A stretch of DNA of 64,000 nucleotides, from assembly GCA_947258655.1 (NCBI GenBank), contig CAMYJD010000011.1:1-64000 (forward strand). Direction: 5' to 3'. Positions 1 through 64,000 of the stretch are shown piece after piece. Positions within the stretch are counted from its first letter, which is position 1. Every line of letters starts with the position of its first letter. The position numbers and the translations under genes were made by a program. The notes beneath the pieces were generated by a model. The model saw nothing but the letters and a program-made list of their open reading frames with translations. It was not told the DNA's origin and made no database searches. The stretch comes from an uncultured Gammaproteobacteria bacterium. Lineage in GTDB: Bacteria > Pseudomonadota > Gammaproteobacteria > JAADHQ01.

Positions 1-674
1 ACATAACTGATCAACAGGGCCAGATCGGCGACGTCACCATCATCCATCATACCGCGATAGGCATTGACGTTCTGACCGAGTAAATTGATCTCGCGCACAC
101 CTTGTTCAGCCAGGGCGACGACCTCGGCAATAATATCATCCAGGGGTCGACTGACCTCTTCGCCGCGCGTGTAGGGTACAACGCAAAATGTACAATACTT
201 GCTACAACCTTCCATAACAGAAACGAAGGCCGTCGGGCCATCCGCCTTTGGGCGCGGCAAACAGTCAAATTTTTCAATTTCCGGAAAACTGATATCGACC
301 ACAGCAATGCGCTTGCGTGTAACATCATTGAGCATGGCGGGTAAACGATGCAGGGTCTGCGGGCCAAACACCATATCGACATAGGGTGCGCGCAGGCGGA
401 TCGCATCACCTTCCTGGCTGGCCACACAACCACCGACACCGATGACGACCTCGGGGCGCTGTTCCTTTATTTCGCGCCACATGCCCAACTGGGAAAAGAC
501 CTTCTCCTGCGCCTTTTCGCGTATGGAACAGGTGTTTAACAGCAGCACGTCAGCCTGTTGCGCATCAGCCGTCCTTTGCAGGCCATGCGAAGCCTGCAGC
601 ACGTCCGCCATTTTATCGGAATCGTACTCATTCATCTGACATCCGAATGTGCGGATATGTACCTTGCCTGCCAT
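1..674 (-). CDS. miaB: tRNA-2-methylthio-N6-dimethylallyladenosine synthase MiaB (N-terminal part, runs off the window)
   Basis: Radical-SAM methylthiotransferase that adds a methylthio group to i6A37 in tRNAs reading UNN codons; cytoplasmic, with two [4Fe-4S] clusters. Reading the minus strand from the ATG at 674, the protein opens with [19 protein letters not shown], the classic MiaB start with the first cluster Cys, then [12 protein letters not shown] and [10 protein letters not shown] (second and third Cys of the N-terminal UPF0004 domain), and later [17 protein letters not shown], the CxxxCxxC radical-SAM motif. About 224 codons are visible; the C-terminal half, including the TRAM domain, lies before position 1. 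The frame is open throughout. Confidence 0.97.
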
Positions 675-824
675 ACTTGCCTCAAGCCCGTTTTCAAGAG
701 CGCGTAAGATACTACTTTTTCTATAAAATTTCCATTACAGCGGGCCAGAGGAAGGCTCCGGACAATCCTGATTTATGCGCCGGAAAATAAAATATCTCTT
801 TATTTTCATGAGATTACAACACGT

Positions 825-1697
825 TCATACGGGTTCAAGAACACTGTAGCGGACATCGACGGTCAACACCATTTGCTCGATTTGCTGCAACGCCTGCTTG
901 CCCTCGTGGCTGGCACGATACAGGTGCGGCGTCATTAACAGCAAGTCAGACAGCAACGGCTGTCCGACAGCGGCCGTCTGATAACACAGTGACTGGTTGT
1001 CGATCTGTCTGAAACCGACCTCCTGCCTGACAACGGCGCTGGATTGATCCACTCTCCTGACAACCGGGTAGATAATCTCGCGCAGCTCGAGCAGATGATC
1101 CGGACCGGCATCGACCCGGATCAGCTTGCCTGCCGTGTGCAACATTTTGCTGAAACCGGCCCCGTGACTAAAACCGAACACACTCCAGAGTATGTCCACA
1201 CTATCTGCGCAAACCGGCGCATACTGACTGTTACCCACGACCCAGGTAATATCACGGTTTCTTTTTGCCGCGGCCAGAATCGCCCACTTGGAAATATCCA
1301 GCCCGGTCAGCATGTACTCTGCCTGAGCATGCTGCTGTTCAAGGTAGTGATAAAAATAATCGAGGTAATAACCATCTCCGCAACCTGCATCCACGCAGGA
1401 GAGCGACGATGTGCCGGCGCTGTACTCGAGTGACAATTCAGCAAGACGGGAGGCGATGGGGGCATAAAAACCGGCATTCAGAAAACGTGCACGGGCTGTC
1501 ACCATGGCTTTGCTGTCTCCGGGATCGCGTGACTTCTTGTGTTGCACAGGCAACAGGTTCACATAGGCCTGACGGGCAATATCATAGCTATGACCCTGTT
1601 CACACTTCAATGTGCCATCATGATGCTGCAACACCAATCCGTCTATTGGGCAAGCAAGTTGGGTGAATTTTTCAAGCGCCACGTCGATAGCCTGCAT
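825..1697 (-). CDS. rlmA: 23S rRNA (guanine-N1)-methyltransferase RlmA
   Basis: SAM-dependent methyltransferase that makes m1G in helix 35 of 23S rRNA (G745 in E. coli). The 290-aa protein has the family's N-terminal zinc-finger region followed by the signature YVNLLPVQHKKSRDPGDS around residues 45-62, and a Rossmann SAM-binding motif VDAGCGDGYYLDYF near residue 102. Length is slightly above the E. coli protein (269 aa). Oddity: the Zn ligands of E. coli are CxxC...CxxxH; here the finger reads C16-P-I-D19 ... C32-E-Q-G-H36, so the second Cys is Asp. It sits alone between miaB and manC, all on the minus strand. RlmA(I) rather than RlmA(II) is inferred from class of organism. Confidence 0.93.
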   Translation of the reverse strand: MQAIDVALEKFTQLACPIDGLVLQHHDGTLKCEQGHSYDIARQAYVNLLPVQHKKSRDPGDSKAMVTARARFLNAGFYAPIASRLAELSLEYSAGTSSLSCVDAGCGDGYYLDYFYHYLEQQHAQAEYMLTGLDISKWAILAAAKRNRDITWVVGNSQYAPVCADSVDILWSVFGFSHGAGFSKMLHTAGKLIRVDAGPDHLLELREIIYPVVRRVDQSSAVVRQEVGFRQIDNQSLCYQTAAVGQPLLSDLLLMTPHLYRASHEGKQALQQIEQMVLTVDVRYSVLEPV

Positions 1698-1790
1698 GGA
1701 TTAATGAGCCAGGTATGAACACCAGGCAATCGGGTAATAGCTGATAGCGCGATAATGCGGTCTTGCTATAAAGCGCTATAAGAATATAAA

Positions 1791-3212
1791 TCAGGCTCGC
1801 CCGTATACATCCTCATAACGGACAATATCGTCTTCTCCCAGGTACTCGCCACTCTGCACCTCGATCATGACCAGATCACAGATACCCGGATTACTCAGAC
1901 GATGCTGATGACCGGCCGGTATATAGGTTGATTGGTTGGTATGCAACAGGAAGGTTTCCTCACCATTGACCACCTCGGCCGTGCCGGAGACGACAATCCA
2001 GTGTTCATTACGATGATGATGCATCTGTAACGACAAGGAAGACCCCGGTTTTACGAGAATACGTTTGATCTTGAAGCGAGGACCCTCCTCCAGCGTGGTA
2101 TAGGTACCCCAGGGTCGATGCACCGTTTGATGAAAACGGAATAACTCGTTACCCCTGGACTTGAGCTTTTCGACGATCTTTTTAACGTCCTGGACATGCT
2201 CACGCTCCGAGATCAGCAATGCATCCGGTGTATCTACAATGATCAGGTCTTCAACACCGATCGCTGCCACCAGTCTGTCCTCGCTGTGTATATAGGTGTT
2301 GCGGGTCTCGATCGTCATCGCCGCCCCGACCATGCGATTACCCTGCTCGTCTGCGGGCGACAGCTCACTGATCGCATCCCATGAACCGACATCACCCCAG
2401 CCGATGTCACAGGCTACCACGGCAACCCTGTCGGCCTTCTCCATCACCGCATAATCGATCGAATCGGCCGGGACAGTGGCAAAGCAATCTGCATCCAGCT
2501 CGGTTGGCTGTATATCCCGCGCAGATTCCTGCCAGCACGATATAACTGCTGCATACATGTCAGGAGCACTGTTTTCCAGCGCGCGCAGATAAACACCGGG
2601 TTTGAAACAGAACATACCGGAGTTCCACAGGTAGTCTCCGGATTCGAGGTAGGCATTGGCAGTGGCAAGATCCGGCTTTTCAACAAAACTGTCTACTTTA
2701 CTGGTATTGAGCTGTGCATCCAGGGTCTCGCCCTGCTTGATATAGCCATAACCGGTCTCGGGCTTGTCCGGGCGGATACCGAAGGTGACCAGATAATCCT
2801 GGCGCGCAAGCTCCACGGCACTGGTCACGGCTGCTGCGAACGCCTGTTGTTTTTTGATAATGTGATCCGCCGGCAGAACCAGCATGACCGCATCTTCATC
2901 CTGTTGCACGGCCAATGCTGCCATCGCTATGGCCGGTGCCGTATTTCTGCCACATGGCTCCAGTATGTAGGAAAATTCCAGCGCTTGATCCAGCTCTACC
3001 TCAGTATATTCATCGCGGGTCTGAAAATAGTAATCACGGTTGGTGATGGTCAGGATCTTACTGACGTCATCAAGCTGCGCTGTGCGCTTCAGCGTTTTTT
3101 GTAACAGACCCTCGCCATCGGGCAGGCGCATAAAAGGCTTCGGATGTGCCTCTCTGGATATTGGCCACAACCGTGTGCCGGCACCGCCGGATAGAATTAC
3201 TGGTATCAACAT
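1791..3212 (-). CDS. manC: mannose-1-phosphate guanylyltransferase / mannose-6-phosphate isomerase
   Basis: Bifunctional enzyme of GDP-mannose synthesis (names in use: ManC, CpsB, AlgA), supplying mannose, rhamnose or fucose for O-antigen, capsule or exopolysaccharide. The 473-aa protein has the nucleotidyltransferase signature LSGGAGTRLWPISREAHPK at residues 8-26 and FVEKPD near residue 175; the C-terminal cupin half (about residues 350-470) contains RPWGTYTTLEEG and QMHHHRNEHWIVVSGTA with the metal-binding histidines of the type II phosphomannose isomerase. Length is normal for the family. No other polysaccharide gene lies nearby, so it appears as an isolated housekeeping copy. Confidence 0.96.
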   Translation of the reverse strand: MLIPVILSGGAGTRLWPISREAHPKPFMRLPDGEGLLQKTLKRTAQLDDVSKILTITNRDYYFQTRDEYTEVELDQALEFSYILEPCGRNTAPAIAMAALAVQQDEDAVMLVLPADHIIKKQQAFAAAVTSAVELARQDYLVTFGIRPDKPETGYGYIKQGETLDAQLNTSKVDSFVEKPDLATANAYLESGDYLWNSGMFCFKPGVYLRALENSAPDMYAAVISCWQESARDIQPTELDADCFATVPADSIDYAVMEKADRVAVVACDIGWGDVGSWDAISELSPADEQGNRMVGAAMTIETRNTYIHSEDRLVAAIGVEDLIIVDTPDALLISEREHVQDVKKIVEKLKSRGNELFRFHQTVHRPWGTYTTLEEGPRFKIKRILVKPGSSLSLQMHHHRNEHWIVVSGTAEVVNGEETFLLHTNQSTYIPAGHQHRLSNPGICDLVMIEVQSGEYLGEDDIVRYEDVYGRA

Positions 3213-3274
3213 TGTTATACGAGTCCTTATTGAAGAAGATACGAAACATAACTTAGCATATTCATTCGAATAAT

Positions 3275-3298
3275 AAAAAGGCCAGCAATGGCTGGCCT
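3275..3298 (-). terminator. Rho-independent terminator downstream of ssb
   Basis: On the minus strand a perfect 7-bp stem GGCCAGC/GCTGGCC with a 4-nt loop is followed directly by TTTTTATTATT. It begins 28 bp after the ssb stop codon and precedes manC, so ssb is probably transcribed separately from manC. Confidence 0.85.
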
Positions 3299-3325
3299 GA
3301 TGTGATGCGGATGATCAATTCTCCG

Positions 3326-3784
3326 CTAGAACGGGATATCGTCATCAAAGTCTGCCGATGAACCCGCGGGTGCGGCAGCGGGCGCCGACTTCGCGGGTGC
3401 CTGCGACGGCATATCCTGCTGGAAACCGGCACTGCCACCGCTGCGTCCACCGAGCATCTGCATTTCATTGGCAATGATCTTGGTGGTATAACGATCCTGG
3501 CCCTGCTTGTCCTGCCATTTCTCGGTACGAATGGAACCTTCAACATAGATCTGCGATCCCTTGCGCACATATTCGCCGACGATTTCTGCCAGACGACCAA
3601 AAAAAGTCACCTTGTGCCATTCGGTCCGTTCCTGCTTTTCACCGCTCTGTTTGTCCTTCCATTGCTCGGACGTTGCTACAGAAACTTCGGCCACGGCAGA
3701 GCCACTGGGCATATAGCGGACCTCCGGATCCTGACCGACATTGCCAACAATAATTGCCTTGTTTACACCACGTGCCATATTCAC
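3326..3784 (-). CDS. ssb: single-stranded DNA-binding protein SSB
   Basis: Coats single-stranded DNA in replication, recombination and repair and recruits partners through its C-terminal tip. The 152-aa protein opens [20 protein letters not shown], continues with an OB fold to about residue 110 ([37 protein letters not shown]), has a short low-complexity A/P/S/G linker and ends DFDDDIPF, the conserved partner-binding tip. The start is the Met at 3784 (MNMARG), with the alternative Met at 3778. It stands between a YajR-type MFS gene and manC. I see no convincing LexA box in its upstream 180 bp. Confidence 0.97.
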
Positions 3785-3963
3785 TCTCCAAATGTATGTT
3801 TTGATTTTGCCTGATTAGGTAATTTTTAATAAATGTGTGCAAAACATTACAGCGTATTCATATTGCCGCGAAATCGATGGACGTTTCAACGGCCGAAACC
3901 AACACTTATCATTCTGTTTGCGACGCTAACTATAACGCCTTATAACGCCAGTGCCAACGCATT

Positions 3964-5373
3964 TCAGCTGTCCTGATCCGATGCCGAATACTGTAGCAGC
4001 GCCTCCTCATCGAGGGCCTTGCTATCGACTTTCAGATAGGCCACTCGATCTTCAACAATAACAATGGCTTCGGCAACACCGGTGACGGCCGTCAATTGCG
4101 CAGACAGATGTGCCGCCTGCCCGGGCTGGACCTTGCCAATGTTTAACAGATAACTATTCAGGTAACGTGGATCTTTCATCGAACTGGCCAGTATAAGCCA
4201 CACCAGCGCCAGCGCTGCACACAGGATAAACACACTGCTATAGCCGAACTGACCATGCATCACACCACCAAGGCTGCCGCCGAGAAAAGCACCGAGGAAC
4301 TGGCTGCTGGAATAAAAACCCATCGCCGTGCCCTTGCTGGCCGGTGGTGCAATCTTTGATACCAGTGATGGCAGACTGGCCTCAAGCAGGTTAAAGGCAC
4401 TGAAAAAAACCAGCAACATCAGCACGGCCAGCCACAAATGCTGATACCACAGGGCCAGGCCGAGTTGTGCCAGTCCAATGAACAGGATAGCCCCGAGGAA
4501 TACCTTCTTCATGCGCCGGTGGCGTTCGGCTATAATGATAAAGGGCACCATGACCAGCACCGATAGCAGCAGGATCGGCAGATAAATCCACCAGTGCCGC
4601 GCGGAGTCCACGCCGAGCACATTCTGCAATACCAGCGGAAAAACGACAAAGCTGGCCGTCAGGATCATGTGTAACGTGAAAATACCGACATCGAGGCGCA
4701 GTAACTGGGTATCTCTGAGGGTCTGCGCAAACTGTGCAGGCACCGGTTCCGCATCACGATGCACGCGCTGACTGACTGGATTGGGTACCATCCAGGTCAG
4801 CACCAGCATACCCAGCACTGCCATAAACGCGGTAAACCAGAACAGGCCGCTCAAGCCTAGCCAGTGATCAAACAACGGTCCCAATACCAGCGCCAATGCA
4901 AACGCGCTACCGATACTCATACCGATCATGGCCATCGCCTTGGTCCGATGTTCCTCGCGGGTCAGGTCGGCGGCCAGGGCCATTACTGCCGCGGCGATCG
5001 CTCCACATCCCTGTAACGCGCGCCCGGCTATGACACCATAGACGGAGTCTGACATCGCCGCGACGATACTGCCCAGCGCGAACAGGCCCAGCCCCATCAG
5101 GATAACCGGCTTGCGGCCAATACGGTCGGACAACAGCCCAAACGGGATTTGCAGCAGGCCTTGGGTCAAGCCGTATATGCCAATGGCAAGACCGATCAGC
5201 GCCGGCGTCGCGCCGATCAACCTGTCCTGGTACAGGCTGATGACCGGAAACAGCATAAATAACCCCAGCATACGTATGGAATAGATGCTGGCCAGGGACA
5301 GCGCCGCCCTGCGTTCAAGCGGGGTCATACTGTGAGCTGCTTTGCTGCCGACGGTCAAAACGTCTTCCTTCAT
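3964..5373 (-). CDS. MFS transporter, YajR-like, with C-terminal ferredoxin-like domain
   Basis: Inner-membrane major facilitator of 469 aa. Twelve hydrophobic segments span about residues 24-400; the loop between helices 2 and 3 reads GLLSDRIGRKPVI, the MFS signature. After the last helix a soluble tail (about residues 405-469: KVQPGQAAHLSAQLTAVTG then VEDRVAYLKVD) matches the small cytosolic YAM domain known from E. coli YajR. Substrate unknown; drug-efflux annotation would be a guess. It is divergent from uvrA with only 71 bp between the start codons, and this ssb-MFS-uvrA order is common in gammaproteobacteria, so the neighbourhood is conserved rather than functional. Confidence 0.88.
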   Translation of the reverse strand: MKEDVLTVGSKAAHSMTPLERRAALSLASIYSIRMLGLFMLFPVISLYQDRLIGATPALIGLAIGIYGLTQGLLQIPFGLLSDRIGRKPVILMGLGLFALGSIVAAMSDSVYGVIAGRALQGCGAIAAAVMALAADLTREEHRTKAMAMIGMSIGSAFALALVLGPLFDHWLGLSGLFWFTAFMAVLGMLVLTWMVPNPVSQRVHRDAEPVPAQFAQTLRDTQLLRLDVGIFTLHMILTASFVVFPLVLQNVLGVDSARHWWIYLPILLLSVLVMVPFIIIAERHRRMKKVFLGAILFIGLAQLGLALWYQHLWLAVLMLLVFFSAFNLLEASLPSLVSKIAPPASKGTAMGFYSSSQFLGAFLGGSLGGVMHGQFGYSSVFILCAALALVWLILASSMKDPRYLNSYLLNIGKVQPGQAAHLSAQLTAVTGVAEAIVIVEDRVAYLKVDSKALDEEALLQYSASDQDS

Positions 5374-5395
5374 TAGTATTGATTTTTAAACTTAA

Positions 5396-5412
5396 AACTA
5401 GCGTATACTAGC
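5396..5412. promoter_or_regulatory. possible operator between MFS gene and uvrA (CTAG-N6-CTAG)
   Basis: The 71-bp divergent spacer contains ACTAGCGTATACTAGC, two CTAG half-sites six bases apart, 35-50 bp upstream of the uvrA start. uvrA is a typical SOS gene, so this may be where a repressor binds, but the motif is not the CTGT-N8-ACAG box of enteric LexA. The assignment is speculative; it could be chance. Confidence 0.2.
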
Positions 5413-5444
5413 AGGTTGCAATAATAACTGGTATTACGATTTAA

Positions 5445-8270
5445 ATGGACACTATCATTATTCGTGGGGCACGCACCCACAACCTGCAAAACATCGATGT
5501 CGAATTACCTCGCGACAAGCTGATCGTTATTACCGGCCTATCCGGTTCAGGGAAATCCTCACTCGCCTTCGATACTATTTACGCCGAGGGCCAACGCCGT
5601 TATGTCGAGTCATTATCGGCCTATGCGCGTCAGTTCCTGTCGATGATGGAAAAACCCGACGTCGATCATATCGAGGGGCTGTCGCCGGCAATATCGATCG
5701 AGCAGAAGTCGACGTCGCATAATCCACGCTCCACTGTCGGCACGATTACCGAGATCTACGATTACCTGCGTCTGCTCTATGCACGCGCCGGCGATCCGCG
5801 TTGCCCTGATCATGATATTACTCTCGAGGCACAGACGGTCAGTCAAATGGTCGACCATGTGCTGGCCCTACCCGAGGGTAGCAAGCTGATGTTGCTGGCA
5901 CCGATGGTCGATAACCGCAAGGGTGAGCACCTGCATGTCATTGAAGAACTGAAATCACAGGGATTCATTCGCGCCCGTATCGACGGCATTATCGTTGACC
6001 TGGACGATGCACCGACACTGGACCTGCATCAGAAACATACCATCGAGGCTGTCGTCGATCGCTTCAAGGTCAAACAGGATCTGCAGTTACGCCTGGCCGA
6101 ATCGTTCGAGACGGCACTGCGCCTGAGTGACGGTACCGCGCGCATCGCATGGATGGATGATACACAGCAGCAGGAACTGGTTTTCTCGGACAAATTCGCC
6201 TGTCCACAATGTGGTTACAGTCTCAGTGAACTCGAGCCGCGGCTGTTTTCGTTCAATAATCCCGTCGGTGCCTGCCCCACCTGCGATGGTCTCGGTAGCA
6301 AGTCCTTTTTTGACCCACAACTGGTCGTAAATAATCCGCACCTCAGTCTGGCCGGGGGTGCTATCCGTGGCTGGGACAGGCGTAATGCCTACTACTTCAA
6401 TCTGATCAGCTCACTGGCAGATCATTATGGCTTCGATATAGAAACACCTTTTGAAGACCTCGACAGTGAATCACAGGAACTGCTTCTGTACGGCAGTGGC
6501 GATGAGATCATCGAATTCGAATACTTTAATGAACGTGGCGGCATTACCATTAAACGTCATCCCTTCGAAGGCATCATCCGTAATATGGAACGACGCTATC
6601 GCGAGACCGAATCCAATGTTGTGCGCGAGGAATTGGCCAAATATCTGAGCATCCAGGCATGCCCTGACTGTCACGGCGCACGTCTGACACGCTCTGCCCG
6701 ACATGTCTACATCGACGACAAGACCATACCGGATATTTCCTCGATGCCGATCGGGGTCGCGCAGACATTCTTCACTGAACTGAAACTACCCGGAAAACGC
6801 GGTGAAATTGCCAGCAAGATCATTGTCGAGATCGGCCAGCGCCTCGACTTCCTCGTCAACGTCGGCCTCGATTATCTGACCCTGGAACGCAGCGCCGACA
6901 CCTTGTCCGGCGGCGAGGCTCAACGCATACGCCTGGCCAGTCAGATTGGTGCCGGCCTGGTCGGCGTCATGTATGTACTCGATGAACCGTCGATCGGACT
7001 ACATCAGCGCGATAACCAGCGCTTGTTGAACACATTGAATTTTCTCCGCGATCTCGGCAACACCGTCATTGTTGTCGAACACGACGAGGATGCAATACGC
7101 GCTGCCGACCATGTCGTCGATATCGGCCCCGGTGCCGGTGTCCACGGCGGACAGATCATCGCCCAGGGCACGCCGGCACAGATCATGAAAAACCGCGACT
7201 CACTGACCGGGCAATACCTGTCGGGCAAACTGATGATAGCATTGCCCGAATCACGTACAGCGAATGATGCGGACAAACAACTGGTCCTGAAAGGAGCTTG
7301 CGGAAATAACCTGAAAAATGTCACCGTACAGATCCCGGTTGGTCTGATGACGGCCGTTACCGGAGTGTCCGGTTCAGGCAAATCCACACTGATCAATGAC
7401 ACCTTCTACAAGCATGTGTCGCAACAACTGAACAAGGGCAGTAATATACCGGCACCGTTTGCATCCTTTGAAGGTCTTGAACAGATCGACAAGGTCGTGG
7501 ATATCGACCAGAGCCCGATCGGGCGTACACCGCGTTCGAATCCGGCCACCTACACCGGGCTGTTCACCCCCATCCGCGAACTGTTTGCCGGCACCCAGGA
7601 AGCACGCTCACGCGGCTATACCCCGGGACGTTTCAGCTTCAACGTCAAAGGCGGGCGCTGCGAATCCTGTCAGGGCGACGGCGTCATCAAGGTTGAAATG
7701 CATTTCCTTCCCGATATCTATGTGACCTGCGATGTATGCAAGAGCAAACGCTACAACCGCGAAACGCTCGATATACGTTACAAGGGCAGGAACATCTATG
7801 AGGTACTGGACATGACCGTCGAGGATGCCCTGGAGTTCTTCGAGAACATCCCGGTCGTGCGCAAAAAGCTGCAGACCCTGCTGGATGTCGGGCTGTCCTA
7901 TATTCGCCTGGGCCAGAACGCGACCACGCTGTCCGGTGGTGAGGCACAACGGGTCAAATTATCGCGCGAACTGTCCAAACGCGATACCGGCAAGACCCTG
8001 TATATACTCGACGAACCGACGACGGGACTGCATTTTCATGACATCCAGCAATTACTGCATGTCCTCCATCGCCTGCGCGACCATGGCAATACCATCGTTG
8101 TCATCGAACATAACCTGGATGTCATCAAGACCGCAGACTGGGTCATCGATCTGGGACCGGAAGGGGGTGTCAATGGCGGAGAGATTATCGCTGAAGGAAC
8201 ACCGGAACAGATTGTTAAGTGCAAGCAATCTTATACCGGCCAGTTTCTGAAGCCATTATTAAAACAATAG
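5445..8270 (+). CDS. uvrA: excinuclease ABC subunit UvrA
   Basis: Damage-recognition ATPase of nucleotide excision repair, acting as a dimer with UvrB. The 941-aa protein is full length. It opens [20 protein letters not shown], has Walker [15 protein letters not shown] at residue 31 and a second one [14 protein letters not shown] near residue 640, and two ABC signatures ([16 protein letters not shown] and [15 protein letters not shown]). Zinc-binding cysteines are visible at [14 protein letters not shown]...CPTCDG and CESCQGDGV...CDVCKS. The ATG at 5445 follows an AT-rich spacer. Divergent promoters with the MFS gene must lie within 71 bp. Confidence 0.98.
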
Positions 8271-8307
8271 ACAGCGCACGAAGCAGGCTGTAACAGTAAA
8301 GACAAGA

Positions 8308-8340
8308 CTGCCGGAACAGGCTCTGGGCCTGTTCCGGCAG
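8308..8340. terminator. strong hairpin between convergent uvrA and ndk
   Basis: A 14-bp almost perfect inverted repeat (CTGCCGGAACAGGC ... GCCTGTTCCGGCAG, 5-nt loop) lies 37 bp after the uvrA stop and 28 bp before the ndk stop. Neither side has a clean T run, so it is either a Rho-assisted end or an RNA-stabilising hairpin serving both convergent genes. Confidence 0.6.
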
Positions 8341-8368
8341 CTCAACCAGATAATGCTATTGGTTTGCG

Positions 8369-8800
8369 CTAGCGCGTACGTGGACAGATCTGCTCATCAC
8401 TGAAGAAATAGGCGATCTCGACAGCGGCCGTTTCCGCCGCATCCGAACCATGACAGGCATTCTCATCGATACTACTGGCAAAGGTCGCACGTATCGTACC
8501 CGCCGCCGCCTCTTTCGGATTGGTCGCGCCCATCACCTCACGGTGTTTGCTGATCGCGTTTTCCCCTTCGAGCACCTGTACAATAACCGGGCCCGAAGTC
8601 ATAAATTCAACCAGGTCATTGAAAAAAGGGCGCTCCTTGTGCACGGCATAAAAACCTTCCGCCTGCTCACGGCTCAGATGCATCATACGCGCAGCAATGA
8701 TCTGCAGACCGGCATCTTCGAAATGTGTATAAATCTTGCCAATCACATTCTTGGCAACGGCATCGGGTTTAATAATCGATAATGTGCGTTCTATAGCCAT
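8369..8800 (-). CDS. ndk: nucleoside diphosphate kinase
   Basis: Transfers the gamma phosphate from ATP to nucleoside diphosphates through a phosphohistidine. The 143-aa protein starts [20 protein letters not shown] and carries the catalytic His117 in [13 protein letters not shown]. Length and sequence are canonical. The start ATG at 8800 is preceded by CCGGAGTAATAA, a good ribosome binding site. It lies 184 bp downstream of fusA2 on the same strand; the spacer holds a GC-rich hairpin, so co-transcription is possible but not certain. Confidence 0.97.
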
Positions 8801-8947
8801 TTATTACTCCGGAAAATAAATTGAATACAAGGGAACAGGTTCATGCATACGTCATTGCAGTATCGTTGCTATCGATACACAGACATAACGGCGCCAGAAC
8901 CTGGCAACTTGGTGAAAAAAATCCTGCGATGAAAAACAACAGGAGGC

Positions 8948-8972
8948 ACAGGGTGGAGGACCCACCCTGTAC
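8948..8972. terminator. GC-rich hairpin after fusA2
   Basis: ACAGGGTGG ... CCACCCTGT forms a 9-bp stem with a 5-nt loop starting about 13 bp after the fusA2 stop codon. The downstream minus strand lacks a strong T run, so efficient intrinsic termination is uncertain; it may attenuate read-through into ndk. Confidence 0.5.
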
Positions 8973-8984
8973 GACCCAATGCTG

Positions 8985-11069
8985 TTACTTTTTGCTTTCG
9001 CGTTCTGCGGCTTCCTTGATGACTTCCTCGGCCACGTTTTTTGGACATGGCATGTAATGCGAGAATTCCATCGAGAATTGTCCACGACCCGAGGTCATCG
9101 TACGCAGATCACCAATGTAACCGAACATTTCACTCAGCGGCACATCGGCCTTGATACGTACGCTGGTCACGGTCGGCTCCTGCGACTTGATCATGCCGCG
9201 ACGACGGTTCAGATCACCAATAACATCACCGACGTTATCTTCCGGTGAAAAAACATCGACTTTCATGATCGGTTCGATCAACTGTGGACCGGCCTTCGGC
9301 ATGGTCTGACGGAATGCACTCTTGGCCGCGATTTCGAACGCGACCGCAGAGGAGTCGACCGCATGGAAGGCACCGTCCATCAGCGTGACCTTGAAATCAA
9401 GTACTGGATAGCCGGCCAGTACACCGTTATCGAGCATGTTCTTGAAGCCTTTCTCGACCGCTGGCCAGAATTCCCTCGGTACATTACCGCCGGTGACCTT
9501 CGATTCAAATTCGAAACCACTGCCTGGCTCACCCGGCTCGATGACATAATCGATCTTACCAAATTGACCCGAACCACCGGACTGTTTCTTGTGCGTATAA
9601 CTGTCTTCAGTACGCTGGGTGATCGTTTCACGATAGGCCACCTGCGGCTTGCCGACTTCCAGTTCAACACCATGGGTGCGCTTGAGGATGTCGACCTTGA
9701 TGTCCAGGTGCAGCTCACCCATACCTTTAAGGATGGTTTCGCCACTGTCTTCATCGGTCTCGACACGGAATGACGGATCCTCCTGGATCATCTTACCCAG
9801 CGCAACGCCCAGTTTTTCCGAGGCACCCTTGTCTTTCGGCGCAACCGCAATCGAGATAACCGGGTCCGGGAACACCATCGGTTCCAACGTGGCCGGGTTC
9901 TTCGGATCACACAGGGTATGACCGGTCTGTACATTTTTCATACCGATAACGGCAACGATATCACCGGCCTGGGCAGAGTTCAGCTCTTCGCGCGAATCCG
10001 CGTGCATCTCGACAATACGACCAATACGCTCGGTCTTGCCGGTAAAGGTATTTAGCACCGTCATACCTTTTTCCAGTACGCCCGAGTAAATACGAATAAA
10101 GGTCAAAGCGCCGAAACGGTCATCCATAATTTTGAATGCCAGTGCGCGCAGCGGGCGATCAGGATCGACTTCAGCGAATTCTCCGGTTTCCTCACCTTCC
10201 AGGTCAACCTCGGGCTGTGGCTTCACTTCAGTCGGATTAGGCAGGTAGTCAACGACCGCATCCAGCACCAGCTGCACGCCCTTGTTCTTGAACGCCGAAC
10301 CGCAATAGGTCGGGAAGAAATCCAGGGCAATCGTGCCTTTACGGATACAACGCTTCAGCGTATCAACATCCGGCATTTCACCTTCGAGGTATTTCTCCAT
10401 CACATCGTCATCCTGCTCGATGACGGTTTCGATCATCTCTTCACGGTATTGTGCCGCATCATCAACCATATCGGCCGGGATATCCTGCACCGTGTATTTG
10501 AGTGGATCACCGGAATCATCCCAGACATAGGCCTTTTCGCTAAGCAGATCGACCACACCAGTGAAATCATCTTCAGTACCGATAGGCAGGGTCATAATGA
10601 CCGGATTGGCTCCGAGTACATCCTTGACCTGCTTGACCACGCGGTAGAAGTCCGCACCCAGACGGTCGAGCTTGTTAACAAAAATAATGCGCGCCACTTC
10701 AGATTCATTCGCATAACGCCAGTTGGTTTCTGACTGCGGCTCAACACCACCGGAACCACAGAACACACCGACACCGCCATCCAGTACCTTCAATGAACGA
10801 TACACCTCGATAGTGAAGTCCACGTGTCCGGGAGTATCGATAATATTCAGGCGATGATCATTCCACGTACATGAAGTCGCGGCGGACTGAATCGTGATAC
10901 CACGTTCCTGTTCCTGCTCCATAAAGTCAGTAGTGGCTGCACCATCATGTACTTCACCCAGCTTGTGAATCTTTCCTGTCAGTTTCAGGATACGCTCGGT
11001 CGTGGTTGTCTTACCGGCATCAACGTGGGCGAAGATACCAATGTTTCTGTATTGCGTTAGATCAGTCAT
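8985..11069 (-). CDS. fusA2: translation elongation factor G, stand-alone second type
   Basis: Ribosomal translocase GTPase of 694 aa. The GTPase domain has [19 protein letters not shown] (G1), [12 protein letters not shown] (G2), [17 protein letters not shown] (G3) and [11 protein letters not shown] (G4); domains II-V follow in normal order, including [16 protein letters not shown] near the C-terminus. The gene stands alone, not in a str operon with rpsL, rpsG and tuf, and the opening [18 protein letters not shown] and the [19 protein letters not shown] region resemble the second EF-G of Vibrio and Shewanella. Whether it translocates, recycles ribosomes or replaces the main EF-G under stress is not decidable here. 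Confidence 0.93.
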
Positions 11070-11608
11070 GTTAACACTCTAAAGTTGGGCGTAAAAATTC
11101 CGTTTGCATAGCGACGAAATAATCCGCGATGCCGGCGCACCTGATACTTGCTCAGGAAAATGTCTTCGGTGTATGTTAAACATAGACACCCGAATGTCAG
11201 CCGCTACTGGCTCTGTCGCTGACTCTCGCGCCATTTAAAAGGACGCTATTCTACATGAAAATAACGGATTGTAGGAGTCGAATTAGGCATGTCAGTTAAA
11301 ATAGTCAACATTTTTGTCAATTTCAAATCAATAATTGCATATGTTATTGTTTTTTATGGCTATTATATTTTTACCCCGTACATACACGCCCATCCATACT
11401 CACCCGAATCCGTCCCGGGAGGAAAAAAGCGTGTACATTTTCATCACGGGGTGCTTAATTTCCAGTGTCTGGAGCGCAGTTGTCGCCGTGCAATACCACC
11501 AACGTGCGAAGACAGGCATAATCAAGCTATCAATCGGAATCATTATAGATATAAAATTAAGTCGACAATGAACACAATCACACTAGCAGTCAGGCATTAA
11601 TCGGAATT
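11070..11608. other. 539-bp spacer between divergent fusA2 and the DUF2937 gene
   Basis: AT-rich, particularly from 11280 to 11600. Two overlapping open frames on the plus strand (79-103 codons) show no signal, domain or ribosome binding site that I trust. The stretch should hold the fusA2 promoter and leader, but I could not place -10/-35 boxes with confidence. Confidence 0.5.
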
Positions 11609-12172
11609 ATGAGTAAAATACATCATTACATTTCCATGTTTATTTTTACTGCGGCACTCATGCTGGGTGTGCAGTTGCCCAACTTCGTCGATCAGTACGT
11701 CAAACGCATTGAGGCCCACCTCAAGGAAGCGCAGATTCAATATGACGAATACCTGAAAATCGCCCAACACTCTCCCGCGGGTACAATCGAGGCCTTGATT
11801 GACAAGCATGAACGCAGTCAGGATCCGACCTTTCGCGCAGAGGCCGAGCCATTGAAGAAGACCGTTCAACGCAAGAATTTCTACAGCAGTGAGATCAATG
11901 CCCTGCAGGGCTCATTCTGGTCGCAGGCCTGGCATATACTGAGTGCGCCCGACAAGAACATCATCAAGGACACCTATCACAGTTATACTGCCAACCTGCC
12001 CCTGAATGCTGATGCAGCGATTTGCGGTCTGACTTTCGGTCTGATCGCCAGTGTCGCGCTGGAATTCTTATGGTCCCTGTTTATGGGCCTGTTCAGGCGC
12101 CCGCAAAAACGGAGCAAGGCCAAACCCACAACGATCGAGGTCAAACGGGCCGAGCCCTATATCAAGAACTGA
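11609..12172 (+). CDS. DUF2937 family membrane protein
   Basis: Function unknown. The 187-aa protein has an N-terminal hydrophobic segment (MFIFTAALMLGVQLPNFVDQ, residues about 9-28), a charged helical periplasmic or cytoplasmic middle (residues 30-110) and a second hydrophobic segment near residues 128-155, with a basic tail rich in K and R. The VQLPNFVDQYVKRIEAHL block is what I recall for the DUF2937 family. The start ATG at 11609 has only a weak upstream GGAATT. It stands as a single gene convergent with the metallopeptidase gene. Confidence 0.75.
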   Translation: MSKIHHYISMFIFTAALMLGVQLPNFVDQYVKRIEAHLKEAQIQYDEYLKIAQHSPAGTIEALIDKHERSQDPTFRAEAEPLKKTVQRKNFYSSEINALQGSFWSQAWHILSAPDKNIIKDTYHSYTANLPLNADAAICGLTFGLIASVALEFLWSLFMGLFRRPQKRSKAKPTTIEVKRAEPYIKN

Positions 12173-12206
12173 TAATCTCTACGCCTCAGGTATCAATATC
12201 CCTGCC

Positions 12207-13070
12207 CTAAAGTTGCGTGGCCGCAAAGGTATTGCAACTATCGAACTGGCCGCGCTGTAATCCTGTCTTGAACCAACGTACGCGCTGCGCAGAACTGCCG
12301 TGGGTAAAACTCTCGGGGACAATGCGCCCCTGTGATTGCTGCTGCAAACGATCATCGCCGATAGCCGTGGCCGCATTCAGGGCTTCCTCGATATCACCCT
12401 CCTCAACGACATTGCGTGCACGATCGGCGTGATTGGCCCAGACACCGGCGAGACAATCGGCCTGTAATTCCTGGCGTACCGACAAGGCATTGGCCTGGGT
12501 CTTGCTGAGTCCGCGCTTGGCATTGTGCACCTTCTGTGAAATACCCAGCAGGGTCTGGATATGATGCCCGACTTCATGGGCGATGACATAGGCCTGGGCA
12601 AAGTCACCGGGCGCACGGTGGCGGTGCTTAAGATCATTATAAAAACTCAGATCGATATAGACTTTCTGGTCAGCAGGGCAATAGAACGGGCCCATTGCAG
12701 CCTGGGCAAAACCGCATGCGGATTGTACAGCACCGGAAAACAACACCAGTTTTGGCTCCTGGTAGCTCCGCCCCATCTGCTTGAACAATTGATGCCAGGT
12801 ATCCTCGGTGTCCGCCAGCACAACCGAGACAAACTCGGTCAGCTCCTTTTCGGCCGCTGACAACGGCCTGCTGCTGACCTCGGGGCGCGTCGATTGGCCG
12901 CCCTGCATACCCTGTAACAGCAAAGTCGGATCAACGCCAAAATACATCGCCACCAGGGCAATGATGATGGCACCCAGACCACCACCTTTGAGTACGCCTG
13001 CCCTGCGAGTTGTACGCACACCCCGGCGGTCCTCGATATTGCGACTCCTTCTTCCTGATCTCCAGCGCAT
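12207..13070 (-). CDS. ypfJ: neutral zinc metallopeptidase, YpfJ family
   Basis: Predicted membrane-anchored zinc peptidase (Zn_peptidase, PF04228). From the chosen ATG at 13070 the protein is 287 aa: a basic N-terminus (MRWRSGRRSRNIEDRRG), one membrane segment (GGGLGAIIIALVAMYFGVDP), then the catalytic domain with AYVIAHEVGHHIQTLLG (HExxH zinc motif) and a downstream LQADCLAGVWANHA with the third ligand region. An upstream frame extension exists, but GGAGG six bases before 13070 fixes the start. It follows endonuclease I by 13 bp, so the two are probably one transcript. Confidence 0.92.
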   Translation of the reverse strand: MRWRSGRRSRNIEDRRGVRTTRRAGVLKGGGLGAIIIALVAMYFGVDPTLLLQGMQGGQSTRPEVSSRPLSAAEKELTEFVSVVLADTEDTWHQLFKQMGRSYQEPKLVLFSGAVQSACGFAQAAMGPFYCPADQKVYIDLSFYNDLKHRHRAPGDFAQAYVIAHEVGHHIQTLLGISQKVHNAKRGLSKTQANALSVRQELQADCLAGVWANHADRARNVVEEGDIEEALNAATAIGDDRLQQQSQGRIVPESFTHGSSAQRVRWFKTGLQRGQFDSCNTFAATQL

Positions 13071-13083
13071 AGTACCTCCGCAA

Positions 13084-13740
13084 TTAAAAACGTAATCGAT
13101 CTGCAGCAGCCGGCTGATCGATAAAACGATTACGATTCCCCTGTATTTTCTCGATCCGGATATTGCGCCCGCGCTCAAAAGCATCAGGTGGATCCTGTCT
13201 GCTCCATTGCTTTAACAACTGCCCCATACGTCTATGCAGACGGATACCATAGCGATCATGCATATAAAACATGGCGCGTGCAATATCCCCGCGCACCGCG
13301 GCTCTGGGTTCGACCATACGTCTTTTTTTATCCAGTTCAAAATCGCACTTGCCGTACACACGCGCCTCGCCACGAATGACTCCAAAAGGAAAGCTGCTAC
13401 GGATCTGATTAATATCCACACGCGCCGGATAAAGATTATGCATGTCAGCTTCTATCTGGCGGAAGCGTTTACTGCTGCGCCGACAAGATTCACGATCCCG
13501 GCAACCCAGTTTCTTCATGGCCCAGGACATTGGCAGAACATGCTCGACATTGATCTGTTTGCCCTTGTTCGAAGCAAATGGCTGCCCGCAATACAGGGTT
13601 TCACCGCCTTTGCCATATAACTTGGCCCAGAACAGTTTTTTAGCCTCATAGTAATTATCGATACCTGCCTGCTGTGCAGAAGGGCTGTCACAGGCAAGTA
13701 TGCCAAACACCGTGAACAGAACGAATAACAATTGGCGCAT
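13084..13740 (-). CDS. endA: endonuclease I family protein (EndA/NucM type), exported
   Basis: Periplasmic or secreted nuclease of the Endonuclease_1 family (PF04231), cleaving DNA and sometimes RNA. The 218-aa product from the ATG at 13740 starts with a signal peptide ending GILAC, which can be read as a lipobox. The ββα-metal core is visible as INVEHVLPMSWAMKKLGC (catalytic His) and EADMHNLYPARVDINQIRS (Asn for Mg2+), followed by FPFGVI and KRRMVEPRAAVRGDIAR. A GTG three codons upstream is an alternative start. It is the first gene of a two-gene unit with the zinc peptidase. Confidence 0.92.
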   Translation of the reverse strand: MRQLLFVLFTVFGILACDSPSAQQAGIDNYYEAKKLFWAKLYGKGGETLYCGQPFASNKGKQINVEHVLPMSWAMKKLGCRDRESCRRSSKRFRQIEADMHNLYPARVDINQIRSSFPFGVIRGEARVYGKCDFELDKKRRMVEPRAAVRGDIARAMFYMHDRYGIRLHRRMGQLLKQWSRQDPPDAFERGRNIRIEKIQGNRNRFIDQPAAADRLRF

Positions 13741-13999
13741 GATAGTCACTTGGAAAATCAGTATTTACATTTAAGTGGAAACCGGTTTATGCGCAAGCAT
13801 ACCAGCATAGGGGCATATTTTCTGTAAAATCATTGTTAAAAACATTGCCATCCACAACATCGCATCGAGTTGTACGCTCTCCCTGCTCCATGTTTCACAT
13901 TTGTTTACATAAACGCCCTTGTCTGCGGTAACGGCATGGGGTTTCATATGCGCAGCGGAAACGACCTGTATTCAAGACCACCACCGCGGAGTAATACTA

Positions 14000-14134
14000 A
14001 TGCATACAATCAAACACTATATAACCGGGATCGCCATCTGGTCTGCAAAAATCAGCAGTATGGCACTACTACTCATGGGCGGGCTTGTTTTTGGCGTCTG
14101 GTTTTCGATCCAGGCCTTGTCTTTTATCGTCTAG
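14000..14134 (+). CDS. small membrane protein, 44 aa (unrecognised)
   Basis: A short frame starting at ATG 14000 with GGAG nine bases upstream. The product has a short polar N-terminus (MHTIKHYITG) and one long hydrophobic stretch (SSMALLLMGGLVFGVWFSIQ) reaching almost to the C-terminus. It ends 25 bp before the trpC stop on the opposite strand. No family comes to mind; the size, ribosome binding site and single membrane helix are what support it. An in-frame extension to 13919 is open but has no better start. Confidence 0.45.
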   Translation: MHTIKHYITGIAIWSAKISSMALLLMGGLVFGVWFSIQALSFIV

Positions 14135-14158
14135 TTCAGGCCACTGCAGCAATACTGA

Positions 14159-14965
14159 TCAGAAAAACAACTCGTACAGACGCTTGCCTGGGTCCGGGCT
14201 ACGCATAAAGGCCTCGCCCACGAGGAAGGCATTGACGTCATGTGCGCGCATCAGCGCCACATCTGCGGGCTCCAGTATGCCACTCTCGGTAACGACGATA
14301 CGCTCATCCGGTATCTGTTTAATCAAATCCAGGGTCGTCTGCAGACTGGTTTCAAAGGTTCGCAGATTACGATTATTGATACCGACCATCGGCAGTGGCA
14401 ACTGCAGTGCACGTTGCAGTTCCTGCTCATCATGCACCTCTACCAGCACATCCATACCCAGCTGTTGGGCAATATCTGCAAGTTCGCTCATTTGCGCATC
14501 GCCGAGACAGGCTACGATCAACAGGATGCAGTCGGCACCGATCGCGCGCGCTTCGTAAACCTGGTATGGATCAATCATGAAATCCTTGCGTAGCACCGGC
14601 AAGCGGCAATGACTGCGCGCCTGCTGCAAGTATTCGATCGAACCCTGAAAAAAATCGATATCGGTCAATACCGACAGGCAACAGGCGCCGCCTTGTTGAT
14701 AACTGGCGGCAATGGCGGCCGGGTCGAAGTCCGCGCGCAACACGCCCTTGCTCGGCGAGGCCTTCTTGATCTCGGCAATAACAGCGGGCTCACCTGCAGC
14801 GATTCGCTGTCTGATGTTGTCGACAAATCCGCGACTGCCTGGTGCTGACCGCGCCTGCCTGACAATATCGGCCTCGGGCACTGTTACCCGCGCTGCAGCG
14901 ACTTCCTCCTGCTTGCGCTGGATTATTTTTTTCAGGATATCGGGGGTCTTGTCTGTCATTGTCAT
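14159..14965 (-). CDS. trpC: indole-3-glycerol phosphate synthase
   Basis: Closes the indole ring in tryptophan synthesis (CdRP to indole-3-glycerol phosphate). The 268-aa TIM barrel shows [65 protein letters not shown] and [12 protein letters not shown], all canonical catalytic and phosphate-binding strands. It is monofunctional, without a fused TrpF. It is the last gene of the trpE-trpG-trpD-trpC run, 80 bp after trpD. trpF, trpB and trpA are not in the window. Confidence 0.97.
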
Positions 14966-15045
14966 TTATTATCTATATTACTGTCACTGTCAGTTGTCAT
15001 ACATATTGGCAATTACGGCTGCCGCAGTGAAACAGGCAGGAATTC

Positions 15046-16068
15046 TCATGCCTGAAACGAATTCGAGATCTCGATCAGGGCATCCAGCTTGGCTGTCGCG
15101 CCACCATTGGCAACCACCTCCAGTGCCGTGTTGATCCCGGCCGCGAGACTCTGCGCAAGCCCGGCTGCGTAAATAGCAGCGCCGGCATTCATAACGACGA
15201 TATCCCTGGCCGGACCCGATTCACCATTAAAGATTTCACGTATGACCGCGAGACTCTGCGTGGCACTGTCTACCGCCAACTGGGAAATATCGGCGCGCTC
15301 GAATCCAAACTCCTCGGGCGTAATAAAGTAATCCCTGACCTCGCCGTCCTTCAATTCGGCCACGTGTGTCGACGCACCGATACTGATTTCATCCATACCA
15401 TCCTCGGAATGCACGACCAGTACATGCTCACTACCCAATTGCTTGAGGACATTGGCGAGCGGTTCAACCAGCGCATCACTGAATACCCCCAATACCTGGT
15501 TCGGTGCGCCGGCAGGATTGGTCAGCGGACCCAATACATTGAATATTGTGCGCACACCCATCTCCCGGCGTGGCCCAATGGCGTGCTTCATGGCGCCATG
15601 ATGTTTCGGTGCAAACATAAAACCGACGCCGACTTCATTGACACAACGGGCCACCTGGTCCGGATCAAGATCAAGATTGACCCCGGCCGCTTCAAGCACA
15701 TCGGCGCTACCGGATTTACTGGTAATGGAACGGTTACCGTGCTTGGCCACCTTGCCTCCGGCGGCGGCAACGACGAAGGCACTGGCAGTGGAGATATTGA
15801 ATGTTGCCGATGCATCACCACCGGTGCCGCAGGTATCAACCAGGTGCGGGCCGCTGACATCGACGCGCGTCGCCAGCTCACGCATGACCGCGGCGGCGGC
15901 GGCTATTTCATCGATACTTTCACCCTTCATACGCAGTCCGACCAGAAAGCCGCCGATCTGTGATGGTGTTGCCTCACCGGTCATGATCAGGCGCATGACT
16001 GCTGTCATGTCATCGTGACTCAGGTCTTTACGCTCGGTGACTGTTTTTATTGCTGCTTGCATGTCCAT
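15046..16068 (-). CDS. trpD: anthranilate phosphoribosyltransferase
   Basis: Adds phosphoribose to anthranilate, the second step of the tryptophan pathway. The 340-aa protein contains the PRPP-binding [37 protein letters not shown], and [20 protein letters not shown] with [12 protein letters not shown]. Length is standard. It is separated from trpG by 218 bp that contain two repeat elements, unusually long for the interior of a trp operon. GGGAGTGAATA precedes the start at 16068. Confidence 0.97.
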
Positions 16069-16144
16069 TATTCACTCCCGATACTGATTTGGAGAATATC
16101 ATTTATTCGCATTTTTTGGGTGTCTACGACTTCATGAAAGAATA

Positions 16145-16172
16145 TTCACCACAAAGGCACAAAGACACGAAG
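16145..16172. repeat. dispersed intergenic repeat, copy 1 (CACAAAGGCACAAAGACACGAAG type)
   Basis: The sequence TTCACCACAAAGGCACAAAG followed by ACACGAAG lies between trpD and trpG. It closely matches the two copies at 20767-20789 and 20858-20882 (ACCACGAAGGCACGAAGACA). I know such CACGAAG-rich elements as common intergenic repeats in environmental proteobacteria; their role is unknown. Confidence 0.7.
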
Positions 16173-16240
16173 TTAAAAGGCAAAAAGGTCGTTATTATAG
16201 CCTGATTAAAATGCTGACTATTTCCCTATCCCGTATCCAC

Positions 16241-16275
16241 CTTTTATCTTTTATCTTTTATCTTTTATCTTTTCC
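16241..16275. repeat. heptanucleotide tandem repeat (CTTTTAT)4-5
   Basis: Four exact copies of CTTTTAT and a fifth degenerate copy (CTTTTCC) lie 12 bp beyond the trpG stop codon, inside the trpG-trpD spacer. In the transcribed strand this is a purine-rich AAAAGAT array. It is a candidate for slippage-driven length variation, though it is not in a coding frame. Confidence 0.85.
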
Positions 16276-16286
16276 CTGATTTTAAA

Positions 16287-16865
16287 TCACATCTCCAGAA
16301 AATTCTTCAACATGTCATGACCATGCCTGGTCAGGATCGATTCGGGATGAAACTGCACACCCTCAACCAGCATGTCCTTGTGGCGCACGCCCATGATCTC
16401 GTCAATTGAGCCATCGTCATTCAGTGTCCATGCCGTGACCTCCAGACAATCCGGCAGGCTATCCTTATCGATGACCAGGGAATGATAACGGGTGGCCTCA
16501 AATGGGTTACTCAGACCGGCAAAAACACCCTTGTCGGCATGATGAATCATCGAGGTCTTGCCATGCATGATATGTCCGGCGTGCACAATCCGTCCGCCAA
16601 AGGCCTGACCGATACTTTGATGACCAAGACACACCCCTAACAAGGGTATGTTGCCGGCAAAATGTTTAATGGCCTCGACCGATACACCGGCTTCATTAGG
16701 CGTACACGGGCCCGGAGAAATCACAATATGCTGCGGCTGCAGTGCCTCCATCTGTGCTACCGTGATCTGATCATTACGATACACATGCACATCGGCACCG
16801 AGCTCGCCAAAATACTGCACGAGGTTATAGGTAAACGAGTCATAGTTATCAATCATTAGTAGCAT
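16287..16865 (-). CDS. trpG: anthranilate synthase component II (glutamine amidotransferase)
   Basis: Class I glutamine amidotransferase that feeds ammonia to TrpE (and possibly to PabB, as dual TrpG/PabA enzymes do). The 192-aa protein has the triad Cys79 in [17 protein letters not shown], His173 and Glu175 in [13 protein letters not shown], and the oxyanion motif [12 protein letters not shown]. It follows trpE by 20 bp, in keeping with an obligate complex. Confidence 0.95.
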
Positions 16866-16885
16866 TGTCTGCTTACCTGTCCCGA

Positions 16886-18379
16886 TTATCGATGTACATT
16901 ATCCAGGCCGGCTTCGGCCTCGGCCACGGCGCGAAACACCGCGCGCCCCTTGTTCATGGTTTCCTTCCACTCATACGCCGGTACCGAGTCCGCAACGATG
17001 CCGGCCCCGGCCTGTATATTCAATACACCGTCCTTGATTACGGCAGTACGTATGGCTATTGCGGTGTCCATATTACCATTCCATGACAGGTAACCGACGG
17101 CACCGGCATAGATGCCGCGCTTGACCGGCTCAAGCTCGTCAATGATCTCCATTGCCCGTATCTTTGGTGCCCCGGATACGGTTCCGGCAGGAAATGTCGC
17201 GCGGATCACATCTATCGCCGTTAGATCCTTTTTGAGCTTGCCGGTCACATTGGAGACAATATGCATAACATGCGAATAACGTTCGACGATCATGTTTTCG
17301 GTCAGTCTGACACTACCGATTTCACTGACACGACCGGCATCATTACGGCCGAGATCTATCAGCATCAGGTGTTCGGCACGCTCTTTCGGATCGGCCAGCA
17401 ACTCCTCTTCCCACGCCTTGTCGGCCTCGTCGGTGTCCCCGCGCGGGCGGGTGCCGGCAATGGGGCGAACCGTAACCACATCATCTTCGAGACGCGTCAG
17501 GATCTCCGGAGATGAGCCGACAATATGAAAGTCATCCAGGTCCAGATAGAACATATACGGTGACGGATTCAGACTGCGCAAGGAGCGGTACAGGTCCAGG
17601 GGCGGGGCCTGGAACGGCAATGACAGGCGTTGTGACAACACCACCTGCATGACATCGCCCTCTATAATATATTCCTTGGCCTTGGCCACGGCTTGTTCGT
17701 AGCCTTCGCGGGTAAAGCCGGAAACAAAGTCCGCTTCATCGATCTGGCGACTCTGCTTGCTGACAGGATAGGCAGGCACACTCGTGCGCAGTTTCTGTAC
17801 CAGCTCGAGCAGACGTTGCTCGGCAACCGCCAACGCCGATGACTGCTGCGGATCTGCATGCACGATCACATACAGCTTGCCGGCGAGATTATCGAACACG
17901 ACAATTTCATCGGAGACCATCAGCAGGATATCCGGGGTATTGAGGGTGTCAGGATTCGGGCAATCACGCAGGCGCGGTTCTATATAGCGAATGCTATCGT
18001 AGCCGAAATAACCGACCAGGCCACCGTTAAAACGCGGCAAATTGTCTATTTCCGCAACCTTGAACTGCGCCTGGTATTCCTCGATCCAGGCGAGCGGGTC
18101 CTCGACCTGCTCGCGACTGTGCTGCTGACCATCGACAGTCACGCACACCTCATAACCATATATACTTATGACAGTACGGCTGGGCAAGCCGATAATGGAA
18201 TAACGTCCCCACTTCTCTCCGCCCTGGACTGATTCAAACAAATAGGAGTACGGGCCTTCGGCCAGTTTAAGATAGGTGCTTAACGGGGTATCGAGGTCAG
18301 CAAGCACCTCACGCATCACCGGGATGCGGTTATAACCCTGCTCGGCCAGTGTGGAAAAAAGTTCAGCATTCATCATCAT
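16886..18379 (-). CDS. trpE: anthranilate synthase component I
   Basis: Converts chorismate plus ammonia to anthranilate; normally inhibited by tryptophan. The 497-aa protein carries the feedback region near the N-terminus ([20 protein letters not shown]) and the chorismate-binding core [40 protein letters not shown] and [20 protein letters not shown]. Start MMMNAELF has several Met codons; which one is used is not decided by the sequence. It is 133 bp downstream of gph, a gap large enough for its own promoter. I see no Trp-rich leader peptide there, so attenuation of the enteric type is not supported. Confidence 0.97.
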
Positions 18380-18512
18380 TACGTCCGGTCAAAAAGCATA
18401 AAGGAAAAACTACAGATAAGCACGCATAAATGCGCATCAAGGCCCGCTTCACCAACGGGTATTGATCTGCAGCTTCCTCAATTTCTGTCCGTCTGTAATA
18501 ACCATGTCTCGC

Positions 18513-19190
18513 CTAATTCAGAAGTAATGGCAACTCTGCCATGCTGTCGATAACGGCATCCGGGCTTGATTCGCGAATGTCCATGCCATGATTATAGCCG
18601 TATGACATGCATATAATCTGGAAACCGGCCGCCCGTGCCGCTTTTACGTCACTGACAGAGTCACCCAACATTAACGCATTTTGCGGCGCAACGCCAAAGA
18701 ATTTCGCCGCATGCAACAATGGCATCGGATCCGGCTTCTTCTTCTCCAACGTATCACCGCTGATGACGATTTCAAACTCGTCATAAATGCCCAGTTGTTG
18801 TAATAACGGCTCGGTAAAGCAGGCCGCCTTATTGGTCACGCTGCCGAGCCGATAGCCGGCCGCCTTCAGGTACTCGAGCCCTTCCTTGACCCCGGCGTAC
18901 AGGTGGCTGCGTTTGCAGGTGTTGTCCGAATACAGTTCCAGGAATATCGGATAACCCTTCTCAAACAGCTCATCATCCGGTTCTCCGTCCAGCTGACCGA
19001 TCAGTGCGCGCCGGGCCAGGCGCTCGACACCATTACCGACCCACTCGCGTACCTTGTCCGCACCATGCACCGGCATGTCGAGCTGCTTCATCATTTCATC
19101 GACGCAATAGGCCAGATCGGGAACGCTGTCGACCAGGGTGCCGTCTACATCGATCAGCACCATTTCAGGTTTTTTTAATGTCATGATCAA
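18513..19190 (-). CDS. gph: phosphoglycolate phosphatase
   Basis: HAD-superfamily phosphatase that removes 2-phosphoglycolate formed in DNA repair or by Rubisco. The 225-aa protein has the nucleophile motif DVDGTLVDSVPDL (Asp14, Asp16), the cap domain, VTNKAACFTEPLLQQ (motif II) and LGDSVSDVKAARAAG (motif IV). It starts 11 bp after the rpe stop codon, and rpe-gph-trpE is a conserved gammaproteobacterial order. Confidence 0.93.
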   Translation of the reverse strand: MIMTLKKPEMVLIDVDGTLVDSVPDLAYCVDEMMKQLDMPVHGADKVREWVGNGVERLARRALIGQLDGEPDDELFEKGYPIFLELYSDNTCKRSHLYAGVKEGLEYLKAAGYRLGSVTNKAACFTEPLLQQLGIYDEFEIVISGDTLEKKKPDPMPLLHAAKFFGVAPQNALMLGDSVSDVKAARAAGFQIICMSYGYNHGMDIRESSPDAVIDSMAELPLLLN

Positions 19191-19201
19191 CTACCGCGGG
19201 A

Positions 19202-19897
19202 CTAGCTACCTGCCTTGGCCAACTCATCACGCATGGCAGCGACCACGGTATCATAGACATTGGCATCCTTATCATTCTTGGCACCGAAAATGGCAGAGCC
19301 GGCAACAAAGGTATCGGCACCGGCTTCCCTGATCTCGCGGATATTATCCACCTTGACCCCACCATCAATTTCCAGGCGAATATCCTGACCACTATCATCG
19401 ATGATCTTGCGTGCTTCACGCAACTTGTCGAGCGTGGCCGGGATAAAACTCTGTCCACCGAAGCCGGGGTTGACTGACATCAGCAGTACCATATCCACCT
19501 TGTCGATAACGTATTTAAGATAGTCCAGCGGTGTGGCCGGGTTGAAAACCAGACCGGCTTTACAGCCTTCGCCCTTGATCAGTTGCAGGGTGCGATCAAT
19601 ATGATCGGAAGCCTCCGGGTGGAAAGTAATATAACTGGCACCGGCCTTGGCAAAATCCGGAATAATACGGTCAACCGGCTTGACCATCAGATGCACGTCA
19701 ATCGGCGCAGTGACTCCGTGACTACGTAATGCTTCACAGACCAGTGGACCGATAGTCAGGTTAGGTACATAGTGGTTGTCCATGACATCGAAGTGCACAA
19801 TATCTGCACCTGCCGCCAGTACGTTATCCACTTCCTCACCCAGTTTTGCAAAATCCGCAGAAAGGATTGAAGGGGCGATCAAATTATCTGCTGCCAT
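19202..19897 (-). CDS. rpe: ribulose-phosphate 3-epimerase
   Basis: Interconverts ribulose 5-phosphate and xylulose 5-phosphate in the pentose phosphate (or Calvin) pathway. The 231-aa TIM barrel shows [69 protein letters not shown] and [12 protein letters not shown], including metal-binding His and Asp residues. It is probably the first gene of an rpe-gph-trp transcript; GTGAGGTTTCAAC precedes the ATG. Confidence 0.97.
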
Positions 19898-20269
19898 GTT
19901 GAAACCTCACTCGTGTTGACCTGAATTGATGTTATTTTGCCGAAAATCCGGATTGCGCACTTTACCCTATTGGCCATCTTTTTGCAGCCTTGTCTATAAA
20001 AAACGCTAGCGGAATACCCCTCGGAAATTTATGATATCCGCACAACAATAATGTTTATTATTTATTTATCAATAATTTATAATCGAACCGCTAATATCCG
20101 AGCGCACATGAATGAATTCGAAATGCTTGTGCCATGATTGCTGGCATGCGCATTTCCAGAGTGAATACCTGCACCTTCCTGGATAACTGACATGTGCTGG
20201 TGTTCTTGATCCATCCCTGGTTAAAATACGTTTTCAAATAAGCCATAAACGAATATCAAGGACAATAAC
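19898..20269. other. 372-bp divergent spacer between rpe and the CopD-like gene
   Basis: Very AT-rich around 20040-20090, as expected for divergent promoters. No gene, hairpin terminator or clear operator was seen. Confidence 0.5.
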
Positions 20270-20734
20270 ATGACAAATTCAGTAATCCTGGCGCTACATT
20301 TACTCTCCGCGGTCATCTGGGTAGGCGGTATGTTCTTCGCCTATATGGCCCTGCGACCGGTGGCGGCGAGCCAACTTGAGCCACCCGCGCGCCTGCGCCT
20401 GTGGGCCGGTGTATTTTCGCGCTTCTTCCCCTGGGTGTGGATCGGCATCGTACTGTTGCTCACGACGGGTTACTGGATGTTATTCAAGTTGTTCGGCGGC
20501 ATGGGCGGTGCGCCATTGTACATCCATATCATGAATGGCCTTGGCATCATCATGATACTTATCTATATGCATGTGTTCTTTGCGCCGTTTCGCCGTCTCA
20601 AACAGGCCGTGGCCATCGAGGACTGGCCGACCGGAGGTGCCAAACTGGCGCAAATCCGCGTTCTCGTTGGTATCAATCTGAGCCTGGGTCTGATTGTGGT
20701 AGCCATAGCCAGTGGCGGTAGATATCTGGGCTGA
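20270..20734 (+). CDS. CopD-family inner membrane protein
   Basis: A 154-aa integral membrane protein with four hydrophobic segments: LHLLSAVIWVGGMFFAYMAL, VWIGIVLLLTTGYWMLF, NGLGIIMILIYMHVFFAPF and VLVGINLSLGLIVVAIA. The WVGGMFF motif with a preceding His in helix 1 is what I associate with the CopD-like family (PF05425 and relatives), which includes copper-uptake and haem-binding proteins. AAGGACAATAAC precedes the ATG. It stands alone; no copC is adjacent, although copA lies 2 kb away on the other strand. The copper role is an inference only. Confidence 0.7.
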   Translation: MTNSVILALHLLSAVIWVGGMFFAYMALRPVAASQLEPPARLRLWAGVFSRFFPWVWIGIVLLLTTGYWMLFKLFGGMGGAPLYIHIMNGLGIIMILIYMHVFFAPFRRLKQAVAIEDWPTGGAKLAQIRVLVGINLSLGLIVVAIASGGRYLG

Positions 20735-20766
20735 TTTGTCAGCACGAGACTATCAGACAGTGATTT

Positions 20767-20882
20767 TTTACCACGAAGGCACGAAGACAAACATTTATAT
20801 TATAGATATATGTGCATGCCGGCAGGTTTACTCCAGATCGATCAAGAACAAACTTTATGTCTTCGTGCTTTCGTGGTGAAAC
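20767..20882. repeat. inverted pair of CACGAAG repeats (MITE- or REP-like element)
   Basis: TTTACCACGAAGGCACGAAG-ACA at 20767-20789 is repeated in inverse orientation at 20858-20882 (TGTCTTCGTGCTTTCGTGG-TGAAA), enclosing 68 bp. The arms can form a long stem of about 22 bp with few mismatches. It sits between convergent genes, 32 bp after the CopD-like gene and 17 bp before the olsB stop, and shares its core with the copy at 16145. It may act as a bidirectional terminator or RNA-stabilising element. Confidence 0.75.
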
Positions 20883-20899
20883 CTGTTCTAATGACCATA

Positions 20900-21661
20900 C
20901 TAGTTGGCGATATGGCGATAATATCGCCTGACGACATTATCCCTGTCCAGCAAAATAAACACATCGGCAACATTGAAGTCTTTATCATAACAGGCTTCAC
21001 CGCAGATTTTTGCACCCAGGCGTAGATAGCCTTTGAGCAGGGTTGGCAGGATAACATCCGTTGTATCCGCTACGTTCGAAGCCGGCAGATTGTGTTTTGG
21101 ATACACACGCAATTCATCCGCCGCATAGTAATGGTCGCGCAGATACTGCATGATCGAATCGGCGTATGAAAATGACTTGTGCAGTGGGATACTGGCACAG
21201 CCAATAAAGTAATCCACTTCCTCCATGACCGCAATACGGACCAGGCCCCGCCATAACAGGCTCAGCGCCGCGCCATTGCGATGGCTTTCAGCAACACAGG
21301 TACGCCCGATTTCGAGCAGGCGTACATTGAGCCTGTGGATAGCATGGATATCGAATTCCGTTTCTGAATAAAAGGCCCCGGCCTGTTGCGCCGCATCACT
21401 GGATAGCAGACGCGTGGTGGCGATGACCTTGCCTGTGTCAGTGTCCGTCACCATCAGGTGTCTGGCATAGCCGTCAAAATAATCGAGATCTAGCCCGGAT
21501 TGTATCGTTTCCAGCTGCGCGCCCATTTCCTCGGCGAATACCTGGTGACGTAAGCGCAGGCATTGCCTGATTTCTTCCTCTGTGGCAGCGACAGATACAG
21601 TCAATGCATGGCGACTCAGCAAGGGGCTGCGCTGATCTTTGTTTGCAGCAGATACAATCAT
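20900..21661 (-). CDS. olsB: L-ornithine N-alpha-acyltransferase, OlsB-like
   Basis: GNAT-fold acyltransferase (Acetyltransf_5 type) that transfers a 3-hydroxyacyl group from ACP to ornithine, the first step to ornithine lipids. The 253-aa protein contains CLRLRHQVFAEEMGAQLE, the acyl-donor region LEIGRTCVAESHRNGAALSL and the characteristic C-terminal PTLLKGYLRLGAKICGEACY and DFNVADVFILLD. The chosen Met (21661) has AGGA eight bases upstream; a Met three codons earlier would leave no room for that site. The partner acyltransferase OlsA is not in the window, so lysolipid may be finished by an enzyme elsewhere. A haemolysin-like annotation is also used for relatives. Confidence 0.82.
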   Translation of the reverse strand: MIVSAANKDQRSPLLSRHALTVSVAATEEEIRQCLRLRHQVFAEEMGAQLETIQSGLDLDYFDGYARHLMVTDTDTGKVIATTRLLSSDAAQQAGAFYSETEFDIHAIHRLNVRLLEIGRTCVAESHRNGAALSLLWRGLVRIAVMEEVDYFIGCASIPLHKSFSYADSIMQYLRDHYYAADELRVYPKHNLPASNVADTTDVILPTLLKGYLRLGAKICGEACYDKDFNVADVFILLDRDNVVRRYYRHIAN

Positions 21662-21786
21662 TGTTACCATCCTGTTTTATGGCTGATTTACTGCTGAATC
21701 TAAAGAGTATAATTGAAGCTTATATGAATAAAATATGATCGTTTTGTTGCAGTGAATATTCTCTGATGCAGATCAATGGCAATAGG

Positions 21787-22581
21787 CTAGCGCATGCCAC
21801 GTGACTTCTTGACATCCTCGTAGGCTGATTTTATTTCCTGGGTCTTTTCCTTGGCAATAGTGATCATTTCCTCGGGCAGACCCTTGGATACCAATTTATC
21901 CGGATGATGCTGATTCATCAGACGTCGGTAGGCCTTCTTGACCTCGCCATCTGATGCATTCTTGTCTATACCCAGGACCGCGTAGGCATCTGCCAATGTG
22001 ACCGTGGTGGTACCCTGGGCACCACCGGCGTAGTGTTGTTGTCCCTGCACCATCGACAGCAGACGTTCAAAAATAGCGCGGGGGAAATGCAGGTGCTCAC
22101 TGACCTTGTATAATAATTCCCGTTCACGCTGATCCAGCACCCCGTCCGCCATCGCTGTTGATATCATGATCTCGAGGAACATCTGCACCAGGTTGGTCCG
22201 ACGTCCACATTCCTGCCTGAATTGATCGATAACATCATCAAACGGAAAATCCGCCTGCTTGCCTTCATTGAACAGGCGCATGGCGGCCTTTTTCTGTTCA
22301 TCGGACAAACGCATTTGTTGCATGATTTGCCGGGCTACATGAATTTCCTGCTCCGACACCCTGCCGTCGGCCTTGGCCAGGTAACCCATAATCGAGAATG
22401 TGGCGGTAAAAAACACCGCCTGGATGCGTTCGGTTGCACCGGCACCAAACGACTCATCTTTCATGATGCCACCGAGGCCATGATCGAACTGATGTCCGAG
22501 TGCGGCCCCGAGAATGGCGCCGATTGGACCGCCGAGCATAAAGCCGAACGCGCCGCCTACCAGTTTACCCCACCAGTTCAT
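21787..22581 (-). CDS. djlA: DjlA-like membrane-anchored DnaJ co-chaperone
   Basis: Type III J-domain protein that stimulates DnaK at the inner membrane. The 264-aa protein has a glycine-rich N-terminal membrane segment (GKLVGGAFGFMLGGPIGAIL), a TerB-like helical domain (AKADGRVSEQEIHVARQIM and ADGVLDQRERELLYKVSE) and a C-terminal J domain with YAVLGIDKNASDGEVKKAYR and the invariant HPD in NQHHPDKL. AAGGAAGTAACAGACG precedes the ATG. The order copA - small peptide - djlA is tight enough (18 bp from the peptide stop) to be one transcript. Confidence 0.92.
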   Translation of the reverse strand: MNWWGKLVGGAFGFMLGGPIGAILGAALGHQFDHGLGGIMKDESFGAGATERIQAVFFTATFSIMGYLAKADGRVSEQEIHVARQIMQQMRLSDEQKKAAMRLFNEGKQADFPFDDVIDQFRQECGRRTNLVQMFLEIMISTAMADGVLDQRERELLYKVSEHLHFPRAIFERLLSMVQGQQHYAGGAQGTTTVTLADAYAVLGIDKNASDGEVKKAYRRLMNQHHPDKLVSKGLPEEMITIAKEKTQEIKSAYEDVKKSRGMR

Positions 22582-22599
22582 CGTCTGTTACTTCCTTTA

Positions 22600-22680
22600 T
22601 TAACTGTTATCACTTAGCCAGAACCACCATATAATCATGATTATCAATGCAATACCGATAATATTAACCAATAACGTCAT
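22600..22680 (-). CDS. 26-residue membrane peptide coupled to copA
   Basis: The copA stop codon and this ATG overlap as ATGA (22677-22680), which indicates translational coupling. The product is [20 protein letters not shown] followed by WLSDNS: one hydrophobic helix with a tryptophan-rich end, then a short polar tail. It is reminiscent of the tiny subunits and regulators that sit next to membrane pumps (KdpF-, CydX- or CcoS-like in size), but I recognise no named family. Support is the precise overlap, the clean single-helix composition and the well-placed djlA ribosome binding site immediately after it. Confidence 0.6.
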
Positions 22681-24914
22681 GTTACACGACTCCTCAGGCG
22701 TGCTGAAAAATAACGCAGGCGATTGGCATTGGTAACCACGGTCACCGATGACATCGCCATCGCCGCTCCGGCTATCATCGGATTCAGTAACGGTCCACCG
22801 AACGGGAACAGGATACCGGCAGCAATCGGTATCCCGATCACATTATAGATAAAGGCCCCGAACAGATTCTGCCTGATATTACCCAGGGTTGCCCTGGATA
22901 TGGCAATGGAATCCGCAACCCCGTGCAGGGATCCAGCCATCAGCGTGATATCGGCACTTTCTATCGCCACATCTGTACCAGTGCCAATTGCAAAGCCGAC
23001 ATCGGACTGCGCCAGCGCAGGCGCATCATTAATACCATCACCGACCATCGCGACAACATGGCCCTGCTGTTGCAGCGCGGTGATCTTGTTATGCTTGTCC
23101 TGCGGCAGCACTTCGGCCAGCACCTCATCAACGCCAGACTCCGCGGCCACTGCCTGGGCCGTGTTGAGCTGGTCCCCGGTCAACATAACAATACGCAAAT
23201 CCAGATCATGCAGGCGTTTTATCGCATCTTTCGAGTCCTGTTTAAGCGGGTCCGCCACCGAGAGCAGGCCGATAACCCGCCGCTCATCGGCAAGGTACAT
23301 CACGGTTTGCGCTGATTGTGATAATTGTTCTGCACGCTGTGGCCAATCGCCCTGATCGACCTGCAATGATCGCATCAGGTGAGCATTCCCGAGGGCATAA
23401 GACTGGGCAGACAAGGCGGCCCTGATACCCTGACCCGGGATCGCACTGAAACCTTCAGGCTGCTGCAGTTGCAGGGCTTTTTCCGTAGCCGCAAGCACAA
23501 TTGCCTCGGCCAATGGATGCTCGGAAACCGATTCCAGGCTGGCCGCCTTCATTAATATATCGTCTTCAGAAAATCCGTTTGCTGCATAGACATGCATCAA
23601 GCGGGGGCTACCTTCGGTAATCGTTCCGGTCTTGTCCAGCACAATCGTGTCCAGCTGACCTGACTGTTGTAATGCATCGCCATTGCGTATCAGAACCCCG
23701 TATTCGGCCGCCTTGCCAACACCGACCATAATCGAAATAGGCGTTGCCAGCCCCAGCGCACAGGGACAGGCGATGATCATGACCGTCATTGTCGTTTCAA
23801 ACACATAAGCGATACCGGGACCAAAATTAAACCAGCCGAGAAAGGTCAGTACGGCAATAATCAATACAGAGGGTACGAATACGGCCGCTATCCTGTCGGC
23901 CAGACGGCCAATACCGGGCTTGGTGTTTTGTGCCTGACGGACCATTTCGACAATCTGTGCCAGCACGGTCTCACGTCCGATCTTTTCTGCCCGATACAGT
24001 AATGTACCGGTTTTATTCAAGGTGCCTGCGACGACCATATCATCGGGCGCCTTTTCAACCGGGAGTGGCTCACCGGTCAGCATCGATTCATCGATACTGG
24101 AATGACCCTCGATGACGATACCATCGACAGCAATCTTTTCTCCGGGTCTGACCCTGAGCGTCTCCTGCAAACCGATCGCGCTGATCTCAACATCGATTTC
24201 CCTGCCATCGCGAATAACGCGCGCCGTGCGTGGTTGCAGGCCAATCAGGCGTTGAATAGCTTCAGACGTCTTGCCACGCGCACGCATCTCCAGTGCCGAA
24301 CCAAAGTTGATCAATGCAATGATGATGCAGGCGGCTTCAAAATAGGCGTGCTTTGCCAGTGTCGGCACCACGTCGGGGGATATGGTCACGAGCATGGAAT
24401 ACAACCAGGCCGAGCCGGTACCCATGGCCACCAGCGTATCCATATTGGCATTATGATTACGAAAAGCCTTCCACGCACCATTAAAAAAGCGCCCGCCGGA
24501 ATACACCAGCACAAACAGGGTCAACAGGCCGATGACAAACCAGAACAGCCTCAGCGGGGTGGTTTCCATCCCCGGCATATAACCAAACACACCGGCCAGC
24601 AATAATGGCACACCGATGGCAGAGGCCACTGCGGTCTTGCGCCACAACAGCTTGTATTGCATTGCTTCTTGTGCCTGTTTCTGTTGCTCGGCCTGTTCAT
24701 CGATCATCTCGGCGGCATCATAGCCTGCATCCCGTACCGCCTTGACCAGTATGCCAGCATCGACACTGCCACTAACATCAGCCGTATGTTCGGCAAAATT
24801 AACGCTGGCCTCGCTGACCCCATCTACACCGAGCAGGGCCTTCTCAACCGCATTCACACAACCGGCACAACTCATACCTGATATGGACAGGCGGATTTTC
24901 TGACTATCTGTCAT
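22677..24914 (-). CDS. copA: copper-exporting P1B-type ATPase CopA
   Basis: Exports Cu(I) from the cytoplasm at the cost of ATP. The 745-aa protein has one N-terminal heavy-metal-associated domain with GMSCAGC (Cys16, Cys19), the membrane CPC motif at residues 383-385 in [15 protein letters not shown], the phosphorylation site [12 protein letters not shown], the HP motif SEHPLAEAI and the hinge [15 protein letters not shown]. The C-terminal membrane region contains [15 protein letters not shown] and [17 protein letters not shown], the Cu(I)-site residues of the CopA subfamily. No CueR-type operator was identified in the 131 bp upstream. Confidence 0.95.
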
Positions 24915-25045
24915 GATATTAAAGACATGGCCATTATTAATAAGGATAAATTACCAGTAAATCGCCGTTAAAAACACCGCTAGCAGGGATTGGCGCCAGG
25001 CACAGCGGCCGAGGAACGGGAAAAAGTGCGTTTGCAAAAGAAAAA

Positions 25046-26080
25046 ATGTTAATCTGTGAAACCATGAATCGGCCTTATTATATACGGATTTACCTGATTG
25101 TGGCTGCCTTTATGCTCACAGGCTCCGACATGAGCCGTGCTGACTGGTTCAAACAGGAACAGGCCATTATGGGCACGCTGATCCGGGTAGAACTGTGGCA
25201 CATGGACAAGCATAAGGCCGAACGTGCCATACAGGCCGTCATGAATGAAATGCACCGTATCGACGGGCTGATGTCACCCTATAAAGAAGACAGTACACTA
25301 TCGCACATCAATCGTGAAGCGGCACGCCAGGCCGTCCGCATCGACGCGGAACTGTTCGAACTGATTTCCAGGGCACAATATTTTTCACGTCTGACCAACG
25401 GTGCCTTCGATATCAGCTTTGCCAGTATCGGCCGTCACTATGACTATCGTAATAAAATACACCCGTCGGATGAGCAGATCCGTCGTGAACTGCGCCATAT
25501 TGACTACCGCCATATTCTCCTCGACGACAAGGTACACAGCATACGTTTTGCGATGCCGGGAGTCACAATCGATCTCGGCGGCATTGCCAAGGGACATGCG
25601 GTTGATTCGGCGATAAAGATACTGAAAAAACTGCATATCAGGCATGCCATTGTCAGCGCCGGTGGTGACAGTCGCATTATTGGTGACAAACGCGGGCGAC
25701 CTTGGATGATCGGTATCCGTGACCCGCGCAAGGCGCGTGCCGTGAAGGGGATGATACCACTGGTCGACTCGGCCCTGTCGACATCCGGTGACTATGAACG
25801 TTATTTTGTCAAAGACGGGGAACACTTCCACCATATCCTCAGACCGGATACGGGTAAATCGGCACGCATGCTGCGTAGTGTCACAATAATAGGTCCAGAT
25901 GCGACGACGACGGATGCATTGTCAACCAGTGTCTTTGTACTGGGTCCCGAAAAAGGACTGGAACTGGTCGAAAGGCTTGCCGATATCGAGGCCGTGCTGA
26001 TCGACCACGACAACCGTTTGCACTATTCATCGGGGCTATTGAGCGCAAATGCCAATAAAGGACAGAAAAATTCACCTTAA
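25046..26080 (+). CDS. apbE: FAD:protein FMN transferase ApbE
   Basis: Periplasmic flavinyltransferase that attaches FMN covalently to Thr/Ser of target proteins such as RnfG, NqrC or FMN-binding domain proteins, or a Mg2+/FAD-dependent relative. The 344-aa protein has an N-terminal hydrophobic export segment (IRIYLIVAAFMLTGSDMSRA), then MGTLIRVELW, SPYKEDSTLSHIN, GAFDIS, VTIDLGGIAKGHAVD (FAD binding), SAGGDSRIIGD and TTDALSTSVFVLG (Mg2+ site). Start is at 25046 or the Met six codons later (25064). No FMN-binding target is encoded in this window. It lies 281 bp upstream of the Glt-like operon. Confidence 0.92.
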   Translation: MLICETMNRPYYIRIYLIVAAFMLTGSDMSRADWFKQEQAIMGTLIRVELWHMDKHKAERAIQAVMNEMHRIDGLMSPYKEDSTLSHINREAARQAVRIDAELFELISRAQYFSRLTNGAFDISFASIGRHYDYRNKIHPSDEQIRRELRHIDYRHILLDDKVHSIRFAMPGVTIDLGGIAKGHAVDSAIKILKKLHIRHAIVSAGGDSRIIGDKRGRPWMIGIRDPRKARAVKGMIPLVDSALSTSGDYERYFVKDGEHFHHILRPDTGKSARMLRSVTIIGPDATTTDALSTSVFVLGPEKGLELVERLADIEAVLIDHDNRLHYSSGLLSANANKGQKNSP

Positions 26081-26361
26081 AATTCAGCTAATTAAACAAT
26101 TAAACAGGTGTTTTTCCCACTCCGCAATCCGAACATGGATTTATTGACACTGATTTTGCTGCTTAATCGCAGTTTTGTGATTGATACAACAGTTTTACCT
26201 AGCAGTGTCGATAACAATAAACAAAAGTAAAACAAACAGATGCATATCTTTTCTGAAGCGTTTATTATCCCTGGACAGATTTGTGAAAACAACAGATAAA
26301 CAACACGACAAGCAAGCCATAAATACCCCATCACGGCCAGAAATAACCAGGGAGGATTAGC
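26081..26361. promoter_or_regulatory. 281-bp leader region of the Glt-like operon
   Basis: AT-rich DNA ending in GGGAGG six bases before the GTG start at 26362. No gene was found. The promoter of the nine-gene operon must lie here unless transcription continues from apbE. Confidence 0.4.
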
Positions 26362-26910
26362 GTGAAGACATTTTTAGCGATCGGTACTTGTGCACTGCTG
26401 TTTTGCACCCAGCTATTCGCACAATCACCTGCAACTTCCCCGACAACGCCAGGCAAAAAGGACATGCGTGGGCTGGACAACCAGATTCAGGACCTGAAAA
26501 AAGAGGTACTGAAGCTGAACCGCGATCTTTTTATACTTGAGGAGGAGCTGCTGTTTCCGGCCACATCTCAGGTGGCGGTCTTTCTGTCAGTTGATGTCGG
26601 TGAATTTTTCAAACTGGACGCAGTACAACTGAAGATAGACAACAAGGTCATTAACAATTACCTGTATACAGAACGTGAAGTCGATGCGCTGCACCGCGGT
26701 GGTGTGCAGCGTTTGCACATCGGCAATCTGAAAGTTGGCAAACACGAATTGGTTGCCACCTTTACCGGCAAAGGACCTCGCGGCAGAGATTACCGCCGTG
26801 CTTCGACTCTGGTTTTCGAAAAACAGACGGATGCAAAATACCTGGAACTACAGATCGTCGATTCCGAGGCAAAATATCAACCAGTATTCAAGATCAAGGA
26901 ATGGGAATAA
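26362..26910 (+). CDS. exported coiled-coil protein, first gene of Glt-like operon
   Basis: Unrecognised by name. The 182-aa protein starts with GTG behind a strong GGAGG, has a signal peptide ending at LFAQSPA, a short coiled coil (DNQIQDLKKEVLKLNRDLFI, residues about 39-60) and a beta-rich C-terminal domain (VAVFLSVDVGEFFKLDAVQL, HIGNLKVGKHELVATFTGKG) of about 115 residues. The position ahead of two TPR proteins and a TolQ-TolR motor suggests a periplasmic part of a trans-envelope complex. Its stop codon lies about 20 bp before the next start. Confidence 0.8.
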   Translation: MKTFLAIGTCALLFCTQLFAQSPATSPTTPGKKDMRGLDNQIQDLKKEVLKLNRDLFILEEELLFPATSQVAVFLSVDVGEFFKLDAVQLKIDNKVINNYLYTEREVDALHRGGVQRLHIGNLKVGKHELVATFTGKGPRGRDYRRASTLVFEKQTDAKYLELQIVDSEAKYQPVFKIKEWE

Positions 26911-26930
26911 TTAAAAGGGAAGGCGCTACC

Positions 26931-28808
26931 GTGAGGCTCATGCTGTCAGCCGTTCTGGTTCCAGTCCTGGCAGGCCTGCTATTAACTGCTCAACCCGCCC
27001 TGTCTGCAACCACTGAAAAAATCGAACTGAAGGCTTTGCGCGACCTCGATTTCGGGCACTCGCTTTATTATTTTTTCCAGCGCGAATATATGCCGGCGAT
27101 AGTGAACCTGACGGTTGCACAACACAAGCAAACGATTCCTCACCATGCCGGTGACTCGGAGCTGCTACTCGCGGGAATGTATCTTTCCTTTGGCATGCAT
27201 CGCGAGGCCGGGATCCTGTTCGATCGACTGATTACCGCCGACGTACCCCTGCGTATCCGTAACCGTGCCTGGTTCTATCTGGCCAAAATCCGTTACCAGC
27301 GTGAACTGTATGCAGAGGCCGAACAGGCGATTGTGAAAATCGAGGGTCAATTACCCGACAAGATGGAACGCGAACGGCAACTGCTGCTGGCCAATATCCT
27401 GTTAACACAACAACGTTACACGCAAGCCGATGCGCATTTATCCTCCCTCAACGATAATTCGATCTGGTCGACCTATGCGCGTTACAACCTCGCCGTATCA
27501 CTGATTAGACAAGGTACGACGGCCCGGGGGCGGGAAATCCTCAAGGAGCTGGGCCAGGTCAAGGCAGTCGACAAGGAGGCCCAGGCAATCAGGGACCAGG
27601 CCAACCTCGCCCTGGGCTATTCGCATATTCAGGAAAAGCAGCCCGAGCAAGCCATACAATACCTGCGCAAGGTACGCCTACAGGGGCATCTATCCAACAA
27701 GGCCCTGCTCGGCCTGGGCTGGGCCTACGACCAGCAGGAAAATTACCAACGTGCACTGGCTCCGTGGCTCGAACTAAACAAACGCAATATACTCGATTCG
27801 GCTGTACAGGAATCGCTGCTTGCCACCCCCTATGCATTGGCAAAACTGAACAAGGACAAACGTGCCCTCGAGTATTACCAGAGTGCGATCGAGATTTACG
27901 GCAAAGAAATCGAACGTATTGAGGCCACCATCATCAATATCAGCAGCGGTACATTTATCAACCAAATCCTCGAAAAACAGAGCAGCAACGAAATGGGCTG
28001 GTTCTGGGAAATGGAAAATGCACCGGACAGTGCAGAAAGCCATTACTTGCTGGGCCTGCTGGCCAGTCATGCATTTCAGGAATCACTGAAAAATTACCGC
28101 GATCTGAACATCCTCAGAAACAATCTGCAGGAATGGGCGCATAATATCAATGTATTCGACACCATTCTTGAAACCCGTCGCCTGGCATATGCCAAGCGTC
28201 TGCCTGAACTGCAAAAGCATGTTACCCGCATCAATACCAACGACCTGCAGTCAAGACGTAATCAGTTCGATAATGAAATCAAGCGTATCTTTCTGACCGA
28301 TGACCTGCTCGCGATGGCCACCAACGAAGAAAAAAAACACCTGCAAAAACTAACCCAGGTCAAGGAACGCATCAACAGACTTTCCGCGCATCGCAACACG
28401 GATGCAGCGAGGGAGAAGTATCGCCTGCTACACGGCGTCATCAAATGGGATATAGCCAGCCAGTTTGGCCCGCGCGCATGGTCATTAAAAAAACAACTCA
28501 AACATCTCGACAAGGCCCTGCAGGAAAATGCCAGCATGTCCAAAAAACTACTGCTGGCCGAGAAACAAGCACCACGACGTTTTGAAGGTTTTGGTGCACG
28601 CATAGACGGTTACCGCGCACACATCGATGCCCTGATTGGACTGACCGACCAGGCACAACAAGATCAACAAAAGTTGCTGGAAACACTGGCCATCAACAGA
28701 CTCAGGGAACAGCAACAGCGCATTGACAGCTACCTGACCCATGCGCAATTTTCGGTGGCGCAGATCCAGGACAAGGCGGCGCACTCCAAAGAGGATGCGC
28801 AGCCATGA
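26931..28808 (+). CDS. periplasmic tetratricopeptide-repeat protein (GltC/GltD-like position)
   Basis: Chosen start is GTG 26931 behind GGGAAGG, which yields a clean signal peptide (LMLSAVLVPVLAGLLLTAQP, cleavage after ALSA) and a 625-aa protein; an upstream ATG at 26901 would add a charged N-terminus. TPR-type helices run through residues about 40-320 (for example MYLSFGMHREAGILFDRLI, YTQADAHLSSLNDNSIW, LGLGWAYDQQENYQRALAPW). The C-terminal half is helical and probably coiled coil. Its last codons overlap the next start (ATGA). Known relatives sit next to AglQRS-type motors; function here is inferred as a periplasmic scaffold. Confidence 0.8.
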   Translation: MRLMLSAVLVPVLAGLLLTAQPALSATTEKIELKALRDLDFGHSLYYFFQREYMPAIVNLTVAQHKQTIPHHAGDSELLLAGMYLSFGMHREAGILFDRLITADVPLRIRNRAWFYLAKIRYQRELYAEAEQAIVKIEGQLPDKMERERQLLLANILLTQQRYTQADAHLSSLNDNSIWSTYARYNLAVSLIRQGTTARGREILKELGQVKAVDKEAQAIRDQANLALGYSHIQEKQPEQAIQYLRKVRLQGHLSNKALLGLGWAYDQQENYQRALAPWLELNKRNILDSAVQESLLATPYALAKLNKDKRALEYYQSAIEIYGKEIERIEATIINISSGTFINQILEKQSSNEMGWFWEMENAPDSAESHYLLGLLASHAFQESLKNYRDLNILRNNLQEWAHNINVFDTILETRRLAYAKRLPELQKHVTRINTNDLQSRRNQFDNEIKRIFLTDDLLAMATNEEKKHLQKLTQVKERINRLSAHRNTDAAREKYRLLHGVIKWDIASQFGPRAWSLKKQLKHLDKALQENASMSKKLLLAEKQAPRRFEGFGARIDGYRAHIDALIGLTDQAQQDQQKLLETLAINRLREQQQRIDSYLTHAQFSVAQIQDKAAHSKEDAQP

Positions 28809-31621
28809 TGCGCCTGCTCTCTGTCCTGTTACTATCACTCGGACTAGCTGCCTGCTCGACCGTCAAAAAGGATCGACCTGAACCTCCAACCATCGCGTCG
28901 ATTGAAAACAACCCGGTTGATATTGAACAGGACACGACCCTGGACGCAACCAGGAACCAGGCAATCAGCAGTTATCGGAAATTCCTCAACAGTGCCGAAC
29001 AGAACCGCTACCACGCCGAAGCGATGCGCCGTGTTGCCGATCTGGAACTGGAAGAACTGGAAGATCGCGTCGCCAGGTATTCAGGGACGGATAATGAACG
29101 TGCCACCCGCGCCGCCGACTATGACAAGGTTGTCGAATTATACAGTTCAATGCTGCGTAACCATCCGAACTACGCCAACAATGATGGTGTTCTCTACCAG
29201 TTGGCCAAGGTCCATGAGCAGAGTGGAGAAATCGAAAGAGCGCTGGAGGTCTTCGACCGCCTGATCAAACAGTTCCCGCAATCAAAATATGCCACCGAAG
29301 TGCAGTTCCGTCGTGGCGAAATTCTGTTCGTGTTGCGTCGCTACAAGGACGCCAACAGCGCCTACCAGGCGGTGTTGAATGCGGGCAAGGGCACCCCTTT
29401 TTACCAGCGTGCGTTATATAAACATGGCTGGTCGGAATTCAAACGCAGCCGCTTTGAAAATGCCCTGCACTCGTTCTTTGCCCTGCTCGATATCAAGTTC
29501 AGTGATCCCGACAGCGGTCAGCTTACAGCAGAAGTCGTAACATTAAGCCGTGGCGAAAAGGAACTGTTACAGGATACATTCAGGGTTATCAGTCTGAGCT
29601 TTTCCTATCTGGACGGTGCACGCAGTATCAAGGAATATTTTGAGCGCTATCAGCACCGCCCTTATGAATACCGCGTCTACCGTCGTCTTGGCGACCTGTA
29701 TATGAAGCAGGAGCGTATACGCGATGCAGCTGACACCTATAATACCTTTGTCCGCAGCCAACCAAATCACGCTGCCGCACCGGACTTTCAAACCAGAGTC
29801 ATCGACGCCTACAAGAAGGGCGGATTCCTGCAACTGACACTGAAAGCAAAAGAGGAATTTGCCCAGCGTTATAACAAGCAGACGGTATTCTGGGAAACAC
29901 AATCCGAACAGAACAAGGAGCGTATCGGCAAACAACTGAAACTGCACCTCGAGGATCTTGCCAAGTACTATCATGCCCAGGCGCAAAAACAGAAAAAACC
30001 TGCAATCTATCGCCAGGCCACGCGCTGGTATCGCCTGTATGTCGATTCATTCCCGCAGGATCCACAAACGCCAACAATGAATTTCCTCCTCGCGGAATTG
30101 TTGTTTGAAGCCAGGGATTACCTCGACGCTGCGAGCGAATACGAGAAAACAGCCTATCAATATGGCGAACACCCACGCCGTGCGGAGGCCGGCTACGCCA
30201 GCATCCTGGCCTACAGACAGTACGAGAAAACCCTGGATGCCAGACAACGAAAGGCCTTTCATGCACGTACGATAGACAGTGAGATACGCTTTGCCGATAC
30301 ATTCCCAACCCACAAGCATACCGCCAGCGTACTGACCTCGGCAGCCGAAGATCTGTTCAAGGTCGGCAAGCTGGACCGTGCCAGTCAAATTGCCCAACGC
30401 GTTATCAATGTTCAGCCGCCAGCGAGCAAGGAATTGCGCCGCACCGCCTGGACAGTGCTTGCGCATAGTCAGTTTGAACACAAACAATATGTACAGGCAG
30501 AACAGAGCTATGCTCAGGTATTGCATCTGGGTTCGCCAGACAGCAAGCAATATGCCGCTATTCATGAACGCATGATTGCATCCGTCTACAAGCAGGGCGA
30601 GCAACAACGTGACAGCGGTAATCTGCGCGAAGGTATCAAGCATTTTCTGCGCATCGGTGCACTGGCACCACAATCGAAGATACGTGCCACCGCCCAATAT
30701 GATGCCGCCGCAAGCCTGATCCAGCTACAGGACTGGAAACGTGCTGCCAGCGTACTCGAGGATTTCAGACGTAAGTTCCCCAAACATCCGCTCAGCAAAA
30801 CCATTCCTGACAAACTGGCCCTGGTGTATCTGAGTAGCAAGCAACACAGCAAGGCTGCCGGCGAGCTGGAAAATATAGCCCGTAGCAGCAAGGATCCCAC
30901 CCGGGTCAAGGAGGCCCGCTGGCAGGCTGCAGAACTATATGAAAAGTCCGGTGCCCGTCATCAGGCCATACAAGCCTATATCAATTATGCAAGCCAGTTC
31001 CCGCAACCGTTTGAGCGTTCGATCGAGGCACGCAACAAGGTCGCCGAATTGTACAAGCGCAGCCGCAACAACAGAAAATATAAAGAATGGCTGCAAAAAA
31101 TCGTCAACGCAGAGGTCCGTGGCGGTAATCAAAGGACGGCACGGACAAAATATCTCGGCGTCAGTGCCGCCTATATCCTGGCGGAGCCGCAATACAAGGC
31201 CTTCAGTAAGATACGCCTGACGGTACCACTGAAGCGCAGCCTGAAACATAAAAAGAAGAGCATGAAAACGGTACTGGCAACCTATGAAAAAATAGCGGCA
31301 TACAATGTCTCTGAATATACCACGGCTGCCACTTACCGGATTGGTGAGATCTACAACCAGTTCAGCAAGGACCTGATGAAATCCCAGCGACCCAAAGGAC
31401 TAAAGGCAGATGAACTCGAACAGTATGAAGTGCTACTCGAAGAGCAGGCCTTCCCGTTCGAGGAAAAATCCATCGAGATACATGAGGCCAATGCCAACAG
31501 AACCGTCCAGGGTATTTATGACAAGTGGGTCAAGAAGAGCTTTGAAATTCTGCAGAAGCTCAAGCCGAACCATTATCTGAAAGCAGAACGCAGCGAGGTC
31601 AGCAGTGATGCGCTACTCTAG
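28805..31621 (+). CDS. large tetratricopeptide-repeat lipoprotein of the Glt-like operon
   Basis: A 938-aa protein with a lipoprotein signal (LLSVLLLSLGLAACSTVKK, lipobox LAAC with Cys about residue 17), so probably lipid-anchored in the outer membrane facing the periplasm. TPR units recur along its length, for example LYQLAKVHEQSGEIERALEV, FDRLIKQFPQSKYATEVQF, LLAELLFEARDYLDAASEYE and LALVYLSSKQHSKAAGELEN. This resembles the long TPR proteins AgmU/GltD and AglT/GltE of Myxococcus in architecture. Start overlaps the stop of the previous gene, and its end overlaps the next gene by 14 bp, so the three TPR genes are translationally linked. Confidence 0.82.
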   Translation: MMRLLSVLLLSLGLAACSTVKKDRPEPPTIASIENNPVDIEQDTTLDATRNQAISSYRKFLNSAEQNRYHAEAMRRVADLELEELEDRVARYSGTDNERATRAADYDKVVELYSSMLRNHPNYANNDGVLYQLAKVHEQSGEIERALEVFDRLIKQFPQSKYATEVQFRRGEILFVLRRYKDANSAYQAVLNAGKGTPFYQRALYKHGWSEFKRSRFENALHSFFALLDIKFSDPDSGQLTAEVVTLSRGEKELLQDTFRVISLSFSYLDGARSIKEYFERYQHRPYEYRVYRRLGDLYMKQERIRDAADTYNTFVRSQPNHAAAPDFQTRVIDAYKKGGFLQLTLKAKEEFAQRYNKQTVFWETQSEQNKERIGKQLKLHLEDLAKYYHAQAQKQKKPAIYRQATRWYRLYVDSFPQDPQTPTMNFLLAELLFEARDYLDAASEYEKTAYQYGEHPRRAEAGYASILAYRQYEKTLDARQRKAFHARTIDSEIRFADTFPTHKHTASVLTSAAEDLFKVGKLDRASQIAQRVINVQPPASKELRRTAWTVLAHSQFEHKQYVQAEQSYAQVLHLGSPDSKQYAAIHERMIASVYKQGEQQRDSGNLREGIKHFLRIGALAPQSKIRATAQYDAAASLIQLQDWKRAASVLEDFRRKFPKHPLSKTIPDKLALVYLSSKQHSKAAGELENIARSSKDPTRVKEARWQAAELYEKSGARHQAIQAYINYASQFPQPFERSIEARNKVAELYKRSRNNRKYKEWLQKIVNAEVRGGNQRTARTKYLGVSAAYILAEPQYKAFSKIRLTVPLKRSLKHKKKSMKTVLATYEKIAAYNVSEYTTAATYRIGEIYNQFSKDLMKSQRPKGLKADELEQYEVLLEEQAFPFEEKSIEIHEANANRTVQGIYDKWVKKSFEILQKLKPNHYLKAERSEVSSDALL

Positions 31622-32237
31622 ACTGTTATTTGCGCCGGGCATTGTGCTGATACTGGCCATCCAGGCCTGTAGCACTACCACTGTCAGTCCGGACAAAAAG
31701 CCGGCCGCGGTCACGACTGCCGGGAGCGCAACCAAACAGGCTGCAAAACCAGCCATCGATCCGGTAGCCAGCAACGCCTACCAACGGGCGCTACGCGCCA
31801 TCACGCAGGGTAATGAAGACCAGGCCGTCAGTCTGCTCACAGACATGACCGGCCAATACCCGAACTTCTCGGGTCCACATGCCAACCTGGGATTGCTTTA
31901 TTTGCGCCAGGGTGACAGCATCAAGGCCGAAGCGGCATTCAATGCAGCGCTGCGGGTCAATCCGAACAATGCGGTTGCCAATAACCATCTGGGCATTATC
32001 TATCGTCAACAGGGGCGCTTTAGCGAGGCCGAACAAGCCTACCTGAACGCGCTGCAATCCAAACCCGATTACGCCAATGCCCACCTGAACCTGGCCATAT
32101 TGTACGATATTTACCTACTGAAGTTAGATAAAGCTTTACAGCACTATCAGCAATTTCAGTCACTGCAGGCTGCGGAAGACAATACCGTAAAAAATTGGAT
32201 TATTGGTCTCAAGCGGCGCATCAAAGTGTCGAAATAA
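31608..32237 (+). CDS. small tetratricopeptide-repeat lipoprotein
   Basis: Starts at ATG 31608 inside the end of the preceding gene, with GAGG about ten bases upstream. The 209-aa protein has a lipoprotein signal (APGIVLILAIQACSTTT), a short Lys/Ala/Pro-rich linker and three classic TPRs (FSGPHANLGLLYLRQGDSIK, NAVANNHLGIIYRQQGRFSE, YANAHLNLAILYDIYLLK). It is comparable to PilF-type or GltE-type outer-membrane TPR lipoproteins. Context favours the latter, because the next genes encode a TolQ-TolR motor rather than pilus proteins. Confidence 0.82.
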   Translation: MRYSRLLFAPGIVLILAIQACSTTTVSPDKKPAAVTTAGSATKQAAKPAIDPVASNAYQRALRAITQGNEDQAVSLLTDMTGQYPNFSGPHANLGLLYLRQGDSIKAEAAFNAALRVNPNNAVANNHLGIIYRQQGRFSEAEQAYLNALQSKPDYANAHLNLAILYDIYLLKLDKALQHYQQFQSLQAAEDNTVKNWIIGLKRRIKVSK

Positions 32238-32251
32238 TATAGAGGTGAAGC

Positions 32252-32530
32252 ATGAAAAAGTTTGCGTATATATTAACAGGTATGCTTTTCTCGCTTGCGG
32301 CCCTGGCGGCAGATGAAGTTGAACTGGAAGGCACATCGATCATCGGTAACCGTGAGTTACCCAAGGTGCTGTATATCGCGCCATGGAAAAAACCGTATAT
32401 GAGCGAACTGGGGCGCCCGGTCAACTCATTAATCAATGATACGCTGGCTCCGATCGAACGTGACGTAATGACCAGGACCATCCGTTATCATGATCAGCTG
32501 GCAGAACAACAGCAGGCAGGCAAGCCCTGA
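32252..32530 (+). CDS. small exported protein of the Glt-like operon, 92 aa
   Basis: A signal peptide (KKFAYILTGMLFSLAALAAD, cleavage after ALA) precedes about 72 mature residues with KVLYIAPWKKPYMSELGRPV and a charged helical end. GAGGTG lies seven bases before the ATG. I do not recognise a family. It is the last gene before a 138-bp gap and the motor genes, so it may be a soluble periplasmic linker of the same complex. Confidence 0.72.
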   Translation: MKKFAYILTGMLFSLAALAADEVELEGTSIIGNRELPKVLYIAPWKKPYMSELGRPVNSLINDTLAPIERDVMTRTIRYHDQLAEQQQAGKP

Positions 32531-32668
32531 GTATACAAAACAGGCAATATTGCTTAATAATATAAGTATTTTGTTAAACCGTTATCATAATAAAAGCATA
32601 TACATTCTTATAATTCATGCGTGTAATGAAATCGGATCAAAAATCCGTATCTAAGCAAGGAGATCTTT
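32531..32668. promoter_or_regulatory. AT-rich spacer before the motor genes, possible internal promoter
   Basis: 138 bp of AT-rich DNA interrupt an otherwise overlapping gene series. It ends in AAGGAGATCTTT just before the ATG of the TolQ-like gene. This is the only place in the operon where an internal promoter could fit without lying in a coding frame. Confidence 0.35.
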
Positions 32669-33319
32669 ATGGATACCTATAACGCTATAGTCAGCTTCTT
32701 TCAGGATGGAGGTATCTTTATGTACCCCATTGTTATTGTTTTCGCACTGGGCCTGGCTATCGCTATCGAACGTTATATTTACCTAACCCTGGCCAAGACC
32801 AACAACAGCCGCTTATGGAAAAAGATCATCCCAATGGTCAAAACAGGGCGTTTTGATCAGGCCAACGAAATCATCAATAAATCCAAGTCAGCCATTTGCA
32901 AGATCCTGTCCTACGGCATGGACCGCATCAAGATTGCCCGCCGCCGCGATGATCTGGAAACAGCACTGGAAGAAGGCCTGATGGAAGTCATTCCACGACT
33001 GGAGAAGCGCACGCATTACCTGGCGACACTGGCCAATATTGCGACGCTGCTGGGCCTGCTCGGTACCATTATGGGATTGATCTCGGCATTCACAGCGGTA
33101 TCCAATGCCGATCCTGCAGACAAGGCCAACCTGTTATCGTCCAGTATATCGGTGGCAATGAACACGACCGCCTTTGGACTGATGTCGGCAATACCATTAC
33201 TGCTGATCTATACCGTGTTACAGACCAAGACTACCGAAGTCGTGGACAGCCTGGAAATGGCATCGGTGAAATTCATGAATGCGGTGCAGGAAGTCAAGGA
33301 AAGAGCCACTAAATCATAA
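32669..33319 (+). CDS. TolQ/ExbB/MotA-family proton channel protein (AglR-like)
   Basis: Inner-membrane stator subunit expected to form a pentamer with ExbD/TolR dimers and convert proton flow to motion or force. The 216-aa protein has helix 1 at residues about 15-35 (GGIFMYPIVIVFALGLAIAI), a cytoplasmic loop (residues 40-110) and helices 2-3 with LATLANIATLLGLLGTIMGL, ISAFTAVSNADP and ISVAMNTTAFGLMSAIPLLL. The last two carry the conserved Thr and small residues of the family. AAGGAG at a perfect distance marks the start. The gene ends in TAATG overlap with the first ExbD gene. Confidence 0.93.
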   Translation: MDTYNAIVSFFQDGGIFMYPIVIVFALGLAIAIERYIYLTLAKTNNSRLWKKIIPMVKTGRFDQANEIINKSKSAICKILSYGMDRIKIARRRDDLETALEEGLMEVIPRLEKRTHYLATLANIATLLGLLGTIMGLISAFTAVSNADPADKANLLSSSISVAMNTTAFGLMSAIPLLLIYTVLQTKTTEVVDSLEMASVKFMNAVQEVKERATKS

Positions 33320-33843
33320 TGAACAGATATAACCGTTACCGGGACAATTCTCCCCCGGAACTGAACATCACTGCGTTCATGAACCTGATGGTAATCCTGG
33401 TACCGTTCCTGTTGATTACCGCGGTATTCTCGCGCATCACGATATTGCAGTTGAACCTGCCTGAGGGCAGTAATGCGGCAATAGAGAACCTGAAAAAGGA
33501 GATGCACCTTGAAATCACCGTACGCAAGGACTATCTGGATGTCGGCACACGCGAAGCCGGACGTATCCGTTGCCTCAAGGCCACTGCAGACGGTTATGAT
33601 TACCAGGCACTGTCCGAACTGATCCAGCAAATCAAGTTGCGCGTACCGAACAAGAAAAATATTACCCTGCTGGCAGAAACCAACACCGCTTACGAAATCA
33701 TCGTCAAGCTGATGGATGCATCACGCTCAATCAAGCAGACTCAGGGTCTGGCGGTCGTTGATGCTGAACTGTTCCCGAACATTTCCATCGGCGATGCGCC
33801 ACCATTAAATCCGGCGCAATTAAAGGCAGGATGTCCGTCATGA
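33319..33843 (+). CDS. ExbD/TolR-family protein lacking the membrane Asp
   Basis: A 174-aa single-pass protein: short N-terminal cytoplasmic segment, one helix (NITAFMNLMVILVPFLLITA, residues 16-35) and a periplasmic ExbD-like domain (for example DYQALSELIQQIKLRVPNKK and ITLLAETNTAYEIIVKLMDA). In ExbD and TolR the helix holds an essential proton-accepting Asp (D25 and D23 in E. coli) in a VD or MD motif. Here that position is Asn22 (FMNLM), so this subunit alone should not carry protons. It pairs with the second ExbD, which keeps the Asp. Start overlaps the TolQ stop. Confidence 0.9.
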   Translation: MNRYNRYRDNSPPELNITAFMNLMVILVPFLLITAVFSRITILQLNLPEGSNAAIENLKKEMHLEITVRKDYLDVGTREAGRIRCLKATADGYDYQALSELIQQIKLRVPNKKNITLLAETNTAYEIIVKLMDASRSIKQTQGLAVVDAELFPNISIGDAPPLNPAQLKAGCPS

Positions 33844-34343
33844 AGATGTCTCGTCGCGCAAGACGAATGCAACGTCACCATAAACGTAAAAAAAGTGCCA
33901 TTGCCTTCAACATGGTCTCGCTGATGGACATCTTTACGATCCTGGTATTTTTTCTGCTGGTCAGTTCGTCCGATGTCGAGGAACTGCAAAACAACAAGAG
34001 CATACGCCTGCCGGAATCGACCGCTGAGAAGAAACCCAAGGAAACCCTCGTGATCATGGTCAATAACGACGATATTATCGTCAAGGGGCGCAAGGTCGCT
34101 ACGGCTGCCGATGTCATGAACAGCAAGGACGCAACCATCCCGCTGCTCAAACAGGAGCTCGACTATCAGGCCAGTCGCGCACAGCCGCGTGAAGCCGGAG
34201 AAAAATTTGCAGGTGAAGTGACCATCATGGGTGACCGCAAGATCCCCTACCAGTTATTGAAGAAAATCATGGTCACGTGTGCGCGCAGTAATTACACCAA
34301 GCTATCACTGGCAGTAAACCAGGCAGGATCGGGGAGTCAATAG
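33831..34343 (+). CDS. ExbD/TolR-family protein with the membrane Asp
   Basis: A 170-aa ExbD-type protein with a very basic N-terminus (RRARRMQRHHKRKKS), then a helix NMVSLMDIFTILVFFLLVSS in which Asp33 occupies the conserved proton-binding site, and a periplasmic domain with LVIMVNNDDIIVKGRKVATA. It is longer in the cytoplasmic part than its neighbour. Start is either ATG 33831 behind AAAGGCAGG or ATG 33840, which overlaps the preceding stop codon as ATGA. Together the two ExbDs may form the heterodimer inside the TolQ-like pentamer. Confidence 0.9.
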   Translation: MSVMKMSRRARRMQRHHKRKKSAIAFNMVSLMDIFTILVFFLLVSSSDVEELQNNKSIRLPESTAEKKPKETLVIMVNNDDIIVKGRKVATAADVMNSKDATIPLLKQELDYQASRAQPREAGEKFAGEVTIMGDRKIPYQLLKKIMVTCARSNYTKLSLAVNQAGSGSQ

Positions 34344-34345
34344 AC

Positions 34346-35275
34346 ATGAACCTGACAATGGAAAGAGCTGTCGAACTGCCCTGGTCTAGCAATGCCGATG
34401 AAAGCACCCGTTTTCGCAATATCGTCATTGTTGTCCTGGCTGTTACGCTAATACTGTCCATTATCATCCCCAATCTGACCGTCGAAAAGCCGGAGCGCAA
34501 GAAAGCGGAAGAAATACCACCGCGTTTTGCCAAACTGATCCTGGAAAAAAAGACCCCGCCACCACCCCCGCCACCCAAGGTGGAGAAGAAACCGGAAAAG
34601 AAGGTCGAGAAGAAAAAAGTCATTCCGAAAAAGAAGATCGTCAAAAAGAAAAAGAAGGTCGTCAAACCTGATCCGGACCGCGCGCGCAAGGTAGCAGAAA
34701 AGTCAGGGCTGCTGGCATTCCAGGATGATCTTGCCGACCTCAGGACCAGTGTTTCCGACCAGGTACTGAAAAACCGCAATCTGCAAAAAGGCGGTAATGA
34801 GGCGCAGAAAACCACACGTAATATCATCAGCGCCAAAGCGACCAGCGCCAGTGGCGGTATCAACACCTCGCGCCTCAGTCGTGATACCGGCGGCAGCAAT
34901 CTTGCCAGTCGCAGCGTGACCCAGGTAGAGAGCAAACTCAAGGCAAAGAAAACCACGGTTAAACGCTCTGGCAGCAGTCGCAAGGCCTCGCGTTCGATAG
35001 AGGAGCTACAACTGGTATTCGACAAGAACAAGGGCGCCATTTATGCCATCTACAACCGCGCGCTACGTAAGGACCCAAGCCTGCAAGGCAAAGTCGTGCT
35101 TAAACTGACCATCGCTCCATCCGGGCATGTTAGCAAATGCAGCATCGTCTCCAGCGAGCTGAACAATCCCAGGCTGGAACGTAAACTGGTGGCACGGGTA
35201 AAACTGTTCCGCTTTGGCGCCAGGAATGTGGACACCATGGTCACGACCTACCCGATAGAGTTCCTGCCGTCCTGA
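34346..35275 (+). CDS. TonB-like protein with AgmX/PglI-type C-terminal domain
   Basis: A 309-aa energy-transducing protein: cytoplasmic N-terminus, one membrane helix (IVIVVLAVTLILSIIIPNL, residues about 26-44), a proline run followed by a long Lys-rich spacer (residues about 68-112), a Ser/Thr/Arg-rich middle, and a C-terminal domain beginning IEELQLVFDKNKGAIYAIYN with LQGKVVLKLTIAPSGHVSKC and ending FGARNVDTMVTTYPIEFLPS. That end is typical of the AgmX/PglI (GltJ/GltG) tail, a TonB_C relative. It would couple the TolQ-ExbD motor to the TPR lipoproteins. Last gene of the operon. Confidence 0.88.
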   Translation: MNLTMERAVELPWSSNADESTRFRNIVIVVLAVTLILSIIIPNLTVEKPERKKAEEIPPRFAKLILEKKTPPPPPPPKVEKKPEKKVEKKKVIPKKKIVKKKKKVVKPDPDRARKVAEKSGLLAFQDDLADLRTSVSDQVLKNRNLQKGGNEAQKTTRNIISAKATSASGGINTSRLSRDTGGSNLASRSVTQVESKLKAKKTTVKRSGSSRKASRSIEELQLVFDKNKGAIYAIYNRALRKDPSLQGKVVLKLTIAPSGHVSKCSIVSSELNNPRLERKLVARVKLFRFGARNVDTMVTTYPIEFLPS

Positions 35276-35548
35276 TAACCTGCGCTCGACACAATCAAGC
35301 AGTAAATATTCTTCTCACCGCACTATACCGCCGCATTATTTCTAACACCCTCAGCATAAGAATTACCGCGAAATTGTAAACTTCTGTTAACTTGGTAATA
35401 TATATGTGGCATTACGGCTACAATAACAATATATAAGTTACTGTTACTAAATATATCCAAGGTAGATGTCGATATATACCAAGGTCACGCGGATCCTCCG
35501 AGTCCCAGCAACATGTACAAGCAGGAAATGACAAACTGAATTTATACG
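35276..35548. promoter_or_regulatory. 273-bp spacer between the Glt-like operon and the histidine kinase gene
   Basis: AT-rich (especially 35390-35460). No intrinsic terminator with a clear T run and no gene seen. The kinase start lacks a good Shine-Dalgarno sequence. Confidence 0.35.
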
Positions 35549-36772
35549 ATGATCGCAGCTCCCTACCCCGACAATGAACATGACAGAATCCACAAACTCG
35601 AAGATCTGGATATACTGGATACATTAGAGGAACAGGCCTATGACGACCTGACCTTCCTGGCGGCACAGATATGTAACACACCCATCGCCCTGGTTAGCCT
35701 GGTTGACAGCGATCGCCAATGGTTCAAATCTCATCACGGCCTGGATGCACGCGAAACACCTCGTGACATCGCCTTCTGCGCCCATGCCATCCTCGGTGAC
35801 GAGGTCATGGTCGTCGAGGATTCGGAAAAAGACGAGCGCTTTCATGACAATCCGCTGGCGACCGATGCACCGCATGTAAAATTCTATGCCGGCGCACCCT
35901 TGATACTCGACAATAACATTCATCTGGGGACCTTATGTGTCATCGATAATGAGGCCCGTAGCATTTCTGCAGATCAAAAAAAGTCCCTGCAAGCACTCGC
36001 CCGCCAGGTCGTCAGCCAGTTGCAACTGCGTCTGAAGCTACAGGAAATGAAGGTCCTGGATCAGGCCAAGGATGAGTTCCTTGCTGTCGTCAGCCATGAA
36101 CTGCGTACTCCACTTACCTCGATCTATGGGTCACTTGGATTGTTACAAAAAAAGGCATCATCATTACCTGACACGGGCAGACAGATGATTGATATCGCGT
36201 ACCGCAACAGCGCCAGACTCATCGGCATCGTCAACGACATCCTCGACCTGGCCAAGCTGGAAGCAGGCAAATACGATATCAATAATGAAATTATCGATCC
36301 CATTGCACTGGCCGAACGGGCGATAGAACTGAATAGCAGTTACTGTCAACAGTGCGGCTGCCAGATAAAACTTGAACAGCCGGCTGCGCCGCAGATCCCG
36401 AAGATTAATGGTGATGAGCAACGCCTGTTACAGGTACTTGGCAACCTGATATCCAACGCCGCTAAATTCACGCATCAGGACGACACCATTATTATTTCTG
36501 TCGCCAGCGACGCCAATACAGTCTCTATCAAGGTCACCGACCACGGCAAGGGCCTGACACAACAACAGCAAGGGCAGCTGTTCGAAAAATTCAGACAGGC
36601 GGGCAATAATGGCAACCAGAAACTGCCAGGCACCGGCCTGGGCCTAAATATCTGCAAACATATCATAGAGTTACATAATGGAACTATCACCTGCAAATCG
36701 GTTCCAAACCAATACACAAGTTTTTATTTTTCTCTGCCAGCGGTAAAAGAAGTCGATCCAATGTACGCGTGA
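35549..36772 (+). CDS. GAF-domain sensor histidine kinase (soluble)
   Basis: A 407-aa cytoplasmic kinase with no membrane segment. The N-terminal GAF domain (about residues 20-160) reads TLEEQAYDDLTFLAAQICNT and GAPLILDNNIHLGTLCVID. HisKA has the phospho-acceptor His183 in EFLAVVSHELRTPLTSIYG; the ATPase domain shows LGNLISNAAKFT (N box), VTDHGKGL (G1) and GTGLGLNICKHIIELHNGTI (G2). No response regulator is adjacent; the following gene overlaps its stop but is not a receiver. The ligand of the GAF domain is unknown. Confidence 0.92.
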   Translation: MIAAPYPDNEHDRIHKLEDLDILDTLEEQAYDDLTFLAAQICNTPIALVSLVDSDRQWFKSHHGLDARETPRDIAFCAHAILGDEVMVVEDSEKDERFHDNPLATDAPHVKFYAGAPLILDNNIHLGTLCVIDNEARSISADQKKSLQALARQVVSQLQLRLKLQEMKVLDQAKDEFLAVVSHELRTPLTSIYGSLGLLQKKASSLPDTGRQMIDIAYRNSARLIGIVNDILDLAKLEAGKYDINNEIIDPIALAERAIELNSSYCQQCGCQIKLEQPAAPQIPKINGDEQRLLQVLGNLISNAAKFTHQDDTIIISVASDANTVSIKVTDHGKGLTQQQQGQLFEKFRQAGNNGNQKLPGTGLGLNICKHIIELHNGTITCKSVPNQYTSFYFSLPAVKEVDPMYA

Positions 36773-37263
36773 TTTGCACCACTTATGCATATGGCAGCAC
36801 TGACGAATGGGCCATAGGCATGAAAAACACGAGCTACTTTTCACTCGATAACAGACTGAATCCGCTGAATGTTATCGAGCGCTGGCTCAATCCATATAAA
36901 CACATCGAAATGCTCATGCTTGATGGGCAGCAAATAAATATTGCATTAACCGATCGTGCCCAACAGGCCTTACACCAACGCAGTCAGCCACTGGTTGTGG
37001 AAATGCAGCTGTATTTCTCATGCATGGTCAAGAAAAGGACGATCTTCCACACCGGTACAGATGCACCTACATCGACCCCGATCAACCAGCACCTCGGCAT
37101 CGCCTTTCGCTGTGTGCAATCCGAATCATGCGATCCTGAGGAGTTTGCCGCGCACTACCCGGGTAAAAAAACGCTGGTGACGACATCGGCGATAAAAATG
37201 CATCCACGTGAACTTTACATTGACCATAAAAACGACCAATGGACAGGGGAATTTTCTGTCTAG
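36769..37263 (+). CDS. conserved-looking hypothetical protein
   Basis: Function not recognised. A GTG overlaps the kinase stop codon (GTGA) and opens a 164-aa frame; Met at 36820 would give 147 aa with a more natural N-terminus (MKNTSYFSLDNRLNPLNVIE). The body is rich in ordered-looking sequence (MLMLDGQQINIALTDRAQQA, LVVEMQLYFSCMVKKRTIFH, GIAFRCVQSESCDPEEFAAH) with four cysteines and no membrane segment. It resembles unnamed proteins I have seen in sulfur-oxidising and methanotrophic gammaproteobacteria, which suggests a real gene. Codon use matches its neighbours. Confidence 0.65.
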   Translation: MICTTYAYGSTDEWAIGMKNTSYFSLDNRLNPLNVIERWLNPYKHIEMLMLDGQQINIALTDRAQQALHQRSQPLVVEMQLYFSCMVKKRTIFHTGTDAPTSTPINQHLGIAFRCVQSESCDPEEFAAHYPGKKTLVTTSAIKMHPRELYIDHKNDQWTGEFSV

Positions 37264-37417
37264 TTGTTATAGATACAAACTTCATCTGACCAGACAATAT
37301 TGTCTGGACATGAAGGTCTCATACACCCTATAGCGGTCTTTCAGGCACTACGAAAAATAGCAAAAGCGACATTCAACGTAGCCATAAGGGGCGCTCCGCT
37401 GCGAACAAAGTGGACGG

Positions 37418-37605
37418 CTTGTCAAACGCATCGATATCCCAGATCACGCTTTCGACAAATACCTTGTGCTCATACAACGCGATCAATGCACTCAGTGTAA
37501 ACGGCGTCAGCTTTTCATAATAATGGTATTGCTTGGTTTTTTCCGGGTATCACTTTGTGTGTTGCCAGTTGTTTAACCGCTTCCTCATCAATGCCATTGT
37601 TGTTG
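37418..37605 (-). pseudogene. pgi: C-terminal remnant of glucose-6-phosphate isomerase (pgi)
   Basis: On the minus strand one frame from 37519 encodes [19 protein letters not shown] then [15 protein letters not shown], the near-terminal block of glucose-6-phosphate isomerase. A different frame just upstream (37604 to about 37525) encodes [21 protein letters not shown], the block that precedes it in Pgi. A frameshift therefore separates the two, the N-terminal four fifths are absent, and the C-terminus after the Asp-Lys is degraded. A working Pgi presumably lies elsewhere. The remnant marks a recombination scar beside the ABC importer operon. Confidence 0.85.
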
Positions 37606-37644
37606 ACGGTTCTGCTAATTGTGCGTACCTGTTTCGAAAACCGT

Positions 37645-37722
37645 AACTTACATGCCGAGCTGGGCTGTTATCCCGAGACTTCCAGGCAGGCACGCTATCG
37701 ATTATTCCTCAAGACCAGGTAA
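37645..37722 (+). pseudogene. possible remnant of a REP-associated tyrosine transposase (RAYT)
   Basis: The frame NLHAELGCYPETSRQARYRL-FLKTR ending in TAA at 37722 resembles the C-terminal end of Y1/RAYT transposases, where a short LG-x(4)-RQAAYR-x-LF block is common. Only about 26 codons are present, abutting the pgi remnant on the opposite strand. The match is short and from memory, so it may be coincidental. Confidence 0.35.
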
Positions 37723-37886
37723 CAAGAAAGAGCTATGAAACTATCGATGTAGCCTGCAGCTGTAAAAGCCAGCCATGTACAAAATATATTTACAGTAAAT
37801 ACAAGGGGTTGAAGCAATATGATCAGCAGTAGCGCAAAGACAGGCAGGATATGCATGCGCGAAACATTAATGATTCGTTGTTATGG

Positions 37887-37903
37887 TACACCTTCAAGGT
37901 GTA
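37887..37903. promoter_or_regulatory. 17-bp palindrome upstream of the ABC importer operon
   Basis: TACACCTTCAAGGTGTA is a perfect palindrome with a single central base, about 180 bp upstream of the substrate-binding-protein start. It could be the operator of a dimeric regulator, though no regulator gene is adjacent, or a relic of a REP-type hairpin. Confidence 0.35.
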
Positions 37904-38081
37904 TCAACGCTCTATCCATCATGCACAAAAATAACCTGTAATTAGTCTCTTTTGCACAATGTTTGCGCACGTTTTCGTATCCGACGTCTAATATGACGCA
38001 ATAAATAACAGGATACTGTGTAGGAATATATATTGCATCGAATAAGGTTACTCATTAAGAGTCAATAAGGGGGAGTCACTG

Positions 38082-39260
38082 ATGCAAAAATTCTTTACAG
38101 GTAAAATGAGGTCGCTATTACTAGCAACAATATTCATGGGTAGTTGGACTGCTTTCGCGGCCGATGAAATTCTGATCGGTGGAGCATTGAGTCTAACCGG
38201 AGTGCAGGCACCATTGGATGAACCCGGACTGAAGGGTGCCAAGGTTGCGGTCAAGGCAATCAATGATGCGGGTGGCTTACTTGGCAAGCCCGTTAAGTTT
38301 ATCAATTTTGATGGCAAAAGTGATCCTGTCACAGTTGGGAATATCTCTGTTGAACTTATAGACAAGGGTGCGAAGCTGATGGTCGCACCTTGTGACTTCG
38401 ATTTTGGTGGCCCGGCTAGCCGCGAAGCACAAAAGGCCGGTATTGTAGGTATTTCAACCTGTGCCTCGGATCCGCTATACAGTGCTTGGTCCCTGGGTGA
38501 TAAGCAATTTACCTTGTCTATGTGGAACACAACGATGGGGGCCACGGCAGCGGAATATGCGTTCAAGGAACGTGGTTGGAAGACGGCTTATGTAGTGACC
38601 GATCAATTCATTGCGTACACCAAGAGTCTGAGTAAATATTTTGTTGCTCACTTCGATGCAATTGGTGGCAAGGTGTTGGCTGAAGACAAGTATACGCAGG
38701 GTGAACAGGACTTCTCGGCTCAATTGGCACGCTTACGCAAGCTGGACAAGCAACCGGATGTGATCTTTATCTCCTCTTATATGCCTGATCTGGGCACCAT
38801 TATCCGTTCGATTCGTGAAGTTGGCATCACCTCACCAATCATAGGAGGCGATTCCTACGATGACCCAGGTCTGTGGGATGCACTGGGTAAGAAGTTTGGT
38901 AGCGATATTTATTTCGTTACGCATACCTGGTTGGGCCAAGGCGCCAGCCCCAAGGCACGGGACTTCGTCAAACTTTACAAGGCGATGTATAAAACCGAGC
39001 CGGATACATCATTTGTGGCTACTGGTTGGGACACCATTATGCTGATGGCCGAAGCGGTCAAGATTGCCGGTACCACTGATGGTGCCAAGGTTGCCAAGGT
39101 ACTTGAAACCAACCAGTTTGAATTACTAACGGGTTCACTGACGTATAGTGATGCGACGGCCGGTCATTACCCGCTGAAAGCAGCGGCATTGGTGGAGCTT
39201 TCCAACGGCAAGCCTGGTTTCCTGGGCTGGCGCCAACCGAAAAATCCACCCGCGCCATGA
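38082..39260 (+). CDS. LIV-type ABC transporter substrate-binding protein
   Basis: Periplasmic binding protein of 392 aa (Peripla_BP_6 / LivJ type). Signal peptide LLLATIFMGSWTAFA precedes ADEILIGGALSLTGVQAPLD, the family's mature N-terminus; further blocks are INDAGGLLGKPVKFINFDGK, VVTDQFIAYTKSL and SSYMPDLGTIIRSIREVGIT. Ligands of this family include branched-chain amino acids, urea, short amides and aromatic acids; the sequence does not tell which. GGGGGAG marks the start. First gene of a six-gene operon. Confidence 0.93.
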   Translation: MQKFFTGKMRSLLLATIFMGSWTAFAADEILIGGALSLTGVQAPLDEPGLKGAKVAVKAINDAGGLLGKPVKFINFDGKSDPVTVGNISVELIDKGAKLMVAPCDFDFGGPASREAQKAGIVGISTCASDPLYSAWSLGDKQFTLSMWNTTMGATAAEYAFKERGWKTAYVVTDQFIAYTKSLSKYFVAHFDAIGGKVLAEDKYTQGEQDFSAQLARLRKLDKQPDVIFISSYMPDLGTIIRSIREVGITSPIIGGDSYDDPGLWDALGKKFGSDIYFVTHTWLGQGASPKARDFVKLYKAMYKTEPDTSFVATGWDTIMLMAEAVKIAGTTDGAKVAKVLETNQFELLTGSLTYSDATAGHYPLKAAALVELSNGKPGFLGWRQPKNPPAP

Positions 39261-39320
39261 TTAGCAGCCTAATCCAGGGTTTCGGGAGGACGGGCAGGGA
39301 TAGCCCGAGACTCTGCTGAT

Positions 39321-40100
39321 ATGTTTGCAGACTCAAGTATGGACAAGTTGTCACCCCCATACTTGAAAGATAAGGGTGCCAAGCTGGTTGTGGATGCAGT
39401 CAGCGTGGAATTTGATGGTCTGCGTGCCCTAGACCAGGTCTCCCTCGAAATTGCAACCGGCGAAATACTCGGTTTGATAGGGCCAAACGGTTCAGGCAAG
39501 ACAACCATGGTCAACGCGATCACAGGTCAGCTCATACCAGCAGAGGGCAGGATCAACCTTGCCGGCTATGATATTACCGGGTTGCCGCCTCGCAATATCG
39601 CCTTACTTGGTGTGCTACGTTCATTCCAGATTGTACGTCTCTTTTCCAACCTAACGGTCAGCGAGAACGTTGAATCTGCCGCCGTCGCTGGTGGACTTTC
39701 ACGTAGAACTGCCCGTCGCCGCGCACAGGAACTTCTGCAGGAGTTCGGCCTGTGGGACTATCGGGACCAGGCGGCGAATGCATTGAGTTATGGCGACAAA
39801 CGGCGTGTCGAGATTGCTCGTGCTCTAGCTGCGGACCCAGTATTCCTGTTACTCGATGAACCGGCCGCCGGCATGAATGAAGTCGAAAGTGATGTTCTGC
39901 TCGAACTGCTGGCAGAATTACCTGTACAACGTGGCATAGGCCTCTTGATTATCGATCATGACATGCGCCTGATAATGCGCCTCTGTCATCGCTTACACGT
40001 TCTGGCATCTGGCCGCACAATTGGCGAAGGCGATGTCGACACTGTACGCAGAATGCCGGCTGTGGTCCAGGCTTACCTGGGATCGGACGCATATGCTTGA
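39321..40100 (+). CDS. LIV-type ABC transporter ATP-binding protein (LivG-like)
   Basis: A 259-aa ATPase with Walker A LIGPNGSGKTTMVNAITGQL, signature LSYGDKRRVEIARALAADP (LSYGD in place of LSGGQ, usual for LivG), Walker B VFLLLDEPAAGMNEVE and H-loop IIDHDMRLIMRLC. The start is Met1 at 39321 or Met7 at 39339; neither has a strong ribosome binding site. It lies 60 bp after the binding-protein gene and its last codons overlap the LivF-like start by 8 bp. Confidence 0.93.
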   Translation: MFADSSMDKLSPPYLKDKGAKLVVDAVSVEFDGLRALDQVSLEIATGEILGLIGPNGSGKTTMVNAITGQLIPAEGRINLAGYDITGLPPRNIALLGVLRSFQIVRLFSNLTVSENVESAAVAGGLSRRTARRRAQELLQEFGLWDYRDQAANALSYGDKRRVEIARALAADPVFLLLDEPAAGMNEVESDVLLELLAELPVQRGIGLLIIDHDMRLIMRLCHRLHVLASGRTIGEGDVDTVRRMPAVVQAYLGSDAYA

Positions 40101-40800
40101 AGTACATGGTCTGCAGGTCTGCTATGGAGCAATCCAGGCCGTCAGGCAAGTTGATCTGGAGGTACAGCAAGGTGAACTGGTAACCCTGCTAGGCGCCAAT
40201 GGCGCAGGCAAATCGACCACGCTGCTTTCTATAGCAGGAGCGCTAAAGAGTAGTGGTGGCAGAGTGTGTTTCGAGGGTGAGGACATTACCGGCATATCGC
40301 CGGAGCAGATAGTACGCCGTGGACTTGTTATGGTCCCGGAGACGCGTGATGTATTTGCCGATCTTACCGTCAAGGAGAATCTTCGTTTGGGTGCTTATAT
40401 CCGTCGACATGATCTGGTTGGATTTCGCAAGGACATTGAATGGATCGAAGAGTTGTTTCCTATCCTGATAAATCGGGAAGAACAGGCGGCCGGCACGCTA
40501 TCGGGAGGAGAACAGCAGATGTTGGTCATTGCACGCGCCCTGATGTCTCGGCCCAGGTTGCTGTTGCTGGATGAACCCTCGCTGGGGCTTGCGCCGACCA
40601 TCGTTGAACAGATTTTCCGCATGATCGAGAAACTCCGGCAGAGCGGGCTCACTATATTGCTAGTAGAGCAGAATGCATCCCAGGCATTGCGGTCGGCAGA
40701 TCGTGCTTATGTCCTATCGTTGGGGACAGTAGCTGCCGCCGGTCGTGCCGAGGATATCGCATCATCTTCTGATCTCCGTGCAATCTATCTGGGAGCGTGA
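40093..40800 (+). CDS. LIV-type ABC transporter ATP-binding protein (LivF-like)
   Basis: From ATG 40093, which overlaps the end of the previous gene, the protein is 235 aa and begins MLEVHGLQVCYGAIQAVRQV as LivF proteins do; a longer frame from 40021 lies inside the LivG gene and is not used. Walker A LLGANGAGKSTTLLSIAG, signature TLSGGEQQMLVIARALMSRP, Walker B LLLLDEPSLGLAP and H-loop LVEQNASQAL are intact. The stop abuts the next start directly. Confidence 0.94.
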   Translation: MLEVHGLQVCYGAIQAVRQVDLEVQQGELVTLLGANGAGKSTTLLSIAGALKSSGGRVCFEGEDITGISPEQIVRRGLVMVPETRDVFADLTVKENLRLGAYIRRHDLVGFRKDIEWIEELFPILINREEQAAGTLSGGEQQMLVIARALMSRPRLLLLDEPSLGLAPTIVEQIFRMIEKLRQSGLTILLVEQNASQALRSADRAYVLSLGTVAAAGRAEDIASSSDLRAIYLGA

Positions 40801-41694
40801 ATGTTATCTGACCTACTCCAATTCTCTATAGATGCCCTGACGCTTGGCAGCCTATACGCATTGATGGCCCTGGGATTGGTGATCGTCTACGGCATATTGC
40901 GGCTGGTAAATTTCGCCTACGGAGAACTGATCATGGTAGCCGGCTATACCCTGTATTTGCTAGGTGGTTCGCCTTTGCCCTGGCTGGTGATGGCCGTAAT
41001 GGCGATTGTCATGGCCATATTTACCGGGATTGCCACCGAGTTGGTGGCGTTCAGACCTGTACGTGAGCGATCAGTTACCGCGGTATTGATTACCTCGTTC
41101 GCTTTCTCAACATTGCTGCAGAATGCGGCACTCCTCTTTATATCACCTCGTTCACGTCAGGTACCCTTACCGGATCTTTTTTCCGAAGTCGTCCAGATAG
41201 GGGAGATTATCGTTCCTGTGCGCAATCTGGTTACCATTGCCTCTACAATACTATTGCTTGCATTGTTTGCGCTGATTCTACGTCGGACGGTACTGGGCAT
41301 GGCATTGCGTGCCGCGGCTTCACAATTTCGTATGGCTAGGATGGTGGGGGTGCCTGCCAATCTTATTATAAGTACTGCTTTCGCCATCAGTGGGCTACTG
41401 GCCGGAGTAGTATCACTGTTATGGTTTGGTCGCATAGGCTCAGTCGTGCCAGGTATCGGATTGGAACCATTACTCGTTGCCTTTATCGCCACGGTTATCG
41501 GTGGCATGCGCAGCCTGCCCGGTGCCGTTATAGGTGGATACGTACTGGCCATGATCGATACCGGTTTTAATTACCTATTGCCGCAGGACCTGCTGGCATT
41601 TCGCGATGCATTTACCTTTAGCATCGTAATATTCATTTTGTTGTGGCGACCACAGGGACTCATGGCAGGACCGGCAACAGGACAGAGAACATGA
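40801..41694 (+). CDS. LIV-type ABC transporter permease (LivH-like)
   Basis: Inner-membrane permease of 297 aa with about eight hydrophobic helices. Opening ALTLGSLYALMALGLVIVYG with NFAYGELIMVAGYTLYL is the LivH signature, and GLLAGVVSLLWFGRIGSVVP with VIGGMRSLPGAVIGGYVLAM is the cytoplasmic coupling loop and final helices. It starts on the base after the LivF-like stop and overlaps the next gene as ATGA. Confidence 0.94.
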   Translation: MLSDLLQFSIDALTLGSLYALMALGLVIVYGILRLVNFAYGELIMVAGYTLYLLGGSPLPWLVMAVMAIVMAIFTGIATELVAFRPVRERSVTAVLITSFAFSTLLQNAALLFISPRSRQVPLPDLFSEVVQIGEIIVPVRNLVTIASTILLLALFALILRRTVLGMALRAAASQFRMARMVGVPANLIISTAFAISGLLAGVVSLLWFGRIGSVVPGIGLEPLLVAFIATVIGGMRSLPGAVIGGYVLAMIDTGFNYLLPQDLLAFRDAFTFSIVIFILLWRPQGLMAGPATGQRT

Positions 41695-42782
41695 GTAATA
41701 CCAGGAACATCCGCCCACAAGTTCTGCTGACCGTATTACTGCTGATACTGCCGCTGCTTGGACTTGCACTTGTAATAGATATAATAGAGGTAAATCTGGC
41801 CGAACGCATCACAACCCTGTTGTATATCAATCTTATTCTGGTGCTTGGTTTGCAGGTATACATGGGTAATTCGGGTATTCTTTCATTTGCCCATATAGGT
41901 TTCATGGGGGTTGGTGCCTATGCTTCGGCCGTTTTGACAATCCCTGTACAGATGAAGGGACTTGCCTTGCCGGATCTGTACCCTGTGCTGGCATCGGCAC
42001 AGTTTTCTCCCTATGTGGCAATGATTGCCGGTGCACTTGTGGCAGCGACCGTGGCAACAGTCCTGTCCTATCCACTCATGCGTTTGTCTGATGCAGCGGC
42101 AGTGATCACCTCCTTCGCATTATTGGTTGTGTTGCATACGATCATGGTGCACTGGAGTGCGATTACCAACGGCCCGCGTACATTATTCGGTCTACCGAAA
42201 GCGACGGGACTGTATCTGGCAGCCTTCAGTGCCTGTACCATGGTAGGAGTGGCGGTGATGTTCAAGGAATCACGCACCGGACTGCTGCTGCGCGCAGTGC
42301 GTGATGACGAGACTGCTGCAGCTGCCATGGGTGCGCATGTCTCCGTGTTGCGCTGGCGCGGCTTCATCCTCAGTGCGTTCATGGCCGGTTTGGGCGGTTC
42401 GCTTTGGGGGCATTTTATTACCTCGTTTTCACCGAGCGCTTTTTATCTGAAGGAGACATTTGTCATTCTGGGCATGCTGGTCATAGGTGGTTCACTGACG
42501 GTAACCGGTGCAGTTGTGGGCACTGTTACAATTACTGTTGCCTTCGAAACACTGCGCATAACCGAAAATGCAGTCAATATTGCCCAAATCCTGCCAATGC
42601 GCCTGGTGGGGCTTACCGAGATTGTGCTTGCAATTGCCATGATTGCAATCCTGATCCTTCGTCCAAGTGGTATCGTGCGCGGGGCCGAATTAGGTGAGTT
42701 GGCAGTATTTCAGCGCTTTTTCACACGTGCCATGCATGCGAAGTCAACGATTGAAAAACAACAGGAGGAATCCAAACTATGA
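41691..42782 (+). CDS. LIV-type ABC transporter permease (LivM-like)
   Basis: A 363-aa permease from ATG 41691, which overlaps the LivH stop (ATGA); an upstream in-frame start within livH is unlikely. Blocks typical of LivM are INLILVLGLQVYMGNSGILS, FAHIGFMGVGAYASAVLT, LLLRAVRDDETAAAAMGAHV and GLGGSLWGHFITSFSPSAF. The stop overlaps the start of the hydrolase gene, so transporter and enzyme are translationally linked. Confidence 0.93.
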   Translation: MSNTRNIRPQVLLTVLLLILPLLGLALVIDIIEVNLAERITTLLYINLILVLGLQVYMGNSGILSFAHIGFMGVGAYASAVLTIPVQMKGLALPDLYPVLASAQFSPYVAMIAGALVAATVATVLSYPLMRLSDAAAVITSFALLVVLHTIMVHWSAITNGPRTLFGLPKATGLYLAAFSACTMVGVAVMFKESRTGLLLRAVRDDETAAAAMGAHVSVLRWRGFILSAFMAGLGGSLWGHFITSFSPSAFYLKETFVILGMLVIGGSLTVTGAVVGTVTITVAFETLRITENAVNIAQILPMRLVGLTEIVLAIAMIAILILRPSGIVRGAELGELAVFQRFFTRAMHAKSTIEKQQEESKL

Positions 42783-43450
42783 ACTGGAAGATTGAACATC
42801 GTTCATTTTATTATGCTAACGCGCCTGAACCTGATGACATGTTGTTGCCGGCACAGGAAACAGTACTGCTAGTCATCGATATCCAGAATACTTATATGCA
42901 AGCACCAGAAGACGCGTCCGAGCATCTGCGTTGGCAGCCCTTTCTCGATCGTATGAACAATACAGTCATACCCAACACCCGTCGGCTTATTGATTCCTGC
43001 CGCGAAAAAGGCCTGGAAATCCTGTTCGCGCGCATTGCCTGCCTCAAACAGGATGGCCGCGACCGTTCACTGAGCCAGAAAAAACCAGGTTGGAATTACC
43101 TGCTTCTTCCGCAGGACAGTGAAGAATCGCAAATCGTTCCGGAGTTGCAACCCGGGGAAGATGATATTGTTGTCTGTAAGACCACAGACAGTGCACTGAC
43201 CGGCACTAACCTGCGCTTGTTATTACATAATATGGGTGTCAAGCATGTCATTTGTGCCGGTATTTTTACAGACCAGTGCGTTTCGTCAACAGTACGCAGC
43301 CTGGCAGATGAAAGTTTCAATGTGGTTGTCGCAGAAGATTGTTGCGCGGCCGGAACGATGGAACTTCATGACAAGGAATTGGAGATTATCAATATGATCT
43401 ATTGCCATGTTGCATCTATGGATGAGGTGCTGGGGTTTATTACCACATAA
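42779..43450 (+). CDS. isochorismatase-like cysteine hydrolase, coupled to the importer
   Basis: A 223-aa amidohydrolase of the isochorismatase superfamily. The catalytic triad is visible: Asp34 in LLVIDIQNTYM, Lys134 in VVCKTTDSALTGTNL and Cys167 in GIFTDQCVSSTVRSL, so it should be a true cysteine hydrolase of an amide or ureide (nicotinamide, biuret, ureidoacrylate and N-carbamoylsarcosine enzymes share the fold). GGAGG lies six bases before the ATG, and the ATGA overlap with the LivM-like gene argues that the imported compound is its substrate. The exact substrate is open. Confidence 0.9.
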   Translation: MNWKIEHRSFYYANAPEPDDMLLPAQETVLLVIDIQNTYMQAPEDASEHLRWQPFLDRMNNTVIPNTRRLIDSCREKGLEILFARIACLKQDGRDRSLSQKKPGWNYLLLPQDSEESQIVPELQPGEDDIVVCKTTDSALTGTNLRLLLHNMGVKHVICAGIFTDQCVSSTVRSLADESFNVVVAEDCCAAGTMELHDKELEIINMIYCHVASMDEVLGFITT

Positions 43451-44031
43451 AATGAAATAACAGTGCCGGTCGAGGCTGAACAATTGGAAAGCATCGTAAC
43501 CATACGATGAAGTGCGCTAACGCCAATGCTTGATTGCTCCTTTTAGCACCATAATGAAAAATTGTAACAAGCCAATTCTTTTTTGCCTCGATACATTATC
43601 CTGCTCAGTTCAAGCGGTCGTTTGCCATCAGTGGTCTGCATCGTCACCATCCGATACCCCGAATTGACCCCGAACATTATCTTGCGAGACTGTGTTTCCC
43701 ATACAGTCTATTGCCAGGGCACACGGTGACGCAACACGGAACAGTGCTCTATCGAAGCAGATTCGGCACCTTGCTGTTGTGCGGTTGATTGATTACCTGT
43801 TTGGACTGTTTCCACGGAACTCCTTTGGAAACCGAGGCTTTCAGAAAATTTCTACCTCGATGTATCTTGTTACGAATCCCATAGCTTTCTAGATAACAAT
43901 TGTATTAACGTGTTCCCTATTATTGCAACCCTGACAAAGATCTGTTTCTGGCAGCCATGCTAACGTTCAAGAATGTAAAGAACTGCTTGCACTATTGAAC
44001 GGCAAGAACAACAGCATCTGGAGTTGATAAT
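43451..44031. other. degraded non-coding region after the hydrolase gene
   Basis: No convincing gene. A 66-codon frame at 43692-43892 lacks a ribosome binding site and recognisable domain. Near the end, two frames (NPDKDLFLAAMLTFKNVK and, shifted, ANVQECKELLALLNGKNNS) could be the broken tail of an unknown gene. The block resembles the one on the other side of the importer operon in being gene-poor and scrambled. Confidence 0.45.
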
Positions 44032-44059
44032 AAAAAAGGGACCTGTGCGGCCCCTTCTT
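44032..44059 (-). terminator. Rho-independent terminator of the DUF1501 operon
   Basis: On the minus strand AAGGGGCC-GCACA-GGTCCCTT is followed by TTTTATTATC; an 8-bp stem with one G-T pair. It lies about 20 bp after the stop codon of the DUF1501 gene and closes that operon. Confidence 0.85.
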
Positions 44060-44079
44060 ATGATCCATTAAATCTATAC

Positions 44080-45690
44080 TCAGACAATCTGCGGAAATGC
44101 TATATACGGCGCCAGTGACGTGACCGAACTGCCGAGGCCACCGAACAGGCTGGCGTACTCGCCTTCCCTGCCCTGCAGGGCCAGATAGTTCAGCACCACT
44201 GTCTCTGCGAGCAGATTGACATTATTGGCAGCGGCACTGGACGCGGTGTCTACTGAGCCATCATCACGATACCAGCCAATCTGGTCTCGGAGCACAGTCG
44301 GACGTGTACCCGCATTCGGATCAAAGTACAACATCAACGATCCGGCCGTGGACGAATTATCGCCGGTCCACACACCCTTGCCGCGACCATCGGTGGAATT
44401 ATCGATCATACCGTTACTGGCCAGTGAGCCATCACTGAATACATACATCAGCAGGGGTGTATTATTGGCCGCCGCATACTGCAGGCAGGCGCCCATGCAA
44501 CGTCCTGCTCGCAGGTCGCGGATTTCACCGTCAGAACGGCGTCCAGTATGATAATCATAACCACCCATGGCAATGGTACCGACACCGGCATGGCCATCGA
44601 GCACCATCTTCATGACTGCCGCGGTCTTGCGGAATTCACGCTCGCCGTCAAATTCGGCCTGGGTGAAGATACCGGTGCCGCCGAAATTGGCCGGATCGGC
44701 GCCATCGACGATCCTGCCATCCAGGGACGGATCGATCTGGACATTGGCAAAACGATCGGCAATATCGGCCGCCTTTAGATAACCGCAACGGACCAGGTCC
44801 CGGGCCACGTCATCGGCGCTGACCAGGGTATTGACCTGGTCAATTTTCTGGTTACTGATGCGGACGATGGATTCCATGACCGCAACGACGTCGTCTTTCT
44901 CGCTGAGGATGCCGGTCAGGTTGCCGGTATCGACCATACCGGTCACATCGGAAGCGCGATCGACCTTGGTCGGACGGATCTTCGGATCGATCATCGTCGC
45001 CGGCGCCAACGAGTTGCCACCGGAATCGGAGTTGCGCGAGCCAATCAGTGTGACGATGCCGCCGTTCGCGCCGGCCTTGGCAATCCCATACATTGGATTA
45101 TGCGGATTGTTACCGGTGTCATTATCCGAACGTGCCGCAATCAGAGTGCCATTGACCTTGGCGCGTGCGGCCGGGTCCGTCAGCTTGTCGAGTATGCCGC
45201 GTAAAAAGGCACTGTCCGAATGGAACATCAGGCCCAGCGTCGAATCGGTATGATCGCCATTACTGGTTCCGGTCGCGGATGGCGCGGGCTCAGCCACGCC
45301 GGGAATCATGTCACCGGGCAGACCGAACTTGCGGTAACCTGCCGTGGTCATCAGGTCTGTCTGCCCACCCTGACCACCGGGCAACACGTTGGAGCCGGCA
45401 ATACTGGCGCCACCGGCCAGATCGAAACATATAACAGGTATTGGATTGGCGCCTGCCGCCCCGAGCACACAACTGGTCGACAGGTTGCCGGCCAGATCAG
45501 ATAGATCAGTCGACAGCGCCGCCTGTGCCGCACGCGGATTGGCAAACAGGCTGAGCACCGAGCCTCCCAGTGTCATGCCCATGCCGGAGATCAGTCCCTG
45601 GCGCAGAAAATCCCTGCGGCTGACCGGTTTCGGATGGTCCGGATATAGTAATGGCGCATCCGGATGAAGAGGTTGATTTCGTTTCGTCAT
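44080..45690 (-). CDS. DUF1501-type protein exported by the TAT pathway
   Basis: A 536-aa protein with a twin-arginine signal (PVSRRDFLRQGLISGMGMTL, cleavage near AAQA, residue about 58), so it is folded before export, possibly with a metal. The body carries a DUF1501-like (sulfatase/alkaline-phosphatase-like fold) pattern: GTIAMGGYDYHTGRRSDGEI and NTPLLMYVFSDGSLASNGMI. In planctomycetes and some gammaproteobacteria DUF1501 genes stand beside c-type cytochromes of the DUF1585/DUF1592 kind, as here. Third gene of a minus-strand unit, 40 bp after the LamG gene, closed by a strong terminator. Confidence 0.8.
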   Translation of the reverse strand: MTKRNQPLHPDAPLLYPDHPKPVSRRDFLRQGLISGMGMTLGGSVLSLFANPRAAQAALSTDLSDLAGNLSTSCVLGAAGANPIPVICFDLAGGASIAGSNVLPGGQGGQTDLMTTAGYRKFGLPGDMIPGVAEPAPSATGTSNGDHTDSTLGLMFHSDSAFLRGILDKLTDPAARAKVNGTLIAARSDNDTGNNPHNPMYGIAKAGANGGIVTLIGSRNSDSGGNSLAPATMIDPKIRPTKVDRASDVTGMVDTGNLTGILSEKDDVVAVMESIVRISNQKIDQVNTLVSADDVARDLVRCGYLKAADIADRFANVQIDPSLDGRIVDGADPANFGGTGIFTQAEFDGEREFRKTAAVMKMVLDGHAGVGTIAMGGYDYHTGRRSDGEIRDLRAGRCMGACLQYAAANNTPLLMYVFSDGSLASNGMIDNSTDGRGKGVWTGDNSSTAGSLMLYFDPNAGTRPTVLRDQIGWYRDDGSVDTASSAAANNVNLLAETVVLNYLALQGREGEYASLFGGLGSSVTSLAPYIAFPQIV

Positions 45691-45730
45691 GATTCTATTC
45701 CTTACACTGATCGCTATTCACCAGATTAAC

Positions 45731-48490
45731 CTACTGCACCAACATCGCAGCGCTACCAAGGGCAGATGCACACATCGCCTTCACCATTGATCGTGTCCGT
45801 GTCGCATCCTGTACGCATGCGGGCTGCCGTGGTGATCCATCCTGTCTCAAATTCGTTGCACATCCATTGTATAGACGATCAAACAAATTATTGGGATTGC
45901 TCGCGGCCGGGCCAATCAGTTCCGCCTTGACGGTCGCCAGCGTCGGTGCATCGGTTACAGCTGTACCGGTACCGGGCAGACCAATCATTTTATTATACAA
46001 GGCGTTGACGATCTGGTTTTTCTGTGTTGAATCGCCACTACCAAATGCTGTATCGGGATCGGCTGTGAAGGCAAAACTGCCGAAGAATGTATTGCGTTTG
46101 GAGCTATCCTCTACCAGTGCATCACAATAGGCGATCGACAACTGCGCAACAGCCATCTGATGCGCCGACAGGAAACCGGAAATAGTCTCCACCGCGGGCA
46201 GTTGCTGCTGCAGGTTATTGTATTCGTCGATCAGTCGATTGGGTGCACTGCCGGCATACGGATCTACAGTGGTGATCTGCATCATGCTGGCATTGATTTC
46301 ATCGAAGGTACGCACACCGATGTCCGATGACTGTGGCTTGGCCGCTAGGCCCTGTTGCAGCGGATCGACCAGCTGCCCGGTTGGCACCGGATCGCTATAG
46401 TCACGCGATGACACGGCAACCAGCTGCTCGAAGGTCAGGAAGAACTCGTCGCCATCCGCGCCTTTCTGACTGGAAACAATGGTACCGAGATCGGACAATG
46501 CAACACCGGCCTTGATATCATCCGTAGTCGTGACCGTGACCGCCATGTTTCTGTAGGCCTGGCCGACAGCGACCTCCTTGCCATTGATCCCAATACGCAT
46601 ACCCTTGATATCAATATCAGCCGCCAGTGGATCACTACTGAGACGGATAAAGACCGGATTCGTGAACAGATAACTGTAGTTATCGTACTCACTGACCTCG
46701 AACATGATGAAGTCACTGCATTCATTGGCATTGGTGTTGCCGGGACAGGTATGGTCCTTGACGCTAAACAGCATCAGGAATTTGGCCCCGACGCCGACAC
46801 CGAAGTTTTGTGTAATCTGCGCCTGATCCAGTACCCGATTATGTATGGCCACGAGACGCAATTTACCGGACCATGGATTATTTCTCCCCTGGTCGTTGCC
46901 CATGACAAAGGCATAATTACTGTCCCAGTTAACCAGAGTACCTAGCGAACTCGCGTCGGTCTCCTTCAGTTCACCATTGACATAGATCTTCTTGCCCTCA
47001 ACAGGATCAAAGGTGACAACAACATGCTGCAGTGTCGCCTGCAGGGTTTCATTCTGGGTTGAGGTAGCCGGCCCACCATCACCCAGGGTCGTATTGGTGC
47101 GATTCAGATAATCGTATTCATATAACGACTGTCCCAGGGTGAAATTTCTGCTGGTGCTATCACCTCCCATATAACTGATGATATGTGCAGGACCTTCCTG
47201 GGTTACATTGGCAGGAACGACCCAGGCCTCAATGGAATATTCACCGATATCCCTGATCATGTTATACAGCTTCTTGCTGTCATTGACACTGGCCTGGGCC
47301 CTGGCACGCCCTTTAAATTCGACACCGTAACCGCGCACCCAACTATAGTCACCATTATCGCCGCTCAGTGACAGGTTCATGGCCGGGTCTACACCACTGG
47401 TATCATAGGCGGTGTTACCGGTACCACGCTTGAATTCATACAGGGCGATGACATTATTCTCAAAACGATCTCCACCACTGGCGACAATCGCATCGGCCAG
47501 TTTCAGTGCCTTACTGTACTTCAGGTCTGCTGCTATCGCGGTCTCGGTCAGGTCCTGAGCAAAGGCTGTGACCGCATCTTCAAGCTCCTGGGCGTCACTG
47601 ACACAATCCGACCAGCATTGATGGGATTCCTCGCGCAATCTGACTACAATACGTGACTTGTCTGGATTATCGAGGTCAATCTTTTGCGCGCCCTTCAGTT
47701 CTTCATATGCCTTGGTCGCATCACTCTCGGCAAAAAATGGTGTTTGTGGCGTGCGCGAAGAACTGACATGACAACCCGCACAATGCGTACTCAACAATCC
47801 ATGCAGGCTGGTAGAGGGTGTGGGCAATGTAGTAAAGCTGGCAACACCGACGGCATTATCATCGGGATAATTCTTGCTCGCACCAGGGTCGACGATTACT
47901 GCCGGTGGATTCAGTTGAATGGTCTTGGTCGAGCCGCTGCCGCTATTGCCAATCCAGCCATCGATATACGCATTCATGATATCGGAACAGACACTGCCCT
48001 GCGATGGACCCAGCCAGCATTGATGATTACGCACCTTGTCAACGAAAAATGACTGTTGTGTCTGTACTCTGTCGATAAAGGGTACACTAGTTGTACTGTT
48101 CAGACTGACCAGGTTATTGACATCGGTATCATTGATAATCGCGCGATAGGCCGCATTGACATCATCATTACGGGCAAAATAAGGGGCCTGCGCTGTCGCC
48201 GATGCCGGATCATGGCAGGCACCACAGCGATTACCTGCCCTCAGATTTTCCCAGAACCCAAGCTGGAACTTTCTGATATCCGGATTGGACGGGTCTGCAG
48301 CAGGGCCGGTATAGGTTTGCAATACCGGTGGTTGCGTATTAACGTTACTCTCGGTACTTGCGCCACCGCCACAACCTGCCAGCAACATCGCGCCCAGCGC
48401 GCTAAATCCTAACAACTGCAATATATGAGTGATGCGAGATCTCACCGGTTTACAGGATTGTATTTGTTCAGTCGTTAGCATTTTTATCAT
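45731..48490 (-). CDS. LamG-domain lipoprotein with two c-type haem motifs
   Basis: Start chosen at ATG 48490, with GGAG seven bases upstream, giving 919 aa and a lipoprotein signal (FSALGAMLLAGCGGG). Two CxxCH motifs follow: CGACH at residues 89-93 and CAGCH at 237-241, in cytochrome-like segments. Residues about 350-560 form a LamG/concanavalin-like domain (VIALYEFKRGTGNTAYDTSG, YSIEAWVVPANVTQEGPAHI, KKIYVNGELKETDASSLG). The C-terminal third is helical and unrecognised. Likely surface or periplasmic, electron-carrying and possibly carbohydrate-binding. It lies between the one-haem protein and the DUF1501 protein. Confidence 0.82.
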   Translation of the reverse strand: MIKMLTTEQIQSCKPVRSRITHILQLLGFSALGAMLLAGCGGGASTESNVNTQPPVLQTYTGPAADPSNPDIRKFQLGFWENLRAGNRCGACHDPASATAQAPYFARNDDVNAAYRAIINDTDVNNLVSLNSTTSVPFIDRVQTQQSFFVDKVRNHQCWLGPSQGSVCSDIMNAYIDGWIGNSGSGSTKTIQLNPPAVIVDPGASKNYPDDNAVGVASFTTLPTPSTSLHGLLSTHCAGCHVSSSRTPQTPFFAESDATKAYEELKGAQKIDLDNPDKSRIVVRLREESHQCWSDCVSDAQELEDAVTAFAQDLTETAIAADLKYSKALKLADAIVASGGDRFENNVIALYEFKRGTGNTAYDTSGVDPAMNLSLSGDNGDYSWVRGYGVEFKGRARAQASVNDSKKLYNMIRDIGEYSIEAWVVPANVTQEGPAHIISYMGGDSTSRNFTLGQSLYEYDYLNRTNTTLGDGGPATSTQNETLQATLQHVVVTFDPVEGKKIYVNGELKETDASSLGTLVNWDSNYAFVMGNDQGRNNPWSGKLRLVAIHNRVLDQAQITQNFGVGVGAKFLMLFSVKDHTCPGNTNANECSDFIMFEVSEYDNYSYLFTNPVFIRLSSDPLAADIDIKGMRIGINGKEVAVGQAYRNMAVTVTTTDDIKAGVALSDLGTIVSSQKGADGDEFFLTFEQLVAVSSRDYSDPVPTGQLVDPLQQGLAAKPQSSDIGVRTFDEINASMMQITTVDPYAGSAPNRLIDEYNNLQQQLPAVETISGFLSAHQMAVAQLSIAYCDALVEDSSKRNTFFGSFAFTADPDTAFGSGDSTQKNQIVNALYNKMIGLPGTGTAVTDAPTLATVKAELIGPAASNPNNLFDRLYNGCATNLRQDGSPRQPACVQDATRTRSMVKAMCASALGSAAMLVQ

Positions 48491-48569
48491 CCTAATTCTC
48501 CACAAACCTTTATGCAGGCCATGTGCAATTAATTGAAAATCGCGTTGTTCCATAATTTAATCAGCAAGG

Positions 48570-49868
48570 CTAGTATGTACTTCCATCTTTGCAGTAAGCA
48601 GCTGATTCAGCAAAGATCTGCTTCATATTGACGGCACCGGTTCCGATGGATGCAACAATCTGATTGATTTGGGTACGATCAGCAGCGCTTTCCATCGGAT
48701 CCCTGATACAGACACTCTCGAATACCTTACGCACCTGGCAACTGGTAAAGGCCTCGCTATTGGCCAGTTCCACGCCCATGGATTTTGCGCCCGAACCATT
48801 GGCCGACGGTCCAGACCAGCCAAGGATGGCATTCGGGCCGTTACGCCAGTAATTGACCCAGTCATCATTACGGGTCACATAGCCATGTTCAAAGTTGCCG
48901 GCATTGATGAGATTTTTCGGTTGCGCCCGGGTCATGCCCTTGGCAGGATCATTCGGATCGACAGGGCGTTCGGTATTGTCATAAACCAGTTGGCCGTTGT
49001 CCGGCTGGTCGGTCGGATAATTCCATTCGTAGTAGGCATAGGCCTGCGCCAACGGGTCCATGCCTGCATGGCAACCGATACAGGAGTTCATAAAGATTCT
49101 GCTGTCACCGCCAGGGCTGCGGGATACATCCTGGCGAATACGATCGGCTGGGCGGGTTATATCCTTGACCTGCTCCATGTCATGACACAAATGATTCATC
49201 ATCGTAAATCGAAGCATTGCGCGATTGGTACCATCAACAAAAAATGCCCTTGCTGCGGCACGCGTGGTCATAACACCTGCAGTCGCAGCGGCGGGAATTC
49301 CTGTTTGTGTCGTCCTGGTCAATTCTGTTTTCAGGTCTGCGCCGCTATCTTCCATGGCTGCGTAATGCGCATTGTTGCTGGTCTGATATCCGGGCGTCGT
49401 CGTTGCGCCAACATACAAAATGTTTTCTGACAGTACGGTCCTGAAATCCAGATTATCGCGAATCATACCGATGACCGTTGCGGTATAGTCATTCAGCGCA
49501 ACGAAGCTTGATTGCGCCTCATTCGTCCACGGCGCCGCAAAATTTTTCAATGTAACGTTATAAAAAGCGGAATTTTCCATCGCAATGTAGGCCGCCTTGA
49601 CTGCTGGGTCCGTACTTGTTGTCAAGCCTGAAACCGCCGAGTCACAGGCGCTGGTGTCGACCGTACTAAAACAGGACTCCATGGTATCGAGCACTGTTTC
49701 AGTTGGCGGCACACCGGCCAGTCTGTCATGGATGCGCTTGGCCATCTCCCTGTCACCCGGTGCTGCAGTTGCAGTCAATGGCAGGCCTGCCAGGTAAACG
49801 ACAGCCAAACTCGCCATTATTGTTTTTTGCAGCCTGTTGATCCTGAAATTCATTTTGTCAGTGTTCAT
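48570..49868 (-). CDS. exported one-haem protein, DUF1585/DUF1588-like
   Basis: A 432-aa protein with a signal peptide (ASLAVVYLAGLPLTATAAPG). A single haem motif CIGCH occurs at residues 263-267 in IFMNSCIGCHAGMDPLAQAY, which strongly resembles the CxxCH-x-x-x-DPL segment of the planctomycete cytochrome domains DUF1588/DUF1585. An additional Cys pair follows near the C-terminus (FTSCQVRKVFESVCIRDPM). AAGGACACTTGCA precedes the ATG. First gene of the minus-strand unit, divergent from the HzsA-like gene. Confidence 0.78.
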   Translation of the reverse strand: MNTDKMNFRINRLQKTIMASLAVVYLAGLPLTATAAPGDREMAKRIHDRLAGVPPTETVLDTMESCFSTVDTSACDSAVSGLTTSTDPAVKAAYIAMENSAFYNVTLKNFAAPWTNEAQSSFVALNDYTATVIGMIRDNLDFRTVLSENILYVGATTTPGYQTSNNAHYAAMEDSGADLKTELTRTTQTGIPAAATAGVMTTRAAARAFFVDGTNRAMLRFTMMNHLCHDMEQVKDITRPADRIRQDVSRSPGGDSRIFMNSCIGCHAGMDPLAQAYAYYEWNYPTDQPDNGQLVYDNTERPVDPNDPAKGMTRAQPKNLINAGNFEHGYVTRNDDWVNYWRNGPNAILGWSGPSANGSGAKSMGVELANSEAFTSCQVRKVFESVCIRDPMESAADRTQINQIVASIGTGAVNMKQIFAESAAYCKDGSTY

Positions 49869-50358
49869 TGCAAGTGTCCTTGGGATCCTGAATTATCTGT
49901 TCGATTGCCCTGTATATGCATCCGTATACAACGGGACTCATCCTTTTTGTTTTTTGTTGTGTCAATTCTTGAATGATTTATGCATAAATTCTGCGAACCA
50001 TGCCGCATTTCCCCCAGTTATGACGTTCATTTTTCTGGTATAGAGACATGGGTCCTGTTTTTCATTATCGGTAATAATATTGAAAAACTTATGATCGAGT
50101 TCACAATCCGGACGAATAAGGCTGGTTTATTCTTTTATATTAATTATATTAACTGGAAACAGGGCATGAATGCTGTTTTATGGTATAAATGCAGCAACAG
50201 AATTAATAGATATATCAACTGTGCCGATAAAGTAAAAATATCGATTCACGCTTGCATAGTGGCACAGACATAAAAACAGCCAGGCCCCGTACAATATTTC
50301 CGCAACATGCCGATCAAATAAAACCACAAGGTGCTTGTTTGTCAGCAAGAGGTAAGTA
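49869..50358. promoter_or_regulatory. 490-bp divergent promoter region of the haem-protein cluster
   Basis: AT-rich region between the two divergent haem-protein units. Several short frames are open but none has a credible start or domain. Both promoters and any shared operator should lie here; no operator could be picked by eye. GAGG seven bases before ATG 50359 is the HzsA-like gene's ribosome binding site. Confidence 0.5.
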
Positions 50359-53319
50359 ATGAAATTGTCTGCATACAAAGGGATTCATGTAACTGCCAAC
50401 GCATTCAGGCAAACGCTATACCTGTGCGCAATAATACTTGTCAGCGCCTGCGGTGGCTCGGGCGACAAGCAGGCACCCGATCCCGTGGTCATCGATCTGC
50501 CGATTGCCTATGTCAAACGCGCCGTGCCACTAGATAATAACAACCTGCCCGTACAGGCAGATGCCAGAGAGGCATTGACCTTCAATGCAGGCGGCGACCT
50601 GTGGATACGCGACCGCGCCAATCCCTCGGCCAACGCGCGCAACCTGACCTTGATACAGACCGAGGGTATGGGCGATGTCAAGGACGTCGAAGCATCGTTC
50701 GATGGCAGCATGCTCGTATTTGCGATGCGCGAGCCTGAGCGTGCGACCGATCTGCAAACACCAACCTGGAACATCTGGGTCTATCATATCGCACGCCAGG
50801 AACTCAAACGCGTCATCACCGATGACATTATTGCCGAGGAAGGCGAGGATGTTGCTCCACATTTCCTCCCTGACGACAGGATTATTTTCAGTTCTACACG
50901 ACAGATCGTCAGCAAGGTTATTCGCACCGATGAAGGCTCGATCAATAACACCAGCAAGTCCGCCTACACGGCCCTGGATGAAAGCAGAAACGAGCACGCC
51001 CTTGTGTTACACACGCTGGACATACCCTGCAAGGGAGACGACTTTGACAGCTGCGCGATCAATTCATCTTCCGATATCAGTCAGATCTCGTTCAATCAGA
51101 GTCATGACATCGATGCATCGGTATTGAGTTCGGGTCAAGTCATCTTCACACGCTGGGATCATGCTGGCAGACCGCGACCACAAAGTGCCATGCATCTGTA
51201 CAAATCCAATCCCGATGGCACGGAAATGAAACTGGTATACGGACGCCAGAGCCACGATACCGGCACAAGCATAAACACTGATGTTCAGTTCCTGCAACCG
51301 CGTGAAATGGAAGACGGTCGCCTGTTATCGATCCTGCGGCCGTTTACCGGCACATTCGGTGGCGGCGATATCATCGCCATCGATATCGACAACTACACGG
51401 ACAATACCCGCGCGATCCTGCCCAACCAGATCACATCGCTGACAAGCGGCCAGGCTTCAATCATTGATAACAATGTTACTACTGACACCAGCCCGTCCCC
51501 GGGTGGTCGTTATAGTGCTGCATACCCACTGTGGGACGGCAGCGACCGTATACTGGTCAGCTGGAGCCCCTGTCGCTTGCTGGAAGTCACAACTATCGTC
51601 GCCTGCACACCCGCACGCCTGGCCAATCCGGCAGCACAGGAGGCCCAGCCCCTGTATGGCCTGTTTATCTTCGATCCGGCCGACAAAACACAGCGTCCCA
51701 TCTTCGCGCCGGAAGAAGATATATTGTATAGCGACATCGTCGTTGCCCAGGACCGGACGAAACCCACCGCGATCACCAACAAGGTCCCCGGAGTCGATCA
51801 GGAACTGAACCTGAAACTGGCCAACCGTAACAGCGGATTACTGCATATACGCAGCGTTTATGATATCGATGGTGTATTCTCAAGCCTGGGTATGAACGCG
51901 ACCAGCTTCAACACGCTCACAAACCTCGCAAATACAGATCCAGACGGCTATACAGGCCTGTACAATTTCTCCCAGGACAACCGCCTGATCGCCTACCTGG
52001 CGGACCCGGCGCGTTTCAATTCAGATGAGCGCCCGGCACGTTTTCTGCGCATCATAAAATCCGTCGGTATCCCGGATGAGCTCAATGGTGCGGATTTCGA
52101 TATTGCCGACGATGCCTTCGGCAACAATAATGTGCAGCAGGGTATGCGCGAGATCATCGGCTATGCGCCAATCGAACCGGATGGCTCGGTCATGGTCGAA
52201 GTACCGGCGAATGTGCCGCTGGCAATCAGCGTTGTCGACAAGAACGGTCAGCGCATATCACTCCGCCATTTGTCGTGGATACAGGTAAAACCGGGCGAGA
52301 CCGTGACCTGCAGCGGTTGCCATAACGACACGCCCAATACTGTCAATCCGGTCGACGGTATCCATGGGCATACCACCGAGCCGCTGGGCGCGAATCATGG
52401 CGCACCTGAGAATGCCTACATTTTCCCCGGCACCAACACCAACCCAATGATTGTCGGCGATACGATCAGTTCACAGACAACGGGACAGACCATGGCCCAG
52501 GCACGCTATGGCGAGCAGTGTGAAAAAACCGCAACAACGGATTGTCGGCCCGATTTTGATATAGATTTCGTCGATATCTGGACCAATGGCGCCGAGACAC
52601 CATTCAGCTATGAGTTCAGGCAATTGCTAAACGATGAAGTCATACCATTGAGTATCAACTGCTATGATCCCGCACTTGCCATGAACAAATGGGAAGCCAC
52701 TTGTCGTAACATCATTAATTATCCAGACATCATCCAGCCGATATGGGAGGCTGCGCGCGCCGAGGACATTGTTTGTGACCCGACCCAGGTCATCAATGAT
52801 CCGCGCTGTGAACGATTCATCAACCCGGTCACGCCACCGCCTGTGCCGTATGTGTTCCCGCTGACGGTCAACGTCGACAGTACCTGTACTTCATGCCATA
52901 CCCTACAGACACCGCAGACCCGTCTGGCCCTGAACCAGGACCCGCGCCGGAACAACAACCATGTGCTGTCCTACACCGAGCTGTTTCAAGGCGCTACCCT
53001 GCAGAACCAGCAGGCCAGGGATCCGGTCACTTGCGAGGCCCTGACCATCGAGGTGCCACTGGTGCCGCCGGACCCGAATGATCCCGATGCGACCATGACT
53101 GTACCCGATCTGCGTACAGTCAATGTGGACCCGCAGATGTCAACCGATGGCGCCCTGGCGAGTGTGTTTTTCGGCCGCTTTGAGGCCGACATCATGTGCC
53201 AGACCGTTGACCACAAAGCCATGCTGTCGACGCATGAAAAGAAACTCCTGTCCGAATGGCTGGATATTGGTGCGCAGTATTACAATGATCCGACCAATAT
53301 GAATGTGCCGGTGAACTGA
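50359..53319 (+). CDS. two-haem lipoprotein related to hydrazine synthase alpha subunit
   Basis: A 986-aa protein with a lipoprotein signal (LYLCAIILVSACGGSGD). Residues about 70-470 look like a beta-propeller built of WD40-like repeats (GDLWIRDRANPSANARNLTL, VEASFDGSMLVFAMREPE, APHFLPDDRIIFSSTRQI, FLQPREMEDGRLLSILRPF). CSGCH at 651-655 follows (VKPGETVTCSGCHNDTPN), and CTSCH at 843-847 lies in a C-terminal cytochrome-like part. Propeller, middle haem domain, C-terminal haem domain is the domain order published for hydrazine synthase alpha of anammox bacteria. There is no hzsB/hzsC here, so hydrazine synthesis is not implied; a radical or redox reaction on another substrate is possible. Confidence 0.82.
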   Translation: MKLSAYKGIHVTANAFRQTLYLCAIILVSACGGSGDKQAPDPVVIDLPIAYVKRAVPLDNNNLPVQADAREALTFNAGGDLWIRDRANPSANARNLTLIQTEGMGDVKDVEASFDGSMLVFAMREPERATDLQTPTWNIWVYHIARQELKRVITDDIIAEEGEDVAPHFLPDDRIIFSSTRQIVSKVIRTDEGSINNTSKSAYTALDESRNEHALVLHTLDIPCKGDDFDSCAINSSSDISQISFNQSHDIDASVLSSGQVIFTRWDHAGRPRPQSAMHLYKSNPDGTEMKLVYGRQSHDTGTSINTDVQFLQPREMEDGRLLSILRPFTGTFGGGDIIAIDIDNYTDNTRAILPNQITSLTSGQASIIDNNVTTDTSPSPGGRYSAAYPLWDGSDRILVSWSPCRLLEVTTIVACTPARLANPAAQEAQPLYGLFIFDPADKTQRPIFAPEEDILYSDIVVAQDRTKPTAITNKVPGVDQELNLKLANRNSGLLHIRSVYDIDGVFSSLGMNATSFNTLTNLANTDPDGYTGLYNFSQDNRLIAYLADPARFNSDERPARFLRIIKSVGIPDELNGADFDIADDAFGNNNVQQGMREIIGYAPIEPDGSVMVEVPANVPLAISVVDKNGQRISLRHLSWIQVKPGETVTCSGCHNDTPNTVNPVDGIHGHTTEPLGANHGAPENAYIFPGTNTNPMIVGDTISSQTTGQTMAQARYGEQCEKTATTDCRPDFDIDFVDIWTNGAETPFSYEFRQLLNDEVIPLSINCYDPALAMNKWEATCRNIINYPDIIQPIWEAARAEDIVCDPTQVINDPRCERFINPVTPPPVPYVFPLTVNVDSTCTSCHTLQTPQTRLALNQDPRRNNNHVLSYTELFQGATLQNQQARDPVTCEALTIEVPLVPPDPNDPDATMTVPDLRTVNVDPQMSTDGALASVFFGRFEADIMCQTVDHKAMLSTHEKKLLSEWLDIGAQYYNDPTNMNVPVN

Positions 53320-53519
53320 TTGGATGAAAAAATGCATGATGTTATGGCCAACTAGCTGTAGTCAGCCGTGATATTCACCTTTATACTGTGACCAGGTACG
53401 GGATAACAATAAGTGTTTGTCAGGAATTGCGCCCAGGTGGCCGCTAACAGGCAAACGAGATAATAAACTGACAGGATTTTGCCTGGCGATTGCTGCCCAA
53501 ACGCCAGACAAACGAAATT

Positions 53520-54260
53520 ATGCGAATAGTCTTTTTTTGTTTACTTGTATTACAGGCATTGGCCAGCGGGCAAGCCCGGGCCGAGGAAACATACCTCGAG
53601 GTGATTGTTTCCGACCCGTACATCGAAATGCATACCGGACCGGCATCGGGTTATCCGGTAACACATGTCATCGAGCGTGGCGAAAAAATCAAGGTACTGA
53701 TTCGTAAAACGGACTGGTACAAGGTAAGGACCCGTAAAAACAAGGAAGGCTGGGTGCATCGGAATGAGCTCAGGCAGACCCTGACGCTGGACGGCAGGAA
53801 AACTAAATTCAGGGATGTAAGCATCGAGGGCTATCGCAATAGAGATTGGGAAATCGGTCTGCTCAGCGGTGATTTCGAAGGCGCTGCAAGTGTGACCTTG
53901 TATGGCACCTATTATCTGACCCCGACGCTGTCGACGGAGCTATCAGGCACGCATGCCATTGGCAACTTCTCCAGCAGTGTCATGGCCAATGTCAGGATCG
54001 CCGCACACCCGTTCCCGGAATGGCGGGTATCGCCTTTTTTTGCGCTCGGCGCCGGTTATATCAAAACCGAACCGGATGCAACACTGGTCAGAACGGTCGA
54101 CCGCGATGATCCGGTCGCAAATGTGAGCATCGGGACACATATATACCTGACAAAACGGTTTATATTCCGATTGGAATACAATAATTACAAGATATTCACC
54201 AGCAGAAATGACAATGAGGAAGTAGAAGAATGGAAAGCAGGCTTTGCCGTCTTTTTTTAA
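53520..54260 (+). CDS. SH3-like domain fused to outer-membrane beta-barrel
   Basis: From ATG 53520 the protein is 246 aa; a TTG start ten codons earlier is less likely because the signal peptide (RIVFFCLLVLQALASGQARA) begins here. An SH3b (bacterial SH3 type 3) domain covers about residues 24-95 (VSDPYIEMHTGPASGYPVTH, DWYKVRTRKNKEGWVHRNEL). The rest is a small beta-barrel with alternating residues and a C-terminal Phe (WKAGFAVFF), as in outer-membrane proteins. The SH3b part probably faces the periplasm and peptidoglycan. Overlaps the next gene by 31 bp. Confidence 0.8.
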   Translation: MRIVFFCLLVLQALASGQARAEETYLEVIVSDPYIEMHTGPASGYPVTHVIERGEKIKVLIRKTDWYKVRTRKNKEGWVHRNELRQTLTLDGRKTKFRDVSIEGYRNRDWEIGLLSGDFEGAASVTLYGTYYLTPTLSTELSGTHAIGNFSSSVMANVRIAAHPFPEWRVSPFFALGAGYIKTEPDATLVRTVDRDDPVANVSIGTHIYLTKRFIFRLEYNNYKIFTSRNDNEEVEEWKAGFAVFF

Positions 54261-54895
54261 CCGGCGCACATACCACATTCCTTGCACTGCTGATGCTGTC
54301 CATGACAGACATCCATGCCGCTGAGCCACTGGAGAAAAAGACCGAGCAGATTATCCTCCCCGAACTCGAACGTCGCGAAATCAAACAGGCGGCTATTGAT
54401 GCAGAGGACTTTGAATTCGGGATATTTGCCGGTGCCCTAAGTATCGAGGACTTCGGTGTCAATGCGTCTGTCGGTGCCAGACTGACATATCACGTCACCG
54501 AGGACTTCTTTACCGAGTTGAGCGTCGGTGTCTCCAAGGCCTCTGAAACCAGCTATGAGGCCTTGCTAGGCAATGTACAGCTATTGAGTGATGATGAGCG
54601 AGATTACATATACTACAACCTTGCCCTTGGCTATAACCTTTTTTCTGGTGAGGCATTTTTCGGCAAAAGCGCCTTCAACAGTGACCTGTACCTGATTGCA
54701 GGCATAGGCAACACCAACTTCGCCAATGATGACCATTTCACCTGGAGTATTGGAGCCGGATACCGGTTCATCCCCAAGGACTGGTATGCCATCCATATCG
54801 ATTTCCGCGATCATATATTCAACTCTGACATCCTTGGTGCCGATAAACAGACACATAACCTGGAAATAAATGCAGGCATCAGCTTCTTTTTCTAG
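54230..54895 (+). CDS. outer-membrane beta-barrel protein
   Basis: A 221-aa protein with a signal peptide (TFLALLMLSMTDIHAAEP), a short charged helix (KKTEQIILPELERREIKQA) and a barrel of about eight strands ending in ISFFF, a typical BAM signal. The helix-plus-barrel layout resembles a family of barrels described in myxobacteria and some gammaproteobacteria (OMP_myx_plus type, by recollection). AGGAAG precedes the ATG inside the previous gene. It may be partner of the SH3b barrel. Confidence 0.78.
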   Translation: MESRLCRLFLTGAHTTFLALLMLSMTDIHAAEPLEKKTEQIILPELERREIKQAAIDAEDFEFGIFAGALSIEDFGVNASVGARLTYHVTEDFFTELSVGVSKASETSYEALLGNVQLLSDDERDYIYYNLALGYNLFSGEAFFGKSAFNSDLYLIAGIGNTNFANDDHFTWSIGAGYRFIPKDWYAIHIDFRDHIFNSDILGADKQTHNLEINAGISFFF

Positions 54896-54908
54896 AACGA
54901 GGTAATCC

Positions 54909-55415
54909 ATGAAAGTATTATGCAAACACATTATCACTACCCTATGCATGACCGGCGCGCTGCTGCTCTCAACTGGCAGCCAGGCCGCGGCCATAGGCGG
55001 CAGTGCCCCAGACTTTACCCTGAAGAGCAAGAGCGGCAAGAACATCAAGCTGAATGAATATCGCGGTGATGTCGTCATGATCAACTTCTGGGCCTCCTGG
55101 TGTGGCCCTTGCCGTCAGGAAATGCCGGCGCTCGAACAGCTCTATAGCAAGTACAAGGACCTTGGCTTTGTTATCCTCGGTGTCAATATCGATGAAGACT
55201 CCAGCAAAGCCGTCAGTATGCTCGGTAAAATCCCGGTCAGCTTCCCGGTGCTATTCGATCATGCCAAAAAGGTCAGCGACCTGTATGGTGTTAGCGCGAT
55301 GCCCACCACGTTCCTGCTCGATCGTGACGGTAACCTGCGTTACCAGCACAAGGCCTACAAACCGGGTTATGAACACAAGTATGCAAAACAGATCAAGACG
55401 CTGGTCAGGGAATAG
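54909..55415 (+). CDS. TlpA-family thiol-disulfide oxidoreductase
   Basis: Periplasmic thioredoxin-fold protein of 168 aa with an N-terminal export signal and the active site Cys65-Gly-Pro-Cys68 in MINFWASWCGPCRQEMPALE. The cis-Pro loop is YGVSAMPTTFLLDRDG. TlpA/ResA proteins keep haem-binding or copper-binding cysteines reduced, which fits a neighbourhood of c-type haem proteins. GAGG seven bases before the ATG. Confidence 0.93.
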   Translation: MKVLCKHIITTLCMTGALLLSTGSQAAAIGGSAPDFTLKSKSGKNIKLNEYRGDVVMINFWASWCGPCRQEMPALEQLYSKYKDLGFVILGVNIDEDSSKAVSMLGKIPVSFPVLFDHAKKVSDLYGVSAMPTTFLLDRDGNLRYQHKAYKPGYEHKYAKQIKTLVRE

Positions 55416-55417
55416 CG

Positions 55418-55645
55418 ATGCGTAAATTATCGGTAATTGTGTGTCTCGCGTTTGCGTTGATCATCAGTGGCTGCAGTAACATAGAGCCATGGGTCAAACC
55501 CTATGAGCGCGACCGTCTCGCCGATCCGATAATGAGCTTCAACCGCGACCCCGTTTCATCCTCCTATCTGCATCACGTCTATCAGGCACGCGAGGCGGCA
55601 CGCGGTGCTGAAGGTGGCCAGGGTGGCGGCTGTGGTTGTAACTAG
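55418..55645 (+). CDS. DUF4266 lipoprotein
   Basis: A 75-aa lipoprotein with lipobox ISGCS and the short conserved core EPWVKPYERDRLADPIMSFN followed by HHVYQAREAARGAEGG and a Gly/Cys-rich end (GGGCGCN). This is the DUF4266 pattern. In other bacteria such genes are neighbours of DUF3570, TlpA-like and apbE genes. It is followed at once by the DUF3570 gene, which starts inside its last codons. Function unknown; the Cys-rich tail could bind metal or haem. Confidence 0.85.
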   Translation: MRKLSVIVCLAFALIISGCSNIEPWVKPYERDRLADPIMSFNRDPVSSSYLHHVYQAREAARGAEGGQGGGCGCN

Positions 55646-56768
55646 ATATAGCAAGCGATTATTTATTCTGGGCATATTGTTGCTGAACAATTTATGCCAC
55701 GCAGCCATCCTGCCCGAGGACAGGGCCGATGCGCTGTACCATTCCTATGAGGGTGGCGGTGTCGAGATAACCGGTCCCTCAATACTGGTGCGTAAACAGA
55801 TTGGCGACAGTTTCTCTGTTGGCGGTAATTATTATGTCGACTCGGTCACCAGCGCATCGATCGACGTCGTTACGACGGCCAGCCCGTATACCGAGGAACG
55901 CACCGAGAACAGTATCAGCCTCGATTATCTGCGCGACAAGGTCACGATGAGTATGGCCTATGCCAATAGTGAAGAGAACGACTTCCATGCCCGCTCACTG
56001 CACCTCAGCGTCAGTCAGGAGGTCTTCGGTGGCATGACCACGGTCTCGCTTGGTTACTCACGCGGCTGGGATGAAGTTGGCAAGCGCGGTGATGCGGCAT
56101 TCTCGAAAGACGTCGATCGACATCATTATCGTCTCGGCCTGTCCCAGGTACTGACCAAGGACCTGATCATGGAAGTTGCCGCAGAAACCATCACGGACGA
56201 AGGCTTCCTGAATAATCCGTACCGGCGTGTGCGTTACCTGACCTCAGCAACGACATTCGATTATCAAGACGAGGTCTATCCCAACACCCGCACCAGTAAT
56301 GCCGTGGCAGTGCGTGGCAAATATTACCTCCCCTATCGTGCTGCCTTGCATGGTGAATACCGCTGGTTCAATGATACCTGGGGCATTACTGCGCAGAATG
56401 TCGAGATTGGTTATACGCATCCATTCAAGGACAAATGGACATTTGACTTCAAGGTCAGAGCCTACCAGCAGAATGAAGCCGATTTCTACAGTGACCTGTT
56501 CCCGTTCCAGAGCGCACAGAACTTCCTCGCCCGCGACAAGGAACTCAGCTCCTTTTCGTCAATAACGATTGGCGCCGGCGTCAGTTATGAATTCGCCAAC
56601 GGCGGCTGGGGATTCATCGACAAGGGTAGCATCAACTTTTCCATTGACCATATAGAATTTGAATACGATAACTTCCGTAACGTACTCGCTGGCGGCACAC
56701 CGGGCGCAGAACCCCTGTACACGCTTGAGGCAGATGTCGTTCAGTTCTTTATATCGTTATGGTATTAG
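55632..56768 (+). CDS. DUF3570 outer-membrane protein
   Basis: A beta-rich protein of about 378 aa. Several GTG codons could start it (55605, 55614, 55623, 55632); the last gives a compact signal peptide (RYSKRLFILGILLLNNLCHA). The mature N-terminus LPEDRADALYHSYEGGGVEI and IDVVTTASPYTEERTENSIS are typical of DUF3570, a large barrel family. The C-terminal FISLWY ends in an aromatic residue as outer-membrane barrels do. It overlaps the DUF4266 gene, and the operon ends in a strong hairpin terminator 62 bp further on. Confidence 0.85.
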   Translation: MVVTRYSKRLFILGILLLNNLCHAAILPEDRADALYHSYEGGGVEITGPSILVRKQIGDSFSVGGNYYVDSVTSASIDVVTTASPYTEERTENSISLDYLRDKVTMSMAYANSEENDFHARSLHLSVSQEVFGGMTTVSLGYSRGWDEVGKRGDAAFSKDVDRHHYRLGLSQVLTKDLIMEVAAETITDEGFLNNPYRRVRYLTSATTFDYQDEVYPNTRTSNAVAVRGKYYLPYRAALHGEYRWFNDTWGITAQNVEIGYTHPFKDKWTFDFKVRAYQQNEADFYSDLFPFQSAQNFLARDKELSSFSSITIGAGVSYEFANGGWGFIDKGSINFSIDHIEFEYDNFRNVLAGGTPGAEPLYTLEADVVQFFISLWY

Positions 56769-56830
56769 GGCAGATACAAGGGTAAAGATAAAAGCTACAA
56801 GAGAAGGCTATAATCACCATTAATCAAACA

Positions 56831-56863
56831 AAAAAAACCGCGCCATGAGAGCGCGGTTTTTTT
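56831..56863. terminator. bidirectional Rho-independent terminator
   Basis: A perfect 13-bp stem AAAAAAACCGCGC/GCGCGGTTTTTTT with a 7-nt loop (CATGAGA). It ends both the DUF3570 operon (plus) and the cytochrome c gene (minus). Confidence 0.95.
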
Positions 56864-56879
56864 ATTCGTAATCGGATGA

Positions 56880-57182
56880 TTACTTCAGGCTGCTGTAATA
56901 GGCGGCCAGGTTGTCGATATCTGCATCACTCAGGCCCTTCGCAGTGCTGTCCATCAGTGGGTCCTTACGGGTACCACTTCGGAACGCCTTCAGTTGCTTG
57001 ACGATATACGGACCCTTCTGCCCGGCCAGGTTTGGCCATGCCGGATTGTTACTGATACCTGCGGCTCCATGACAACCAACACACGCTGCCGCTTTGGCCT
57101 TGCCTGCTGCTTTATCACCAGCTGCCTGTGCAACACCTGCTACCATAAACATGGCAACCATGATTGCAGATAACTTTTTCAT
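56880..57182 (-). CDS. monohaem cytochrome c (class I)
   Basis: A 100-aa periplasmic cytochrome with signal peptide [19 protein letters not shown], haem motif CVGCH at residues 34-38 and a likely axial Met in [12 protein letters not shown]. Similar to c4/c553-type single-domain cytochromes. GGAGAAAGAT precedes the ATG. Alone on the minus strand, it could carry electrons for the neighbouring haem-protein cluster or a terminal oxidase. Confidence 0.93.
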
Positions 57183-57651
57183 ATCTTTCTCCTTTACGTG
57201 AGAGCAAAAAATGTGGGATTACGATAATCCTGGGTTAATTCTAAATCTGTTAACCTGAATCGCAGCTGAACAATAAACCCTATATTCATTAATTAATATG
57301 TGGTTAAAGGCGCCGTATTCCTGTATATTCTGGCATTTTCTCAAAGCACTGCAACGAAGTAAATCATCTATTTCTTATGCCATTAAAAATATTTCATATG
57401 CACAGCTGTAAAATCTAACATCTTAAAATACAAAGAATTACAGACTTGTGAATGGATTGTTATTCCCTACTTATAGTTGACTATTTTCATTAGCCTTTAC
57501 AACATACCTGAAAAATCTATAATCATTTAATACATTTGTAATTAATTTCTGGTCTGATTCAAGTCTACAAGATCTGGATCAACGGACTTTTTTACTTTTC
57601 TGTACAGGGACGTTAACTAGTGATCATACTATTCACCAGGAGTAGCTCGAT
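57183..57651. other. 469-bp divergent spacer before the HDOD gene
   Basis: AT-rich, no frame worth calling, no clear terminator. Should contain the promoters of the cytochrome c and HDOD genes. Confidence 0.5.
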
Positions 57652-58512
57652 ATGGAGATTTCAATTGACGCACTCATTGAGAAATCTGGCGCCCCGGTAT
57701 CGTTGCCTGAGGTTTTTCTACAGATCAACGAATTGACCCAGGACCCAAACAGTACTGTCGCAGACATATCACGGGTAGCGGAAACAGACATTGGCCTGTC
57801 GTCAAGGCTGCTCAAGATCGTCAACAGCCCCTATTACGGTTTTCCGTCCACTATTGACAGTATCCCCAGGGCGATCACGATAATCGGCAGCCAGGACCTA
57901 CGCGACCTGACATTGGCCACTACCACGGTAGACCTGTTCGCCAACAAACAACACAAACAAAAACACATCCGCCAGATGTGGCACCATAGTCTGTATTGTG
58001 CTGTTAATGCAAAACTACTGGCGGAGGCCATCAAGCAACCGCATACCGAACGTTTCTTCGTCTCCGGTTTGCTACATGATATTGGCAGGCTGATACTTTT
58101 TCAGGGGATACCCGAAGCAACACATAAAGCCATCAATCAGGCAGCAGAAACGGGTAAGGACCTGTTGGCGATAGAACATACACTGCTGGGATTTACACAC
58201 ACGGATATTGGCTGTCGTATTGCCCATTTGTGGAAGCTGCCGGATAACATCGTTGAGACGATCGCCTTTCATCATACCCCGGAGAAGGCGCGCGAATATC
58301 CGCTGGAAACGGCCATCATTCATATCGCCAATCATATGGCCAACATCCTTGACGAGGATAACTCCATGACAGCACAACCGAAGGGCATCAGCCAACAGGC
58401 ATGGAAAACCAGTGGATTGAACATGGATATGGTCAACGATGTACTGAGTATTGCACCGGACCGATTTGCAGAAATTCACGCATTGCTGATGCCGGACATC
58501 AAGGCCGCATAA
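57652..58512 (+). CDS. HDOD-domain signalling protein
   Basis: A 286-aa protein in which residues about 12-210 form an HDOD domain (ALIEKSGAPVSLPEVFLQIN, ISRVAETDIGLSSRLLKIVN, SPYYGFPSTIDSIPRAI). A His-Asp pair is present in FVSGLLHDIGRLILF, but HDOD domains usually have no phosphodiesterase activity, so a regulatory role is more likely. CAGGAG 10 bases upstream. No kinase or cyclase is adjacent. Confidence 0.9.
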   Translation: MEISIDALIEKSGAPVSLPEVFLQINELTQDPNSTVADISRVAETDIGLSSRLLKIVNSPYYGFPSTIDSIPRAITIIGSQDLRDLTLATTTVDLFANKQHKQKHIRQMWHHSLYCAVNAKLLAEAIKQPHTERFFVSGLLHDIGRLILFQGIPEATHKAINQAAETGKDLLAIEHTLLGFTHTDIGCRIAHLWKLPDNIVETIAFHHTPEKAREYPLETAIIHIANHMANILDEDNSMTAQPKGISQQAWKTSGLNMDMVNDVLSIAPDRFAEIHALLMPDIKAA

Positions 58513-58522
58513 AACCAATAAA

Positions 58523-58556
58523 CAGGTGGCAGCAGGACCGCCACCTGTCATTTTTT
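58523..58556 (+). terminator. Rho-independent terminator after the HDOD gene
   Basis: CAGGTGGC/GCCACCTG 8-bp stem, 9-nt loop, followed by TCATTTTTT. The T run overlaps the stop codon of the convergent DUF302 gene. Confidence 0.85.
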
Positions 58557-58941
58557 AAGCCAGTGCGTCCCTGACACGATACAGGCGAGACAGCACCTCG
58601 TCTCCCAGCTCCTTTAACTCTTCGCGTTCAACCAGACCGAGCACAGAAGAGGGATCCATAAAACCGACCGTCACAGTCGCGTCTTCGTTTTCACGCACGA
58701 TGACATTACAGGGCAACAGCAGACCGATATCCGGCTCTGCATCCAGTGCCTTGTTCGCCAGCACCGGATTGCAGGCACCCAGTATCTTGTAGGGACGTTT
58801 GTCCAGATCGAGTTTCTTTTTCAACACCGCCTTGACATCGATCTCGGTGAGGACGCCGAAACCTTCCTTTTGCAGTTCTTCGGTCACCTTGCTGACTGCA
58901 TCATCAAAACCCTCATTCACATTGACAGTAAAACCGTACAT
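58555..58941 (-). CDS. DUF302-family protein
   Basis: A 128-aa soluble protein beginning YGFTVNVNEGFDDAVSKVTE with LQKEGFGVLTEIDVKAVLKK, YKILGACNPVLANKAL and IGLLLPCNVIVRENED, the conserved core of DUF302. The Cys in GACNP and PCN are typical of the family. No signal peptide seen. DUF302 genes are often found beside sulfur, haem or copper functions; here it lies downstream of the Cus-like operon on the same strand. Biochemical function not known. Confidence 0.92.
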   Translation of the reverse strand: MYGFTVNVNEGFDDAVSKVTEELQKEGFGVLTEIDVKAVLKKKLDLDKRPYKILGACNPVLANKALDAEPDIGLLLPCNVIVRENEDATVTVGFMDPSSVLGLVEREELKELGDEVLSRLYRVRDALA

Positions 58942-59049
58942 ATAAAAACTCCTTAAATATTCACCACCCGTTAATAATGAATCATTCTAACATTGATCGA
59001 GGTTTGTATAAATCACCAATAAGCATCTAACATCTCCATCAATGCAGAT

Positions 59050-59178
59050 TTAGTCCTTATTGGTCGGAAACAACAGTTTAAACACAGCGATTATTGCCAC
59101 TATGATAAGCAGCCACACCAGCAGTCCCAGGCCCCAGTGCCCAAAGCCGAAAAATGGAAACCAGCTATCGCCATGCAT
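59050..59178 (-). CDS. small membrane protein, 42 aa
   Basis: ATG 59178 behind GGGGGTGG is the best start; a longer open frame upstream overlaps the cytochrome c gene and is unlikely. The product has an aromatic Gly-rich N-terminus (HGDSWFPFFGFGHWGLGL) and one long helix (LVWLLIIVAIIAVFKLLFP). It resembles the short membrane proteins that often trail metal-efflux operons, but no name can be given. Confidence 0.7.
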   Translation of the reverse strand: MHGDSWFPFFGFGHWGLGLLVWLLIIVAIIAVFKLLFPTNKD

Positions 59179-59194
59179 GATCCACCCCCTGATG

Positions 59195-59703
59195 TTATCG
59201 GCCCGATGACCGATTACGTATGACTTCCTGGTTGTTTTTATACCAGGCAGCATAAATCTCTTTTCTCCACTGCGATTGCACCCAGAACAGGATATCCTGT
59301 ATTTCTTCATCACTTAGCTTGCCTTTCCATGGTGGCATATCGCCCCCCAGGCGCTGGGTACCGTTATTAATAATATCCACCAGCACATGCATCGGATGAT
59401 GCCAGGTATGCCCGCTACCGTTCAGTGGCGGCGGACGGAATTTTCCATTCGCATCGCGCTGTTGCCAGTTGGGCGCTGTTGCCAGTTGGGCGCGCCTTCA
59501 CCCTGTTTGCCATGACAATCTGCACAGGTGTTCTGGTACAACTTTAATCCCCTGGTATAACGCACTGGATCCTGCTGCAGTTCGGGTTCGGACGACACCT
59601 GCGCAACAACATTCGTGTCGGCCGCTTGTTGCTGCTGTTGTTCACTGCAGGCAAGCAGGCCCGGAAGCAGCAGGCCTAGCATTATATAACCGGTGCCACG
59701 CAT
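59195..59703 (-). pseudogene. cytochrome c lipoprotein gene frameshifted by a 17-bp tandem duplication
   Basis: The N-terminal part (from 59703) has a lipobox (LLPGLLACS) and haem motif CADCH at residues 60-64, then runs GKQGEGAPNWQQR and shifts into a wrong frame that stops at 59422. The remainder, LGGDMPPWKGKLSDEEIQDI and LFWVQSQWRKEIYAAWYKNN, is open in another frame to 59195. At the junction CTGTTGCCAGTTGGGCG occurs twice in tandem (59459-59475 and 59476-59492). Removing one copy restores one continuous frame through DANGKFRPPPLNGSGHTWHH, giving a normal cytochrome with the axial Met. So this is an inactivated, possibly phase-variable, gene or an assembly artefact. Confidence 0.88.
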
Positions 59704-59769
59704 AGGTATTCTCCTTTATCGATAAAACGCTTAAGCACACATCACTATCAGTGCGCATGCTGACCATGA

Positions 59770-59853
59770 TTATTCATGTAACCACGGCAGAGCGTCAATG
59801 TCGTCAGCCGACAAGGCCAACGTAGCTCCCAGGAACGCATTATAAATACTCAT
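59770..59853 (-). pseudogene. tiny or truncated gene between the cytochrome and cusA
   Basis: ATG 59853 with GAGGAATGTC upstream opens MSIYNAFLGATLALSADDID then ALPWLHE and stop: 27 codons that begin like an export signal and then end abruptly. In another frame further on TLTLCRGYMNNHGQHAH ends in TGA, a His-rich tail as in small periplasmic copper proteins. It may be a short metal-binding protein gene with an internal deletion. Weak evidence. Confidence 0.3.
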
Positions 59854-59865
59854 GACATTCCTCTG

Positions 59866-62800
59866 TTACTTGTTAATAAAGCGACTCTTCCACACCATAT
59901 AGGCAGCAGGAATAACAACCAGCGTCAGAATAGTGGCACTGACCATACCGCCGACCATCGGCGCCGCAATACGCCGCATTACTTCGGAACCGGTACCACC
60001 GCCCAACATGATCGGTAACAGGCCGGCGATGATCGCTGCGACAGTCATCATGATAGGACGCACCCTTAACAGCGCCCCTTCGATAATGGCCTCACGTAAT
60101 TCCGTCAGTGACAGGCTGTGCACCTTGCCACCTTCACCCTATAGTCCAGCAAATACAACAACCAGACCCCACCGACCAGGGCCATCGGTAACGTGCCCAT
60201 AATGATCAGCACCTCGGTCAGGTTACGGAAGTTCAGGTACAGCAATAGCACGATAATCACCAGTGTGAATGGCACGACGACACTCAGACGTTCCTTTGCA
60301 CGTACCATGTACTCATACTGCCCGGACCATGCCACTGAATAACCGGCAGGTAATTCAACCTGTTCGGACACGACCTGTTGTGCCTCGGCGACATAGGAAC
60401 CCAGATCACGACCGTCGATATCGACAAAGGTCCAGCCATTGGGACGGGCATTCTCGCTCTTGATCATCGCCGGCCCCATTTCCACGCGGATCTCCGCGAC
60501 CTCACCCAGCGGTATACGCGCACCGGATGGCGTCACGATGGGCAGATGCCGCAGTTCCTCGAGGGAATCACGCGTCTCACGCGGATAACGGATATTGATC
60601 GGGTAACGCTCTAGGCCTTCAACGCTTTGCGCCACCTTCATGCCACCGACTGCGGTCTTGACGACGTCCTGTACATCCGCAATATTCAGGCCCAGGCGCG
60701 AGGCCGCGACCCTGTCGATATCGACGGTAATATAACGACCACCGGCCACACGTTCGGAATAGACCGACAAGGTACCGGGCACGTTGATAACGACCTCCTC
60801 GAGGCGCTTGCCGATATCCTGGATCACCTGCAGATCCGGACCGGCCACCTTGATACCGACCGGCGTCTTGATACCGGTTGCAAGCATATCGATACGGGTC
60901 TTGATCGGCATGACCCAGGCATTGGTCAGGCCCGGGAATTTGATCAGCTGATTCAGTTCTGCCTTGAGTTTGGCAAGGTCCATACCCTCGCGCCATTCGC
61001 TACGCGGCTTCAGCAGGATCGTGGTTTCAATCATCGTCAATGGCGCCGGGTCGGTCGCAGTTTCTGCACGCCCGACCTTGCCAAACACACGCCTGACCTC
61101 GGGTACTGTGCGGATCAGTTTATCGGTCTGCTGCAACAATTCCTGGGCCTTGCCGACCGACACTCCCGGGAACGTGGTCGGCATATACATCAGATCACCC
61201 TCATCAAGGTCCGGCATGAACTCGGAACCGATCTTGGTGATCGGCCAGAGCCCGGCAATGACAATCACCAGTGAAATTAACAACACTGTCTTCGGCGCCC
61301 TCAATATCATATTAATAAATGGGCGGTACAGCGTCACCAGGATACGATTGAGCGGGTTCTTGTGCTCCGGAACGATATGTCCACGAATGAAATAACCCAT
61401 TAGTACCGGCACCAGTGTAATCGACAGACCGGCCGAGGCCGCCATCGCAAAGGTCTTGGTATACGCCAACGGTGAGAACAGGCGTCCTTCCTGCGCCTCC
61501 AGTGTAAATACCGGCAGGAAACTCAAGGTAATAATCAATAACGAGAAAAACAGCGGCGGCCCCACTTCCTTGGTTGCTTCGCTTATTATGCGCCAGCGAT
61601 TCTCATTGGTCAGAGGCTCTTTCTCGATATGCTTGTGCACATTCTCGATCATGACGATGGCCGCATCGACCATCGCACCAATCGCAATCGCGATACCGCC
61701 CAATGACATGATGTTGGCATTGATACCCTGGGACTGCATGATGATAAAGGCCACGAGGATACCGATTGGCAGACTGATGATCGCCACCAATGCGGAACGC
61801 AGATGAAACAGGAATACAACACAGACCAGGGCGACGACAATAAACTCTTCGACCAGTTTTGCATTCAAAGTATCTACGGCTCTGTTGATCAATGCCGAAC
61901 GATCGTAGGTCTCGACAATCTCGACCCCGGCGGGCAAACCGTTTTTCAGCTCCTGTAGCTTCTGTTTCACACCCTCGATCGTTTTCAATGCATTCTCGCC
62001 ATAGCGCATCACGACAACACCACCGACCACTTCCCCTTCACCGTCGAGCTCGGCAATACCACGCCGCATCTGTGGCCCGAGCCTGACCTCGGCGACATCC
62101 TTTAGCAGGATCGGTGTTCCCTGCTCATTGACACCCAGTGGAATGCGGCGTAAATCATCGAGTCCATCAATATAACCGGTCGCACGCACCATGTATTCGG
62201 CCTCGGCCATCTCGATGACCGAACCACCAACTTCCTTGTTGGCGCGATTGATGGCCATGCGTACCTTGTGCAGGGGTATGCCGTAAGCGCGCAAGCGATC
62301 AGGGTTCAACACGACCTGGTACTGCTTGACCATCCCACCCACGGTCGCCACCTCGGATACCCCGGCAACGGTCTGCAGTTCATATTTGAGAAACCAGTCC
62401 TGCAGGGAACGCAATTGAGCCAGATCATTTTTCCCTGTACGGTCAACCAGTGCGTATTCATATACCCAGCCAACCCCGGTTGCATCCGGACCAAGCGCCG
62501 GTCTTGCCTCGGCAGGCAGGCGAGTAGCGACCTGGCTCAGATATTCCAGTACCCGTGACCGAGCCCAGTACGGATCTGTACCGTCCTTGAAAATGACATA
62601 GACATAGGAATCATTAAAGAAGGAGTACCCACGCACATTGATCGCACCCGGCACAGCAAGCATCGCGGTCGTCAGCGGATAGGTGACCTGGTCCTCGACC
62701 ACCCGTGGTGCCTGACCCGGATACGTGGTCTTGATAATCACCTGCACATCGGACAGGTCCGGAATAGCGTCCAGAGGCGTCTGCTTGACCGCAAACAGAC

Positions 62801-62879
62801 CCCAACCGATTAATACAACGGTCAACAACAACACAAGGAAGCGGTTATTGAGCGACCAGTCTATGATTTTTGCAATCAT
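59866..62879 (-). pseudogene. cusA: heavy-metal efflux RND pump CusA, broken by internal deletion and frameshift
   Basis: Inner-membrane RND exporter of the CusA/CzcA family. From ATG 62879 the frame runs normally ([40 protein letters not shown] with the TM4 Asp, [20 protein letters not shown]) to [16 protein letters not shown] near residue 910, then shifts and stops at 60105. The normal C-terminus is open in another frame ([39 protein letters not shown]) to 59866. The GFIALAGVAAE-type helix that should lie between, with the conserved Glu of the proton relay, about 40 residues, is missing. The pump is very probably inactive. Confidence 0.9.
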
Positions 62880-62891
62880 GTTGATCGCCTC

Positions 62892-64000
62892 CTATTCGCT
62901 TTTATTGATGGAAGTAATAATGTAACCGTCGCTGCCTTTTTCCAGCTCGAAGGACACCTTGTCTTCGACTTCGAGCTGATCCAGGGCGACACCTTCCTTG
63001 ACATTGAAATACATGTTCATTTGCGGCCAGCCCAGGGCTTCGATGGGTTCATGGGCAATTTTTATTTTACTGTCGCCACTGACAACTTCAGTCACGACAC
63101 CGTTACCCCGGGGCGCAGCCATCGCCATATCCTTCTTGCTGTCAGTCATTTCCGCAGGCTGACTCATGCGTGCCAGACTGGCCTTGAGGCTGGCCTCCGA
63201 ATCAATCAGGAACTGGCCCGAGGTCACTACGGTATCTCCTTCACGCAGGCCATTGATGATCTCGACAAAGTCACCGGATTCGATACCAGCCGTGACATTG
63301 CGCGGCGAATAGCGACCTTCACCCTCGGCGATAATCACCCGTTCTTCAGCGCCGGCACGGATCAGCGCCTCTCGCGGTATAACAATCAGGTTTTTCTTTG
63401 CTCCGCCATAAATAGTGACATTGGCAAACATATTTGGCTTCAGTGCTTCATCCGGGTTATCAAAACGCAGGCGCACCTTCAACGTACGTGTTTTCGGATT
63501 CAGGCTCGGGTAGATATATTCAACCTTGCCCTCCCACTTCCGCCCGGGGAGATAGGACAGGTTCACCTCCGCAGCTTGCCCGACCTTGACCCAGTCAGCC
63601 TGGCTCTCGAACACCTCGGCCAGCAGCCACACACTGGACAGGTCTGCAAGGCTCATGATCTCGCGCATGGGTTGTACAAACATACCTTCCCTGACACTGA
63701 GTTTGGCGATAATCCCATCCTGTTTCGCATACACGGGTACATACTGGCGTGCGCGCTTGCTCTGCTTCAGTCTTCGCACCAGGCTTTTTGATACCCCCAA
63801 TGCCTGCAAACGTTCGGCAGACGCCTCGATCAGCATCTTGTTTCTGGTATTCAGAGCCTGAACATACTCTTCCTGCGCATTGACCAGTTCCTGTGAATAT
63901 AATTCGAACAGGACCTGTCCTTTTTTAACACGTTCACCTTCCGATTTGACATTCAGTTTTTCTATCCAGCCCTTGGTACGCAGATGCACATGCGAGATCA
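62892..64000 (-). CDS. cusB: CusB-type periplasmic adaptor of the RND pump (N-terminus outside the window)
   Basis: Membrane-fusion protein linking the RND pump to an outer-membrane channel. The visible 369 codons start inside the lipoyl/coiled-coil region (KGWIEKLNVKSEGERVKKGQ, QEEYVQALNTRNKMLIEASA), continue through the beta-barrel (LADLSSVWLLAEVFESQADW) and the membrane-proximal domain (VVTSGQFLIDSEASLKASLA), and end with a CusF-like domain (HEPIEALGWPQMNMYFNVKE with the Trp/Met ligand pattern). The frame is open to position 64000, so the gene starts beyond the window. Twelve bp separate it from cusA. Confidence 0.93.
   Translation of the reverse strand, partial: ISHVHLRTKGWIEKLNVKSEGERVKKGQVLFELYSQELVNAQEEYVQALNTRNKMLIEASAERLQALGVSKSLVRRLKQSKRARQYVPVYAKQDGIIAKLSVREGMFVQPMREIMSLADLSSVWLLAEVFESQADWVKVGQAAEVNLSYLPGRKWEGKVEYIYPSLNPKTRTLKVRLRFDNPDEALKPNMFANVTIYGGAKKNLIVIPREALIRAGAEERVIIAEGEGRYSPRNVTAGIESGDFVEIINGLREGDTVVTSGQFLIDSEASLKASLARMSQPAEMTDSKKDMAMAAPRGNGVVTEVVSGDSKIKIAHEPIEALGWPQMNMYFNVKEGVALDQLEVEDKVSFELEKGSDGYIITSINKSE

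Follow-up and report, generated by a model that had tools for sequence, protein, structure and literature searches.

A conserved asparagine/aspartate split between paired ExbD proteins suggests an asymmetric ion motor in Gammaproteobacteria

The transmembrane aspartate of ExbD, TolR and MotB proteins is essential. Why, then, would a bacterium encode two ExbD-type proteins side by side and carry an asparagine at this position in one of them? The question is raised by a 64-kb stretch of DNA from an uncultured gammaproteobacterium (the window), for which the preliminary description had reported Asn22 in a first ExbD-like protein (ExbD1) and Asp33 in a second (ExbD2), and had proposed an obligate heterodimer with one protonatable site. 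The open reading frame translations bear out both residues together with their coordinates, numbering and helix strings. The two genes lie in an apparent operon of nine genes, on the + strand at approximately 26.4-35.3 kb:

26362..26910, + strand: 182-aa exported protein that opens the apparent operon; no family match
26901..28808, + strand: 635-aa TPR-containing exported protein with weak TPR-type matches; its start overlaps the preceding stop
28805..31621, + strand: 938-aa large TPR lipoprotein, lipobox GLAAC, matching TPR families and YbgF/BamD-type repeats
31605..32237, + strand: 210-aa GltE-like TPR lipoprotein, lipobox LAIQAC (NF033758 gliding_GltE, E 2.4e-14, under the equivalog cut-off)
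32252..32530, + strand: 92-aa protein whose N-terminus resembles a signal peptide; matches neither Pfam nor NCBIfam families
32669..33319, + strand: ExbB/TolQ/AglR-like pentamer subunit (PF01618, 100.7 bits)
33319..33843, + strand: ExbD1, 174 aa, with Asn22 at the ion-carrier position (PF02472, 55.3 bits)
33382..33384, + strand: AAC codon of ExbD1 Asn22, read from the sequence
33831..34343, + strand: ExbD2, 170 aa, with Asp33 (PF02472, 67.7 bits)
33927..33929, + strand: GAC codon of ExbD2 Asp33, read from the sequence
34346..35275, + strand: GltG/AgmX-like TonB/TolA-type force transducer (NF033768, 70.6 bits, cut-off 40)

The ExbD1 and ExbD2 genes share 13 nt, and the pair comes directly after the MotA/TolQ/ExbB-family gene. 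Both products score above the curated PF02472 (ExbD) cut-off of 25.4 bits. Asn22 lies in the ExbD1 transmembrane helix NITAFMNLMVILVPFLLI, within the stretch ELNITAFMNLMVILVPFLLI, and Asp33 in the ExbD2 transmembrane helix NMVSLMDIFTILVFFLLV, within the stretch AFNMVSLMDIFTILVFFLLV. AlphaFold2 models of both proteins show a transmembrane helix and a periplasmic domain (pLDDT 76.6 for ExbD1 and 78.1 for ExbD2). The best Foldseek matches of ExbD2 are to ExbD (8pek, 8vgc, 8vgd and 8p9r) and TolR (5by4), with 8pek at the top (E 5e-4) and E values of 5e-4 to 7e-3 across 8pek, 8p9r and 5by4. For ExbD1, the ExbD periplasmic domain 8pek stands seventh (prob 0.99, rmsd 2.9, E 0.035), a weaker match, so that the fold call leans mainly on the PF02472 sequence match. 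Judged by homology, ExbD1 is thus a member of the ExbD/TolR family without its catalytic hallmark aspartate.

To which kind of system does the operon belong? A cluster of aglR/Q/S and gltC/D/E/G genes was described in Gammaproteobacteria as a core complex whose function was unknown (Luciano et al. 2011, PMC3169522). That account names Saccharophagus degradans, Teredinibacter and Marinobacter among the organisms with the operon. The window operon very probably belongs to this Agl-Glt Group B core complex: it comes from the same class and has two TolR-like genes behind one TolQ-like gene, clustered with genes for a GltG-like, TonB-like protein and for TPR proteins. The GltE and GltG equivalog models match operon proteins, both under their cut-offs. 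By operon position and by comparison with Group B, the 635-aa protein would be the probable counterpart of GltC; the 938-aa lipoprotein, which stands at the equivalent place in relatives, is the probable counterpart of GltD. Most relatives conserve the 92-aa gene at this place, between the genes for the GltE-like protein and ExbB, and its product is likely an unnamed component of the complex. A GAF-domain-like sensor histidine kinase (35549-36772) adjoins the operon downstream. Membership in Tol-Pal, which would be marked by TolB and Pal in the operon and by the TolQ and TolR equivalogs, was considered and rejected: the TolQ and TolR equivalog models score under their cut-offs, and TIGR02795 (the ybgF repeat) passes on the operon's TPR protein only. 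The better-scoring ExbD/TolR-family genes of this genome sit on other contigs (C3 and C30).

Is the split between the two proteins maintained? Relatives were gathered by a genome-contig scan, a relatives search, a profile survey of 369 genomes of the class and a survey of 397 genomes of the phylum, yielding 178 dereplicated ExbD1/ExbD2 pairs, all from Gammaproteobacteria. At the carrier position, every ExbD2 has Asp (178/178; codons GAT 104 and GAC 74), and ExbD1 has Asn in 174 pairs, Ser in two and Asp in two, leaving the position non-ionisable in 176 of the 178. The preliminary description had held that the split is selected if orthologous pairs keep it, and they do so across Gammaproteobacteria; it named as contrary outcomes random residues at this position, or close relatives with Asp in the two copies alike, and we looked for both and found neither. 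Three genomes of the same genus (78-87% identical) are all N/D, as is each copy read in genomes with two or three copies of the operon. The Asn22 column is 98% kept and ranks 14th of 160 by entropy, within a nearly invariant helix, T-x-F-M-N-L-M-V. Other ExbD/TolR-type paralogues aligned from these loci carry Asp in about 20 of 20 readable cases. A carboxylate displaced along the ExbD1 helix was sought as well and rejected, the transmembrane segment being otherwise devoid of Asp, Glu, Lys, Arg and His in 176/178. The two Ser-bearing ExbD1 proteins, likewise non-ionisable, come from unrelated genomes (L195 in G329 and L206 in G669) and use AGT.

A neutral accident or a recent loss, leaving a pseudo-active site, could in principle produce such a pattern, as could deamidation of the Asn to Asp after translation. 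The step from AAC to GAC is a single transition, and two operons with Asp in both proteins (D/D) do exist. Both Asn codons are nonetheless used among the orthologues (AAC 111, AAT 63), although one A-to-G step regains Asp, so it is the amino acid and not the DNA word that is conserved; the N/D arrangement recurs in about 98% of the 178 pairs, which span many families, and is seen again in duplicated operon copies and in a phylogenetic sample drawn independently of the Asn. This last point removes a possible sampling bias, as one search used the peptide pattern ITAFMNLM, which includes the Asn, whereas the profile searches cannot have a match decided by a single residue. Rapid deamidation is not expected either, the residue after the Asn being Leu (also Met, Val or Ile) and not Gly. 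We regard accident or deamidation as highly improbable; on the sequence record, the N/D split is ancient and under selection.

The two genes are as constant as the residues. All 177 loci in which ExbB is present have the order ExbB, ExbD1, ExbD2 on one strand, with ExbD1 and ExbD2 overlapping in 89 of them and separated by a gap of 0-20 nt in a further 71. ExbD2 was found in 88 of the 369 class genomes and ExbD1 in 87 of these; in the 88th (G077), ExbD1 is cut by the contig end. Could the gene order be an artefact of fetching loci on ExbD1? A second survey that started from ExbD2 gave the same pairing. ExbD1 and ExbD2 are an obligate gene pair in approximately a quarter of the sampled Gammaproteobacteria. 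There were no strong ExbD1 matches outside Gammaproteobacteria in the 397-genome phylum survey, and a search of viral contigs and plasmids returned no relatives, the plasmid ExbB matches being distant only. One genome (G258) holds an additional ExbD2 (L228, 2377-3435 on C309), an N-terminally truncated orphan joined to an unrelated reading frame on its N-terminal side; neither ExbB nor ExbD1 was detected in the fetched stretch around it, and it is a decayed copy of the operon.

When did the asymmetry arise, and can it be lost? ExbD1 and ExbD2 form two clades separate from other ExbDs (SH-aLRT 93 and 97), and the carrier states need four changes if the locus L197 is basal: one D-to-N, one N-to-D (in L019) and two N-to-S. 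L197 and L019 are the two divergent D/D operons. L197 (G355; 3035-4051 and 2474-3031) falls at the base of the ExbD1 clade in the full tree, and nests weakly inside that clade once the transmembrane columns are left out; its ExbD1 transmembrane helix closely resembles its ExbD2 helix. Its sequences would thus fit either an ancestral Asp in ExbD1 or a later replacement of the transmembrane segment. The ExbB of L197 is the sole one of 177 with a TolQ-type Glu in TM3, and a rule linking D/D to this Glu was rejected, since L019 has Val. L019 (G020; 1001-2744) is D/D within the Asn clade, with both ExbD transmembrane helices remodelled (IVPMLDVMV and ALIPMIDML), and is a natural reversion to Asp; G267 (locus L133), a second genome with the same family code, is N/D. 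Asymmetry, as read from these sequences, is the rule, yet it is losable, and a second Asp is tolerated in some lineages.

What might ExbD1 do without an ionisable residue in its membrane helix? It might have no motor role at all, and instead be a periplasmic structural subunit that docks to peptidoglycan or GltG, with its transmembrane segment a mere anchor and its Asn serving packing. Besides the missing ionisable residue, this reading can draw on the location of the strongest conservation, which includes periplasmic and C-terminal motifs. A mere anchor would however be expected to drift, yet the Asn and its helix are held nearly constant with both codons in use, and ExbD1 has retained a docking motif of the Glu14 type: at the position of ExbD Glu14, a residue that touches ExbB in the structure from E. 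coli (PMC12215075), 174 of 177 ExbD1 proteins have Glu or Asp, and this acidic residue is absent from ExbD2. A purely structural ExbD1 thus seems rather unlikely to us, and the retained motif suggests a division of labour within a motor, ExbD2 acting as the ion carrier and ExbD1 bringing the classical docking motif. Each paralogue has further features of its own. ExbD1 has a conserved Pro29 and a C-terminal LFPxISIGDAP, and ExbD2 alone has a conserved basic cytoplasmic helix at its N-terminus (33831-33890; MKMSRRARRMQRHHKR, consensus MKxSRRAxRMxRHHKR), which could occupy the cytoplasmic cavity of ExbB or serve as a binding site for a cytosolic partner.

Do the two proteins share a single pore? 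The top ExbD1-ExbD2 mean-field coupling is 1.89, against a mean of 1.24 under random re-pairing and 1.01 under a nearest-neighbour swap, a control that leaves the phylogeny roughly intact (Meff about 129). Pairs between the two transmembrane segments are mildly enriched among the couplings, and the top such pair joins ExbD1 Met21 and ExbD2 Met32, the residues immediately before Asn22 and Asp33. These two positions turn beta-branched jointly in 10 of 11 cases, and in 4/4 phylogenetically independent pairs, a number too small to reach significance (sign test p = 0.125). No interpretable pattern emerged for ExbD1 Glu14 against ExbB 190. The covariation of ExbD1 with ExbD2 is weak and suggestive; the ExbD1-ExbB couplings are equal in strength, so that covariation at best indicates co-residence in one complex, more than any specific contact.

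This equality is also one of the arguments for a different arrangement, in which the two proteins form separate homodimers, ExbD2 pairs powering an ExbB pentamer and ExbD1 pairs sitting in separate inactive or regulatory ExbB units of that envelope complex, for example as anchors or brakes. ExbD and TolR do homodimerise elsewhere, including in E. coli, and the paralogue-specific features (the ExbD2 basic helix, the ExbD1 Pro29 and LFPxISIGDAP) would suit distinct assemblies. A mixed axle is simpler, given a single ExbB gene, tight translational coupling of ExbD1 and ExbD2, their reciprocal presence and covariation of their membrane segments beside the critical residues. All this evidence, the Glu14-type motif and the covariation included, fits a mixed dimer as well as two homodimers in one larger assembly, and we consider the two-homodimer arrangement a minority possibility, to be taken more seriously than a structural ExbD1. 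From adjacency, coupling, pairing, the Glu14 motif and covariation together, we infer that ExbD1 and ExbD2 share one ExbB pore as a heterodimer.

In the pore, ExbB Thr133 (TM2) and Thr167 (TM3) are Thr in 177/177, Asn165 is near-invariant, and the tandem Thr of TM3 resembles that of PomA. The TolQ Glu of TM3 is replaced by Val here, and by Val or Ile in nearly all relatives. The transducer has one transmembrane helix, a Pro/Lys-rich linker and an AgmX/PglI C-terminal domain, with a weak TonB_C match. TonB and TolA use the His of an SHLS motif for motor coupling; there is no such His in the transmembrane segment of the window transducer, and His occurs in the transmembrane columns of 10/202 relatives, so its engagement with ExbB must differ.

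How might such a motor work? We favour, as the probable though by no means settled reading, an ExbB5:ExbD1:ExbD2 ion motor with one ion-carrying carboxylate and the Asn as a permanently neutral stand-in for Asp; the fuller claim, of a widely conserved 5:1:1 motor with an obligate Asp/Asn axle heterodimer, a single carboxylate and a broken-symmetry cycle, we would put at about an even chance. Asparagine is isosteric with protonated aspartate and is its closest neutral mimic. The complex would be an inner-membrane motor of the AglRQS/ExbBD/TolQR class, driven by H+ or possibly Na+, in which five ExbB/AglR-like subunits would assemble into a pore, bearing the usual Thr rings, around a central axle of one ExbD1 and one ExbD2. 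Asp33 of ExbD2 would be the sole protonatable site and carry the ion, and Asn22 of ExbD1, at the equivalent place, would be a permanently neutral hydrogen-bonding partner that could satisfy the Thr ring. Changing the carrier from Asp to Asn abolishes function in related motors, as in AglQ D28N (PMC3858216) and PomB D24N (PMC6677748), so a motor built on ExbD1 alone should not run, and the ion has to be carried by ExbD2. A dedicated inactive partner is plausible, since the two Asp of TolAQR already lie in unlike environments. Published rotary models advance by 36 degrees with each ion as the channel switches between two essential Asp (PMC12215075), and a full turn takes 10 ions (PMC9389320); with one active site per dimer, the motor would instead have either to take 5 ions per turn, in effective steps of 72 degrees with a passive half-step, or to perform a one-sided stroke. 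The GltG/AgmX-like protein would pass the force to the outer-membrane TPR lipoproteins (GltC/D/E-like).

How does the operon compare with characterised systems? The AglRQS motor of Myxococcus xanthus likewise combines one ExbB/TolQ-like and two ExbD/TolR-like subunits, and AglQ D28 is essential there (PMC3858216). A 2022 review states that AglQ and AglS both carry Asp, leaving open whether they form homo- or heterodimers (PMC9389320), whereas one copy in the window operon has Asn; another review suggested a hand-over-hand role for AglQ and AglS (PMC9120999). AglRQS is a gliding motor, but gliding is not implied for the window operon. E. coli ExbBD-TonB and TolQRA share with it the 5:2-class subunits, the Thr rings, the ExbD/TolR periplasmic fold and a TonB-like transducer. 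They have a single ExbD or TolR gene and a homodimer with two Asp, in contrast to the two ExbD genes here, and the window operon lacks the TM3 Glu and the SHLS His. The MotAB and PomAB stators are also of the 5:2 class, with an essential B-subunit Asp and tandem TM3 Thr (Thr166-Thr167 here, T185/T186 in PomA); by contrast, the window operon has two unlike B subunits and neither an OmpA-like peptidoglycan domain nor a flagellar context. In the part of the Group B account available to us, the carrier residue is not mentioned and an Asn/Asp split is not described (PMC3169522), and no published Asn/Asp ExbD pair was found in the open-licence literature. The operon type is known but little studied, and the conserved N/D split is apparently new to the literature. 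An asymmetric mechanism is what we strongly infer from it, in a form open to test.

A motor that runs on one proton site, in place of the two that current models assume, may thus exist in nature. If so, these operons would provide a natural test of the MotAB, ExbBD and TolQR rotary models, in which two aspartates take turns, and of whether two carriers are needed at all. The helices of the axle would be distinguishable and separately mutable, which is impossible in homodimeric systems, and the arrangement would bear on how AglQ and AglS dimerise, each with itself or with the other (PMC9389320).

Follow-up and report, generated by a model that had tools for sequence, protein, structure and literature searches.

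Haem proteins around an HZS-alpha-like lipoprotein appear to form part of a conserved gammaproteobacterial envelope system with a motor-like module

We analysed a 64,000-nt stretch of DNA (the window) from an uncultured gammaproteobacterium, in which four genes for exported proteins had been predicted to form a divergent haem-protein cluster. Comparison of gene content and order indicated that the haem proteins of the window are part of an envelope system of about 18 genes common to many gammaproteobacteria, which, judging by its protein families, unites flavin, thiol and haem proteins with an energy module resembling a gliding motor. Nothing suggests that this system produces hydrazine. The gene content, gene order, conservation, haem sites and fold of the system are established by the observations reported below. 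In the reading that we prefer, and for which we put the chances at about even, the system would be a motor-energised outer-membrane thiol-flavin-haem relay and the four-protein cluster would be its outer-membrane redox arm. All four ORFs of the original prediction were found at their places, and the interval 44080-53319 does contain the four genes, but roughly half of the conserved locus lies outside it. The remainder, comprising barrel, thioredoxin, DUF4266, DUF3570 and ApbE genes and nine ExbBD/AgmX-module genes, changes the likeliest nature of the system.

The HzsA-like protein, a di-haem lipoprotein of 986 aa (50359..53319, + strand), carries a lipobox cysteine (Cys31) and two CxxCH motifs at residues 651-655 and 843-847, both invariant in 40/40 relatives. 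A profile search with the HZS-alpha middle domain (PF18582) matched the protein at 1e-18. A profile of the 40 relatives compared with the PDB gave a single strong match, hydrazine synthase alpha (5C2V, 1.6e-19), which was colinear over the propeller, the middle domain and the C-terminal haem; designed propellers appeared as weak matches far below it. Foldseek analysis of the AlphaFold model (pLDDT 79, pTM 0.81) again returned 5C2V, at 3.7e-28 and a TM-score of 0.66 by target, with TolB next at 4e-8, and both the propeller and the haem domains of the model aligned with those of HZS-alpha. The predicted propeller-haem-haem order was thus borne out by sequence profile and by fold, and the model marks the protein as a structural homologue of hydrazine synthase alpha over its whole length. 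At haem II, the Cys and His residues of the motif, H847 among them, and the distal H952 are invariant in the 40 relatives; H952 is the equivalent of HZS His772, aligning with His745+27 of 5c2v. At haem I, the CxxCH histidine (H655) is kept. Also invariant throughout the cluster family is H637, part of an H..W motif located 14 residues ahead of that of haem I; 15 other HZS_alpha proteins from the same class lack it. From these aligned residues we infer, tentatively, the ligation of haem I. In a quick tree, the cluster HzsA-like proteins formed one group (support 82), separate from the other HZS_alpha proteins. The latter (L064-L078) occur in up to four copies per genome, reach 1819 aa and have unrelated neighbourhoods.

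Identity with hydrazine synthase was ruled out by residues, score and partners. In the real enzyme Tyr591, four residues past the CxxCH histidine, is the haem I iron ligand (PMC12758564, PMC12607021); none of the 40 relatives has a tyrosine within eight residues after the haem I motif. Of the axial ligands expected around residues 651-655, the CxxCH histidine is kept and the Tyr591 equivalent is absent from the alignment. The relatives also offered no conserved candidate for the zinc ligand Cys303, their conserved cysteines being those of the lipobox and the haem motifs only, although Cys303 is a weak criterion in that some anammox bacteria also lack it. Against the NCBIfam HZS-alpha model NF052339 the protein scored 53.8 bits, with a cut-off of 800. 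In the genome, which is 98.7% complete, the best HZS-beta score was 37 bits against a cut-off of 560, and HZS-gamma gave no match, nor did any control match the gamma model, in agreement with the predicted absence of HzsB and HzsC partners. The further proposal of "HzsA-like chemistry" found no support, as the residues equivalent to Tyr591 and Cys303 are missing. A hydrazine-synthase-like nitrogen chemistry of this protein could draw on the full-length HZS-alpha fold and the conserved positions of the CxxCH motifs; against it stand the two missing residues, the low model score, the sub-threshold beta and absent gamma subunits and an unrelated gene neighbourhood. This proposal is already largely refuted, and we consider it scarcely credible. 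HZS_alpha matches should not be taken as anammox markers.

Downstream of the HzsA-like gene and on the same strand lie genes for an SH3-domain outer-membrane beta-barrel protein (53490..54260; SH3_3 1.3e-11, OMP_b-brl 2.8e-6), the outer-membrane beta-barrel TIGR04565 (OMP_myx_plus; 54230..54895; 1.7e-49, 167.9 bits against a cut-off of 60), a TlpA/ResA-like periplasmic thioredoxin with a CGPC motif (54909..55415; AhpC-TSA 3.2e-32), a small DUF4266 lipoprotein ending in GGGCGCN with a redox CXC (55418..55645; PF14086 2.8e-23) and a DUF3570 outer-membrane barrel (55605..56768; PF12094 2.9e-39), a member of a known ApbE target family with the site TSAS. An ApbE flavin transferase of 344 aa (25046..26080, + strand; PF02424 5.2e-81) is one of two encoded in the genome, and in 22 loci ApbE lies inside the cluster. 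DUF3570, DUF4266, thioredoxin and ApbE were described as a flavin-thiol electron-transfer set, and a Chlorobium DUF3570 protein was shown to be flavinylated (eLife 2021, PMC8238504); all four families are present in the window. The flavinylation site of DUF3570 reads SGAS in 8 of 44 relatives and SSAS or TSAS in most. By HzsA clade, it is mostly SGAS or a variant where P1, P2 and P3 (see below) are absent and SSAS or TSAS in most of the P1-bearing clade. Flavinylation of the window copy is accordingly treated as putative. Comparison of the DUF3570 motif with ApbE adjacency yielded no clean rule, the motif tracking the clade and not the position of ApbE. Farther downstream, a CusA/CzcA-type efflux gene and a neighbouring cytochrome gene (59866-62879 and 59195-59703, respectively) are each split into two ORFs in the window; a relative (L002) has intact single ORFs for both, of 1039 and 159 aa, so that two frameshifts seem to be present in the window, caused either by an error of assembly or by decay.

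On the opposite strand, P1, P2 and P3 complete the originally predicted cluster. P3 (48570..49868) is an exported mono-haem protein whose CxxCH is present in 24/24 cases, and its designation as DUF1585/1588-like was supported through relatives only: PSD2 (DUF1585) matched 19 of 24, at best 1.5e-6, and PSCyt3 matched 14 of 24, weakly. P2 (45731..48553), as predicted, is a LamG lipoprotein with a lipobox, two c-type haem sites and a Laminin_G_3 domain (7e-20) that recurs in 25/25 P2 relatives; both CxxCH motifs are conserved in 24 of these, the remaining one being masked. Since the haem motifs of the HzsA-like protein, P2 and P3 are kept across relatives, they are not due to chance, and the c-type haem sites of the original prediction are real. 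P1 (44080..45690), a TAT-exported protein of 536 aa with the twin-arginine leader SRRDFL, had been assigned to DUF1501. This was rejected: Pfam found DUF1501 in 0/24 members (the window protein and 23 relatives) and no other convincing match in any of them, and NCBIfam found no DUF1501 in the window protein. In structure searches with the P1 AlphaFold model (pLDDT 73), sub-threshold matches were nearly all to the alkaline phosphatase/sulfatase superfamily (best E 0.01), so that DUF1501 is at best a resemblance and the modelled fold is possibly alkaline-phosphatase-like. The HzsA tree, which had no outgroup rooting, split into two well supported clades of nine and 36 loci. The nine-locus clade lacks P1-P2-P3. 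In the larger clade, nearly all loci carry these genes next to HzsA or have P1 at another place of the genome. For this unrooted tree the simplest reading is that P1-P2-P3 were added once in the larger clade, as a later addition.

The second half of the system lies at 25046-35275, where ApbE is followed on the + strand by a nine-gene module. Its first product, for which "AMIN" is a working name only (26362..26910), is a secreted protein of 182 aa with the motif LEEELLFPxxTQVxVFLSxDVG and no Pfam or NCBIfam match, conserved in 82 of 369 class genomes. There follow three TPR proteins, namely periplasmic TPRa (26901..28808; 635 aa, Pfam TPR) and lipoprotein TPRb (28805..31621; 938 aa, TPR_6 2.8e-20), both conserved in position, and TPRc (31605..32237), a lipoprotein resembling GltE (NF033758, 2.4e-14); a small exported protein of 92 aa without a family, conserved between TPRc and ExbB (32252..32530); an ExbB/TolQ/AglR-type proton channel (32669..33319; PF01618 6.6e-29); two ExbD/TolR-type proteins (33319..33843, PF02472 9e-15, and 33831..34343, PF02472 1.3e-18); and an AgmX/PglI (GltG/GltJ-like) TonB-type energy transducer (34346..35275; NF033768 70.6 bits against a cut-off of 40, GltG 4e-14), whose AgmX domain was matched in 22/22 relatives. 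A 2011 report described the core of the gliding machine of Myxococcus, AglR/Q/S-GltD/E/G/C, as being present in Gammaproteobacteria as a single cluster and as a functional unit of unknown role (PMC3169522). We say that the nine-gene module resembles this published core because AgmX passes its model, whereas GltE stays far below its cut-off (53 versus 225 bits) and the GltC and GltD models found no match in the window module. Free-standing AMIN-TPR-ExbBD-AgmX modules without haem genes (L131-L143) were observed in many gammaproteobacteria.

A scan of genome contigs with a single protein returned only three relatives, and a class-level family search was used instead. PF18582 was detected in 57 of 369 class genomes, 50 of them with the cluster type (~14% of the sampled gammaproteobacterial genomes). 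The order HzsA-SH3omp-OMP-TlpA-DUF4266-DUF3570 was the same in nearly all of 47 loci, with few exceptions. Fifteen of 20 extended loci continued into AMIN-TPRa-TPRb-TPRc-small-ExbB-ExbD-ExbD-AgmX; one of the others ended with its contig and four had no adjacent ExbB-AgmX. The locus occurs in a marine Alteromonas strain, Alteromonas sp. 1_MG-2023 (L004), which has the same nine genes in the same order at ~39% HzsA-like identity; ApbE adjoins them and TPR genes follow. Short CX3CH lipoproteins stand in place of the HzsA-like protein at L128:6203-7072, L129:634-1152 and L130:6291-6797. Over the 369 genomes, cluster-type AMIN was present in 47 of the 50 HzsA-cluster genomes (Fisher, 6e-51), DUF3570 in 50/50 and P1 in 43/50. 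The expectation that the four genes co-occur elsewhere was confirmed by about 30 other loci and by this overlap of P1 and HzsA-cluster genomes.

These data also bear on the view that separate redox and motor operons merely lie side by side. A gap of 9 kb, which holds a histidine kinase and an ABC transporter accompanied by an isochorismatase, separates the two halves in the window, and the motor module has independent paralogues elsewhere, as mere co-location would allow. Nonetheless, gene order is kept over many families at 32-49% HzsA-like identity, and together with the strength of the co-occurrence this makes mere co-location very improbable. In L002 the transporter is missing from this place and the kinase run abuts P1; the transporter is an insertion that splits the two halves in the window. 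The inserted segment (38082-43450) encodes a transporter of the branched-chain amino acid/amide type and an isochorismatase-family hydrolase that is biuret hydrolase-like, below cut-off.

A CRP/Vfr-like operator, TATGATCGAGTTCACA (50090..50105), is predicted in the divergent promoter between P3 and HzsA. The pattern TGTGA-N6-TCACA, with at most one mismatch, occurred in 15 of 31 intergenic regions compared with 0.45 expected from mononucleotide shuffles. FNR-type anaerobic control was considered and rejected, FNR-type sites showing no enrichment over shuffles. Because CRP/Vfr-like sites are enriched and FNR-type sites are not, the predicted operators point to carbon-status control more than to anaerobic control.

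The CRP-like, not FNR-like, character of the operator would suit a surface polymer or lipoprotein machine, in which the ExbBD/AgmX/TPR/barrel module moves or displays polymers or lipoproteins as Glt/Nfs does in Myxococcus, the haem and flavin proteins oxidatively process or cross-link the polymer and the LamG domain of P2 binds it, with no part in respiration or long-range electron transfer. This proposal has a precedent in Glt/Nfs (PMC3169522; also PMC3858216) and agrees with the presence of the core without haem genes, with LamG in every P2 relative and with the SH3 domain on a barrel. It accounts less well for the thioredoxin-DUF4266-DUF3570-ApbE set, a generic electron supply larger than a single oxidase would appear to require. 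Moreover, of the two HzsA clades one lacks P1-P2-P3, which makes LamG dispensable. We regard such a machine as unlikely, though by no means far-fetched. The ExbB/ExbD/TonB-like transducer, along with VIT1 iron transporters in some DUF3570 clusters (PMC8238504), could instead indicate outer-membrane metal (iron) reduction for uptake, by a barrel complex that is energised in a TonB-like manner and has a haem/flavin reductase at the surface. However, none of the window cluster genes was recognised as coding for a TonB-dependent receptor or an iron transporter or as a siderophore gene, and the intergenic regions held no exact match to the Fur consensus, which makes iron reduction a rather improbable explanation.

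For the thiol-flavin-haem relay that we favour, we infer the path of the electrons and the part played by the motor as follows. Electrons would move between the thiols of thioredoxin and DUF4266, the flavin of DUF3570 and, at the outer membrane, the haem lipoprotein. Within the HZS-alpha-like protein, the bis-His haem II (H847/H952) would serve as the relay haem and haem I, in the HZS-type middle domain, as the reactive site; histidines (H655 and invariant H637) would surround haem I where hydrazine synthase has its Tyr/Zn site. Proton-motive force would act through AgmX and the TPR proteins on the barrels and, by analogy with Agl/Glt, the resulting force would assemble, open or move the outer-membrane complex, while P2 would use its LamG domain to hold on to a polymer or to a ligand at the surface. 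The CX3CH lipoproteins that fill the HzsA-like slot in one family without HzsA (L128-L130) are expected if this slot requires a haem relay. Evidence against the relay includes the nine-gene motor module found without any haem genes, which means that the module is not dedicated to redox work, the four extended loci in which ExbB-AgmX is not adjacent, and the DUF3570 site, which instead of the published [ST]GA[ST] has TSAS in the window copy and SSAS across most of the P1-bearing clade.

A bolder version, which we offer as a tentative and on balance doubtful suggestion, is that the locus represents a class of envelope machine not described before: a proton-driven motor of the Agl/Glt type would physically operate an outer-membrane thiol-flavin-haem relay, whose last member would be a surface haem enzyme derived from HZS-alpha, with new haem-I ligation (H637). 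If true, this would give a function to the gammaproteobacterial motor core unexplained since 2011. The predicted undescribed envelope redox system is supported, and the one locus joins three questions, those of the gammaproteobacterial Agl/Glt-like core, the DUF3570 flavin-thiol systems and the non-anammox relatives of HZS-alpha. Among open-licence PMC papers we found no description of the HzsA/DUF1501/LamG/AgmX combination and no experiment on any gene of the locus; given that scope, this absence is weak evidence of novelty.

Compared with known systems, P3 is like the planctomycete PSCyt/PSD haem proteins (DUF1585/DUF1588) in matching DUF1585 in most relatives and unlike them in being short and mono-haem and in being paired with P1 and P2 rather than with planctomycete partners. 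The HzsA-like protein shares with HZS-alpha (5C2V) a fold of three parts, the positions of two c-type haems and the equivalents of His587 and His772, and it differs in being a lipoprotein, in lacking Tyr591, Cys303 and the beta and gamma partners and in having the invariant H637 shortly before haem I. As in the published flavin-thiol systems (PMC8238504), all four families are present and, in most loci, adjacent; those systems have been described with DsbD or VIT1, whereas here an HZS-alpha-like lipoprotein and an ExbBD/AgmX core accompany the set, and the DUF3570 motif is mostly SSAS/TSAS, not [ST]GA[ST]. Finally, the module departs from the Agl/Glt core in its weak GltE, the lack of GltC and GltD model matches and the extra AMIN and small proteins, and it is like that core in combining ExbB, two ExbD proteins, an AgmX/GltG C-terminal domain and TPR proteins in one run (PMC3169522).
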